A DNA stretch of 64,000 bases, from the NCBI GenBank assembly GCA_949130485.1, contig OX422183.1:124001-188000 (forward strand). The letters run 5' to 3'. Source of the DNA: Agelas oroides. Lineage: Eukaryota > Porifera > Demospongiae > Agelasida > Agelasidae. Of the stretch, positions 1-64,000 are shown piece by piece. The notes beneath the pieces were generated by a model. The model did no database searches. It had not been told where the DNA came from and saw only the letters and a program-made list of their open reading frames with translations. Each line of letters starts with the position of its first letter. The stretch's first letter is position 1. A program made the translations under genes and the position numbers.

Positions 1-2954
1 CCCCAGACCAAAATTGTCATGGGTTGGTGACCAGTGAAATCTCGGCCCTGGGAACCAAGTCAGTGGAGCACAGTGGGACCTAAAACATGGCTCGGTTGTG
101 TGCACACATCGCAAGTTCTCAAGATAGGGATCATGTGAGCATAGACAAACTCTATGAGTACGCTTGCACTCTCTTTCAGGGAGCAAAGAGTATGTTCCTG
201 AATAGCTTGTAACATGTTGAGAATTTTTCAGGTGAAAACTTTCACTGGCCAGATTTGCCTCGTTTTGACTATAGTATGTTGTGTGTACCATGTGGGAAGT
301 CGTATGATACGTATGTTCCATCCTCCTCTAGTAGTGGGGGAAGAGAATTACTACCTTCTGTACAAAGATGTCATAGATTACCTTGGGTTCACGCCCTCTC
401 TCCTGTTGCCTAGCAACAGCCTCCTCTACTTCCTTCTGATACCCCTGTTGAACTTTGTGATGCAGGAGTCATATGGTGAGTGAGATTACTTTGGTCTCAT
501 CTGAGGAAGCCGGATAGAGCTGCAGTATGCTGTGGTGATGGGGGAGGGTGGAGGAGGGGAAAGAGAGTGAGGAGAAGAAGGGGTCAGGAGGGAAGGGGGG
601 AGAAGGAAGGGGGGTTAAAAATGAAATTATTTAAGTTTGTACAAATGATGAAAAATTCTACAGGATGTCAGTAATTGTAGGTTCCTTTTAGCAGTACAAA
701 TTGATTAGAGTATGCAAAATTTCTTGTAATCACTTTGTGCAAATCCTCTATTTGTTATATTCGGAAACACAGGCTAAATCTGAAGCCAATTGACACCTTA
801 GTACAGGTACATATCTACTCTTAGGTGTACAACAGCTTCTATCTACGTATGCATACTGTTGATTTCAACTCCCTTTGACCACAAGATTTGTTTGTTCTTC
901 ATAGTTCAATTGGTGTAAAGTGAAGTTAATTGAATCAACTACAAGACTCTATCTGGAAGTCAATGAAATGCACACTGTGCACCACTTCAGTGTTCAAAGA
1001 GTACACCAAGTTAGCCACACATTTCTGAGGCATCACAAGTTTTGCACAACTTAGCTATCTTTTACATCATCTACATCAGTTACACTAATACCTTCAGTTG
1101 ACACCAATAAGTGACTTTATGGCAAGTTGTACATTGACTTTAATCTTGTGAGGCTTTGTAAAACTAGACTATGCAGGGAACATGGATGGAACTCCAGTGA
1201 ATTTCAACATTGTGCCTGCATGGGCATATGATTGACACCAACAGCCACAAAATAGCATTTGTTCACATTTTCTGGATGTCAGAAATGCCATCACACTATG
1301 CTTGTGTTTCTGCTGTACGAATATTAGACTAATAATTTCATTTTTACGTGTATGTGAACTGTCATATTGAGGTGTACTAATTATTAGAGAAATTCTACGG
1401 TATGCCAGCTTCTCTAGCTAGTGAAGTCTCATTCCCAAAGTCTCCCCAAAATGGAAAAGAGCGTCTGATAAATGGGCTGGAGTGGAAGTGTACACTGCAG
1501 AATGTTAGGATTTTTAATAATTGCTGAACCTTCCTGCACCAGTAGAGCTTCGGCAGAACCAGACACTTGCAGAAGCATTCTACTCTTTACACTTCAGAAC
1601 TTTCCACAGTGAAGTAAAATCTGACCATGCAGTTTGCATTTCCAATAAACACATGTAAGAATGCTAATCAAAACCAATCAGAAGTGTGTCTGCATACCAG
1701 GTGCAGTGTACACTTCCTCCCCAGTCACTGGTACACTGGTAAGTCGATTTACCAGACTGTCCTATTTGATTTTTAGTCTGGTTCTGAGACTATCACACAA
1801 CAGTCACATGATGGTCACATGATCTCACCTCCACCTGTCTGTCCACTGTACTTGTCAGTGTAGCCCCTAGTAGAACACACTCCTGCACTCCTCAACCTTA
1901 TGACCTACAGGGCAAAGGGTATATCTATCATATATCACTCACAAGCAAGATCAAACCAACTCCAGCTTTCTGTATCGTGGAAGCCTTCCTGATGCACGAT
2001 GCTTCCCTCGGTCTACTGTGCAAGACGAGCTAAGACCATTATTGCAATTGACATGGCCTACAGGACAACAGATACCAAAGCTGATATATGTACCACACAA
2101 TACCTCCCTGCGAGAGTCTGGCTACGCGAGACTAGCTGCTGGCTGCCGGAGCCGTCATGACTATCACACTCACCATAATTTGGCAGATACAGAAGAATAA
2201 AGTCTATATAACTCTCTCATGTTTTCATGAGTCGATCACATCATAATTTGAACAGCCACTGTAGTTCATTCAATAGCTTCACAGTGCCAGAGCTCTACCA
2301 TCACACTGCATGCTCCACTATAGTCCTAGTCTCGCAAGCCAGACCTTTCAGCGCCGATCGCTCCAGTATGCGGCACCCTTCCCCTCAGCGTGCTGGATAC
2401 TGAATGCTCCATGCAGTCGTCATCAGGGTGAAAGTGACGACTGGAGCATTCAGTTGAAATGTTGGCAAGTTATTTTCCGAGCTCAAGTTGGTAACAGATA
2501 ACCTTCTCTTCATTTATGCAGAAACCAACTGAGAAGCCACTGGTTGTAAACTCCACATTCATGCATGGTAATTGGTTACACCCATGGGTGTTACCTGTGG
2601 ACGACACATAGAGACAAATGGTGCCTTCCAACGGTAACAGTTTGCAGGTTTTAGGTTGCGGGATCTCAAACCTTCCCATATCATCAATGAGACAATGTGC
2701 TGAAGATTGTTTACAGGCCAACGTATATAGTTTACAGGCTGTTCTTTAAATCTCCCTGTGGACAACGACATGCATGTAGAGACAAATGGTGCCTTCCAAC
2801 GGAGACAGTTTACAGGCAGGATCTCAAACCTCCCATCATCAATGAGACAATGTGCTGAAGATTGTTTACAGGCCAACGAATATATGTAAATCAGAAAAAG
2901 AAAAGTGATGCCAAGTGATAAAAATAAAAGATGGAAAACTCAAAACAAGAGCTG
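1..2954. other. Left flank and 3' region of KMT2-A, no confident gene
   Basis: No reading frame here has convincing family features. An open frame at 214-483 is interrupted in copy B by a deletion of about 340 bp (copy A 349-690), so it is probably not coding. At 2606-2724 and 2769-2879 a segment of about 110 bp is locally repeated, while copy B holds one version. A small inverted repeat lies around 2398-2456. The rest is AT-rich unique sequence shared with 32263-33582. Confidence 0.5.
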
Positions 2955-3189
2955 TCAGTTCAAAGTCTTGCGACATCGCCGGGAGCCACAGTTGCACGGA
3001 ATCTTTGCCTCTTCAATGGGGAACTTGTAGTCATACGTAAGCTCCTCTCCCGGTACAATCCTGCGGGGGAGAGGGGAGGAGGAACACTCAATATAGGTGG
3101 TTCCAGGAGGGGACAAGCTCATGTGCACAAAATATCTTAAATTTCACTCAGGCCAGGATTAGCTTGATGGTATCCATGTGCCAAATCCT

Positions 3190-3584
3190 AGCTTCGTTCC
3201 CAGGCCCCGCCCAGCTTTCCGTCGCTTATTAGTACAGTAAAGCGGGAGAGGGCCTGGTATATTTTCTCACGTGAGTGACGTCAGGATAGAAAGGATGGTA
3301 GAAAGGGTTTAATTGTGCGTGGACGCACTGGGCCCAGAACAGCGAAAAGAGCCAAGGTACCAGGTAACTTACAACACGTATATAGCTAGCAGGAGGCGAC
3401 TGTCTTACACACTAAGCGTTGAGTGTGTAGTCGGTTTAAAATACGCGAAACGCAGCCTGTTAGTTCTGCAAAATTTCGCCATTTTCCGATTACGTCATGC
3501 TCACGTGAGAAAAGATACCAGGCTCTCCACGGCTTTTCCGTACTGCAAGCGACGGAAAGCTGGGCGGGGCCTGGGAACGAGGCT
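3190..3584. mobile_element. Palindromic MITE-like element (CTCGTTCCCAGG family)
   Basis: Long inverted repeat in the last KMT2 intron. The left end reads as AGCTTCGTTCCCAGGCCCCG and the right end is close to its reverse complement. A second nested inverted pair contains CTCACGTGAG. The copy B counterpart is 33818-34212. The same terminal motif recurs at many places in the window, marking a high-copy non-autonomous family. No transposase is present. Confidence 0.75.
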
Positions 3585-4000
3585 ACCTAATCCCATTCAA
3601 AACAGATAATACAGTGTAATTAGCTCAGAAGTGCCCTAAAGGTCAAGTGAGGTGGATTACAGCAGAGATAACAGAGATGGAATGGATTTTGCCAAAATTT
3701 ACGGACAAACTGCAGCAAAACGCTGCTGTCACATCCACGCTACAGCACACCTCGTCAGGCAATGCTTACTAACAGACTTATCTCCTGTGTAGGTCCAAGC
3801 TGTATGTATACATATCAATTATTCCACAGTATCAGCATGCTCAGGTGCTATGCATGGCTATGAATTAGCACTCAACGAAGAGAGGTTGGAGAGGGAGTGC
3901 TTACTTTCTGAGGGCAAATATCATAATCTTCTTCTGTCCGTCAACAGTGATGACCTTTGAGTAGCAGTTTGGCTGCAGAGAGAAACATAACACAATGTAA

Positions 4001-4104
4001 GCCTTGTACCCAGGCCTCCCCCTTTTTTTGTTCTTTGGTTCTTCTGTGTATTATACTGAACGCAAACCAAAGAGCAAAAAATGGGAGCGGCCTGGGAACG
4101 AGGC
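4001..4104. mobile_element. Short MITE-like element, CTCGTTCCCAGG family
   Basis: About 104 bp bounded by GCCTTGTACCCAGGCC and GGCCTGGGAACGAGGC, with an interior that folds back on itself. It lies in the intron before the SET exon at 3972. The copy B counterpart is 34631-34734. Confidence 0.6.
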
Positions 4105-4534
4105 CACCCAGACGGCTCGTTGAGGCTAAAAACAATGTGACTGCGCAGGCCTCCACTCACACATCCACAACAAGATTAAAAATGCACAACATAAATTAGT
4201 TGCTTTCTGGTATACATACATGTGTAAGTGCTAAGATACAAAGATTTAGCATGCATCAGTGATTAGAACCCCTTAGGCCACCATTCAATACATCGACTGA
4301 CATACTAAGACAGACAGGCTGATTGACTGACCATCCAGGCCTCCCCCTCACACGCTCACCTCACAGGCGTGGTTGATGAATCTAGCCTCATTGCCTGACA
4401 TGGTCGCATCCACCACTTCATCCGAGTCGATGCGGAACATGTAACATCCAATACCCTAGTGAAATGGACAGAATTCTCAATGAACATGTATCCACACACA
4501 CACACTCACCCACCCACACCCAACCACCCACACA

Positions 4535-4544
4535 CATACTCCTT
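4535..4544 (-). other. Destroyed splice donor inside the SET domain of KMT2-A
   Basis: After the codons for Glu-Ser-Lys the minus strand of copy A reads GAGTATG. Copy B (36355 downwards) and both displaced SET fragments read GTGTGTG. The next GT in copy A lies two bases further on and would shift the frame of the following SET exon (starts 4455). Confidence 0.7.
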
Positions 4545-5195
4545 GCTCTCATAAAGTTTTTCCCGCTTGTCAGTTAGCACAGATCGGATGACGGTGCCAG
4601 CATATTCAATCACCATCTCTCCAGGCTCAATCTCCCTAATGCAGTACAGCCCTAGACCATGGATGCCTGACTGGAACACACCCACATGTTGCTTGTACGT
4701 CTTTTGAAGGTTACGGTAGCGCATAGCCATCGGCAGATCCAATGCTGACTGCATCCTGGGTGGAACAACACATTGGGCACTCAACTCACAGATTGTACAC
4801 AAGTCCATCACTGCTGAGAACAACTCGAACATTATTCTGTTCCATACGGCAATAGTGTTACCATGTTTAAAGTTCTGTATGAACTTTGCAGAAGTTCTAC
4901 AGTGTTTTGAACGTGGTAACATGATTGAAATATGCAATTGTTTGATTTCACAACTCACTTGGTGACTCCAGCATTCTCGGCTACTGCCATTGCAGCCTCT
5001 AGTGCCGCAGTGTCTACCTCAGGTTTGAGAGGGCGGAAGGAGGACGTCAGGAAACTAAACATGTCCCGTGGAGAGCGAACACTGGAGATGAAAATCACAA
5101 ATATAAAAAGTATTTTACCTCCAAGATTGTTCAGCCCAAAGGCCAATCTTCAACTTAAGGAGAGGCACTTGACTTGGGAAGCAACAAGCAATGTG

Positions 5196-5575
5196 AGAGA
5201 GAAGCTGTGAGAGAGAAGCTATGAGAGAGAAGCTACGAGAGAGAAGCTACGAGAGAGAAGATACGAGAGGGAAGCTGTGAGAGAGAAGCTATGAGAGAGA
5301 AGCTACGAGAGAGAAGCTTGGGACTTACCCACAAAATGGCTCAGTCCTAGCACTGCCACTGGGGTTGAATGCTGCTCTCTGAAGGGGAGAAAGGAGCAGG
5401 TAGAGGGGAGGAGGATGGAATGAAGCAGAGGAGGGAAGGATGAGAGGAAGAGAGGGGAGGTGGGAAGGAGGGGGAATGAAGCAGAGGAGGGAAGGATGAG
5501 AGGAAGAGAGGGGAGGTGGGAAGGAGGGGGAATGAAGCAGAGGAGGGAAGGATGAGAGGGCCAGGAAGGGTAGGA
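5196..5575. repeat. Purine-rich tandem repeats in a KMT2-A intron
   Basis: Two arrays: about seven units of GAGAGAGAAGCTAYGA near 5200-5320, and two to three units of a 56-bp GGAAGGATGAGAGGAAG-type repeat near 5405-5565. Both are shorter in copy B (36999-37140), so the arrays changed length after duplication. The FYRC exon at 5378-5329 sits between them. Minus-strand open frames here are by-products of the repeat. Confidence 0.7.
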
Positions 5576-8074
5576 AAATGGAGTAAAACACAGTGAGAAG
5601 GGCAGGCCATGAATGAGCTTACGGTTGCCTGCCAGCTGGAGAGCTTCTTAGGATGGTGGTAGGTAAAGTGATATCCACTGCACTTCTCAGAGTTGGGCAG
5701 CTGCTCCAACAGTTGGACCACTAGAGGATGACCGAGGCCAAACTGACGGTAGACGTCTGTACCTGCACAGAGGGAAGGAGACCAGGTAGTTGGTGCCGGA
5801 CCCAAGCACACTACACACTCACCAGTGTAGGGGACGAAGGGCAGGTCTAGTTTGGCTCTCTGCAGCTGAAGCTCAGCAATCACTGAACACCACAACTCTG
5901 CAGATGAGAAGACCATACATACAATACCAGTGCAGGCTGCAGGGAAGGGGCCTAGTCAGCATGGTGGGCTTTAATTGGAAGGAGAGAGCCAAAGACTTCA
6001 CATGTAGCTTTGCTCTCCTCTACTACTACATACATGTACATCTTGGTTCTAAGACTCCCACCCATCTCCGGCCCCCTCGGCTTTTTTCAGTTGCAAAATG
6101 TATAAAAACAGACCGAAAGTTGGGAGGTGCCTGGGAACGAGATTAGTCAGTTTGTTGAAAATATACTGATATACATACAATATAGCAATTCGTATGATGA
6201 CAAATAGTATTTCCACTCAACCAATCAAAATGCTGCAATATTATCATAGTAGTCGGTTGTCTGCAAAATATGACAAAGACACACATTGACCTCTGACCTT
6301 CGAGGTTGTTGCAGGACAACTGCTCCCCCTGGGAGGTGGAGAGTGTGAAGGTGAGGCTGTGAGGGTTGGAGGGGAGACCTGCATGGAACCGCCTCACACA
6401 ACACGATCGCTGTACAGCATCTGAGCTGTCCTGGGAAGGAAGAGGGGAGGAGAGGAGGAGAGCGGAGGAAGGAGAGGAGGGTGGTGGTCGACGCTTGGGA
6501 ATACGAAAGTTTCTGATTGCTTCTGCGTTTGGGAAGTGAGATAGCTTGTGATCGTCAGTGGTGGGAGGGGAGGCGGGGATGCCGTACAGGACCAGCTGAG
6601 AGTGTTGTACTACTGGTACAAATCTTAGACTAGTGATTCCGTCCAGTGCCAGGGCAGGTTTCACGGCTGGTGGTGGCGGGCTGGAGAGTCTCCTGCATAA
6701 ACAACAGACAGAATATGCCAAGACTGAAATTTGAAGTTTTGTCAAACACTGCAACAATCTCTAAGGTAGACACTCATTCTAGTTAACCCTTAACCTGAAT
6801 CACAGCTTGCAAAATGTTGTCATATATGTCGTATAGCGGGAAAATTGGGCTAACCCTTAACCTGAATCTTAACCTACATGTACATCACAGCTTGCAAAAT
6901 GTTATGTAACCCTCCATTATTGCATACTGCAAGCGATCAAAACCTGGGAACGAGGCTAGAACATCTTGTGTTACAGGGGTATGTACCTTTCTCTGTATCA
7001 TATAATGCAGACCCATGCTCATATTTGTGTCTCGTACAGACTCTCCTCACACTGCACTGCACCCGTGTCTAAATGTGCTTGTGAAAATTACTAAGTTTAG
7101 TCAATTAAAGTTCCTAGTGTGTCCAGTTTGTTTCAGAACCCTGGTTTACCTCTCACAGTGGCGGAGGGTGTCCCAGGTGGTGGTCAGCTCCCCGACTGTC
7201 ACACAGGGACAGCCGAGGTCTGGAGCTTCCACTGTGGTACCCTCCATTGAGGGGGCGTGGCTGGTCCACCAGTCCTCCTCCTCAGGAGCACTAAGTATGA
7301 GAGTGTAGGTACACGGGACAGAGGGACAACGCACACTCCAGAAGTCACAGCGACACCTGCAGAGATCGCACACAACCAAATCATGAACCTTGAACTAAAA
7401 TAATATTCCCCACTCTTTTTGAACTTTCTCTCCCTCTAAAATCCAAATCTGCCATAATATTTCTCAGTCTGTTGAACTTTCTATGATGGGGCAAATAAGC
7501 CAGGGCATACTCTTTCTCCCCACCTTACAGATGGAGAGAAAAAGTGAACTACATCCTTCTCCCCTTCAGTACAGTGAAAATTTCAAGTGTACCCCCTACA
7601 CTCTTTTTCCCCATCATAGAGGGAGAAAAAGTTCTAAGAGCGTAAGTTCCTTCCCAACTAAACCCCATGTAATCATACACTGTGTGGCCAAAGAGCCGGG
7701 GAGGGGGCTGGAAACGAGGAGGAGACTTCACACAGTATAACTACACTCTCTTCTCTCCTCCCCACACACGAGGGCTACAGCAGTACCTGTACTGGTCTGG
7801 CAGCAGCAAGTTCGGCATCTCTGAGAGTTCCGTGAGAGAGCCCAGACCTTGCACACACAGTGACCCTGGAACAAACACATGAGGAGATGAACAAGGTCGC
7901 TAAGCTCACAGTGACCCTGGAACAAACACACGAGGAGACGAGATCTTACCAATCTGAATGCTGGTCTTGGCCGGTTGAAGGGAGCGTGGGATCTTGCGAC
8001 TGGTTCTGTCTGGATGAACCTCCACTATCACACATCGTAACACAGCAATATCAGCATCAGCCAAGACAGCCTGG

Positions 8075-8200
8075 TGAAGTGAGGGGGAGAGGGGGAGTGG
8101 AGGAAGGGAGGAGGGGGGAAAGAGAGGAAGGGAGGAAGGGGGAGGGGGAGAGGAGGAAGGGAGGGAGAGGGAGAAGGGAGGGAGTGGAGGGGGAGAGTGA
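8075..8200. repeat. G-rich purine tract
   Basis: Nearly pure G/A sequence with many GGGA and GGAGG runs in the KMT2-A intron between exons 8533-8375 and 8070-7950. Similar tracts lie at 9300-9450 and 9668-9765 in copy A, and at 39640-39785 and 40910-41040 in copy B. Several GGGAGGGAGGGAGGG runs fit a G-quadruplex pattern. Apparent proline/serine-rich frames on the other strand are artefacts. Confidence 0.65.
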
Positions 8201-9016
8201 AATGTTGCCAGGTTGTGGGTAGCTGCAACTTAATTGTTACTGGGTAAAACGATGATGTACATGGATCCGGAGAAGTGACGTTGTGAGTGGCTACAACTCA
8301 ATTGCTATCAACAATCTCTCAGGAAGGGATGTAACAAGGAAGGGAAGGAATATAGTGACCATCAAATGCTGTACCTTGCCCTCTGTGAGGCTGGTGTGTT
8401 GCTCGCAGTAAACCTCCTTGTTTTCGAGGAAGAGACACTTGGCCTTGCGGGCACACTGAAAGTGGTAGTTGGCTGTGCACCAGCATGCACAACACCCCAC
8501 GGTCGCACCCACTTCACGACACACATCACAACACTGGAGGGGAAGAGAACAGCTTGGATTTAAAAAAGCATGTGTACACTACGATCAAAAATAACAGGAG
8601 GAAGCTAGGGCGTAAATGTGTCTACTAAGTGCATATGAGCTTCATCCTCAACTGAAAATTCAGCACTGGATATCGCCATGGACGTCACACTATGCCAGAT
8701 GTTGCAAGAGTTGGCAACCTGAACTTGTATGGTATGGTACAACAAGCCTTGCTAAACTTTGCTGCACTTGGCAACAACAATTCTTGAAGCTATTAATTTG
8801 TAGGCAGGAAAAAATCTCAATACAGTGTTTCGAATAATGATGGGGGTTGATGTCTACAGGGAGACTCCTACAGATATAGATATATTGAGCTCAAAATTAC
8901 TGTAGTTAGCAGCCTACCAGTCGCACACCCCTGCTGATGGCCGCATGCACACAGCACAGGATCCCAGAGCACTCCTCGTACACCTCTGCCGACCACACGG
9001 CACAGTTGACATGCAC

Positions 9017-9019
9017 CTA
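9017..9019 (-). other. Nonsense codon in extended PHD exon of KMT2-A
   Basis: On the minus strand the exon reads Asp-Glu-TAG-Val-His. Copy B has TGG at 40625-40627, matching the Trp of the conserved E-W-x-H-V-N-C motif of KMT2 extended PHD domains. One G-to-A change explains it. Confidence 0.85.
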
Positions 9020-11256
9020 CTCGTCCACTGCACAGGGCAAGAGCCGCCCAGCCTCCTACAGGACCAGCAACAAGACATCATGAAATGGTGAAACTAGAAG
9101 GGGCCAATAGTGGCCTTTAGGACAAGACGTGGTGCTCACCATTGGCTCTGCGTCTCCCTCCACTGAACACAGTACACACCGTCTACCATCCTCTGTGTGG
9201 TGCTGCTCTGGCTCACATCTGCCCAGTGAGTCCTGGGGCATGTCTTCCTGTACCTGTACACCTGAGGCATAGCAGTGGTCGTGCACGAGCGGTGGGGGCC
9301 TGGAGAGGGAGGGAGGGAGGGAGGGAGGAGAGGGAGGGAGGAGAGGGGGGAAGGGAAGGTGGGAGGAAGAGAGGAGGGAGGAAGGGAGGGAGAGGGAGGG
9401 AGAGGGAGGGAGAGGGAGGGAGGGAGGGAGGGGGGGAGGGAGAGGAGGAGAGGCGAAGTACATGTCCTTGGATAAACAAGAGAATGCCAGTTCAATCGTC
9501 TTACCAATTGAGCTCCAGTGCCTTCAACTTCTTCTCGTCCTCTCTCCTGACTCCTCCCTCCTCACCCTTGTAATCTTCACTCTGTTTTTCCTTCTCTCCC
9601 TCCTCTTTGTTAGTGTCTCCCTCAAACCCATCCAGATGGAACCATGGGAAGTACTCCGCCATTAGCTGGAGACAGAGGGAGGGAGGGGGAGAGGGAGAGG
9701 GAGGGAGAGAGGGAGAGAGAGAAGGAGGGGGAGGGAGTGAGAGGAGAGGGAGAGAGGGAGACGTTCACTCTCTTCTACTACTTCAAACCAAACAGTAAAA
9801 CATGAGAACGTGGAGGTACATGTATATGAGGTGTCCTGTCCTGTGTTGGTACCTTGACAAAGTTGGTTCTCATGGTGACAGTGGAGCGGTACACCAACGA
9901 CCCTGGTTTGTGGTCCTTCAGACAGGCTTGCAGTGCCACGCCCACCTCCCTTGCAAACTGCGGCACAGTGGAGAACTGCTGACCGGCCAGCTGCACTCTG
10001 TGGCCAGGAACATTTAGCGCCGACACCATCTGTAGAGTGATACGTACATGTAACTATAGTGATATGCACATGATAAACTACAGCTGACATGCAATAGTGG
10101 ATGTCAAATCCACGATACCAATTAACATTTTTAGCTTCATATATAGCATCACGTGGGCACTCCATTTTGCTCTTCTCTAGCATTTTCTGCAGTCCCCAAT
10201 CAACCGCCCTACAATTTTAATAAATCACATTTGACCATCAAGCTGAGCCTCTTCCAACAGTCATGGCAACTATGGTGACCAATAGTGGATGTCCAATCTA
10301 ATTGAAATGTCTCATAGCGTCACGTGGGCACTCCATTTTGCTCTTCTCTAGCACTGGCATCTTGTGCAAGAGACAGCAGTCCTTAATCAACTGCACTAAA
10401 ATGGTGACAATCACATTTGACCATCAGGCGGAGCCTCTTCCAACAGTCATGGCAAGCACAATTCTGAGATGTATAGTGTACATTACTCAATGATTGCACA
10501 CAGGGCAAAGAGCCAGTTTGTCTACAAAGGGTCTGACTGGACTTTGTGTTTTGGAGAGCTCAGTGAACGAATGTTGAAACCATTGTCCAACAGCACGCAC
10601 AGGTATAAACATGTATAGACGACGATGCATTCACCATGCACATACCATGTATTGAACATAAACAGTACGTGCTTGTACCATGTATAAGTAGTTCCATATA
10701 TGACCTGTTTGCATACTTTTTGGCATGCCATCTCTACATCTTTTTACATTTTTAATGTTTGAGTAGTAATAAATACCTGCATGTAACATGCATGTACAGT
10801 AACATGCATGTAGCATACCTGAAAAACATCCCAAAACCACTCACAAAACATGTTCGTGCATGTATCATGTATCACGCATGTAGTTAACCTGAAACTTTCA
10901 TGTTACATGCATGTATGTAACATGAATGGTTTCAGTGTCTGAAACATCTAGCAGGATGCATGTAACGAATGCATGCCATTTTGTTAAGGGGAAACATCAC
11001 AGAACATGCACACAGTAATATGGAATACTTACCTCAGTGAATGATGTGTGCATATACTCATTGACAGCCATTCTCCACCCTGCCTCCCCTCCCTCTGCTC
11101 CACGACACAGCCGACAGTGAAACACCACCGACTCCGGCAGGTCTGACAGAATTTCATACTCTTCGTCTACACAAAGGTTGACAGGAGATCAATGAGAGTC
11201 ACTCCAGTATAGTGTCTTTAAACAGGAGTGTTGCACCAGCAATATGCCAGCCTTTA

Positions 11257-11312
11257 GCTAGCCTCGTTCCCAGCCTCTTTCTCAGAGGAAATGAGCCTGG
11301 GAACGAGGCTAG
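11257..11312. repeat. Small hairpin of the CTCGTTCCCAGG family
   Basis: AGCTAGCCTCGTTCCCAG on the left and its reverse complement on the right, with a short loop. It lies in the intron between the two PHD3 exons. Identical placement in copy B (42657-42712), so it predates the duplication. Confidence 0.65.
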
Positions 11313-12448
11313 CCTTCAGCAACGTACAAGGAACAAGAAACAAGCTACTGAAGGAAAATAACAAAATTTCATTAATAGCCATTCACTCGTGCTATTAATC
11401 CCAAATTGCACTCGAAACCATGCTATCAATTATACAAAGAACTGAAGTGCAAGAGGTGTTGAGATCTGGCAAGTACGAAAGATGTGTTTTCCTAACAAAA
11501 AAGCGCAAGGTCTGGCAAGTACGAAATCCCTCCCTCCCAAATGAAGTCCTCGATAGAAGGTTACGAAATGAAGCCAACCTTAGAGTCATAGTCACTGTCA
11601 GAGTAGCACTCTCCGCACACAGGACAGTAGTTTCCTGGGAGGAGAACAAGAGAGACCTTGTTACCCTCACCACGTGGGAACAAGACTAGCCAGCGTACCT
11701 CTCTCTTTCAGCTGGTGGCAGTCTACACAGTAGGTGAAATCATCCCTCCACTGCGTGCCTGCAATCTGTTACCATCGACAGATGAAACAGGCCAAAGGGG
11801 ACGGAGAAGAAAAGGGAAGAAGGAGTCAATCAACACAGATGAAACCTTGCAGCCCCGGCCTGGTGTACCTTGCAGGGTGAGGAAGATTTGCAACTGAGAC
11901 ATGCGGTGCAGTCCACACATTTCCATCTTCCACAGACAGTGGTAGATTGATGGTCACTCAGACAGCCCGGGTGGAACCAACGCCCACACACCACACAACA
12001 CACCGTGACACTGGAGAGAGAGGGAGAAGGAAGAACAGCATGTGAGGACAGATTTAGACTCTTTTGAAATGAGGGCATAAAAAAACATCCGAGCTAGAAA
12101 GAATAGCTCCGAAGGGTTGCCGAACAACAAGCGTGAAATATCCGCAGTGACAAAATTTAGCTAACGTGAGTCAAATCGCCAACGGAACGGAAGTCAATAG
12201 ACGTCCATACAATTTTATTTGCACCGGAAGTTAAGCTTCCTGTTTAAAAACGGCTGGTACAACAATTCTCATTATATATTCATCGACGTATATTTCTTTC
12301 TGTACTTCTGTACTGAGAAGTCCAAGTAATGTAAGCAAATTAATAATAACATGAACAAAATAATTATGCATGATTTTAAAGACTATACAAATAACAAAGA
12401 AAGTATGATTGTACTCAGGAGGCTTCAGGAGCAGCAGCTGATACAAAG

Positions 12449-13951
12449 ATGGTGAATACTGGTGGAAGAAGTCGCCGGAGGCTCTCATTCCCACCTGTAC
12501 AGGAGCAACCAGAGGATGAGCTAAGTAACTGTGCACTTTGTTCAGGCTGTTACACATCACTATATGAGCCTCAGACATGGAGGAATGAACAAGCATAGCA
12601 GATAGCAAAATCCTTCCATATTTGGCCTGATAAACGTATTTTTCGCTTATGCAAACGCAACTTGGTATGTTTTTTGACACAATATTTCCTCCATAACATA
12701 ACTAGACACCTCAGACAGGACAATATCTTTCTTGTCGCTGGTGGATTTCAAGGTGCTATACAAGATACGGCTTGGTTTGTCTCTTATGGCACCAGGCCCC
12801 AACCCAACCCAGCCTATACAAGTAACACAGAAGAAGCTGACACAAGGCTTTGGATGCATGTAAAAAGAACAAACGCTTCAAAAATACTCATCCTATCTCC
12901 GGATACCACTTCAGCATGGGAGTGAAAAGAATATAGTTATACAACTCAGTACATTCAACTCTAAACAATTAAAGTATTTGCACCTGTCAACTTTTGTTAC
13001 AGTACTACGGAATGACCCCGACCTCTCAGCCATCCCACCCCAGTTGATACCTCAAGTTTTTCAAACCATCTTTGTGGCTACCGGCTGCGATTACATCTCG
13101 TTTTTTAGCGGAATTGGTAAAGCCACCTTCCTGAGATATTTCTATCAGCATGCTGAGTTTATTTCCAGTGGCAAATACAATCTACCAGGTAACTGATGTT
13201 GATATTCTGGGTTCTTAGCATTGTTACGACTTGTTGGAACTGTCTACTCCCAAAACATTCTTCAGGCTTTTCCACTACTCCAGATAGACACTTCAATAAA
13301 TTCACTGATCCCAATCCATTACAACAGCATTGTAGTTGGCTTGATGACATCAGACAAACCATTTGGGATAGGATACAATTTGAGAGTGAGACGATTCCTA
13401 GCACTGAGGCACTATATCGTCACTGGAGACGAACATGTTGGGTGCTAGACATGTGGAAGAAGGCCAATAACAACCACATGGTTCTCCACCCCCATGCTAA
13501 CTTTGGATGGAAAGTTACTGATGAGTCCCTCACCTTTGACAGTGAAAGCAACATGGAAGCAGTCCGGCAACGCGTCATCCAGCTTCTGAAAGGCTGCAAG
13601 TGTAAAACTGGTTGCACAACTTCACGATGTGGCTGCAGGAAGAAGAATAAAGAGTGTTCAGAAGGATGTGAGTGTACAAATTGTTCCAACACACAGTCAA
13701 ACACACATACAGCCATTGACAATAGTGAAGATACCTTAATGGAGCTGAGTCTTGAAGAAAACTTTACGGAAAATAGGGAGCAATTTCTGGATGATGAGGT
13801 TGACGAAATTATGGACTATGTCTTTGGTGAGTACCCATTATGTGAAGAACATGAGGATAGCAGTGAAGTGGAAGATAGCATTGAAGTGGAAGATAGCATT
13901 GAAGTGGAAGATAGCAGTGAAGTGGAAGATAACAGTGAATATTTTGACTAA
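12449..13951 (+). pseudogene. FEN-like nuclease plus CXC-domain element, copy A (broken)
   Basis: Plus-strand coding remnant nested upstream of the KMT2 exons. ATG at 12449 opens a Cys-rich segment interrupted by TAG at 12596. Then comes a block with EEADTRLW and SPDT (12662-12925), a frameshift around 12905, and a block with GCDYISFF and GIGKA (12978-13196). The last block resembles the helix-hairpin region of FEN/XPG-type nucleases (inference). The last open stretch (13196-13951) encodes a clear CXC/tesmin-TSO1 motif (CKCKTGC, CGCRKKNKEC, about 13586-13690) and an acidic tail of 18-bp repeats (SIEVED). An AATAAA lies near 14073. Such multi-copy genes are common in sponges and cnidarians, and a mobile origin is likely but unproven. 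Confidence 0.65.
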
Positions 13952-14206
13952 AGTACAAATATATTTGAACAAACTGTTGAGTGTTTTATGTATAAAAGTT
14001 AACACATCATGTATAAACTGACGCGGAAATCTTTTCTGCACATGATCTTCAAACGAAACTCACACTATACTTACTTCAATAAATAATGGATAACATATAC
14101 CGATATCTACTTGTTCTCACCTTATTTGACCGAGTTACATTTGCAAACATTTGCCAGGTAACCGCCGTCATCATCGTAGTTGCCGCAGTCATGTGAAATC
14201 CAGTCA

Positions 14207-14376
14207 TACCGTATAACGGGAAACTTTCGAGGGAGAAAACTTTCGCGAATTGGCGAAAAATAAGATTTTCGCGAGAAACTTTCGCGGATTGCTCGCTAGC
14301 GTCGCTGCCTAAAGATGCCACGCGGAGAAAACTTTCGCGAAAATTTTCTCCTTCGAAAGTTTCCCGCTATACGGTA
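14207..14376. mobile_element. MITE with TACCGTATAACGGGAAA ends
   Basis: 170 bp with terminal inverted repeats TACCGTATAACGGGAAACTT and AAGTTTCCCGCTATACGGTA, and an interior rich in TTTCGCGA palindromes. Copy B counterpart is 46873-47043. A related end (CGTATAGCGGGAAAA) occurs alone near 6828. Confidence 0.8.
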
Positions 14377-15332
14377 GTTGTCGCTGGGTAAGAGAGCGCT
14401 TTTCCTTCTTGAGACGCGCTCGACACAAACACACACAAAAACTAAACAAAGCGGGAAGGCGCGAGGGTACGTTAAACTTTAACCGCTGACACCGCATTCC
14501 ACCCAGGTCGCGGTCCACTCGTGGACGCGCTCGCTTCACCCTAAACAAATAAGTTAGCTCACTTTGTCTCACCTTATCTTCCCGTCTCTCTTTGTGCCAA
14601 CGGTCCAACGGTAACCGCGGCGTCTTTCTCTTTCGCGCCAACGCTGCAACTGTAGCAGCTAAGCCGTCTCCTTTTCCTTCCCTCTACGTCAACACTGTAA
14701 CGGTAGCAGAGTCTATAATTTCCCTTTCTCTTTCGCGCCGATGCTTGCAACTGTAGCCGTATCTCAGGTTCCGTCTACTAGTCTTTTTCCCCATTCTCTT
14801 TCACGCTGCTTGCAACTGTAGATACTTGTCTCCTTTCTCGTCACTTTGTACCCAACGTTACACTCTGACAACTATAGCTATAGCTTGGTTAAGCAGCCTT
14901 TTCCACCCAGACGCATAAGTTTTCAAACGTGCACAAGCGCTGGAGAAGTTGTAAAATTTGTGCACATGCGCGCGCGGTTAGCTCATGTCTGGCTTCTCCC
15001 TACCCCCTGCAGTGTTGCAAACGGTATCCCATGATCCAAAACTTTAGAATTATTCACTTGCATGATGTGGAATACAAAAAATTTGCAAAAATGTCATACT
15101 TCAGAGTATGTATATATATGGATACAAACCACAAAAAAGCTGTTAGTCACACATTACAACACGCCAATCACAAATCACACCCCACACATCAGATTCAGTT
15201 GGCTCGGGATTTGGCAGCAATGAGTCCTCCTCATTCCCATTGTTGAGGTGGAAGAGGGTGGCATCAGAGACAGCGTGGTAAAATATTTTGGTTCACTAGA
15301 CGGTTGGTGGGTTTACTCGGCAGAAGAGACAG
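14377..15332. other. Intergenic stretch with degenerate repeats
   Basis: From 14560 to 14840 a degenerate unit containing CTCTTTCGCGCCAACGCTGC and TGCAACTGTAGC recurs about four times. Copy B (47300-47600) has an extra unit. A minus-strand frame starting near 14641 is open to a GTGAG donor-like site but begins with TTG, and no protein family is recognised. The remainder (14850-15330) shows no supported gene. Confidence 0.5.
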
Positions 15333-15962
15333 TTAGGTGGGTCCACTGGGCACTGGAGACAGTCGGGCAGCCTCTGCCATAAGTTGTTGAACAACTTGGT
15401 CCAGGGTGTTTGGTTCCTCTTTTGCTTCAGAGCCGCCGGCTAGTTTATCTTGCGCTGCTTTCTCCAAGGTGTCCAGGTCTCTGCTTGTCTTGGAGACAGT
15501 CTGCTCGGCTAGACTTTCTTGTGCTGCTCTTTGTAGATTGTCCAGCTCAAGTGTAATGAGATCAATAGTCCCAGATGTTTCGTTAGCACTGGCTGCACCA
15601 ATGGTTGCCTTGGCAATCAATGGTGCAGCCAGTGTTAACCTTGGCAACCGGGCAACCAGTGCAACCTTGGCAACCAGTGCAACCTTGGCAACCTGGCAGC
15701 CAGAGCTAACCTTGCCAACCGGGCAACCTTGGCAACCGGGGTTTGCCACTCTATTTCTTTATCACTAGACAGTTCAACTTTCTCCTCATCAATGTCATCT
15801 TTGTCACCATCACCACCAGGGGTTTCCTCTTCCACTTTCTCATTAGGGATTTCCCCTTCCAGTTCACTCTGATTAGCAGTTTTTCCCTACAACAGGTTCT
15901 CATTAGGGACTTCCCCCAGTAATTCATCAGCACTAGGGGTTTCCCCTTCTACACCTTCAGGG
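15333..15962 (-). pseudogene. Acidic / coiled-coil reading frame, copy A
   Basis: The minus strand encodes an acidic segment with repeated GE-x-PNE motifs (from about 15962). A run of degenerate Val/Ala/Leu repeats from GCAACCTTGG units follows, then a coiled-coil-like segment with repeated LDxLxxAAQxxLA heptads ending in a stop at 15333. The two halves are in different frames and probably separate exons. Copy A has TAG at 15887-15889 where copy B has GAG. It lies downstream of the macrodomain gene on the same strand. No family is recognised. Confidence 0.35.
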
Positions 15963-16872
15963 CTGACGCAGGTTGCAAACAGCAGGAGAGGGTTATTTTT
16001 CAAGAGATGCCTCAAGCAGCGGGGGGTTGTTTTGGGGACAGAACACGATACGGTCAAACTTTCGACTGTTCAGATCTTCTCGCAACCACAGTCTGACCGT
16101 CTCCACCACCACATGTGGAGATACTGTGTGTGTGTGTGGGTGGGAGGGATATGGGGAGGTGTGGGCATGTGTGTGTGAGTGGGGAGGGGAAAAGGGGGCC
16201 AGGTCAATGAACGAGAGGTAAACAGACCACTAGTCTTGCAGTCTGTATAGAGCTGCAGTAAACATTTAAAGAGGAAAGAGAACTTGCAGGAGGCAACTAG
16301 ATTTCTATGACTGTACTAATACCTTAGTCAGTGAAATTACAATATTAATGTGACAGTGTGTGCATAGAAACCACAGTGTATATAGAAATCACAGGGTATT
16401 CAGTCGTATTGCCACAATGAAGGTTCTCCATTGCTGAACTTCCACTAAGGATGGAAATATGCGACACTAAAAGTTGATTCTTACACTGTACTGTCACAAA
16501 GAAAGACCAGGATTGCACTAAAATGGTCACCCCAAAAATTAAATGTAACAATATCTCAAAAATAATCACTCTCCACTCACTGGAAACAGCTGCAAAGCTG
16601 TACAACCAGAAGACGATGGTTTCGTCTTTCTCCTGCGCGGCAGTATCCAGGGCTCCTCGACAACAGCTCACAACAGTGACTCCTGCAAGTCACCAAACAC
16701 ACAGTGGAAGATGCCTAGTGAGGAGAAGGGGGCGGGAGGAAGACGAAAGAGGAAGAGTGGAGGGAGAAAGCGGAGAAGAATACCTGTCATCAGCTTGAAC
16801 TTTACTTCCTCACACATCATCCTCATCACACACACACACACATTAATGTTGGGTGGCATGGGAAATACCTCA

Positions 16873-16924
<52 letters not shown>

Positions 16925-16941
16925 ACACACACACACACACA
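16873..16941. repeat. CA microsatellite
   Basis: Near-pure (CA)n in the intron between the third and fourth exons of the macrodomain gene. The copy B intron lacks the long tract and has only a short run at 49578-49594. Confidence 0.95.
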
Positions 16942-17729
16942 TAAATGTTGAGTGGTATGGGAAATTCAATATTGGTATTTGATAGGACAGTAACATCACG
17001 GTATACCAGTATAGGGACGGTTGCCTGAAAGAAGCCTTTTTGCGTGGTCCTTGCTGCTAGGCTTGCTGTTTGCCTTCTTCTTTACCTCGGGAATGATGAA
17101 CCTTCAGGTGTGACAGCAGGTTCAATGTATTAACACCTTTCACTGATACCGATTTTTTGCGCAACTGACAGATCACAGCATACTGGGTCTTCGGTCTTCC
17201 TTGTCTGCCTCAAACCAAAAATATACCCAAACTGCCAATTTCGTACCCCTCAATTTTCAAACGAGGCCATCGCTATCGCTACCAGTTTCGCTTCTCGATT
17301 CAGCACCAGCAGGACTAGCGATCACAGCCATCTTTATCACCGAATTCACATGGAGTGAACTTCTACGCATGCGCAATATAAACTTTGTGATTTAGTGCAC
17401 ACGCTGTAAACCGGTACACCGGTACAGTGTCGGAATAGCAACCAGCTATACCGGTTTAAGTCAAATACCGCAAATCACCAAAAGTACTGGTATAGCACCC
17501 AACATTAACACACACACACACACACAACATACGTGTTACGTGTGGTTGGGAGGTTGTGTCCTTGTGTGATAATGTTTTCTTCCAGTCGACACTGTTTGGA
17601 GAGACAGAGCTCGTCCAGTAGCTCCCTTCCACCGGCCCTCAGCAACTGATACAGTACTGTGTTGAAGGTGGGGAGGGGGGGGGGGGGGGGAGAGAAAGAA
17701 GAGACAGTTCAAGGGTATGAGAGGGGAGG

Positions 17730-18535
17730 GAGGGAGTAGTGGACATTAGTGAGAGTGAGTGAGTGAGTGTATGAGGATGCTTGTGGAGGGAGGGAGTAGT
17801 GGACATTAGTGTGAGTGAGTGAGTGAGTGAGGATGCATGTGGAGGGAGGGAGTAGCGGACATTAGTCAGAGTGAGTGAGTGTATGAGGATGCATGTGGAG
17901 GGAGGGAGTAGTGGACATTAGTGAGAGTGAGTGAGTGAATGTATGAGGATGCATGTGGAGGGAGGGAGTAGTGGACATTAGTGAGAGTAAGTGAGTGAGT
18001 GTGTGAGGATGCATGTGGAGGGAGGGAGTGAGCATTAGTGAGAGTGAGTGAGTGAGTGTGTGAGGATGCATGTGGAGGGAGGGAGTAGTGGGCATTAATT
18101 AATCAGAGTGAGTGAGTGAGTGTGTGAGGATGCATGTGGAGGGAGGGAGTGAGCATTAGTGAGAGTGAGTGAGTGAGTGTGTGAGGATGCATGTGGAGGG
18201 AGGGAGTAGTGGACATTAGTGAGAGTGAGTGAGTGAGTGTATGAGGATGCATGTGGAGGGAGGGAGTAGTGGACATTAGTGAGAGTGAGTGAGCGAGTGT
18301 ATGAGGATGCATGTGGAGGGAGGGAGTAGTGGACATTAGTGAGAGTGAGTGAGTGTATGAGGATGCATGTGGAGGGAGGGAGTAGTGGGCATTAGTGAGA
18401 GTGAGTGAGTGAGTGTATGAGGATGCATGTGGAGGGAGGGAGTAGTGGACATTAGTCAGAGCGAGTGAGTGAGTGTATGAGGATGCATGTGGAGGGAGGG
18501 AGTAGTGGACATTAGTCAGAGTGAGTTTCCTCTCT
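17730..18535. repeat. 60-bp minisatellite, copy A
   Basis: About 13 units of a roughly 60-bp repeat containing GTGGACATTAGTGAGAGTGA and GAGGATGCATGTGGAGGGAG, inside intron 2 of the macrodomain gene. Units vary by 4-bp GAGT steps and by loss of the TAGTGG segment. Long open frames here on both strands are by-products of a repeat length divisible by three. Confidence 0.93.
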
Positions 18536-19477
18536 CCCTTCCATCCCTCACCTCCTCTCCCCTCACTTCCCTCCCACTCCCTTCCCCCCCTCTCCCTTCC
18601 CCCCCTCTCCCTCCTCTCCCTCCTCACCCTCCATCCACTTACTGTTCTCCTTCCCAGCTGGGTCTGGTTTAGATGAGAGGGATGATGAGGGCATTGCTCA
18701 GCAGGTGGCTCACACTCCCAGTGTACAGAGATACAATGTTATTGAAACGCCTTGAGTGGGGAGAGGGAGAGGAGGGGATTGCTAGAGATACCAAAGTGTA
18801 AAGTATTGGATGAAGAGGAAAACACAGGAGGAAGGAAGAGTAGTTGAACAAAAGTTCTGAGGAAAGAGGAGGAACAGGAAGAGCGAGGGCAAGAGGAATG
18901 AGAGTGGCACTAGGAGACAATTGATTCATCAAACAGCAAACTGGTAACAAGTTCATACAGTACCACAGTGTTGCTATGGTTACCTGTTAAAGGGAAAGAG
19001 GTGTGTCCCAGGATTGTCAGACGGAATGGTGTCACCCCAGGGAGGTAGCGTATGTGCTGGTGTGAGGCTGTGTGGGGTGGGGAGGGTGATGGTGTCGGAC
19101 AGGTGCCGGCTCTCAGTTCATGTGAGATATTGGAGTCGAGTCTGCTTCGCACGCCTCTCAAACTGCATGTGTGAAGGCGCTGGTTGTTCCGTTGTATTTG
19201 TCCAATTATTTGCATTGAGTTGCTGTAAACATGACATGGACGCACTTTCATGGTTAACTGTGAAACACTCAAAAGAGTGTCCATCCAGACTTGTAAGGTG
19301 CTCCACCCATGGGCGCTCTTTTGCGAGGCTACGGTAATGCATTCAGTGAGGTATGAGGGTGTGAGGATATGAGGGTGTGAGGGTATGAGGGTGTGAGGGT
19401 GTGAAGGTATGAGGATGTGAGGATGGAGATGGGACAACAGGCACAAGTGGCACTGTTGTCCCGTTGTATACGTAATA

Positions 19478-19555
19478 GTTATACCATGGCTTCGAGGGCT
19501 GTACAGGTTTTATTGCCCGAGCCTGAGGGCGGAACGAGGAAGCCATGTTATAACT
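19478..19555. mobile_element. Short hairpin element, AGTTATACCATGGCTTC ends
   Basis: About 78 bp with inverted ends AGTTATACCATGGCTTC and GAAGCCATGTTATAACT. Copy B 52456-52534 keeps a perfect CCATGG at both ends. No coding capacity. Confidence 0.65.
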
Positions 19556-19607
19556 GTTTTTTATAGCCTACTGCGTGGGCGTTTCATGTGGTATCCTCCA
19601 GCACTTT

Positions 19608-19812
19608 AAACGTGGTAACATACGGAACAGAATAATGTTCCAGGTCTTCTCAGGACTGCTGAAGAGGATGATATTTTGTCAGACCTGCCGGAGTTTCATT
19701 GGTATCTTCCTGGTTCGTCTACTCCTGTTTTGTCTACTGCTGTTTCGTCTAATCCAATTTCGTCTACCGCAGTTTCGTCTAATCCAATTTCGTCTACCGG
19801 TTTTTCGTCTAC
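19608..19812 (+). other. Inverted KMT2 intron/PHD3 fragment with short 30-bp array, copy A
   Basis: On the plus strand, opposite to KMT2, 19621-19650 matches the sequence just upstream of the SET exon (GGAACAGAATAATGTTC). About 19661-19695 matches the PHD3 exon coding LSDLPES. Three to four units of a 30-bp repeat (TTTCGTCTAATCCAATTT) follow. It predates the duplication. The array is about ten times longer in copy B. Confidence 0.7.
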
Positions 19813-19953
19813 TGCACAAATACTGGAAATTCCAAGTTTGTTGTCATACTCATAAATGGCAAATGTGCACTTGGACTGGTTTGTCTACCAATATACTGAT
19901 ATGTTAAGACAGACAGGCTGATGACTGACCATCCAGGCCCTCCCCACGCTCAC

Positions 19954-20463
<510 letters not shown>

Positions 20464-20570
20464 CTGGGTGGAACAACACATTGGGCACTCAACTCACAGA
20501 TTGTACACAAGTACATCACTGCTGAGAACAACTCGAACATTATTCTGTTCTGTAGTTCCCACCCGCTCAA

Positions 20571-21179
20571 AAAAGGGTACGGACATTCGAATGGAAATGA
20601 ACAAATTTTACTGTTGTAAGGGAAGTGCTACGTAATTGGTCGTTACCACTTGTGGGGAATAAGCCCAAGGAATTCGACCTCGTTCAAAAAGTGTTTTATG
20701 ATGGGTTTTCAGGTAGTTTATGCACATGCGACTTGTTCAGTTTAACAGTCAAAATTAGCCTTGTTCCAAGCCCCTGTCTTGCTCGTGAGTCAGCCAACAA
20801 TGCAGCATTGACTACACTGGCACACTTGTTTGGTTCAATGGTCAAAATTAGCCAGGTCCAGGTCTTGCTTGTGAGTCAGCCAACAGGCATGACAACAATG
20901 AAGCATTGACTACACTGGCACACAAGTGATGAAAATTGGATGGAGGAGGAACGTGACTAATTTTGACTGTTAAAACAACAGTTTTATTGCACTCTGACTG
21001 GCTGTTAAAAATCCATCTTAACTGTTGACTATAGTTGTAGTTGTGACCACAGAGCATCTGGGAATATTAAACTCCCCCTCGGTAAGGCAAGGGAGAAAAA
21101 TAGGAAAAATAGAGGAGTGGGGAGGGGGGAGGGGAGGTTGCATGCTATAGCACATACAAACACGTACCACATTTCTTCC
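20571..21179. other. Intergenic, remnant of hAT-like element and local repeat
   Basis: 20565-20700 matches part of the TAGTCTCGTCCCC element seen complete at 62898-63219. A segment around 20745-20820 (TCAAAATTAGCCTTGTTCCA ... GTGAGTCAGCCAACA) is locally repeated at 20840-20925. No supported gene. Confidence 0.5.
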
Positions 21180-21183
21180 TTAA

Positions 21184-21909
21184 GGTGGCACGGTCGTCCC
21201 TCGGCGGAGGTTAACGAAAACATAAACTTGGGTTACAGTCAGGACCAGGGTTACTCCTAGTTTCAGGGTTAGGGTTTGGTTTAGGGCAATCTTGCTTTGC
21301 CTAATTTTAAAAAGGGTTTTAGTAGCTCATTAATATATTCATGAACCCCAAATTGCCACTCGATGGACGCATCTACACGCTCACTGTAGGTAGCGTCCCA
21401 ACCACCAATGTATCTCAAATCAATCTATGCCAGCTTTTGTTCAAAGCTACTCTCAAAGTCAGGCTAGACTCATGTTTGTCACTACTCTTGGAATGGACAA
21501 CTTTGACTGCACCAAAATGAATGCACATTTCGAAAAATTCACAGCTTGTCTACGGGAGGGGCTCATTCACGAGTGGAAGCAAGCATTACTAGCCCCACCT
21601 CTCCCCCTTATGTCGCTAAACAACTCACGGCTCTGTTCCACACACAGCCACCGTTCAGCTCCCTTGTCTGTCAGACTGTAGCACAAACGATAAATTGCGT
21701 ATTCTAGTTAAAGCCCAGCCCAGCACTCGAAGCACCTGGCCACGGTCACCAACTAGACTAGGCATACGGCCGCGAGACCTGGGCCTACTCAACAAATACA
21801 GTCTTGGCCACTGTAGCCTTTCTGCTGCTTCTAGACACAAGCTTGCTTTCACAAGCAGGCATCACGCACTACTCACAGCTACTGACACTACAGCACTCTA
21901 CTAAACTCC

Positions 21910-21950
<41 letters not shown>

Positions 21951-22202
21951 TCTAAGCTTATCTTCAAAGTTCCGAGCACCACATGAAGGGTGCCGCCAGG
22001 CCACATCTTAACTAACTTAATTATAAACTGATTATTGGATGGCAATGCCGACAGGAAATGGGGAAAATCCCCAATTTTACGGACCGTGAACGGTTTGAGA
22101 CTCCCAAAACGGACTGTGCGCTAAAATTTTAACAAGACAAAGAAGACTATCAACTTGGATTCCAGGTTTGTTGACCTTGAAAATACAGGGTACCGTGCCA
22201 CC
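21184..22202. mobile_element. 1019-bp terminal-inverted-repeat element, left copy
   Basis: Begins GGTGGCACGGT and ends ACCGTGCCACC, perfect inverted termini next to TTAA. Contains a T tract near 21912-21943. Short open frames inside translate identically in the right copy at an offset of exactly 1718. They show no family features and are probably non-coding. Confidence 0.85.
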
Positions 22203-22901
22203 TTAAGATGCTGCACATAACTGAACTATGAATATTCAACATGTCACATTTGTCAAGTCAACCCAATCCAGTGCTACCACAGAACAAACATGACACCACT
22301 AATCATATTCTTGAGGACCAATGAATGGAATGTTGCCTAGGGGTGCCACACAGAGCTAGCTAAATTCAACCTATTAATATGCATGAGGAGAGATATTGCC
22401 TGACTTCCAGCCAGAATTACATGCCTTTAATGAGATTCATTGATCTCAATCGGGACACTAACAACGTTCACAAGTATCCAAAGAGGGTTAATGAGGTTCA
22501 TATCCCAGTTCTGTTCAGGTTTGAGTCTATGAAAGGCTTAGAGCATACTCATAAATATTCAACATCATTTACCCATTCCTTTCAACCCCAAGCCAAGCTG
22601 CCAATGCTTCAACAGAAGTTCAATAATGAGGTTCATGAGAGTCAACATACTCTAACCCTCCCATTGGACAGTTGACTGAACCCAGGGTTGTTCATGGGTA
22701 ATGCTGAGGTCTAGTTAAAGCCAACTCATTAATATTCATGAGGTGGACAGAAACACCCCGGATTGTAGAGCTCTGTCGGGCTTTAATTAGATTCATAGGC
22801 TCAATTAGGGTTAGGGGGGTTCGGGTTAATGAGATTAGGGTTAGGGATTTTAGGGTTAAGGCAAACTAGGGTTAGGGCTAGGGCTAGGCTTAGGGTTTTA
22901 A

Positions 22902-23627
22902 GGTGGCACGGTCGTCCCTCGGCGGAGGTTAACGAAAACATAAACTTGGGTTACAGTCAGGACCAGGGTTACTCCTAGTTTCAGGGTTAGGGTTTGGTTT
23001 AGGGCAATCTTGCTTTGCCTAATTTTAAAAAGGGTTTTAGTAGCTCATTAATATATTCATGAACCCCAAATTGCCACTCGATGGACGCATCTACACGCTC
23101 ACTGTAGGTAGCGTCCCAACCACCAATGTATCTCAAATCAATCTATGCCAGCTTTTGTTCAAAGCTACTCTCAAAGTCAGGCTAGACTCATGTTTGTCAC
23201 TACTCTTGGAATGGACAACTTTGACTGCACCAAAATGAATGCACATTTCGAAAAATTCACAGCTTGTCTACGGGAGGGGCTCATTCACGAGTGGAAGCAA
23301 GCATTACTAGCCCCACCTCTCCCCCTTATGTCGCTAAACAACTCACGGCTCTGTTCCACACACAGCCACCGTTCAGCTCCCTTGTCTGTCAGACTGTAGC
23401 ACAAACGATAAATTGCGTATTCTAGTTAAAGCCCAGCCCAGCACTCGAAGCACCTGGCCACGGTCACCAACTAGACTAGGCATACGGCCGCGAGACCTGG
23501 GCCTACTCAACAAATACAGTCTTGGCCACTGTAGCCTTTCTGCTGCTTCTAGACACAAGCTTGCTTTCACAAGCAGGCATCACGCACTACTCACAGCTAC
23601 TGACACTACAGCACTCTACTAAACTCC

Positions 23628-23668
<41 letters not shown>

Positions 23669-23920
23669 TCTAAGCTTATCTTCAAAGTTCCGAGCACCAC
23701 ATGAAGGGTGCCGCCAGGCCACATCTTAACTAACTTAATTATAAACTGATTATTGGATGGCAATGCCGACAGGAAATGGGGAAAATCCCCAATTTTACGG
23801 ACCGTGAACGGTTTGAGACTCCCAAAACGGACTGTGCGCTAAAATTTTAACAAGACAAAGAAGACTATCAACTTGGATTCCAGGTTTGTTGACCTTGAAA
23901 ATACAGGGTACCGTGCCACC
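22902..23920. mobile_element. 1019-bp terminal-inverted-repeat element, right copy
   Basis: Same length, ends and internal frames as the left copy, in the same orientation. The apparent lack of differences suggests very recent amplification or gene conversion between the two. Confidence 0.85.
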
Positions 23921-24197
23921 TTAAGGGAAGGGACCCTATACATTAGGGACACATATATACATTAGGGACACAGGGAACTACACCCACATTCTCTTGTAGT
24001 CTTGTGCTCAGACATTTGTCTGAAAGGGGTCTGGGCACGAGACTACATTCTCTTGTATTTTATTTTATCACTTTCCTACAAATTATGACTGGCAGTATTT
24101 CATGATAATCTCACATCCAGTGGGAGATAACTCACATGTGATCACTGGTTGCAGGATTCATCCCGTCCTCTATTTCGAGCTCCATTTTCCTTCTGTG

Positions 24198-24258
24198 GTA
24201 CCATAGATACTATAAACGGACAAGTCCGTTTATAGTATCTCATGTATCTATGGTGGTA
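24198..24258. repeat. Near-perfect hairpin upstream of NLR-A
   Basis: GATACTATAAACGGAC is followed at once by its inverted copy, extended by GTACCATAGATAC and its imperfect complement. It lies about 50 bp upstream of the uORF start. Conserved at about 55486-55545 in copy B. It could be a MITE remnant or a structured 5' region. Confidence 0.6.
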
Positions 24259-24310
24259 CAAACAGATGAGGGGCGTGGTCAGGAGCTAGCTAGTCTGGTT
24301 CCCAAACAGG

Positions 24311-24463
24311 ATGAGTCTGGAGTCTGACCACACGGACCTCCCACGCAGTCTAAAACTGGAGGACGGCTACACCTACATTTGCATTGTGAGGTTCATCGCT
24401 AGCTGCTATCCATTTTCCTCCGCAGAGGAGATTAGTGCTCAAATTCTGGAGACAAAGTTATAA
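24311..24463 (+). CDS. Short upstream ORF (50 codons) before NLR-A
   Basis: ATG at 24311 to TAA at 24461-24463. It begins MSLESDHTDLPRS and ends EISAQILETKL. Copy B has the same length and frame (55599-55751), with three conservative or moderate substitutions and no indel. It ends 13 bases before an AACGAG/GTACGC donor (24476/24477) whose intron would end at the AG just before the NLR start codon. It may be a regulatory uORF in the NLR leader or a real small peptide. It resembles no family I know. Initiation context and expression are unknown. Confidence 0.4.
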   Translation: MSLESDHTDLPRSLKLEDGYTYICIVRFIASCYPFSSAEEISAQILETKL

Positions 24464-24544
24464 CGACTAAGAACGAGGTACGCGCGTCCTTGTTAGCCTC
24501 CTCTTTCAATTCTTAATTTGGCTGTTTTCTTTCTCTCCCTCCAG

Positions 24545-27500
24545 ATGCCGATCAGTGCTAGGCACCGGAAACAAAAGACCAACGCCACGAAGGCATACCG
24601 AAAGCAACGGCAGAACATCTACCGCCACTGTCAACTGGGTCATGTGACCCCCAGCTATGCTCTGATTGTGGGAGTGTGTACTCTCATGCTACCCATGTTA
24701 GAGCTAGCAACTGAACATGTGCAGCTAACAGCCATGTACTACAGGAACCCCATCAACCATGTTCACGCACGTCACATGACCTTCAGCCACACCCCACTGG
24801 CACTACCATCCCTCAACAACGTGCTACCAGCCATGGCCCTCCAGAACAGAGTAGCGTGGTCAAATATCAACTGTCCGTCCCACTCCAGTGTCCGTCATGT
24901 TTCCCTCCACCCTGCTCCCACTGGTCTGGGGAGGAGGGTGGTGAGGGTGGTGGTGCTTCTACTGCTACTGATGAGTGGAGACATAGAGACGAACCCGGGG
25001 CCTGTTGGTAAGCGCACTTCCTTAATGTATAAGAAACTGAAATATAGCTACCATTTGATGAAATCTATAGATGGTTTATATGGTCACTTCCGAGGGCAAG
25101 AGTCTTGGTCTGTGTTTAGCTGTGCGCAAAATACAGGCAAGGAAGTGCTACATCGAGTCCTTACCATTAGTGCCGAAAGATAAAAGAAGCTGTTTCTCTG
25201 AAGGCAAAGGTCCGCTGTACAGCTGCCTCTTTGTCATATGTTTGCCCTCCGGAAGTAGGACGCTTAATTGATGTTTGGAAACCGTCTATAGCCAGTGACA
25301 TTATTATGATGCTTTTCAGTGGATTCAGTTATTGAAATCTGATAATTGGAACTTCAGTGCTATACTGTACCATACTGTAGTTGTATATTAATGACTGTAT
25401 TATAGCCAGAGATGAGGAACACTTTGTTACATGGTTATTGGCTTTGCACTGACAATGTACTGTCGTGTTCCACACACTCTGTAGGTCAAGGAGACCTGAA
25501 GTCTCTGCACTGTGAGCTACATCCAGTCTCTGCCAAGTGGTTCTCTCTTGGAGTACAGTTACAAGTTCCTATCGAAACTCTCAAGTGCATTCGAAGGGAA
25601 AATCTCCCAATGACTGAACGTCTACTAGAAATGCTGACAGTCTGGTTGAAATGCACCAACCCTCCTCCCACCTGGAACATTCTCACTGAAGCTCTTGAGA
25701 GTGCTCCTGTGGGGGAGGGGCTCCTGGCCCAGCAGCTGAGAGACAAGTACTGCACACAAACTGAGAGAAGGGTTGCCCATGACTACCCCACCCAACGACC
25801 ATCATCCCCTATTGGTCTCCCCACCTCTAACATCACTTCTCCTCCAGTATCTGAGCAGACTGTACCCATCCAGCAACCAGGAGTAGTGCACTTACCAGAC
25901 AGTAAGTGAAACTGTGGGGAAGGATGAACACACATCTTGAATAACTACGTATAACTGTCATCTTTCCAGGTCCTTCCCCTTGCTCCTCTCCCATCACTGG
26001 TGACTCAACCCCTCCCAAGACATCTCCCAGTTCACGACGTCTGACTGTGACCACACCCCCTCATCCCTCAGCAGGTATTTCATTTCTAGTAACATACTGT
26101 CCTCAGTATTTGTGCACAAAGCAAAATTATTCACTGCATGTTGTGGAACACTAGTTCATACTGAATGTTCACCATTCAGGTCCTGCAAGCCCACATGCTG
26201 TTGAAGATCAGGTCCGATACTTTGAGAGTAAATTTGGCAATCTTGTAGACAACACTTGCCGAGAAGTGAAGGGAGAAATTGAACCCCATGTCTTCCTATC
26301 CCGTGTCACATGCCTTCCAGTGTCAGCCCGCACTCAGCACCGAACCTTTATCAAGACAGATTTAGTCAACATTTCTCCACCAGTAACTTTTGAGAACATC
26401 TGGGCAACTCTGAACACATACTGGGACTTTCTGAACTATGGACTTTTGGAACATGTCATCAATAAATGCGGAAGTGAAGACTTGAAACAGCAGATGCAGG
26501 ACTATGTTGACGAACTGTCCACATTCAAGAAAACAACTCGGCTTTGTGACTTCATTGAGAGCTGGCCATGCAGAGATGATGGACCACCAGAACACCGTCT
26601 CAGGAAAATGGTTGTCAAAATGCAGAAAGAATGGTCCCAGTGCACACTACAAGATGTGGAGTCATTCAAGAAAGCTCTTGTTCACAAGTTCTTTCTACCA
26701 GAAATTGACATTCTCCTCCAAAAAGTAGAGAGGGGGTGTGTCTGTGTTACATGGCTCACCTCTCCCTCCATTACCTCACTGCTGCAGCAGAACCTGGCAA
26801 ACATTGAGACAGAGTTCTTCAAGAAACACGGCATCGACGCAGTCACCATTGGTGGTCAGGATGTCTACCTCACCCCTGTCAAAAAGTACAGTGGCTACCT
26901 GAGGGATCTGTACAACTCTAAGCGGTGTCCAGTGGGCATAGGTCCTCCCACCCCAGCAGAAAAACTCCTCCCCTTCAAACTAGCCAGGATTGAGAAAGAG
27001 AGCATAGATGAGTTCACAAGACGATACCTACGAGGGGATATGGACGATGTTGGTTCCCTTGGCACTGAGTACTATAAGAAGTCTCCAATGGAATTTGAAG
27101 AAGTTGGCAAACTCTCAAGCCACTTCTGGCAGAATCTTGTTCTTATAGAGGGAGCCCCTGGTGTGGGCAAAACAACCTTCAGTTGGGAGTTCTGCAGAAA
27201 GTGGGGGAAGGGTGAGATTCTGAAGGACCTTTCCCTGCTCCTCCTCCTCCCACTGCGTGACAACAGCCTGAAAGAGGCCAAGACCCTCTCAGATCTCTTC
27301 TACCACCCAAACTCAGAGCTCCAGCAGGCAGTGGTCCAGGAGGTCAACAACAACCAGGGCAAGGGAGTGGCTATCTGGCTGGAGGCATGGGATGAACTAG
27401 ATCATGAACCACGAGAGAAGGCCTCTGTGTTCCTCGACCTCATCCATGGTAGAATCCTACCCCTTGCAACTGTGTTTGTTACAAGCAGACCCTGGGCCAG

Positions 27501-29478
27501 TGAGCACCTCAGAGAGAACTGTGGACATCGAATCTCCCAGCATGTGGAGGTCCTGACATCTGCAAAAGACCAGATTGAACATTACATCAGCAAAGCTGAA
27601 GCTGAAGCACAGCCTAGTTCATTTGCTGCCAAATTCACTGACTACCTCTCATCTAATCCTGTAATCAGGGCAGCCATGTACACACCTGTCACAGCAAAGA
27701 TGGCAGCAGAAGTGTTTACCTGGAGCCAGCACACTGAGTCACCCCCTCCCACCACAATGACTGAACTATTTACTGCCTTTACCCTCAAGACCCTGGTAGA
27801 CTATCTCTCAACACATCCAGTATACCACAAACAGCAGTTGAAGGTCACCACCTTCAGTGACCTCCCCATAGATGTGTACAAGCAATTCCAGGACCTGTGC
27901 AGAATGGCCTATGAGGGTATACTGAACAGGCAACAGCTGGTTTTCTCTGCAGCCCACCTTCCCACTGGGTTTGCCCCCCTCGGCCTGATGCAGGAGGTCC
28001 CTCAACTGTACACTGAGGGCAGAGCCTCCTCCTACCACTTCATCCACTTGACCCTTCAGGAATACATGGCTGCTGTCCACATCTCACAACTCCCTGCACA
28101 TGAGCAGACAAGACTGTTTCAAGAACATGTTAACAGTGGCCACTTTAAAATGACCATGAGATTCTTGGCTGGTTGTACAAAGTTAGCAAACATACCTCCT
28201 GGTATTACGATGGGTACCAAACTTAACCATTTTCACTTTTTGTTTGAAGCAAAAGATATTTCAATGACTACCCGAACTCTGGGTTCAGATGAGATGGTTG
28301 TCTGGCCAAACTACTCCTGGACTCCCCTGGACTACTATGTGACAGGTCATGCCATCTCTCATTCCAACTGTCGTTGGAGACTGAACTTTATCAGCTCTTC
28401 CATTGATGATGAGAAGTTTGAACTGTTTTGCCAGGGATGTGCTGCCCCTGGGGGAATTGGATGCAGGGGCCACATCTCACATGCTTACTTTGGGGGCAAT
28501 GACCTCACCTCCAAAAGCATACAGTCATTTGTAAACATCCCCCCACACATCCTACAGTACATGAGAATGCTACACCTGTATCGCAACAAACTGGATGGGA
28601 GTGCATGTGACCTGCTGGCCAAGGCGGTACCATCAATTATCAGGTTAGAGGAGCTTTGGCTCGGTCGCAATCCAATAGGCAGTGGTGGTGCTGTGGAGGT
28701 GATCAAGGCACTCTGTGGCAGTGGAGTGAAACATCTGTGGCTGTACAGCACTGGGATTGGGGAGCCAGACTGTGAGGCTCTGTGTGAATTACTGAAATCA
28801 AGTCACTCACTTCAACGCCTTCAGATTGACCAGAACAACTTGTCCTCAGAGATTGTAGCCAGCATCATTACTGGACTCAGTCACAACAGTTCTCTGACGA
28901 CACTGGTCATTTCAAACTCTCACTTTAGCATGGTGAATGTGGACAGTTTAACATCAGTACTCAAAGACCACTCCAAGTGTGCACTGACAATGTTGTGCTT
29001 GGAAGACTGCCACATCAGCAGCGAAGGTGCAGTGGAACTGGCGGCTGCACTCTGCAAGAACACTACACTCGAACGCCTGGACTTGGGCCATAACCCCATC
29101 GGGGAGCATGTGGAGGGAGTGACTGCAGTAGCCAAAATGTTAGTAGAGAACAAAACACTGACAAAGTTGGACTTACGAGACTGCCACATCAGCAGTGAAG
29201 GTGCAGTGGAGCTGGCAGCTGCACTCTCCAAGAACTCAACTCTGAAACGTCTGTACCTGGATCGTAACCCCATTGGTGTGGAGGGAGCCTCCTCAATGTC
29301 AGACATGTTACAACACAACACACCACTGGAGGACCTCTACCTGTGTGATGACTCAGTTGGAGAAGAGGGGGTTAGCCAGCTCATTAACAGCCTCAAACAC
29401 AACCAGACATTGAGGAAAGTGTGGCTGCCAGTGAAGTACAAGTCAGAAACCAGTGACCACAGAATACATTGGCTGTGA
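24545..29478 (+). CDS. NLR immune receptor with 2A leader: 2A - Death - NACHT - LRR (copy A, intact)
   Basis: Four exons: 24545-25007, 25485-25901, 25970-26074, 26180-29478. Phases chain and give 1427 residues. ATG follows an acceptor directly (CTCCAG/ATG), so a 5' UTR intron is likely. Residues 1-153 form a basic leader with a hydrophobic stretch (about 38-54) and a Leu run ending in the 2A motif DIETNPGP. Residues about 158-240 are a Death domain. After a Ser/Pro linker and a helical region (about 400-560, unnamed) comes NACHT, with Walker A GAPGVGKTT at 27151-27177 and a Walker-B-like WLEAWDELD near 27376-27402. LRRs of the LDL-x-x-C type fill the C terminus. The family senses microbial or danger signals in the cytosol and signals through Death-fold partners. 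The 2A would separate leader from receptor during translation. The 3' UTR carries three units of a repeat of about 40 bp. Confidence 0.92.
24980..25003 (+). other. 2A-like ribosome-skipping motif, NLR-A
   Basis: Encodes DIETNPGP, exact fit to the D-(V/I)-E-x-N-P-G-P consensus, preceded by LLLLLMSG. The exon ends four bases later, so the cut would fall between Gly152 and Pro153, just before the Death-domain exon. Confidence 0.88.
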
Positions 29479-29817
29479 TAGTGTACTATTATGTGTCTCT
29501 CACTGTGCAGTACTTTTTGTAAAGTACCATAATGTGTGCAGTATTTTTAGGTAGTGTAAAGTACCATAATGTGTGCAGTATTTTTAGCTAGTGTAAAGTA
29601 CCATAATGTGTGCAGTATTTTGCACAGTATGTCTCTCATGATCACTGTGCAGTACTTGAGTGTGTTTTGTGCTGAAGTTATTTGTTGTGTAACATCTCAC
29701 ACATCCTGTAGTGTAGTATCTGATTAGCAGTATCACATTTCCAATTAGCACCCAATCTGGTATTGTGGATATCAGTCACAATATATAAGCTTGTGAATCA
29801 CTCAACACACTGACACT

Positions 29818-29905
29818 GTTGAACCTTACTAATTAAAATGGCTGAGGTCACACTAATTGATCAAGTAGTGTGATCTCAGCCATTTTAATTAGTAAAGTTC
29901 AACCA
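29818..29905. repeat. Long near-perfect hairpin 3' of NLR-A
   Basis: Arms of about 40 bp: one arm contains CTAATTAAAATGGCTGAGG, the other its complement, around a short TGATCAAG loop. Three mismatches were counted by eye. Absent at the equivalent place in copy B (about 62150-62400), so it is a late insertion or was lost there. It could be a MITE or a source of a long hairpin RNA. Confidence 0.7.
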
Positions 29906-30137
29906 TCCCATTATTTCCTATTAGTGCCCACTCTGTTGTCAAGCTAGATTAGTAAATCTCACAATGTCTCCAACTAACCGACAACAATATTAATGAACCA
30001 CCGCTTCATTACACTAACTGCTGGGAGGGAAACAGAAATCAGAACAAATTCAAAACTATCAACAACAGATACAAACACGTGCAGTAGTAGTGGGAATGTC
30101 CCTACATCCACTGCCTGACTTGTACCATCAACAGCAA

Positions 30138-30373
30138 ATCATACTGACACACGTACACACACACACCATTCCCTCATACCCAGGGTACCCTCCAATCCTA
30201 CTGACTGACACACATACACACACACCATTTCCTCACAGTTTGTCTGCCGGTCAGATGGGGGTGGCACCAAGAACTGTGTGCTGGAACATTTCCACTGCAA
30301 TGTAGTTTTGTATGGAGGGTACCCTGGGTATGAGGGAATGGTGTGTGTGTGTACGTGTGTCAGTATGATTGGA
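30138..30373. repeat. Inverted repeats flanking a flipped segment
   Basis: Arms 30138-30195 and 30315-30373 are reverse complements (GGAGGGTACCCTGGGTATGA on the right). The segment between, about 30234-30314, is the reverse complement of copy B 62620-62704, while the outer flanks are collinear. Confidence 0.8.
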
Positions 30374-30558
30374 GGGTACCCTGGGTATGAGGAAATGCTA
30401 CATGCTGAGGGTTCTCATGACTACGGACAAGGTAGGAATTCTGGAGCCAAAGGTATGTGACCACACCTCCTCCCTTACAGACTCTGAAATGTCTGACAAT
30501 ACATGAACACAGACTGTGAGGCACCACCCAACCATTCCATAACCAGTCAGTAGCTTAC

Positions 30559-30720
30559 CCTGGTGCAGCCCTGTGTACAGCCTCCACTGCCTTGCAAATG
30601 TTCTTCATGTTACCCTCGGACATATGGCCCACAGTTGGTGAGTCATCAACGAGTCTTGGGTAGAGGGGATATGGATGCTTCTGGGGCTCACCAATGTACT
30701 TCTTGAGGGTGTGATCAATG
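30559..30720 (-). CDS. Orphan exon of an unidentified minus-strand gene, copy A
   Basis: Minus-strand open block bounded by an acceptor (CTCTCAG/CATTG) and a donor-like GG/GTAAGC. It encodes a segment starting SIDHTLKKYIGEPQKHP and ending AVEAVHRAAPG. Copy B 63254-63415 keeps the frame with several substitutions and no indel, which argues for coding. A GTGAGC donor-like site also lies inside, after YIG. Other exons are probably right of the duplicon. No family recognised. Confidence 0.45.
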
Positions 30721-32262
30721 CTGAGAGGAGAGAGAAATAGAGAAAAAGATTATACGAAAAAAATAGAAAGTAGCTGAGAACACCTTGAGAAAGTGAGATG
30801 CTTTGTACTGAAAAAGGAGGTGTACACAGAAGAAAGGCAGGAGATTTAGAAGTGGAAAAAAGAAGGAAGGACGCATGAAAGGCAGGAATAAAGGGAGGCG
30901 CAGAAGATGGAGATTAAATTGAGAGGAAGGAGAGGGTAGAAAGGAGGAAGAAATGGAGGTGGAGAGAGGAGAGACAACAAATCAAGGGAGGGAGTTAAAA
31001 ACAAATAAAACGAAGCAGACAAATGGAAGAGAAATGCGGCTAGAGGGGAGGGAATATAGTAAGGAAATAGTTCACTAAACCAGTATATGTATATGCATGT
31101 TTGTATGCATGTGTGCATGCATTAGCCTTGTACCCAGGCCTGGGAACGAGTGCATGTGTGTGTGAATGCGACTATGCACACACACACATTGTGTGCGTGA
31201 GCGTGTGCATGTGTGTGTTTGTGTGTGTGTGCGTGTGTGTGTGTGTGCATGTGTGCATGCTTGCGGGCGCACAGTGCACTTGCAGGTCACATGACATCAC
31301 ATGACAGTCATGTGGCCATCCTACCTTGAGTGGTTTGGTCTGTTTGGTCATGCAGTGCAGTGTGTTGATGGTGAGTGAGTACTGACAATTCAGGTCCCAC
31401 CTACCAATGTAGATCTTGAGGGTGTGGTCAATGCTGAGAAGGAGGGAGGTCGCAGGGAGGGGAGGGGTGGGAGGGGGAGGGAGGAAGGGTGTGTGTGCGT
31501 GAGAAGGGAGAAATGGAATGGACAATATCAGAAAAGGATAATGAGAAAAAGAGAAAGCAAGATAATAAGAATTTGAATTAATACTGAGAAGGAAGACAGG
31601 AGTGAGGAGGAAAGAAGAGGGGAAGAGATGGGAGGGAGAAGGAACAGAATGGGAGGAGAGAGAGAGGAGGGGAAAAGATGAAATAATAAAGAGGGAGAAC
31701 AGACAAAGGGAGGTTGGAAGGAAGAGAGGAGGGAGGGCCTGGATACAGTCTACTCATGCAGTATACTCATTACATGTATAACATACATATCAATACCAAT
31801 CATACAATAGGTCTTCACTGCAATAGTGCTGGCTGGTTAGTTACGTAATGTCCAGTATACAAGACAAGTACACAAACAAGTAGACCACTAATGGAGTTAT
31901 AAGGCGCTGTATCACATGACTATCACATGACCCACCTGTACGTCAAACACTGCCTCTCTGACCAGTGGGAATCATCCCTACATATGGCCGTACGCCATGA
32001 TATATCTACACCAATCATAGGAGACACAAAGCTCTGTATCACATGACTATCCTAGGGACAAGGCTAATTCCTGATATTTTTTGGGCAGGATCTGAGGATG
32101 AGGCAGGACAGAGGGTGTGCAAGAGTGTGAGGAAGAGAAAGGGAGAGAGGAAGGATGATGGTGGCAAGGGAGGGTGGTGGGTATACATTGCAACTGGCAG
32201 AGACAGAGGGTGGAACATAGCAGCTGTCACATGATTTACTGGCACACTTGGAACGTTGTAGT
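30721..32262. other. Right end of copy A: purine-rich tract, GT repeat, second orphan-exon-like block
   Basis: 30721-31070 is A/G-rich and shared with copy B. 31120-31152 is a CTCGTTCCCAGG-family end pair, and 31155-31265 is (GT)n-rich. At about 31403-31434 (minus) an acceptor and block encoding SIDHTLKIYIG repeat the start of the orphan exon, followed by a GTAGGT donor-like site, so that exon may be duplicated within its gene. 31440-31740 is purine-rich. 31071-32262 has no counterpart in copy B within the window. Confidence 0.5.
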
Positions 32263-33582
32263 CCCCAGACCAAAATTGTCATGGGTTGGTGACCAGTGAA
32301 ATCTCGGCCCTGGGAACCAAGTCAGTGGAGCACAGTGGGACATAAAACATGGCTCGGTTGTGTACACATCGCAAGCTCTCAAGATGTGAGCATAGACAAA
32401 CTTTATGAGTACGCTTGCACTCTCTTTCAGAGAACTAAAGAATAGAGTATGTTCTTGAATAGCTTGTAACATGTTGAGAATTTTTCAGGTGAAAACTTTC
32501 ACTGGCCAGATTTGCCTCGTTTTGACTATAGTATGTTGTGTGTACCATGTGGGAAGTCGTATGATACGTTCCATCCTCCTCTAGTAGTGGGGGAAGAGAA
32601 TTTACAAATTGATTAGATTACGCAAATTTTCTTGCAATATCACTTTGTGCAAATCCTCTATTTGTTATATTCGGAAACACAGGCTAAATCTGAAGCCAAT
32701 TGACACCTTAGTACAGGTACATATCTACTCTTAGGTGTACAACAGCTTCTATCTACGTATGCATACTGTTGATTTCAACTCCCTTTGACCACAAGATTTG
32801 TTTGTTCTTCAATTGGTGTAAAGTGACCATTATTGCAATTGACATGGCCTACAGGACAACAGATACCAAAGCTGATATATGTACCATACAATACCTCCCT
32901 GCGAGAGTCTGGCTACGTGAGACTAGCTGCTGGCTGCCGGAGCCGTCATGACTATCACACTATCACACTCACCATAATTTGGCAGATACAGAAGAATAAA
33001 GTCTATATAACTATCTCATGTTTTCATGAGTCGATCACATCATAATTTGAACAGCCACTGTAGTTCATTCAATAGCTTCACAGTGCCAGAGCTCTACCAT
33101 CACACTGCGTGCTCCACTAGTCCTAGTCTCGCAAGCCAGACCTTTCAGCGCCATCGCTCCAGTATGCAGCACCCTTCCCCTCAGTGTGCTGGATACTGAA
33201 TGCTCCATGCAGTCGTCATCAGGGTGAAAGTGACGACTGGAGCATTCAGTTGAAACGTTGGCAAGATATTTTCCGAGCTAAAGTTGGTAACAGATAACCT
33301 TCTCTTCATTTATGCAGAAACCAACTGAGAAGCCACTGAAAGGTAGTGAAAGGTTGTAAACTCTACTCTAATTTCATGCATGGTAATTGGAGTAATGTTA
33401 CCTGTGGATGACATGTAGAGACAAATGGTGCCTTCCAGCAGGCAGGATCTCAAACCTCCCATATCATCAATGAGACAATGTGCTGAAGATTGTTTACAGG
33501 CCAACGAATATATGTAAATCAGAAAAAGAAAAGTGATGCCAAGTGATAAAAATAAAAGATGGAAAACTCAAAACAAGAGCTG
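32263..33582. other. Left flank of copy B, no confident gene
   Basis: Counterpart of 1-2954 with two main deletions: about 340 bp after 32600 and over 1.1 kb of the copy A segment 940-2030. The local repeat of copy A near 2.7 kb is single here. No supported gene. Confidence 0.5.
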
Positions 33583-36500
33583 TCAGTTCAAAGTCTTGCG
33601 ACATCGCCGGGAGCCACAGTTGCACGGGATCTTTGCCTCTTCAATGGGGAACTTGTAGTCATACGTAAGCTCCTCTCCCGGTACAATCCTGCGGGGGAGA
33701 GGGGAGGAGGAACACTCACTATAGGTGGTTCCAGGAGAGGACAAGCTCATGTGCACAAAATATCTTAAATTTCACTCAGGCCAGGATTAGCTTGATGTTA
33801 TCCATGTGCCAAATCCTAGCTTTGTTCCCAGGCCCCGCCCAGCTTTCCGTTGCTTATTAGTATGGTAAAGCGGGAGAGGGCCTGGTATCTTTTCTCACGT
33901 GAGTGACGTCAGGATAGAAAGGATGGTAGAAGGGGTTTCATCGTGCGTGGGCGCACCGGGCCCACAACAGCGAAAAGAGCCAAGGTACCAGGTAACTTAC
34001 CACACGTATCTAGCTAGCGGGAGGCGACTGTCTTACACACCAAGCGTTGAGCGTGTAGTCGGTTTAAAATACACGAAACGCAGCATGTTAGTTCTGCAAA
34101 ATTTCGCCATTTTCCGATTACGTCATGCTCACGTGAGAAAAGATACCAGGCTCTCCACGGCTTTTCCGTACTGCAAGCGACGGAAATCTGGGCAGGGCCT
34201 GGGAATGAGGCTACCAAATCCCATTCAAAACAGATAATACAGTGTAATTAGCTCAGAAGTTCCCTAAAGGTCAAGTGAGGTGGATTACAGCAGAGATAAC
34301 AGAGATGGAATTGGATTTTGCCAAAATTTACGGCCAAACTGCGGCAAAATGCTGCTGTCACATCCACACTACAGCACACCTCGTCAGGCAATGCTTACTA
34401 ACAGACTTATCTCCTGTGTAGGTCCAAGCTGTATGTACACATATCAATTATTCCACAGTATCATGCATGCTCAGGTGCTATGCATGGCTGTGAATTAGCA
34501 CTCAACGAAGAGAGGTTGGACAGGGATTGCTTACTTTCTGAGGGCAAATATCATAATCTTCTTCTGTCCGTCGACAGTGATGACCTTTGAGTAGCAGTTT
34601 GGCTGCAGAGAGAAACATAACACAATGTAAGCGTCGTACCCAGGCCTCCCCCTTTTTTTGTTCTTTGGTTCTTCTGTGTATTATACTGAACGCAAACCAA
34701 AGAGCAAAAAATGGGAGCGGCCTGGGAACGAGGCTACCCAGGCCGCTCGTCGAGGCTAAAAACAATGTGACTGCGCAGGCCTCCACTCACACATCCACAA
34801 CAAGACTCAAAATGCATAACAGAAACTAGACGAATGCAGGGCATTGTGGGGCGAGCCTGAGCAAGCAGTATGCCAAGGACTACAATTGCGCATGCGTAGT
34901 TCGTATACACGCATGCCCTTTCGCACTTCTTGTCGAGGTGTCGAAGTTGGCGTGGTGTTTAGTAAGAAGTAAAGTTGCTGTTTGTTTACTGTGCCTCATC
35001 CGAGTGTACAAATGACAAAGGCAGTGTTGTACATTATTCACACAGGAATGACCTCGTAATTGAAAGTCTTCAATTCTTGGCCAACCCACATCTAGTTTTC
35101 TGCTTAAGGATGAGAAACAATGAATTGATTTGGAAGAGGCTAACATGCAATTGTGTACACAATCACCGTCTGGTTTTATCAATTTTTGTTGTAAACAACA
35201 TTACACTAATAACGATATAAAAGTGATGACATAATATTTCCTGTTTAGAGAGCTTACATTGGAGTTTCTATCGACCAAATGAGCTTCAAATGGTGTATGG
35301 TGGTAGTTTTTTTACACATTGCCAGTGAGTTAGTGGATGTTGGTTGGTTCAGTTTTTCCATTAGGGCTGTGTCAACACCATTCTTGGTAGCCACAAAAGT
35401 TTTCCAGACATCATGGGTTGAAGTTGCAAGGCCTATTAAAGATCACATGAATCATTCCATTTTCTCTGAGAGTTTCTACTCCAGGTTGCTGAACGTCGTG
35501 CTGGCTAGAAAAGATTGTGTAGTGGAGACAACTGCTTCCCATTCTTGCTTACCTGGGTAGACTCGTTCCCAGGCTCTCCCCCTTCTTAGTGGGGAGAGCC
35601 TGGGAACGAGTCTACACCTGGGTGCAGTTCACTGAAATCACACAGCTATTGCTTGAATTCTTTGTTGTTAAAGATCACCTGACAGTTGGCATCCTTTTCC
35701 TCCTTGACGTCGGCTTCTCTTGCCGTCATGGAAGCCATGTATATACGTATATGCTAATGCGATATTGGTACTTCATGCGACCAAGCGCGGCGCGTGGGTG
35801 ATTCTCTTGCGGTCACGGAAGCCATGTATGCTAATGCGATATTGGAAGCCCTACATACTACGTGCGACCAAGCGCGGCACACGGGTGACGGTCGTACGAT
35901 AATAATAATAATACATGAAATCGCCCAGTTGTACCGTCTATGTGGGGCTCGCTCAGGCTCGCCCCAATTAGTTGCTTTCTGGTATATATACATGTGTAAG
36001 TGCTAAGATACAAAGATTTAGCATGCATCAGTGATTAGAACCCCTTAGGCCACCATTCAATATTTCGACTGACATACTAAGACAGACAGGCTGATTGACT
36101 GACCATCCAGGCCTCCCCCTCACATGCTCACCTCACAGGCGTGATTGATGAATCTAGCCTCATTGCCTGACATGGTCGCATCCACCACTTCATCCGAGTC
36201 GATGCGGAACATGTAACATCCAATACCCTGGAGAAATGGACAGACAGAATTCTCAATGAACATGTATCCATACACACACATACACACACACCCACACCCA
36301 CACACACACACAACCCTCCTCCCCTCCCACACACACACACACATGACACACACACCTTGCTCTCATAGAGTTTTTCCCGCTTGTCGGTGAGCACAGATCG
36401 GATGACAGTGCCAGCATACTCAATCACCATCTCTCCAGGCTCAATCTCCCTAATGCAGTACAGCCCTAGACCATGGATGCCTGACTGGAACACGCCCACA

Positions 36501-39500
36501 TGTTGCTTGTACGTCTTTTGAAGGTTACGGTAGCGCATAGCCATCGGCAGATCCAATGCTGACTGCATCCTGGGTGGAACAACACATTGGGCACTCAACT
36601 CACAGATTGTACACAAGTCCATCACTGCTGAGAACAACTTGAACATTATTCTGTTCCATACGGCAATAGTGTTTAAAGTTCTGTATGAACTTTGCAGAAG
36701 TTCTACAGTGCTTTGAATGTGGTAACACGATTGAAATATGCAATTGTTTGATTTTTTTGTGTACACAACTCACTTGGTGACTCCAGCATTCTCGGCTACT
36801 GCCATTGCAGCCTCTAGTGCCGCAGTGTCTACCTCAGGTTTGAGAGGGCGGAAGGAGGACGTCAGGAAACTAAACATGTCCCGTGGAGAGCGAACACTGG
36901 AGAAGAAAAGCACAAATATAAAAAGTATTTTACCTCCAAGACCGTTCAGCCCAAAGGCCAATCTTCAACTTAAGGAGAGGCACTTGACTTGGGAAGCGTG
37001 AGAGAGAAGCTATGAGAGAGAAGCTACGAGAGAGAAGCTTGGGACTTACCCACAAAATGGCTCAGTCCTAGCACTGCCACTGGGGTTGAATGCTGCTCTC
37101 TGAAGGGGAGAAAGGAGCAGGAAGGAGGAGGGAAGGATGAGAGGGCCAGGAAGGGTAGGAAAATGGAGTAAAACACAGTGAGAAGGGCAGGTCATGAATG
37201 AGCTTACTGTTGCCTGCCAGCTGGAGAGCTTCTCAGGATGGTGGTATGTAAAGTGGTATCCACTGCACTTCTCAGAGTTGGGCAGCTGTTCCAACAGTTG
37301 GACCACCAGAGGATGACGGAGGCCAAACTGACGGTAGACGTCTGTACCTGCACAGAGGGAGGAGACCAGGTAGTTGGTGCCGGACCCAAGCACACTACAC
37401 ACACCTCTCACTCACCAGTGTAGGGGACGAAGGGCAGGTCTAGTTTGGCTCTCTGCAGCTGAAGCTCAGCAATCACTGAACACCACAACTCTGCAGGTGA
37501 GAAGACCATACGTACAATACCAGTGCAGGCTGCAGGGAAGGGGCCTGGTGGGCTTTAATTGGAAGGAGAGAGCCAAAGACTTCACATGTAGCATTGCTCT
37601 CCTCTACTACTACATACATGCACATCTTGGTTCTAAGACTCCCCACCCATCTCCGGCCCCCTTGGCTTTTTTAAGTTGCAAAATGTATAAAAACAGACCG
37701 AAAGTTGGGAGGCGCCTGGGAACGAGATTAGTCAGTTTGTTGAAATTATACTGATGTACATGCAATATAGCAATTCGTATGACGACAAATAGTATTTCCA
37801 CTCAACCAATCAAAATGCTGCAATATTATCATAGTAGTCGCTTGTCTGCACAATATGACAGACACACATTGACCTCTGACCTTCGAGGTTGTTGCTGGAC
37901 CACTGCTCCCCTTGGGAGGTGGAGAGGGTGAAGGTGAGGGTGTGAGGGTTGGAGGGGAGACCTGCATGGAACCGCCTCACACAACACGATCGCTGTACAG
38001 CATCTGAGCTGTCCTGGGAAGGAAGAGGGGAGGAGAGGAGGAGAGCGGAGGAAGGAGAGGAGGGCGGTGGTCGACGCTTGGGAATACGAAAGTTTCTGAT
38101 TGCTTCTGCGTTTGGGAAGTGAGATAGCTTGTGATCGTCAGTGGTGGGAGGGGAGGCGGGGATGCCGTACAGGACCAGCTGAGAGTGTTGTACTACTGGT
38201 ACAAATCTTAGACTAGTGATTCCGTCCAGTGCCAGGGCAGGTTTCACGGCTGGTGGTGGGGGGCTGGAGAGTCTCCTGCATAAACAACAGACAGAATATG
38301 CCAAGACTGAAATTTGAAGTTTTGTCAAACACTGCAACAATCTCTAACATGGACACTCATTCTAGTTAACCCTTAACCTGAATCACAGCTTGCAAAATGT
38401 TGTCATATATGTCGTATAGCGGGATAATTGGGCTAACCCCTACATGTACATCATGATCACAGCTTGCAAAATGTTTCAGATATGTAACCCTCCATTATTG
38501 CATACTGCAAGCGATCAAAACCTGGGAACAAGGCTAGAACATCTTGTGTTACAGGGATATGTACCTTTCTCTGTATCATATAATGCATACCCATGCTCGT
38601 ACAGACTCTCACACTGCACTGCACCCGTGTCTAAATGTGCTTGTGAAAATTACTAAGTTTAGTCAATTAAAGTTCCTAGTGTGTCCAGTTTGTTTTAGAA
38701 CCCCGGTTTACCTCTCACGGTGGCGGAGGGTGTCCCAGGTGGTGGTCAGCTCCCCGACTGTCACACAGGGACAGCCGAGGTCTGGAGCTTCCACCGTGGT
38801 ACCCTCCATTGAGGGGGCGTGGCTGGCCCACCAGTCCTCTTCCTCAGGAGCACTAAGTATGAGAGTGTAGGTACACGGGACAGAGGGACAACGCACACTC
38901 CAGAAGTCACAGCGACACCTGCAGAGATCGCACACAACCAAATCATGAACCTTGAACTAAAATAATATTCCCCACTCTTTTTGAACTTTCTCTCCCTCTA
39001 AAATCCAAATCTGCCATAATATTTCTCAGTCTTTTGAACTTTCTATGATGGGGCAAATAAGCCAGGGCATACTCTTTCTCCCCACCTTACAGATGGAGAG
39101 AAAAAGTGAACTACATGTACATCCTTTTCCCCTTCAGTACAGTGAAAATTTCAAGTGTACCCCCTATACTCTTTTTCCCCATCATCAGAGGGAGAAAAAG
39201 TTCCGCAAGTTCCTACCTAACTAAACCCCATGTAATCATACACTGTGTGGCCAAAGAGCCAGGGAGGGGGCTGGAAACGAGGAGGAAACTTCACACAGTA
39301 TAAACTTCATTCTCTTCTCTCCTCCCCACACACGAGGGCTACAGCAGTACTTGTACTGGTCTGGCAGCAGCAAGTTCGGCATCTCTGAGAGTTCCGTGAG
39401 AGAGCCCAGACCCTGCACACACAGTGACCCTGGAACAAACACATGAGGAGACGAACAAGGTCGCTAAGCTCACAGTGACCCTGGAACAAACACACGAGGA

Positions 39501-42500
39501 GACGAGATCTTACCAATCTGAATGCTGGTCTTGGCCGGTTGAAGGGAGCGTGGGATCTTGCGACTGGTTCTGTCTGGATGAACCTCCACTATCACACACC
39601 GTAACACAGCAATATCAACATCAGCCAAGACAGCCTGGTAAAGGGAGGGGGAGGGGAGTGTGGGGGGAGAAAGGGAGGAGTGGAGGAAGGGAGGAGGGGG
39701 GGGGAAAGAGAGGAAGGGAGGAGGAAGGGGGAGGGGGAGAGGAGGAAGGGAGGAAGGGGAGAAGGGAGGGAGTGGAGGGGGAGAGTGAAATGTTGCCAGG
39801 TTGTGGGTAGCTGCAACTTAATTGTTACTGGGTAAAACGATGATGGATCCGGAGAAGTCACGTTGTGAGTGGCTACAACTCAATTGCTATCAACAATCTC
39901 TCAGGAAGGGATGTAACAAGGAAGGGAAGGAATATAGTGACCATCAAATGCTGTACCTTGCCCTCTGCGAGGCTGGTGTGTTGCTCGCAGTAGACCTCCT
40001 TGTTCTTGAGGAAGAGACACTTGGCCTTGCGGGCACACTGAAAGTGGTAGTTGGCTGTGCACCAGCTTGCGCAACACCCCACGGTCGCACCCACTTCACG
40101 ACACACATCACAACGCTGGAGGGGAAGAGAACAGCTTGGATTTTAAAAAGAATGTGTACACTACGATCAAAAATAACAGGAGGAAGCTAGGGCGTAAGCG
40201 TGTCTACTAAGTGCATATGAGCTTCATCCTCAACTGAAAATTCAGCACTGCATGGATATCGCCACACTATGCCAGATGTTGCAGGAGTTGGCAACCTGAA
40301 CTTGTATGGTATGATACAACAAGCCTTGCTAAACTTTGCTGCACTTGGCAACAACAATTCTTGAAGCTATTAATTTGTAGGCAGGAATAAAATTGATGTA
40401 AGCTTTTCAGAAAGAGAAAAAATCTCAATACAGTGTTTTGAATAATGATGGATTGATGTCTACAGGAGACTCCTACAGATATGTGAGATATATTGAGCTC
40501 AAAATTACTGTAGTTAGCAGCCTACCAGTCGCACACCCCTGCTGATGGCCGCGTGCACACAGCACAGGATCCCAGAGCACTCCTCGTACACCTCTGCCGA
40601 CCACACGGCACAGTTGACATGCACCCACTCGTCCACTGCACAGGGCAAGAGCCGCCCAGCCTCCTACAGGACCAGCAACAAGACATCATGAAATGGTGAA
40701 ACTAGAAGGGGCCAATGGTGGCCTTTAGGACAAGACGTGGTGCTCACCATTGGCTCTGCGTCTCCCTCCACTGAACACAGTACACACCGTCTACCATCCT
40801 CTGTGTGGTGCTGCTCCGGCTCACATCTGCCCAGTGAGTCCCGGGGCATGTCTTCCTGTACCTGTACACCTGAGGCATAGCAGTGGTCGTGCACGAGCAG
40901 TGGGGGCCTGGAGGGAGGGAGGAAGGGGAGGAAAGAGGGAGGGAGGGAGGAGAGGGGGAGGGAGGAGAGGGGGAGGGAGGAGAGGGGGAAGGGAAGGTGG
41001 GAGGAAGAGAGGAGGGAGGGAGGGAGGGAGGGAGAGGAGGAGAGGTGAAGTACATGTCTTTGGATAAACAAGAGAATGGCAAAATAAATTGTCTTACCAA
41101 TTGAGCTCCGGTGCCTTCAACTTCTTCTCGTCCTCTCTCCTGACTCCTCCCTCCTCACCCTTGTACTCTTCACTCTGTTTTTCCTTCTCTCCCTCCTCTT
41201 TGTTAGTGTCTCCCTCAAACCCATCCAGATGGAACCATGGGAAGTACTGCGCCATTAGCTGGAGACAGAGGGAGGGAGTGAGGGAGAGGGAGTGAGTGAG
41301 GGAGAGTGAGGGAGAGGGAGAGAGAGGGAGAGAGAGTTCTTCTACTACTTCAAACCAAAGAGTAAAACATGAGAACATGCGAACGTGGAGGTACATGTAT
41401 ATGAGGTGTACTGTCCTGTGTTGGTACCTTGACAAAGTTGGCTCTCATGGTGACGGTGGAGCGATACACCAACGACCCTGGTTTGTGGTCCTTCAGACAG
41501 GCTTGCAGTGCCATGCCCACTTCCCATGCAAACTGTGGCACAGTGGAGAACTGCTGACCGGCCGGCTGCACTCCATGGCCAGGAACATTTAGTGCCGACA
41601 ACATCTGCAGAGTACATGTAACTATAGTGATACGCACCTGTAAGTAACTTTAGCTGAAAAGGTGACCATGCAATAGTGGATGTCAAATCCATGATAACAA
41701 TTGAAATGCTACACTTTTAGCTTCATATATAGCACTCTTCTTCACTCTTCTCTAGCATTTACTGCAGTCCCCAATCAACAATGGTGATAATCCCCCAGTC
41801 AAATTTGACTATCAAGCTGAGCCTCTTCCAACAGCAGTACGTCATTCTGAGATATATAGTGTACATTACTCAATGATTGCACACAGGGCAAAGAGCCGGT
41901 TTGTCTACAAAGGGTCTGACTGGACTTTGTGTTTTGGAGAGCTCAGTGAACGAATGTTGAAACCATTGTCCAACAGCACACACAGGTATAAACATGTATA
42001 GACGACGATGCATTCACCATGCACATACCACGTATTGAACATGCATGTACATGTAACACAAACAGTACATGCTTGTACCATGTATAAGTAGTTCCATATA
42101 TGACCTGTTTGCATACTTTTTGGCATGCCATCCTTACATCTTTCTACATTTTTAATGTTTGAGTAGTAATAAATACCTGCATGCTACATGCATGTACATT
42201 AACATGCATGTAGCATACCTGAAAAACATCCCAAAACCACTCACAAAACATGTTCGTGCATGTATCATGTATCACGCATGTAGTTAACCTGAAACTTTCA
42301 TGAAACAGGCATGTATGTAACATGAATGGTTTCAGTGCCTGAAACATCTAGCAGGATGCATGTAACGAATGCATGCCATTTTGTTCAGGGGATACATCAC
42401 AGAACATGCACACAGTAATATGGAATACTTACCTCAGTGAATGATGTGTGCATATACTCATTGACAGCCATTCTCCACCCTGCCTCCCCTCCCTCTGCTC

Positions 42501-43413
42501 CACGACACAGCCGACAGTGAAACACCACCGACTCCGGCAGGTCTGACAGAATCTCATACTCTTCGTCTACACAAAGGTTGACAGGAGATCAATGAGAGTC
42601 ACTCCAGTATAGTGTCTTTAAACAGGAGTGTTGCACCAGCAATATGCCAGCCTTTAGCTAGCCTCGTTCCCAGCCTCTTTCTCAGAGGAAATGAGCCTGG
42701 GAACGAGGCTAGCCTTCAGCAACGTACAAGGAACAAGAAACAAGCTACTGAAGGAAAATAACAAAATTTCATTAATAGCCATTCACTCGTGCTATTAATC
42801 CCAAATTGCACTCGAAACCATGCTATCAATTATACAAAGAACTGAAGTGCAAGAGGTGTTGAGATCTGGCAAGTACGAAAGAAGATGTGTTTTCCTAACA
42901 AAAAAGCGCAAGGTCTGGCAAGTACGAAACCCCTCCCTCCCAAATGAAGTCCTCGATGGAAGGTTACGAAATGAAGCCAACCTTAGAGTCATAGTCACTG
43001 TCAGAGTAGCACTCTCCGCACACAGGACAGTAGTTTCCTGGGAGGAGAACAAGAGAGACCTTGTTACCCTCACCACGTGGGAACAAGACTAGCCAGCGTA
43101 CCTCTCTCTTTCAGCTGATGGCAGTCTACACAGTAGGTGAAATCATCCCTCCACTGTGTACCTGCAATCTGTTACCATCGACAGATGAAACAGGCCAAAG
43201 GGGACGGAGAAGAAAAGGGAAGAAGGAGTCAATCAACACAGATGAAACCTTGCAGCCCCGGCCTGGTGTACCTTGCAGGGTGAGGAAGATTTGCAGCTGA
43301 GACATGCGGTGCAGTCCACACATTTCCATCTTCCACAGACGGTAGTAGATTGATGGTCACTCAGACAGCCCGGGTGGAACCAACGCCCACACACCACACA
43401 ACACACCGCGACA
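33583..43413 (-). CDS. KMT2: KMT2/trithorax-like histone H3K4 methyltransferase, copy B (open in all visible exons)
   Basis: Exons 43413-43272, 43168-43102, 43037-42982, 42566-42433, 41604-41428, 41258-41098, 40907-40748, 40663-40526, 40115-39957, 39634-39514, 39429-39351, 38918-38712, 38275-37881, 37490-37416, 37347-37208, 37099-37050, 36896-36774, 36569-36356, 36227-36132, 34602-34535, 33688-33583: about 955 codons. From 42566 down every phase matches and no stop interrupts. Domain order (PHD, PHD, bromodomain-like ending YFPWF, extended PHD, FYRN, FYRC, SET, post-SET) is that of KMT2A/B and trithorax rather than KMT2C/D. Unlike them, FYRN and FYRC are only about 130 residues apart and no taspase-1-like QxDG site is seen. 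SET shows the cofactor and catalytic motifs GLGLYC, NHACEPNC, YDYKF. CXXC and PHD1 exons and a start codon were not found. Nuclear chromatin enzyme, WDR5-binding WIN motif GSARTE present. Confidence 0.9.
33818..34212. mobile_element. Palindromic MITE-like element, copy B
   Basis: Counterpart of 3190-3584, with the same termini and nested CTCACGTGAG inverted pair. It lies in the intron before the post-SET exon. Confidence 0.75.
34631..34734. mobile_element. Short MITE-like element, copy B
   Basis: Counterpart of 4001-4104. It ends in GGCCTGGGAACGAGGC. Confidence 0.6.
34829..35967. mobile_element. 1.1-kb insertion in a KMT2-B intron with GGGGCGAGCCTGAGC ends
   Basis: Absent from copy A (between about 4183 and 4197). 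GGGGCGAGCCTGAGC near the left end and GCTCAGGCTCGCCCC at the right end are inverted. Inside are an open frame at 35279-35560 of unknown nature, a nested hairpin of the CTCGTTCCCAGG family (35551-35622), and two tandem copies of a block of about 90 bp containing GGAAGCCATGTAT and GCGACCAAGCGCGGC (35724-35890). Exact ends and target duplication are uncertain. Confidence 0.65.
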
Positions 43414-43851
43414 CTGGAGAGAGAGAGAGAAGGAAGAACAGCATGTGAGGACAGAGTTAGACTCTTTTGAAATGAGGGCGTAAAAAAACATCCTAGCTAG
43501 AAAGAATAGCTCCGAAGGGTTGCCGAACAACAAGCGTGAAATATCCGCAGTGACAAAATTTAGCTAACGCGAGTCGAATCGCCAACGGAACGGAAGTCAA
43601 TAGACGTCCATACAATTTTATTTGCACCGGAAGTTAAGCTTCCTGTTTAAAAACGGCTGGTACAACAATTCTCATTATATATTCATCGACTTATATTTCT
43701 TTCTGTACTTCTGTACTGAGAAGTCCAAGTAATGTAAGCAAATTAATAATAACATGAACAAAATAATTATGCATGATTTTAAAGACTATACAAATAACGA
43801 AGAAAGTATGATTGTACTCAGGAGGCTTCAGGAGCAGCAGCCGATACAAAG

Positions 43852-45379
43852 ATGGTGAATACTGGTGGAAGAAGTCGCCGGAGGCTCTCATTCCCACCTG
43901 TACAGGAGCAACCAGAGGATGAGCTAAGTAACTGTGCACTTTGTTCAGGCTGTTACACATCGCTATATGAGCCTCAGACATGGAGGAATGAACAAGCATA
44001 GCAGATAGCAAAATCCTTCCATATTTGGCCTGATAAACGTATTTGTCGCTTATGCAAACGCAACTTGGTATGTTTTTTGACACAATATTTCCTCCATAAC
44101 ATAACCAGACACCTCAGACAGGACAATATCTTTCTTGTCGCTGGTGGATTTCAAGGTGCTATACAAGATACGGCTTGGTTTGTCTCTTATGGCACCAGGC
44201 CCCAACCCAACCCAGCCTATACAAGTAACGCAGAAGAAGCTGACACAAGGCTTTGGATGCATGTAAAAAGAACAAACGCTTCAAAAATACTCATCCTATC
44301 TCCGGATACCACTTCAGCATGGGAGTGAAAAGAATATAGTTATACAACTCAGTACATTAAACAATTAAAGTATTTGCACCTGTCAACTTTTGTTACAGTA
44401 CTACGGAATGACCCCGACCTCTCAGCCATCCCACCCCAGTTGATACCTCAAGTTTTTCAAACCATCTTTGTGGCTACCGGCTGCGATTACATCTCGTTTT
44501 TTAGCGGAATTGGTAAAGCCACCTTCCTGAGATATTTCTATCAGCATGCTGAGTTTATTTCCAGTGGCAAATACAACCTACCAGGTAACTGATGTTGATA
44601 TTCTGGGTTCTTAGCATTCTTACGACTTGTTGGAACTGTCTACTCCCAAAACATTCTTCAGGCTTTTCCACTACTCCAGATAGACACTTCAATAAATTCA
44701 CTGATCCCAACCCATTACAACAGCATTGTAGCTTGATGACATCAGACAAACCATTTGGGATAGGATACAATTTGAGAGTGAGACGATTCCTAGCACTGAG
44801 GCACTATATCGTCACTGGAGACGAACATGTTGGGTGCTAGACATGTGGAAGAAGGCCAATAACAACCACATGGTTCTCCACCCCCATGCTAACTTTGGAT
44901 GGAAAGTTACTGATGAGTCCCTCACCTTTGACAGTGAAAGCAACATGGAAGCAGTCCGGCAACGCGTCATCCAGCTTCTGAAAGGCTGCAAGTGTAAAAC
45001 TGGTTGCACAACTTCACGATGTGGCTGCAGGAAGAAGAATAAAGAGTGTTCAGAAGGATGTGAGTGTACAAATTGTTCCAACACACAGTCAAACACACAT
45101 ACAGCCATTGACAATAGTGAAGATACCTTAATGGAGCTGAGTCTTGAAGAAAACTTTATGGAAAATAGGGAGCAATTTCTGGATGATGAGGTTGACGAAA
45201 TTATGGACTATGACTTTGGTGAGTACCCATTATGTGAAGAACATGAGGATAGCAGTGAAGTGGAAGATAGCATTGAAGTGGAAGATAGCATTGAAGTGGA
45301 AGATAGCATTGAAGTGGAAGATAGCATTGAAGTGGAAGATAGCAGTGAAGTGGAAGATAGCAGTGAATATTTTGACTAA
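43852..45379 (+). pseudogene. FEN-like nuclease plus CXC-domain element, copy B (broken)
   Basis: Counterpart of 12449-13951. It shares the TAG in the Cys-rich start (43999-44001) and the frameshift before the second block, so it was dead before the duplication. It also has a further 7-bp deletion near 44356 and a deletion near 44730. The CXC block and acidic tail stay open (44834-45379). The SIEVED tail has six 18-bp units against four in copy A. Confidence 0.65.
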
Positions 45380-45616
45380 AGTACAAATATATTTGAACAA
45401 ACTGTTGAGTGTTTTATGTATAAAAGTTAACACATCATGTATAAACTGACGCGGAAATCTTTTCTGCACCTGATCTTCAAACGAAAGTCACACTTATACT
45501 TACTTCAATAAATAATGGATAACATATATCGATATCTACTTGTTCTCACCTTATTTGACCGAGTTACATTTGCAAACATTTGCCAGGTAACCGCCGTCAT
45601 CATCGTAGTCGCCGCA

Positions 45617-46858
45617 AAAAAAACTCGAAAGACACTAAGGCAGTTGACTTATTTCCATCCTAGGGAGTCCGGTTCGACAATACAACACTTGCTTTCTGTA
45701 TTGTTCCACTTAAGTTCTCAGCAAGGCTCATGGCTGGCCGTGTAGCACCCTCACTTCTCACCCGGCTGTGTATCAAGAAATGGCTGACGAAGAAGCCCTG
45801 CAATGACGTAATCGTGCAAATAAATTCACGTGACTATTCCGCATATGTGGCTTGAAATAGGGATCACATAACTTTAGTCTACAACCGGTTTTAGTGGTTT
45901 TGGAGGTTTTATGCTGGTTGTATATGGGTTGTGTGCTGGCACAGGTGATGGTGATCTGTGATCTGTGCATTATTGAAGTTGTTTGTGTTACTAAAGTTTT
46001 GTGATCTGTACATAGTTTTTAGGTTTGTGATCTGGAGGTTTTAGGAGTTTTCTGAGGTTGTAAGTGGGTTGTGGAGGTTTTAGAGGTTGTATAGGTTTTC
46101 TGAGGTTGTCTGTGGGTTGTGGAGGTTTTAGAGGTTGTATAGGTTTTATGAGGTTGTCTGTGGGTTATGGAGGTTTTAGGGGTTGTATAGGTTTTTTGAG
46201 GTTGTCTGGGACCAATCGTATTGAACTGTTTAATGAAAACATGTTCTAAAACCTCAGAAACCTCTAAAACCTCAGAAACCTCTAAAACCTCTGAAACCTC
46301 TAAAACCTCTGAAACTTCTAAAACCTCAGAAACCTCTAAAAACCTCTAAAACCTCAGAAACCTCTAAAACCTCTGAAACTTCTAAAACCTCAGAAACCTC
46401 TAAAACCTCAGAAACCACTAAAACCTCTAAAACCTCGGACACCTCTAAAACCTCTGAAACTTCTAAAACCTCAGAAACCACTAAAACCTCTAAAACCTCG
46501 GACACCTCAGAAACCACTGCGACCCATTCACAACCTCTCTACAACCTCAGAAACCTAAAATCACAGAATTCTGACTGCGTAGAACCTTTTACTTGAACTG
46601 CCTTGTACCACTCATCTTAAGACAAGAATATGGAGGGGTAGCTCGTCACTGCGCACGTACATTTCATAGCTTCTTACTCCAAAACCCAGAAAACCACTAA
46701 AACTGGTTGTTTAAAAAATTAATTCGATCCCTATAATAAGCCAGGTATACTATTCCGTTGGCGAAATGACTGCATACACGCGAGGAGTGCTACTATGTTC
46801 GAGTTGAATTGCAATTCACTTCAGTTCATGATAATGCTACAACGCCATTCGAAGAGGA
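45617..46858. other. 1.24-kb copy-B-specific segment with inverted GGTTTTAGAGG/CCTCTAAAACC repeats
   Basis: Lies between GCCGCA and GTGAAATCC, which are nearly adjacent in copy A (14185-14197). The left half has tandem units with GGAGGTTTTAGAGGTTGT (46030-46205). The right half has the complementary CCTCTAAAACCTCAGAAA units (46240-46550). The two halves could pair as a long hairpin. Unbounded by clear inverted termini. Confidence 0.6.
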
Positions 46859-46872
46859 GTGAAATCCAGTCA

Positions 46873-47043
46873 TACCGTATAACGGGAAACTTTCGAGGGA
46901 GAAAACTTTCGCGAATTGGCGAAAAATAAGATTTTCGCGAGAAAACTTTCGCGGATTGCTCGCTAGCGTCGCTGCCTAAAGACGCCACGCGGAGAAAACT
47001 TTCGCGAAAATTTTCTCCTTCGAAAGTTTCCCGCTATACGGTA
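46873..47043. mobile_element. MITE with TACCGTATAACGGGAAA ends, copy B
   Basis: Counterpart of 14207-14376, with both inverted termini intact. Confidence 0.8.
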
Positions 47044-48131
47044 GTTGTCGCTGGGTAAGAGAGCGCTTTTCCTTCTTGAGACGCGCTCGACACAAACACA
47101 CACAAAAACTAAACAAAGCGGGAAGGCGCGAGGGTACGTTAAACTTTAACCGCTGACACCGCATTCCACCCAGGTCGCGGGCCACTCGTGTCTACTCGTG
47201 ATCTACACTCGTGGACGCGCTCGCTTTGTTTACCCTAAACAAATAAGTTAGCTCACTTTGTCTCACCTTATCTTCCCGTCTCTCTTTGTGCCAACGGTCC
47301 AACGGTAACCGCGGCGTCTTTCTCTTTCGCGCCAACAACGCAACAGTGAGTAGTCATCTTTCCCTCTCTCCTGTGCGCGCCAACACTGCAACGCGCGGTA
47401 GCTGTCTCCTTTCCCTCTTTTTCGCACCAACGCTGCAACTGTAGCAGCTAAGCCGTCTCCTTTTCCTTCCCTCTACGTCAACACTGTAACGGTAGCAGAG
47501 TCTATAATTTCCCTTTCTCTTTCGCGCCGATGCTTGCAATTGTAGCCGTATCTCAGGTTCCGTCTACTAGTCTTTTTCCCCATTCTCTTTCACGCTGCTT
47601 GCAACTGTAGATACTTGTCTCCTTTCTCGTCACTTTGTACCCAACGTTACACTCTGACAACTATAGCTATAGCTTGGTTAAGCAGCCTTTTCCACCCAGA
47701 CGCACAAGTTTTCAAACGTGCACAAGCGCTGGAGAAGTTGTAAAATTTGTGCACATGCGCGCGCGGTTAGCTCATGTCTGGCTTCTCCCTACCCCCTGCA
47801 GTGTTGCAAACGGTATCCCATCATCCAAAACTTTAGAAACAAACACATTATTCACTTGCATGATGTGGAATACAAAAAATTTGCAAAAATGTCATACTTC
47901 AGAGTATGTATATATATGGATACAAACCACAAAAAAGCTGTTAGTCACACATTACAACACGCCAATCACAAATCACACCCCACACATCAGATTCAGTTCG
48001 CTCGGGATTTGGCAGCAATGAGTCCTCCTCATTCCCATTGTTGAGGTGGAAGAGGGTGGCATCAGAGACAGCGTGGTAAAATATTTTGGTTCACTAGACA
48101 GGTTGGTGGGTTTACTCGGCAGAAGAGACAG

Positions 48132-48736
48132 TTAGGTGGGTCCACTGGGCACTGGAGACAGTCGGGCAGCCTCTGCCATAAGTTGTTGAACAACTTGGTC
48201 CAGGGTGTTTGGTTCCTCTTTTGCTTCGGAGCCGCCGGCTAGTTTATCTTGCGCTGCTTTCTCCAAGGTGTCCAGGTCTCTGCTTGTCTTGGAGACAGTC
48301 TGCTCGGCTAGACTTTCTTGTGCTGCTCTTTGTAGATTGTCCAGCTCAAGTGTAATGAGATCAATAGTCTCAGATGTTTCGTTAGCACTGGCTGCACCAC
48401 TGGTTGCCTTGGCAATCAATGGTGCAGCCAGTGCTAACCTTGGCAGCCAGAGCTAACCTTGGCAACCTGGCAGCCAGAGTTAACCTTGCCAACCGGGCAA
48501 CCTTGGCAACCGGGGTTTGCCACTCTATTTCTTTATCACTAGACAGTTCAACTTTCTCCTCATCAATGTCATCTTTGTCACCATCACCACCAGGGGTTTC
48601 CTCTTCCACTTTCTCATTAGGGATTTCCCCTTCTAGTTCACTCTGATTAGCAGTTTTTCCCTCCAACAAATTCTCATTAGGGACTTTCCCCAGTAATTCA
48701 TCAGCACTAGGGGTTTCCCCTTCTACACCTTCAGGG
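48132..48736 (-). CDS. Acidic / coiled-coil reading frame, copy B
   Basis: Counterpart of 15333-15962. The acidic half is open here (Glu codon at 48661-48663 where copy A has a stop). Behind the acceptor-like CTGCGTCAG the frame reads through repeated GE-x-PNE and a DGDKDD cluster. The second half, in another frame, carries LDxLxxAAQxxLA heptads and stops at 48132. The middle GCAACCTTGG repeats are shorter than in copy A. It could be two exons of one gene or a 3' part of a gene overlapping the macrodomain locus. Function unknown. Confidence 0.4.
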
Positions 48737-48767
48737 CTGACGCAGGTTGCAAAATGGCAGGAGAGGG

Positions 48768-51700
48768 TTATTTTTCAAGAGATGCCTCAAGCAGCGGGGG
48801 GTTGTTTTGGGGACAGAACACGATACGGTCAAACTTTCGACTGTTCAGATCTTCTCGCAACCACAGTCTGACCGTCTCCACCACCACATGTGGAGATACT
48901 GTGTGTGTGTGTGGGTGGGAGGGATATGGGGAGGTGTGGGCATGTGTGTGTGAGTGGGGAGGGGAAAAGGGGGCCAGGTCAATGAACGAGAGGTAAACAG
49001 ACCACTAGTCTTGCAGTCTGTATAGAGCTGCAGTAAACATTTAAAGAGGAAAGAGAACTTGCAGGAGGCAGCTAGATTTCTATGACTGTACTAATACCTT
49101 AGTCAGTGAAATTACAATATTAATGTGACAGTGTGTGCATAGAAACCACAGTGTATTTGGTCGTATTGCCACAATGAAGGTTCTCCATTGCCATGCTGAA
49201 CTTCCACTAAGGATGGAAATATGCGACGCTAAAAGTTGATTTTTACACTGTACTGTCACAAAGAAAGACCAGGATTGCACTAAAATGGTCATCCCTCCGT
49301 TAAATTTCTCAAAAATAATCACTCTCCACTCACCGGAAACAGCTGCAAAGCCGTCCAACCAAAAGACAATGGTTTTGTCTTTCTCCTGCGCGGCAGTGTC
49401 CAGGGCTCCTCGACAACAGCTCAACAGAGACTCCTGCAAGTCACCAAACACACAGTGGAAGATGCCTAGTGAGGAGAAGGGGGCGGGAGGAAGACGAAAG
49501 AGGAAGAGTGGAGGGAGAAAAGCGGAGAAGAATACTTGTCATCAGCTTGAACTTTATGTCCTCACACATCATCCTCATCACACACACACACACACATTAA
49601 TGTTGGGTGGTATGGGAAATTCAATATTGGTATACAACAGTAACATCACGGTATACCGGTATAGGGACGGTTGCCTGAAAGAAGCCTTTTTGCGTGGTCC
49701 TTGCTGCTAGGCTTGCTGTTTGCCTTCTTCTTTACCTCAGGGATGATGAACCTTCAGGTGTGACAGCAGGTTCGATGTATTAACACCTTTCACTGATACC
49801 GATTTTTTGCGCAACTGACAGATCACAGCATACTGGGTCTTCGGTCTTCCTTGTCTGCCTCAAACCAAAAATATACCCAAACTGCCAATTTCATACCCCT
49901 CAATTTTCAAACGAGGCCATCGCTATCGCTACCAGTTTCGCTTCTCGATTCAGCACCAGCAGGACTAGCGATCACAGCCATCTTTATCACCGAATTCACA
50001 TGGTGTGAACTTCTACGCATGCGCAATATAAACTTTGTGATTTAGCGCGCACACGCTGTAAACCGGTACACCGGTACAGTGTCGGAATAGCAACCAGCTA
50101 TACCGGTTTAAGTCAAATACCGCAAATCACCAAAAATACTGGTATAGCACCCAACATTAACACACACACACACACACAACATACGTGTTACGTGTGGTTG
50201 GGAGGTTGTGTCCTTGTGTGATAATGTTTTCTTCCAGTCGACACTGTTTGGAGAGACAGAGCTCGTCCAGTAGCTCCCTTCCACCGGCCTTCAGCAACTG
50301 ATACAGTACTGTGTTGAAGGTGGGGAGGGGGGGGGGGAGAGAAAGAAGAGACAGTTCAAGGGTATGAGAGGGGAGGGAGGGAGTAGTGGACATTAGTGAG
50401 AGTGAGTGAGTGAGTGTATGAGGATGCTTGTGGAGGGAGGGAGTAGTGGACATTAGTGAGAGTGAGTGAGTGAGTGTATGAGGATGCATGTGGAGGGAGG
50501 GAGCAGTGGACATTAGTCAGAGTGAGTGAGTGAGTGTATGAGGATGCTTGTGGAGGGAGGGAGTAGTGGACATTAGTGAGAGTGAGTGAGTGAGTGTATG
50601 AGGATGCATGTGGAGGGAGGGAGTAGTGGACATTAGTGAGAGTGAGTGAGTGAGTGTATGAGGATGCTTGTGGAGGGAGGGAGTAGTGGACATTAGTGAG
50701 AGTGAGTGAGTGAGTGTATGAGGATGCATGTGGAGGGAGGGAGTAGTGGACATTAGTGAGAGTGAGTGAGTGAGTGTATGAGGATGCATGTGGAGGGAGG
50801 GAGTAGTGGACATTAGTGAGAGTGAGTGAGTGAGTGTATGAGGATGCTTGTGGAGGGAGGGAGTAGTGGACATTAGTGAGAGTGAGTGAGTGAGTGTATG
50901 AGGATGCATGTGGAGGGAGGGAGCAGTGGACATTAGTCAGAGTGAGTGAGTGAGTGTATGAGGATGCATGTGGAGGGAGGGAGTAGTGGACATTAGTGAG
51001 AGTGAGTGAGTGAGTGTATGAGGATGCATGTGGAGGGAGGGAGCAGTGGTCATTAGTGAGAGTGAGTGAGTGAGTGTATGAGGATGCATGTGGAGGGAGG
51101 GAGCAGTGGACATTAGTGAGAGTGAGTGAGTGAGTGAGTATATGAGGATGCATGTGAAGGGAGGGAGTAGTGGACATTAGTCAGAGTGAGTTTCCTCTCT
51201 CCCTTCCATCCCTCACCTCCTCTCCCCTCCCTTCCCCCCCGCTCCCTTCCCCCACCTCTCCCTCCTCTCCCTCCTCACCCTCCATCCACTTACTGTTCTC
51301 CTTCCCAGCTGGGTCTGGTTTGATGGAGATGAGAGGGATGATGAGGGCATTGCTCAGCAGGTGGCTCACACTCCCAGTGTACGGAGATACAATGTTATTG
51401 AAACGGCTTGAGTGGGGAGAGGGAGAGGAGGGGATTGCTAGAGATACCAAAGTGTAAAGTATTGGATGAAGAGGAAAACACAGGAGGAAGGAAGAGTAGT
51501 TGAACAAAAGTTCTGAAGAAAGAGGAGGAACAGGAAGAGCGAGGGCAAGAGGAATGAGAGTGGCACTAGGAGACAAAATGCTTGATTCATCAAACAGCAA
51601 ACTGGTAAAGAATTCAGTGCTGCTGAAGCAGACAGAGGGAGAGACAGATGGTTGGAGAAACTGGTAACAAGTTTTCACAGTACCACAGTGTTGCTATGGT

Positions 51701-51888
51701 TACCTGTTAAAGGGAAAGAGGTGTGTCCCAGGATTGTCAGACGGAATGGTGTCACCCCAGGGAGGTAGCGTATGTGCTGGTGTGAGGCTGTGTGGGGTGG
51801 GGAGGGTGATGGTGTCGGACAGGTGCCGGCTCTCAGTTCGTGTGAGATCTCGGAGTCGAGTCTGCTTCGCACGCCTCTCAAACTGCAT
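48768..51888 (-). CDS. GDAP2-like macrodomain protein, copy B
   Basis: Six exons: 51888-51704, 51406-51294, 50308-50185, 49573-49536, 49465-49334, 48898-48768. Phases chain from ATG (51886-51888) to TAA (48768-48770), giving 240 residues. The first exon ends with LPPWGD, like the LPSWGD near the start of GDAP2. Next come a macrodomain-like start (YTGSVSHLLSNALIIPL), AGGRELLDE, the loop GHNLP, a helix with SCCRGALDTAA, and a final block TVRLWLRE ... DRIVFC. GDAP2 has a CRAL-TRIO domain after the macrodomain. None is encoded here, so this is a macrodomain-only relative or a different macrodomain family. Macrodomains bind ADP-ribose or its derivatives; activity cannot be judged. The ATG could instead be an internal exon start. 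Confidence 0.6.
50379..51190. repeat. 60-bp minisatellite, copy B
   Basis: About 13 highly regular 60-bp units in intron 2 of the macrodomain gene, in register with the sequence lines. They are more homogeneous than copy A. Variation is mainly GCATGTGG/GCTTGTGG and TAGTGG/CAGTGG. Open frames on the minus strand (for example 50356-51177) are repeat artefacts. Confidence 0.93.
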
Positions 51889-51926
51889 GTGTGTGAGGGT
51901 GTGAGGGTGTGAAGATCACATGACAG

Positions 51927-52071
51927 CTAATGGTCTCGTGAAAGAGCACCCACCCCACTTTTGGCCCGATTTCCTGTATAGGGTCAAAGTTTACTCGAAT
52001 GAGCAACCAACCTGGAGCGAGCTTTGTGTGGAGTTTGAGAAGCACAGCCTCAAGCACTATGCATATCTGAG
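51927..52071 (+). CDS. Exon-like block of unknown gene, copy B only
   Basis: Plus-strand open stretch between an AG acceptor (TGACAG) and a CTGAG/GTAAGA donor. It encodes a natural-looking segment containing HPPHFWPDFLYRVK and PTWSELCVEFEKH. There is no counterpart in copy A, where the flanks are joined by a deletion or this is an insertion. It sits just upstream of the macrodomain gene on the opposite strand. Possibly a captured exon. No family recognised. Confidence 0.3.
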
Positions 52072-52455
52072 GTAAGACCATCTTTGCGTAGATGGTGGAC
52101 CACGAGCTACACTATGCTCACGGTAACATGGTGGCGTTCAGAGTGTTGTGTGCCATCAGAACTCGACTTTGAAGCCACTGGTTGTTCCGTTGTATATTAT
52201 TATTCGTCCAATTGTTCGTCCAATTATTCGTCCAATTATTTGCATTGAGTTGCTGTAAACATGACATGGGCGCACTTTCATGGTTAACTGTGAAACACTC
52301 AAAAGAGCACTTGTAAGGTGCTCCGCCCATGGGCGCTCTTTTGTGAGGCTACGGTAATGCATTCAGTAAGGGTTGAGGGTGTGAGGGTGTGAAGGTATGA
52401 GGATGTGAGGATGGAGATGGGACAACAGGCACTGTTGTCCCGTTGTATACGTAAT

Positions 52456-52534
52456 AGTTATACCATGGCTTCGAGGGCTGTACAGGTTTTATTGCCCGAG
52501 CCCGAGGGCGGAACGAGGAAGCCATGGTATAACT
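52456..52534. mobile_element. Short hairpin element, copy B
   Basis: Counterpart of 19478-19555. The inverted ends AGTTATACCATGGCTTC are perfect here. Confidence 0.65.
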
Positions 52535-52600
52535 GTTTTTTATAGCCTACTGCGTGGGTGTTTCATGTGGTATCCTCCAGCACTTTAAACGTGGTAACAT

Positions 52601-52693
52601 ATGGAACAGAATAATGTTCCAGGTCTTCTCAGGACTGCTGAAGAGGATGATATATTGTCAGACCTGCCGGAGTCGGTGGTGTTTCACTGGTAT
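52601..52693 (+). other. Inverted KMT2 PHD3-exon fragment, copy B
   Basis: The plus strand encodes [12 protein letters not shown], identical to the PHD3 exon of KMT2-B (42566-42433, minus strand). The preceding GGAACAGAATAATGTTC matches sequence just upstream of the SET exon. Two parts of one gene have been joined and inverted, and the open frame runs on into the 30-bp array. Confidence 0.8.
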
Positions 52694-52699
52694 CTTCCT

Positions 52700-53760
52700 G
52701 GTTCGTCTACTCATGTTTTGTCTACCGCTGTTTCGTCTAATCCAATTTTGTCTACTGCTGTTTCGTCTAATCCAATTTTGTCTACCGCAGTTTCGTCTAA
52801 TCCAATTTTGTCTACTGCTGTTTCGTCTAATCCAATTTTGTCTACCGCAGTTTCGTCTAATCCAATTTTGTCTACCGCAGTTCTAATCCAATTTTGTCTA
52901 CCGCAGTTTCGTCTACTCATGTTTTGTCTACCGCTGTTTCGTCTAATCCAATTTTGTCTACCGCAGTTTCGTCTAATCCAATTTTGTCTACTGCTGTTTC
53001 GTCTAATCCAATTTTGTCTACCGCTGTTTCGTCTAATCCAATTTTGTCTACCGCTGTTTCGTCTAATCCAATTTTGTCTACTGCTGTTTCGTCTAATCCA
53101 ATTTTGTCTACCGCAGTTTCGTCTAATCCAATTTTGTCTACCGCTGTTTCGTCTAATCCAATTTTGTCTACCGCAGTTTCGTCTAATCCAATTTTGTCTA
53201 CCGCTGTTTCGTCTAATCCAATTTTGTCTACCGCTGTTTCGTCTAATCCAATTTTGTCTACTGCTGTTTCGTCTAATCCAATTTTGTCTACCGCTGTTTC
53301 GTCTAATCCAATTTTGTCTACCGCTGTTTCGTCTAATCCAATTTTGTCTACCGCTGTTTCGTCTAATCCAATTTTGTCTACTGCTGTTTCGTCTAATCCA
53401 ATTTTGTCTACCGCAGTTTCGTCTAATCCAATTTTGTCTACCGCTGTTTCGTCTAATCCAATTTTGTCTACTGCTGTTTCGTCTAATCCAATTTTGTCTA
53501 CCGCAGTTTCGTCTAATCCAATTTTGTCTACCGCTGTTTCGTCTAATCCAATTTTGTCTACCGCTGTTTCGTCTAATCCAATTTTGTCTACCGCTGTTTC
53601 GTCTAATCCAATTTTGTCTACCGCTGTTTCGTCTAATCCAATTTTGTCTACCGCAGTTTCGTCTAATCCAATTTTGTCTACCGCTGTTTCGTCTAATCCA
53701 ATTTTGTCTACTGCTGTTTCGTCTAATCCAATTTTGTCTACTGCTGTTTCGTCTACTGCA
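52700..53760. repeat. Expanded 30-bp minisatellite
   Basis: About 35 units of TTTCGTCTAATCCAATTTTG-TCTACCGCTG. Units differ mainly at CCGCTG/CCGCAG/CTGCTG. Copy A holds only three to four units. Because 30 is divisible by three and no frame has a stop, open frames of 301-416 codons exist on both strands. One frame repeats SSNPILSTAV and another FRLIQFCLPL. I treat these as artefacts unless transcription is shown. Confidence 0.93.
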
Positions 53761-53897
53761 CAAATACTGGAAATTCCAAGTTTGTTGTCATACTCATAAA
53801 TGGCAAATGTGCACTTGGACTGGTTTGTCTACCAATATACTGATATGTTAAGACAGACAGGCTGATGACTGACCATCCAGGCCCTCCCCACGCTCAC

Positions 53898-54062
53898 CTC
53901 ACAGGCGTGGTTGATGAATCTAGCCTCGTTGCCTGACATGGTTGCGTCCACCACTTCATCTGAGTTGATGTGGAACATGTAACATCCAATACCCTGGAGA
54001 AATGGACAGACAGAATTCTCAACTGACATGTATCCACCCACACATACACACACCCACACACA

Positions 54063-54151
<89 letters not shown>

Positions 54152-54381
54152 ACACACACACACACACACCTTGCTCTCAAAGTTTTCCCCGCTTGTCAGT
54201 TAGCACAGATCGGATGACAGTGCCAGCATATTCAATCACCATCTCTCCAGGCTCAATCTCCCTAATGCAGTACAGCCCTAGACCATGAATGCCGGACTGG
54301 AACACACCCACATGTTGCTTGTAGGTCTTTTGAAGGTTACGGTAGCGCATAGCCATCAGCAGATCCAATGCTGACTGCATC
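53898..54381 (-). pseudogene. Displaced SET-domain exon pair, copy B
   Basis: Exons 54381-54170 and 53993-53898, counterpart of 19954-20463. It shares the 2-bp deletion that gives TGA after Lys-Leu, so the defect predates the 32-kb duplication. Confidence 0.85.
54040..54169. repeat. CA microsatellite within displaced SET fragment, copy B
   Basis: Near-pure CA repeat in the fragment's intron, somewhat shorter than in copy A. Confidence 0.95.
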
Positions 54382-54481
54382 CTGGGTGGAGCAACACATT
54401 GGGTACTCAACTCACAGATTCAACACAAGTACATACATCACTGTGGCAGCTCTGAGAGGACCTGGAACATTATTCTGTTCC

Positions 54482-55598
54482 GTAGTTCCATAGTGTTACC
54501 TAGTCTCGTCCCCAGACAAGGAGAAGTGGTCTGGTGAACCAAGTCGAATTTCTTGGGCTAGCTCACAGCAACGTTCAAAACATTTTGCGGCCAACCCGCT
54601 CAAAAAAGGGTACGGACATTCGAATGGAAATGAACAAATTTTACTGTTGTAAGGGAAGTGCTACGTAATTGGTCGTTACCACTTGTGGGGAATAAGCCCA
54701 AGGAATTTGACCTCGTTCAAAAAGTGTTTTATGATGGGTTTTCAGGTAGTTTATGCACATGCGACTTGTTCAGTTTAACAGTCAAAATTAGCCTTGTTCC
54801 AAGCCCCTGTCTTGCTCGTGAGTCAGCCAACAATGCAGCATTGACTACACTGGCACACTTGTTTGGTTCAATGGTCAAAATTAGCCTTGTTCCAGGTCTT
54901 GCTTGTGAGTCAGCCAACAGGCATGACAACAATGAAGCATTGACTACACTGGCACACAAGTGACGAAAATTGGATGGAGGAGGAACGTGACTAATTTTGA
55001 CTGTTAAAACAACAGTTTAATTGCACTCTGACTGGCTGTTAAAAATCCATCTTAACTGTTGACTATAGTTGTAGTTGTGACCACAGAGCATCTGGGAATG
55101 ACTCCCCCTCAGTAAGGCAAGGGAGAAAAATAGGAAAAATAGAGGAGTGGGGAGGGGGGGGAGGATTTGCATGCTATAGCACATACAAACATGTGCCACA
55201 TTTCTTCCTTAAGGGAAGGGACCCTATACATTAGGGACACATATATACATTAGGGACACAGGGAACTACTCCCACATTCTCTTGTAGTCTTGTGCTCAGA
55301 CATTTGTCTGAAAGGGGTCTGGGCATGAGACTACATTCTCTTGTATTTTACTTTATCACTTTCCTACAAATTATGACTGGCAGTATTTCATGACAATCTC
55401 ACATCCAGTGGGAGATAACTCACATGTGATCACTGGTTGCAGGATTCATCCCGTCCTCTATTTCGAGCTCCATTTTCCTTCTGTGGTACCATAGATACTA
55501 TAAACGGACAAGTCCGTTTATAGTATCTCATGTATCTATGGTGGTACAAACAGATGAGGGGCGTGGTCAGGAGCTAGCTAGTCTGGTTCCCAAACAGG
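54482..55598. other. Intergenic between SET fragment and NLR-B
   Basis: 54494-54720 is a partial element of the TAGTCTCGTCCCC family, longer than the remnant in copy A. Near 54780-54960 is the locally repeated GTGAGTCAGCCAACA segment. About 55207-55218 is the empty TTAA site of the copy A composite element. The hairpin of 24198-24258 recurs at 55486-55545. Confidence 0.55.
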
Positions 55599-55751
55599 AT
55601 GAGTCTGGAGTCTGACCACACGGACCTCCCACGCAGTCTAAAACTGGAGGACGGCTACGCCTACATTTGCGTTGTGAGGTTCATCGCTAGCTGTCATCCA
55701 TTTTCCTCCGCAGAGGAGATTAGTGCTCAAATTCTGGAGACAAAGTTATAA
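55599..55751 (+). CDS. Short upstream ORF (50 codons) before NLR-B
   Basis: Same length and frame as 24311-24463, ATG to TAA. Amino-acid differences from copy A are Thr/Ala, Ile/Val and Tyr/His. It is followed by the same AACGAG/GTACGC donor. Confidence 0.4.
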   Translation: MSLESDHTDLPRSLKLEDGYAYICVVRFIASCHPFSSAEEISAQILETKL

Positions 55752-56269
55752 CGACTAAGAACGAGGTACGCGCGTCCTTGTTAGCCTCCTCTTTCAATTC
55801 TTAATTTGTCTTTCTCTCCCTCCAGATGCCGATCAGTGCTGGGCATCGGAAACAAAAGACTAACGCCATGAAGGCATACCGAAAGCAACGGCAGAACATC
55901 TACCACCACTGTCAACTGGGTCATGTAACCCCCAGCTATGCTGTGATAGTGGGAGTGTGTATTCTCATGCTACCCATGTTAGAACCACCAACCGAACATG
56001 TGCAGCTAGCAACCATGTACTACAGGAACCCCATCAACAATGTTCACGCACGTCACATGACCTTCAGCCACACCCCACCGGCACAACCATCCCTCAACAA
56101 CGTGCTACCAGCCATGGCCCTCCAGAACAGAGTAGCGTGGTCAAATATCAAATGTCCATCCCACTCCAGAGTCTGTCATGTTACCCTCAGCCCAGCTCCC
56201 ACTGTTCCCACTGGTCTGGGGAGGAGGGTGGTGAGGGTGGTGGTGCTTCTACTGCTACTGATGAGTGGA

Positions 56270-56293
56270 GACATAGAGACGAACCCAGGACCT
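56270..56293 (+). other. 2A-like ribosome-skipping motif, NLR-B
   Basis: DIETNPGP preceded by LLLLLMSG, with synonymous differences (CCA GGA against CCG GGG) relative to copy A. The motif is therefore kept at protein level despite base changes. Confidence 0.88.
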
Positions 56294-56352
56294 GTTGGTG
56301 AGTGTAGTTCCTAAGAAACTGAAATATGCCTACCATTTGATGGAATCTATAG

Positions 56353-56704
56353 AGGGCGTGCATACACGTCATCACATCATAGCAACTGTTGCTACGCCGC
56401 CATCTTGATAGGCAACATTGCCGTTTTTAATGGGACTTAAGTACTAGCGCGTCGAGCTCCCCGCGCTAGCAACGATCCTACAAGTAGCATCCCTTTCTTG
56501 TACAGGTATGTTAACTGTCATGACTAGCTCTCTGCATACTATAAAGTTGAAGCTAAATGCATGCTCCGTACCTCGAAACGAGCTCGTAGAATAGGCCTCG
56601 CCATATATTATTCCTATTCATTGCCTTTCAAAATGGCGGCGCGTATACGGTAGTATGCGGAAATATGCAGAACTTGCCTACCGGGTGACGTCACATGCAC
56701 GCCC
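56353..56704. mobile_element. 352-bp element in intron 1 of NLR-B
   Basis: Ends AGGGCGTGCAT and ATGCACGCCCT are inverted and flanked by a CTATAG direct repeat (56347-56352 and 56705-56710). Copy A has one CTATAG at the empty site (about 25065). No coding capacity seen. Confidence 0.85.
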
Positions 56705-58085
56705 TCTATAGATGGTTTATAAGGTCACTTCCGAGGGCAAGAGTCTTGGTCTGTGTTTAGCTGTGCTCAAAATACAGGCAAGGAAGTTCTACATCGAGTC
56801 CTTACCGTTAGTGCCGAAAGATAAAAGAAGCTGCTTCTCTGAAGGTGAAAGGTCCGCTGTACAGCTGCCTCTTTGTCATATGTTTGCCCTCCGGAAGTAG
56901 GGCGCTTAAATTGATGTTTGGAAACCGTCTATAGCTAGTGACATTATTATGATGCTTTTCAGTGGATTCAGTTATTGAAATCTGATAATTGGAACTTGAG
57001 TGCTATACTGGGCCATACTGTAGTTGTATATTGGAGTTAGTAATGACTATATTATAGCGAGAGATGAGGAACACTTTGTTACATGGTTATTGGCTTTGCA
57101 CTGACAATGTATTTTGTACTGTCGTGTGCCACACACTCTGTAGGTCAAGGAGACCTGAAGTCTCTGCACAGCGAACTACATCCAGTCTCTGACAAGTGGT
57201 TCTCTCTTGGAGTACAGCTACAAGTTCCTATCGAAACTCTCAAGTGCATTCGAAGGGAAAATCTCCCAATGACTGAACGTCTACTAGAAATGCTGACAGT
57301 CTGGTTGAAGTGTACCAACCCACCTCCCACCTGGACCATTCTCACTGAAGCTCTTGAGAGTCCTCCTGTGGGGGAGGGGCTCCTGGCCCAACAGCTGAGA
57401 GACAAGTACTGCACACAAACTGAGAGAGGGGTGACCCATGGCTACCCCACCCAACGACCATCATCCCCTCTTGCGCACCCAGCCTCTAACATCACTTCTC
57501 CTCCAGTATCTGAGCAGATGGTACCCATCCAGCAACCAGGAGTAGTCTACTTACCAGAGAGTAAGTGAAACTGTGAGGAAGGATTAGCCTCGTTCCCAGG
57601 CCTCCCCCATTTTTGTTCTTCGGTTTGCGTTCAGTATAATACACGGAAGTGGAAGAATGGTGAAAAATGGGGAAGGCCTGGGAACACTTGTCACATGAAT
57701 GACGTTAGGTGGACGTGGGGTGACTACAACCCTCGCCAGCAGATACAGGTAATGACAATTTTTCAGACTTGTAGGCCATAGTTCACAAGCAACTACTACA
57801 GTGTTGTCTGCAAGAAGACTTACCTCAAGCTTCATTTTTCATTTACTAGCTGAAGCCACTGCACAATCACCAAGATCATCCTGGACATTGAGGCTCGGGA
57901 ACCTGTTGGGTCGTGGTGTCACTCTCATCAGAGGATTATTCAATCCCACCTCCGATCACCCCACTCTTCCTCCAGAGATACCAGCGACTACACAACTTGT
58001 CACTGCGACCACAACCCCTCAACATCCAGCACAAGAACACACAGGTATGCACTTGGTAATAGTTTGGTATTACTATTGAAAGTAA

Positions 58086-58694
58086 CCTCGTTCCCAGGCC
58101 CGAAGAGCTCGTTCCCAGGCCCAAAGAGGAGGGGAAAGGGGCTGGTTTCAGCCGTTTGCGCATGAGCTTAATTATCTCTGATTTAACCACATGTTGATCA
58201 GTGGGAGGGTGTTAATGACGCCTTCCAAGTCACATGGTCAATGACGCCTTCAAAGTCACATGGTCAATCAGTGCATGACGTCGCTATCCATCGTATCAAA
58301 CCTGCCTAGCTAGCTAGCCTGAGTAGCTTTTATCTCAACACTTTGACCAACAACCTTGCACTGTTTATCAATGAAGATCTCTAGCACAAAGGGCAAACGG
58401 AAGCGCATGGAAGCCCAAGTTACCTCTTGCGATGGTTTTACCGGTAGGTAGCCTCTTCTTCTTGCCAGCTGACTCCACTTTCTGTTTATAGCTTCAAATC
58501 GGCCGCTGGATGAGTAAAATCGAGTGAGTTTCTTTGCATGCCATATGCTGCTGTGATAAATCTATGGACAGTGTAACAAGAGCGTACGAAAGTATATCAA
58601 TAGTATGCAGAGACGGTGGAATTCCACCGCGATTAAGCGCATGTGCAAACGGCTGAAACCAGCCCCTTTCTCCTCTTCAGGCCTGGGAACGAGG
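58086..58694. mobile_element. 0.6-kb palindromic element in intron 3 of NLR-B
   Basis: CCTCGTTCCCAGGCC at the left and GGCCTGGGAACGAGG at the right. Inner inverted arms contain GGCTGGTTTCAGCCGTTTGC. The element lies entirely upstream of the acceptor used for exon 4 (TGTCTGCAG at 58749-58757), so the open frame starting inside it is not the true exon start. Confidence 0.8.
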
Positions 58695-60559
58695 CTATAT
58701 TGAAAGTGTCATTGTTCTATGCTGAAAATCATGACTCGTCTTCCCAATTGTCTGCAGCTCTGCTAGACAGACAGTCAATCAAACAACAAGTAAAGCAGCT
58801 ACAAGATCATTTCATTCGTCTCACATACTGCACACATGATAAAGGTATCAGTGTGCATAGTGTTCATGCTTGGTTGATATCACTGGATGTTTTTCGGCAA
58901 CGTGAACACCAAGAGTTCATTAAGGACCATCTCACAAACATTGACAAAGAAACACATCTCAACAACCTTTGGGCAAGGCTAGGTACCTATTGGAACTTCC
59001 TAAACTTTGACCTTTTGGAACATCTTGTCAGCGGATTTGGCAGTGAAGACCTCAAGCAAAAGATGGAATCCTATAAATGTGATCTCCAGTCTTTCAGAAA
59101 AGCCACCAGGATCTGTGACTTCATCGACTGCTGGCCAGAGAGGATAGAACCTCCCCCTGAAAGCGAACTCCGAGAGTTTGTTGCCAAAGTGGGTTACTAC
59201 TGGGAAAACTGTACCCTTGAAGACCTGGACATGATAGAAGGAGTCATCACCCGCAGATTCTTTCTACCAAGGTTTGTCCTTCAGCTGAGGGAGATCAAGC
59301 CTGGCAGTATCACTGTCACTTGGCTCATACCAGCATCGTTTGTGAAGGCCTTACAGGTAGCCATTGAAGGCACCAGCAGTGAGTTCTTCATGGAGCAAAA
59401 GATTGAAACTATTACTATTGATGGACAGGAGTGCTACCCCACCCCCACCAGGAACCTTGTTGAGTACTCAGAGAAGCAGCTCACCTCAGAGAGTGTGGCT
59501 AAACCAGAACCAGAAATACAGCAGAGAGAGGATCCATCAGTGGGTGTTGTTTCTAAAAAGCTCCACTCATTCAAATCAAGGGCAAGTGAGGAACGAGCAT
59601 CCCAAAAAGAAACGCACAGGATGAGACTTGCAGGGGGAATACTCTCTGGTGAGTCCACAAGTATGGTTCCTTCTGAGAAGATCCAGTTTGACACACAACC
59701 AGGTGAAACAAAGCGAGGTACAGAATCATCCAGTTTCCTGAGTAAACTCAAGCAAAACCTAGCAATACAACAACAGACAATACCATCTAAGCAACCAAGT
59801 AAATACCAGAGAATGCCATACACCTCTGATTCTCCCAGATTAGATGAGATGAAGTCTCTCTCAGAAGAGTTCCCGAAGCCTATTGGTGGTACCAAACCAA
59901 GGTCTAGCTCGTACAGCTCCAGAGAGTTGTTTGACAGTCCCACACTGGAGGAAATGGAAGAGTTGTCACTAATGCCAGAGCCTCACACTCACCTAGGTGG
60001 TATGACCACAACCCCTCAACATCCAGCACAAGAACACACAGGTACAAGATTTGGTTATTCTAGCTCCAGTTCAGAAGATTGGTTTGAGCAAGCTGAGATA
60101 GATGTTAGGAAGGGATTTTGGGTCGACCCGCCCACAGCAGGTGAGAGCTATGTCAGAGAGAAATGTGTAGATGAAATCTCACGACACGTTAAACTGTTAC
60201 CATCACCAGAGCAGTATCTGAGCAAAACTGAGGTAGAAGCTGACTCATTCCTTCCCACCAAGTACAAGGACTACCTGTTCTCTACCCCTGCCATCAGAGC
60301 AGCATTGTATACCACCTTCAATGCAAAGATGTCAGCAGAAGTGTTCACCTGGAGCCTACACACTGAGTCACCCCCTCCCACAACTATGACTGAACTCTTC
60401 ACTGCCGTTACCCTTAAGACCCTGGTAGACCATCTCTCAACACACCCAGTTCACCACAAACAGCAGTTGAAGGTCACCACCTTCAGTGACCTCCCCACAG
60501 ATGTGTACAAGCAATTCCAGGACCTGTGCAGAATGGCCTATGAGGGTATACTGAACAGG

Positions 60560-60562
60560 TAA
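60560..60562 (+). other. In-frame TAA in NLR-B
   Basis: Copy B reads AAC AGG TAA CAG CTG. Copy A reads AAC AGG CAA CAG CTG at 27926-27940. A single C-to-T change truncates the product just before the distal NACHT and LRR part. Confidence 0.9.
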
Positions 60563-61933
60563 CAGCTGGTTTTCTCTGCGGCCCACCTTCCCACTGGGTT
60601 TGCCCCCCTCGGCCTGATGCAGGAGGTCCCTCAACTGTACACTGTGGGCAGAGCCTCCTCCTACCACTTCATCCACTTGACACTACAGGAATACTTGGCT
60701 GCCATCCACATCTCACAACTCCCTGCATATGAGCAGACAAGACTCTTTCAAGAACATGTTAACAGTGGCCACTTCAAAATGACCATGAGATTCTTGGCTG
60801 GTCGTACAAAGTTAGCAAACATACCTCCTGACATTACGATGGAGACCAACCTTAACTATTTTCACTTTTTGTTTGAGGCAAAAGACATTTCAATGACTAC
60901 CAGAACTCTGGGTTCAGATGAGATGGTTGTCCAGTCACGCTACTCCTGGACTCCACTGGACTACTATGTGACAGGCCATGCCATCTCTCATTCCAACTGC
61001 CCCTGGAGTCTGAGCTTTTTCAACTCATCCATTGATGATGAGAAGTTTGAACTGTTTTGCCAGGGATGTGCTGCCCCTGGGGGAACTGGATGCAGGGGCC
61101 ACATCTCATATGCTAACTTCAGTCACAATGACATCACCTCCAAAAGCATACAGTCATTTGTAAACATCCCCCCACACATCCTACAGAACATGAGAGAGCT
61201 GTACTTGAGTCACAACAAACTGGATGGGAGTGCATGTGACTTGCTGGCCAAGGTAGTACCATCAATGTCCAGGTTAGAGGAGCTTTGGCTCAGTGACAAC
61301 CCAATAGGCAGTGGTGGTGCTGTGGAGGTGATCAAGGCACTCTGTGGCAATGGAGTAAAAGAACTGTGGCTGTACGACACTGGGATTGGGGAACCAGACT
61401 GTGAGGCTCTGTGTGAACTACTGAAATCAAGTCACTCACTTCAACACCTTAGCATTGACATGAACAACTTGTCCTCAGAGAGTGTAGCCAGCATCATCAC
61501 TGGACTCAGTCACAACAGTTCTCTGACAACACTGAACATTTCAAACTCTCACTTTAGCAAGACAAATGTGGACAGTTTAGCATCAGTACTCAAAGACCAC
61601 TCCAAGTGCACACTGACAACGTTGGACTTGCGAGACTGCCACATCAGCAGTGAAGGTGGTGTGAAACTGGCGGCTGAACTCTGCAATAACTCAACTCTGA
61701 AACATCTGAACCTGAATTGTAACCCCATTGGTGTGGAGGGAGCCTCCTCAATGTCAGACATGTTACAACACAACACATCACCACAATACCTCTACCTGGG
61801 TGATGACTCAGTCGGAGAAGAGGGGGTTCGCCAGCTCATTAACAGCCTCAAACACAACCAGACATTGAGGGGACTGTGGCTGCCAAGGAAGTACAAGTCA
61901 AAAACCAGTGACCACAGAATAGATTGGTGGTGA

Positions 61934-63253
61934 TAGTGTAACCAAAGTACTATTGTGTGTCTCTCACTGTGCAGTATTTTTAGGTAGTGTAAAGTACCAT
62001 AATGTGTGCAGTATTTTAGCTAGTGTAAAGTACCATAATGTGTGCAGTATTTGTACAGTATGTCTCTCATGATCACTGTGCAGTACTTGAGTGTGTTTTG
62101 TGCTGAAGTTATTTGTTGTATAACATCTCCTCACACATCCTGTATTGATTGTGGATAATTATAATTCTAATAATTAGTATCTTCCTGTAGTTTATATTTA
62201 TATTAGTCACACTGTTTCCATGAATCCCAATATTTCTAATTAGCGCCCATCTACCGACTGATATATAAGAATGTTGCTCATATCTCTAGATCTCTTCTAC
62301 AGTGATGTTGCCTAGGTAACAGGTCATATAGCATCTAATTTAACATGAATCCCAATATTTCTAATTAGCGCCCAATCCGGTATCAGTCCCATTATTTCCT
62401 ATTAGTGCCCACTCTGTTGTCATGAAGTCAAGATTAGTAAATCTCAAAATGTCTCCAACTAACCGACAACAATATTAATGAACCACCACTTCATTACACT
62501 AACTGCCGGAGGGAAACAGAAATCAGAACAAATTCAAGATTATCAAGAACAGATACAAACACATGTACAGTATAGTAGTGGGAATGTCCCTACATCCACT
62601 TGTACCATCAACATCAATACAAAACAACATTGCAGTGGAAATGTTCCAGCAGACAGTCAACTTGGTGCCACCCCCATCTGACCAGCAGACAAACTGTGAG
62701 GAAATGGTGTGTGTGTACGTGTGTCAGTATGATTGGAGGGTATCCTGGGTATGAGGGAATGCTACATGCTGAGGGTTCTCATGACTACGGACAAGGTAGG
62801 AATTCTGGAGCCAAAGGTATGTGACCACACCTCCTCCCTTACAGACTCTGAAATGTCTGACAATACAAGAACACAGACTGTGAGGCACCACCCAACCTAG
62901 TCTCGTCCCCAGACCCCACCCTCTAACAAGGAGAAACGGTCTGGTGAACCAAGTCGAATTTCTTGGGCTAGCGCACACTTTTGCGACAATGTAACCTAGC
63001 AACGAGCAAAACATTTTGCGGCCAACCCGCTCAAAAAAGGTACGGATACTCGAATGGAGATGAACAAATTTTACTGTTGTAAGGGAGTGCAACGTAATAA
63101 TTACCGATCTCGCAATCTCATTGGTGATTACCCGTTTTGGGTAATAAGCCCAAGAAATTCGACTTCGTTCACCAGACCGTTTCTCGCCGGGAGGCGCGCG
63201 CGGGCGGGGCACGAGACTACACCCAACCATTCCAGAACCAATCAGTAACGTAC
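61934..63253. other. 3' flank of NLR-B
   Basis: Two units of the GTAAAGTACCATAATGTGTG repeat. The ATGAATCCCAATATTTCTAATTAGCG segment occurs twice (62219-62247, 62345-62371). The segment 62620-62704 is inverted relative to copy A. No gene supported. Confidence 0.55.
62898..63219. mobile_element. hAT-like non-autonomous element, copy B only
   Basis: TAGTCTCGTCCCC at the left and GGGGCACGAGACTA at the right, flanked by the direct repeat CACCCAACC (62889-62897 and 63220-63228). Copy A has this site once (about 30524-30532). A target duplication of 8-9 bp fits the hAT superfamily (inference). Confidence 0.8.
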
Positions 63254-63415
63254 CCTGGTGCAGCCCTGTGTACAGCCTCCACTGCCTTGCAAATGTGCTT
63301 CATGTTTCCCTCGGACATATGGCCCACGGTTGGTGAGTCACCACCGAGTCTTGGGTAGAGGGGATATGGATGCTTCTGGGACTCACCAATGTACTTCTTG
63401 AGGGTGTGACCAATG
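63254..63415 (-). CDS. Orphan exon of an unidentified minus-strand gene, copy B
   Basis: Counterpart of 30559-30720, same length and frame. Differences include Asp/Gly pairs in the middle (VDDSPTV against GGDSPTV). The donor is GTACGT here rather than GTAAGC. Confidence 0.45.
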
Positions 63416-63419
63416 CTGA

Positions 63420-64000
63420 GAGGAGAGAGAAATAGAGAAAAGGATTATACGAAAAAAATAGAAAGTAGCTGAGAACACCTCGAGAAAGTGACTATACTGA
63501 AAAAGGAGGTGTACACAGAAGATTTAGAAGTGGAAAAAACAAGGATGGACGAAAGGCAGAAAGAAAGGGAGGCGCAGAAGATGGAGATTAAATGGAGATG
63601 GTAGAAAGGAGGAAGAAAGGGAGGCGCAGAAGATGGAGATTAAATTGAGAGGAAGGAGAGTGTAGAAAGGAGGAAGAAATGGAGGTGGAGAGAGGAGGGA
63701 CAACAAATCAAGGGAGGCAGTTAAAAACAAATAAAACGAAGCAGACAAAGGTCAAATGGAAGAGAAATGCGGCTAGAGGGGAGGGGTTATAGTGAGGAAA
63801 TGGTTCGGATGCATATACATAACTGCTTTCAGAAGAAGGAAATGCAGCTATTCCCACTGACCCGACAACCCCACATCACCAGAGTAACTTTCTTCTTAGG
63901 GCTCAGGCATAGTGATACGGAGGGATTATGTCGAATTATTCCCAGAATGTCAGTGTGTGCAGTAGTTGTAATTCACCATCTCCAGCAAAGCAGCCATATA
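63420..64000. other. Right end of window
   Basis: 63420-63806 is the purine-rich tract shared with copy A, with a small local duplication of the GGAGGCGCAGAAGATGGAGA segment. 63807-64000 has no match in copy A and no recognisable gene. Confidence 0.5.

Follow-up and report, generated by a model that had tools for sequence, protein, structure and literature searches.

Predicted long StopGo (2A) leaders at the N termini of Death-domain receptors in the sponge Agelas oroides

Two receptor genes with a 2A leader exon

The window, by which we mean the whole 64,000-nucleotide stretch of Agelas oroides DNA analysed here (contig OX422183.1, positions 124,001 to 188,000 of the forward strand), contains a receptor gene (gene 1) in which a leader exon is followed by Death, NACHT and leucine-rich repeat (LRR) regions in a single open frame of 1427 amino acids. 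Its four exons (24545-25007, 25485-25901, 25970-26074 and 26180-29478) are bounded by GT/AG sites, are joined at phase-1 junctions and have their sole stop at the end. Because a second copy is found at 55826-61933 (gene 2), the window repeats the leader-Death arrangement. The features of the two genes, in window coordinates, are as follows.

24545..25007, + strand: gene 1 leader exon (type A); codes for 152 residues as far as the glycine of the 2A, then Pro-Val, and ends in phase 1
24545..25007, + strand: borders of that exon; acceptor TCCCTCCAG/ATG, donor GTTG/GTAAGC
24656..24712, + strand: N-proximal hydrophobic segment, leader residues 38-56; candidate signal-anchor, Kyte-Doolittle 19-residue mean 1.77
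24932..25003, + strand: C-terminal end of the leader (residues 130-153), comprising a hydrophobic stretch and the 2A motif, RRVVRVVVLLLLLMSGDIETNPGP
25485..25901, + strand: Death domain exon of gene 1; PF00531, E 8.5e-05; phase-1 junctions
25970..26074, + strand: gene 1 linker exon, with both junctions in phase 1
26180..29478, + strand: NACHT-LRR exon of gene 1, stop codon included; PF05729 1.9e-14, LRR_6 1.4e-18
55826..56297, + strand: gene 2 leader exon; 89% leader identity with gene 1, same 2A
57144..57560, + strand: Death domain exon of gene 2; E 1.3e-04, 0.1 bit below the Pfam cut-off
58637..61933, + strand: receptor body of gene 2 (bounds of two open frames); LRRs; in-frame TAA at 60560

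The original prediction held that a leader ending in 2A continues, in phase, into a Death-NACHT-LRR receptor. It is borne out by the translation of the leader exon, which ends in LLLLLMSGDIETNPG/P with the motif DIETNPGP, and by the 1427-residue frame with its domain matches; the proposed junction of 25007 with 25485 is exact in the gene model, at GT/AG sites. The leader is also long and basic with a hydrophobic stretch of its own, as had been foreseen (152 residues, pI 10.7, segment at residues 38-56), and residues 1-33, ahead of this first hydrophobic segment, carry a net charge of +9. The octapeptide is in frame, conforms to the D(V/I)ExNPGP pattern of StopGo (2A) elements and has Leu-rich sequence ahead of it. 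Death, NACHT and LRR lie in one frame, by which gene 1 is classed as an NLR; its Death domain scores 23.1 bits against a Pfam cut-off of 22.6, and a Pfam search of the leader finds no domain. Should the Gly-Pro bond at NPG/P be skipped, the predicted products are a protein of 152 amino acids (17.1 kDa, pI 10.7) and one of 1275 amino acids (143 kDa).

The ATG of gene 1 comes immediately after sequence that resembles a splice acceptor, and the leader exon is therefore probably preceded by an untranslated exon. Before the leader there is also an upstream frame of 50 codons (24311-24463), intact in five near copies (L009, which is gene 1; L010; L011; L013, which is gene 2; and L014) and broken in L015-L017.

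A Pfam search of the gene 2 receptor body gives no NACHT, so gene 2 lacks the three-domain set by which gene 1 is classed; by eye, a Ser-rich stretch stands in place of the P-loop half of NACHT. In alignment A1 and in the domain search the gene 2 leader was begun at 55829 rather than 55826, and A1 is without its Met. Elsewhere in the window, similar blocks at 4506-13951 and 36128-45379 hold, by eye, a fragment of a SET-like methyltransferase together with a Cys-rich protein. They lie about 31 kb apart, as do the two receptor genes, and the blocks and their spacing probably reflect one segmental duplication. A tandem repeat at 52598-53851 has several readable frames on both strands.

Leader families and the receptors that they head

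Across the genome surveyed (259 Mb, 141 contigs), the 2A DNA pattern has 285 exact matches and the same pattern read backwards has none, so the matches are not the work of chance. Not all are leaders; at least two sit in mobile-element-like frames. Two leader families can be distinguished. Type A gave 74 protein-level match rows, which merge to 71 loci (three rows were dropped as second pieces of one locus). Type B, first met by reading another 2A site (L029), is unrelated to type A in sequence and similar to it in layout; its 86 rows reduce to 79 loci after removal of five second pieces and of two fragments (C1:3797386 and C1:4464470) that may be separate loci. Both types together account for about 150 genomic loci.

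The 2A element was followed in 68 type A alignments from 64 of the 71 loci, with overlapping fetches counted twice. NPGP is present in all 66 that extend to the 3' end; the remaining two are upstream pieces. D[IVM]ExNPGP occurs in 64 of the 68, which were not preselected on the 2A pattern; one alignment has DIKTNPGP and another DLETNPGP. Stops interrupt 4 of the 62 type A matches that span at least 120 residues, and leader length varies, the short form at L030 having 64 residues from the first listed Met to the 2A octapeptide. Alignments A1 and A2 have no relative in viral_contigs or genome_contigs (viral and prokaryote contigs, a weak test), and the leaders have no credible match in PDB (type A alignment), Pfam or NCBIfam.

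The junction with the Death domain is similarly regular. A GTRAG donor stands at a constant offset after the NPGP codons in 58 of 62 type A leaders; L061 has GCAAG at the donor offset, possibly a rarer donor. At L024, L025 and L026, leader, 2A and Death form one uninterrupted frame, and these loci are the strongest evidence for a single leader-2A-Death frame because no intron need be assumed. An in-frame ATG comes right after a pyrimidine-rich, acceptor-like sequence in 33 of the 62. As read from sequence, a large Death-domain receptor family genuinely opens with the leader as its first coding module, which ends in a StopGo (2A) element.

In all 20 fully fetched type A loci (L009-L028), the leader is followed in order, on one strand, by Death, by a complete or partial NACHT and by LRR. 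The P-loop half of NACHT is present in 11 of these receptors and absent from nine (L010, L012, L013, L018, L020, L022, L024, L025 and L026), in which the rest of NACHT and the LRRs are kept; these possibly constitute a class of ATPase-less sister receptors. Five more loci read downstream have Death after the leader, by match positions at L029, L030 and L033 and by eye at L034 and L087, so that every leader locus read downstream (25/25) reaches a Death domain. Type B was read downstream at two loci only, L029 and L087 (4 kb fetched, reaching its Death domain), and both have Death, with a score at L029 of 19.0, below the Pfam cut-off of 22.6. Ankyrin repeats come after Death at L029 (type B, by Pfam) and at L034 (type A, by eye). 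A conserved, unnamed region (around SFFNYR.IEHI) follows Death at L029, L034 and L087, and precedes the ankyrin repeats at the first two; by eye it resembles the pre-NACHT region of gene 1.

Genome-wide, a Death match lies no more than 6 kb downstream on the same strand for at least 52 of 71 type A and at least 44 of 79 type B leaders; these are minima and misses are expected, because 150 of 720 Death candidates were scored, and further listed Death matches exist outside the count. The remaining 19 type A and 35 type B leaders have no listed Death match within that distance. Among the matches listed, none lies downstream on the opposite strand, and Death is upstream on the same strand of two type A leaders and of no type B leader.

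Among 41 close receptor relatives (72% identity cut, not counting the second pieces at C11:272378, C1:634189 and C1:634068), a type A leader is found within 12 kb upstream of 35, a limit that may reach a neighbouring gene in tight arrays such as that at C1:203234. Two have a type B leader only and four have neither, one of the four (C1:1550270) having a 2A match upstream at C1:1546514. For more distant relatives the figure is 4 of the first 42 rows tested. Being common in close relatives and rare in distant ones, the leader marks one receptor branch, not all NLRs. Within the branch it is not tied to one receptor class, since the leader of gene 1 shares 96% identity with the leader of L010, whose receptor is without the P-loop half, and since the nearest-neighbour leader heads the same class in only 10 of 19 leaders (the L018 leader, a duplicate of one in L015, was left out). 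Gene conversion or exon exchange may have spread the leader over receptor classes. The correlation between leader distances and receptor distances is weak (Spearman 0.08 to 0.37), and co-inheritance of the two is for that reason not well shown.

Leader constraint, topology and a proposed route of expression

Pooled over 20 loci, pN/pS is 0.54 for the leader, 0.42 for Death and 0.69 for LRR, with 0.37 for the pre-NACHT region, 0.34 for the C-half of NACHT, 0.44 for the winged-helix region and 0.23 for the NACHT N-half (11 loci); 189 pairs were used for the leader, 61 for Death and 73 for pre-NACHT, saturated pairs being excluded. Within the type A leader (62 sequences, 402-421 pairs) the values are 0.80 for the basic N-terminal part, 0.45 for the first hydrophobic segment, 0.61 for the middle and 0.47 for the C-terminal hydrophobic part. 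The type B leader gives 0.49 overall (13 sequences, 35 pairs). The 2A itself gives 0.16 in type A and 0.175 in type B, figures that are biased because the 2A pattern was the criterion by which the sequences were picked. Scattered leader residues (LPAM, QL, HV and C39 of the consensus) are 85-97% identical across 62 sequences. By these measures, leaders evolve as coding sequence. A simulation of openness (neutral mean 25 of 62 open) was set aside as coding evidence, since the sequences had been read back to a stop and were open by construction.

How might such a module be used? In the explanation that we favour with moderate confidence, ribosomes would first translate the basic leader of about 150 residues, the N-proximal hydrophobic segment of which would engage the signal recognition particle before the skip. 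At NPG/P the Gly-Pro bond would then be skipped, as expected from known 2A biology, and a separate receptor beginning Pro-Val-Gly-Death domain would be made. The leader would stay in the endoplasmic reticulum (ER) membrane as a small separate protein, and the membrane-docked ribosome would release the receptor into the cytosol. An unskipped fraction, presumably a minority, would be a membrane-tethered receptor, with 2A efficiency setting the ratio of free to tethered forms.

Geometry is consistent with this order of events. From the end of the hydrophobic segment to NPG/P, the median distance is 102 residues in type A (61 sequences, range 37-147) and 61 residues in type B (13 sequences, range 59-73). 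The ribosome tunnel is described, in the portions of the literature available, as holding 30-40 residues, and ribosome plus translocon 65-70. Because both medians exceed the 30-40 residues of the tunnel, the segment should be outside it at the skip, and the leader could thus reach the membrane before skipping. Membrane targeting is read here from hydropathy, which for the gene 1 segment is only moderate (1.77). Charge flanks suggest opposite topologies for type A and type B. In type A, 23 of 62 leaders have one or more glycosylation sequons, which are not conserved, and an AlphaFold model of the leader, from two input sequences, is uninformative (mean pLDDT 36.9). Translocation of the upstream protein into the ER can, in the accessible part of the published record, inhibit 2A; skipping might for this reason be poor here, and this is the chief source of doubt about the ratio of free to tethered receptor.

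A broader proposal can be envisioned, although we hold it only tentatively. StopGo could govern the expression of Death-domain receptors throughout this genome. About 150 receptors would be made one-to-one with small basic membrane proteins from two unrelated families; these proteins would act as co-translated membrane anchors or partners, docking the synthesis of receptors at the ER, and the leader module would have been shuffled among NACHT, P-loop-less and ankyrin receptors.

Other explanations give the leader a lesser part. It is unlikely, to our reading, that the 2A is active and the leader an inert spacer between start codon and 2A, the aim being a leaderless receptor with an N-terminal proline. 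The weak constraint on the N-terminal basic part (pN/pS 0.80) and the variable length, with short forms such as L030, would suit a spacer; the residues 85-97% identical over 62 sequences would not, nor would a hydrophobic segment before the 2A that is common to two unrelated leader families. Still less probable is a leader that acts as a signal sequence ahead of a 2A that mostly fails, so that receptors are chiefly membrane-bound fusions, of which the transmembrane segments in sponge NLR annotations could be examples. The reported inhibition of 2A by ER entry of the upstream protein speaks for such failure, as do the transmembrane domains in NLR architectures of Dysidea avara described in the available text of PMC12909245; yet NPGP would then be dispensable, and it is kept in 66 of 66 type A alignments reaching the 3' end.

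Two further readings are very improbable. The leader exon could be an upstream remnant, or an alternative first exon rarely joined, with receptors starting at a downstream Met; the position of the ATG after acceptor-like sequence does suggest a 5' structure of more than one exon, but the single-exon leader-2A-Death frames at L024-L026, the constant donor offset in 58 of 62 and the coding constraint on the leader all argue against this. The suggestion of the original prediction that the leader is a captured retroelement 5' region, to which some colour is lent by the 2A of two mobile elements in the genome (L031, L032), finds no support among the loci read: Death follows in 25 of 25 leader loci read downstream, none has a mobile element there, and the sequence ahead of the 2A in L031 and L032 is unrelated by eye.

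These two elements are of interest in themselves. L031 (G000:C1:10533300-10537300) is a Helitron-like frame that carries 2A close to its beginning, ahead of PHD, DUF6570 and Helitron_like_N; no paper came up in a literature search that combined Helitron and NPGP. L032 (G000:C2:6185200-6189200) is LINE-like, with 2A and then, by eye, a PHD-like Cys motif, an arrangement that we take to be that of 2A-bearing non-LTR elements. Non-LTR retrotransposons reportedly carry 2A near the N-terminus of their open frame, and the receptor leaders are like them in that respect. The leaders differ from L031 and L032 in having Death as the next domain rather than PHD or a PHD-like motif.

Relation to known 2A systems and significance

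N-terminal 2A on NLRs is already known from the sea urchin, a parallel that had rightly been drawn at the outset. As described in the available text of Roulston 2016 (PMC4981915), NLRs of Strongylocentrotus purpuratus (SpNLR2A) carry N-terminal 2A signal sequences in 85 of 241 genes, with a 26-amino-acid form in 14 of 87 later database entries; the 2A of one such NLR is about 80% active in vitro, its reporter is cytosolic in HeLa cells, and a skipping-dead mutant sends the reporter to the Golgi. Like SpNLR2A as there described, the Agelas oroides genes encode Death-NACHT-LRR receptors with 2A at the N-terminus or close by, beside a hydrophobic tract, and are numerous. Whereas the 26-residue sea urchin segment is, on that account, both signal and 2A, the sponge leaders run to about 130-150 residues, more than five times longer, and have a separate hydrophobic segment; the leader of gene 1, with 152 residues, lies far outside the form of about 26 residues. 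The sea urchin form, at the length given there, would still be in the tunnel at the skip, whereas the sponge segment should be outside. Unlike SpNLR2A, the sponge has two unrelated leader families, type A occupying a separate exon at most loci, and its leaders also head Death-ankyrin genes and P-loop-less receptors. We regard long leaders with a separate segment, in two families, as a new variant of a known arrangement.

The comparison extends to viruses. A 2026 StopGo paper (PMC12846837), in the text available, describes StopGo as common in RNA viruses and rare in cellular genes, and cites the sea urchin case; the words sponge, Porifera and NLR are absent from it. According to the same text, D, E, N and the preceding Leu-rich stretch matter in F2A (PMC12846837). 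The Agelas oroides leaders share the D(V/I)ExNPGP core and the Leu-rich stretch ahead of it with F2A and other viral StopGo, and differ from the viral elements as treated there in belonging to cellular genes, with one element per N-terminus. For sponges, the NLR repertoire of Dysidea avara, in the available text of PMC12909245, comprises Death-NACHT-LRR genes, tandem copies and architectures with transmembrane domains; the first two of these are shared with Agelas oroides, and the term '2A-like' is absent from the main text of that paper. Among the papers listed by text searches of the literature, thin on subscription journals, none was pertinent to 2A in sponge NLRs.

On sequence grounds, one messenger of these genes may make two proteins. 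A single animal genome holds 285 exact 2A DNA matches and about 150 leader loci, at least 96 of them with Death no more than 6 kb downstream. If active, these would exceed the 85 sea urchin genes given in the available text of Roulston 2016 (PMC4981915) and would be the largest cellular case met in the literature consulted; N-terminal 2A on immune receptors of different animals would then reflect convergence or ancestral retention. Active elements would also make these genes natural material for testing the interplay of ER targeting and skipping, and NLRs annotated as membrane-bound could perhaps be read in a second way.
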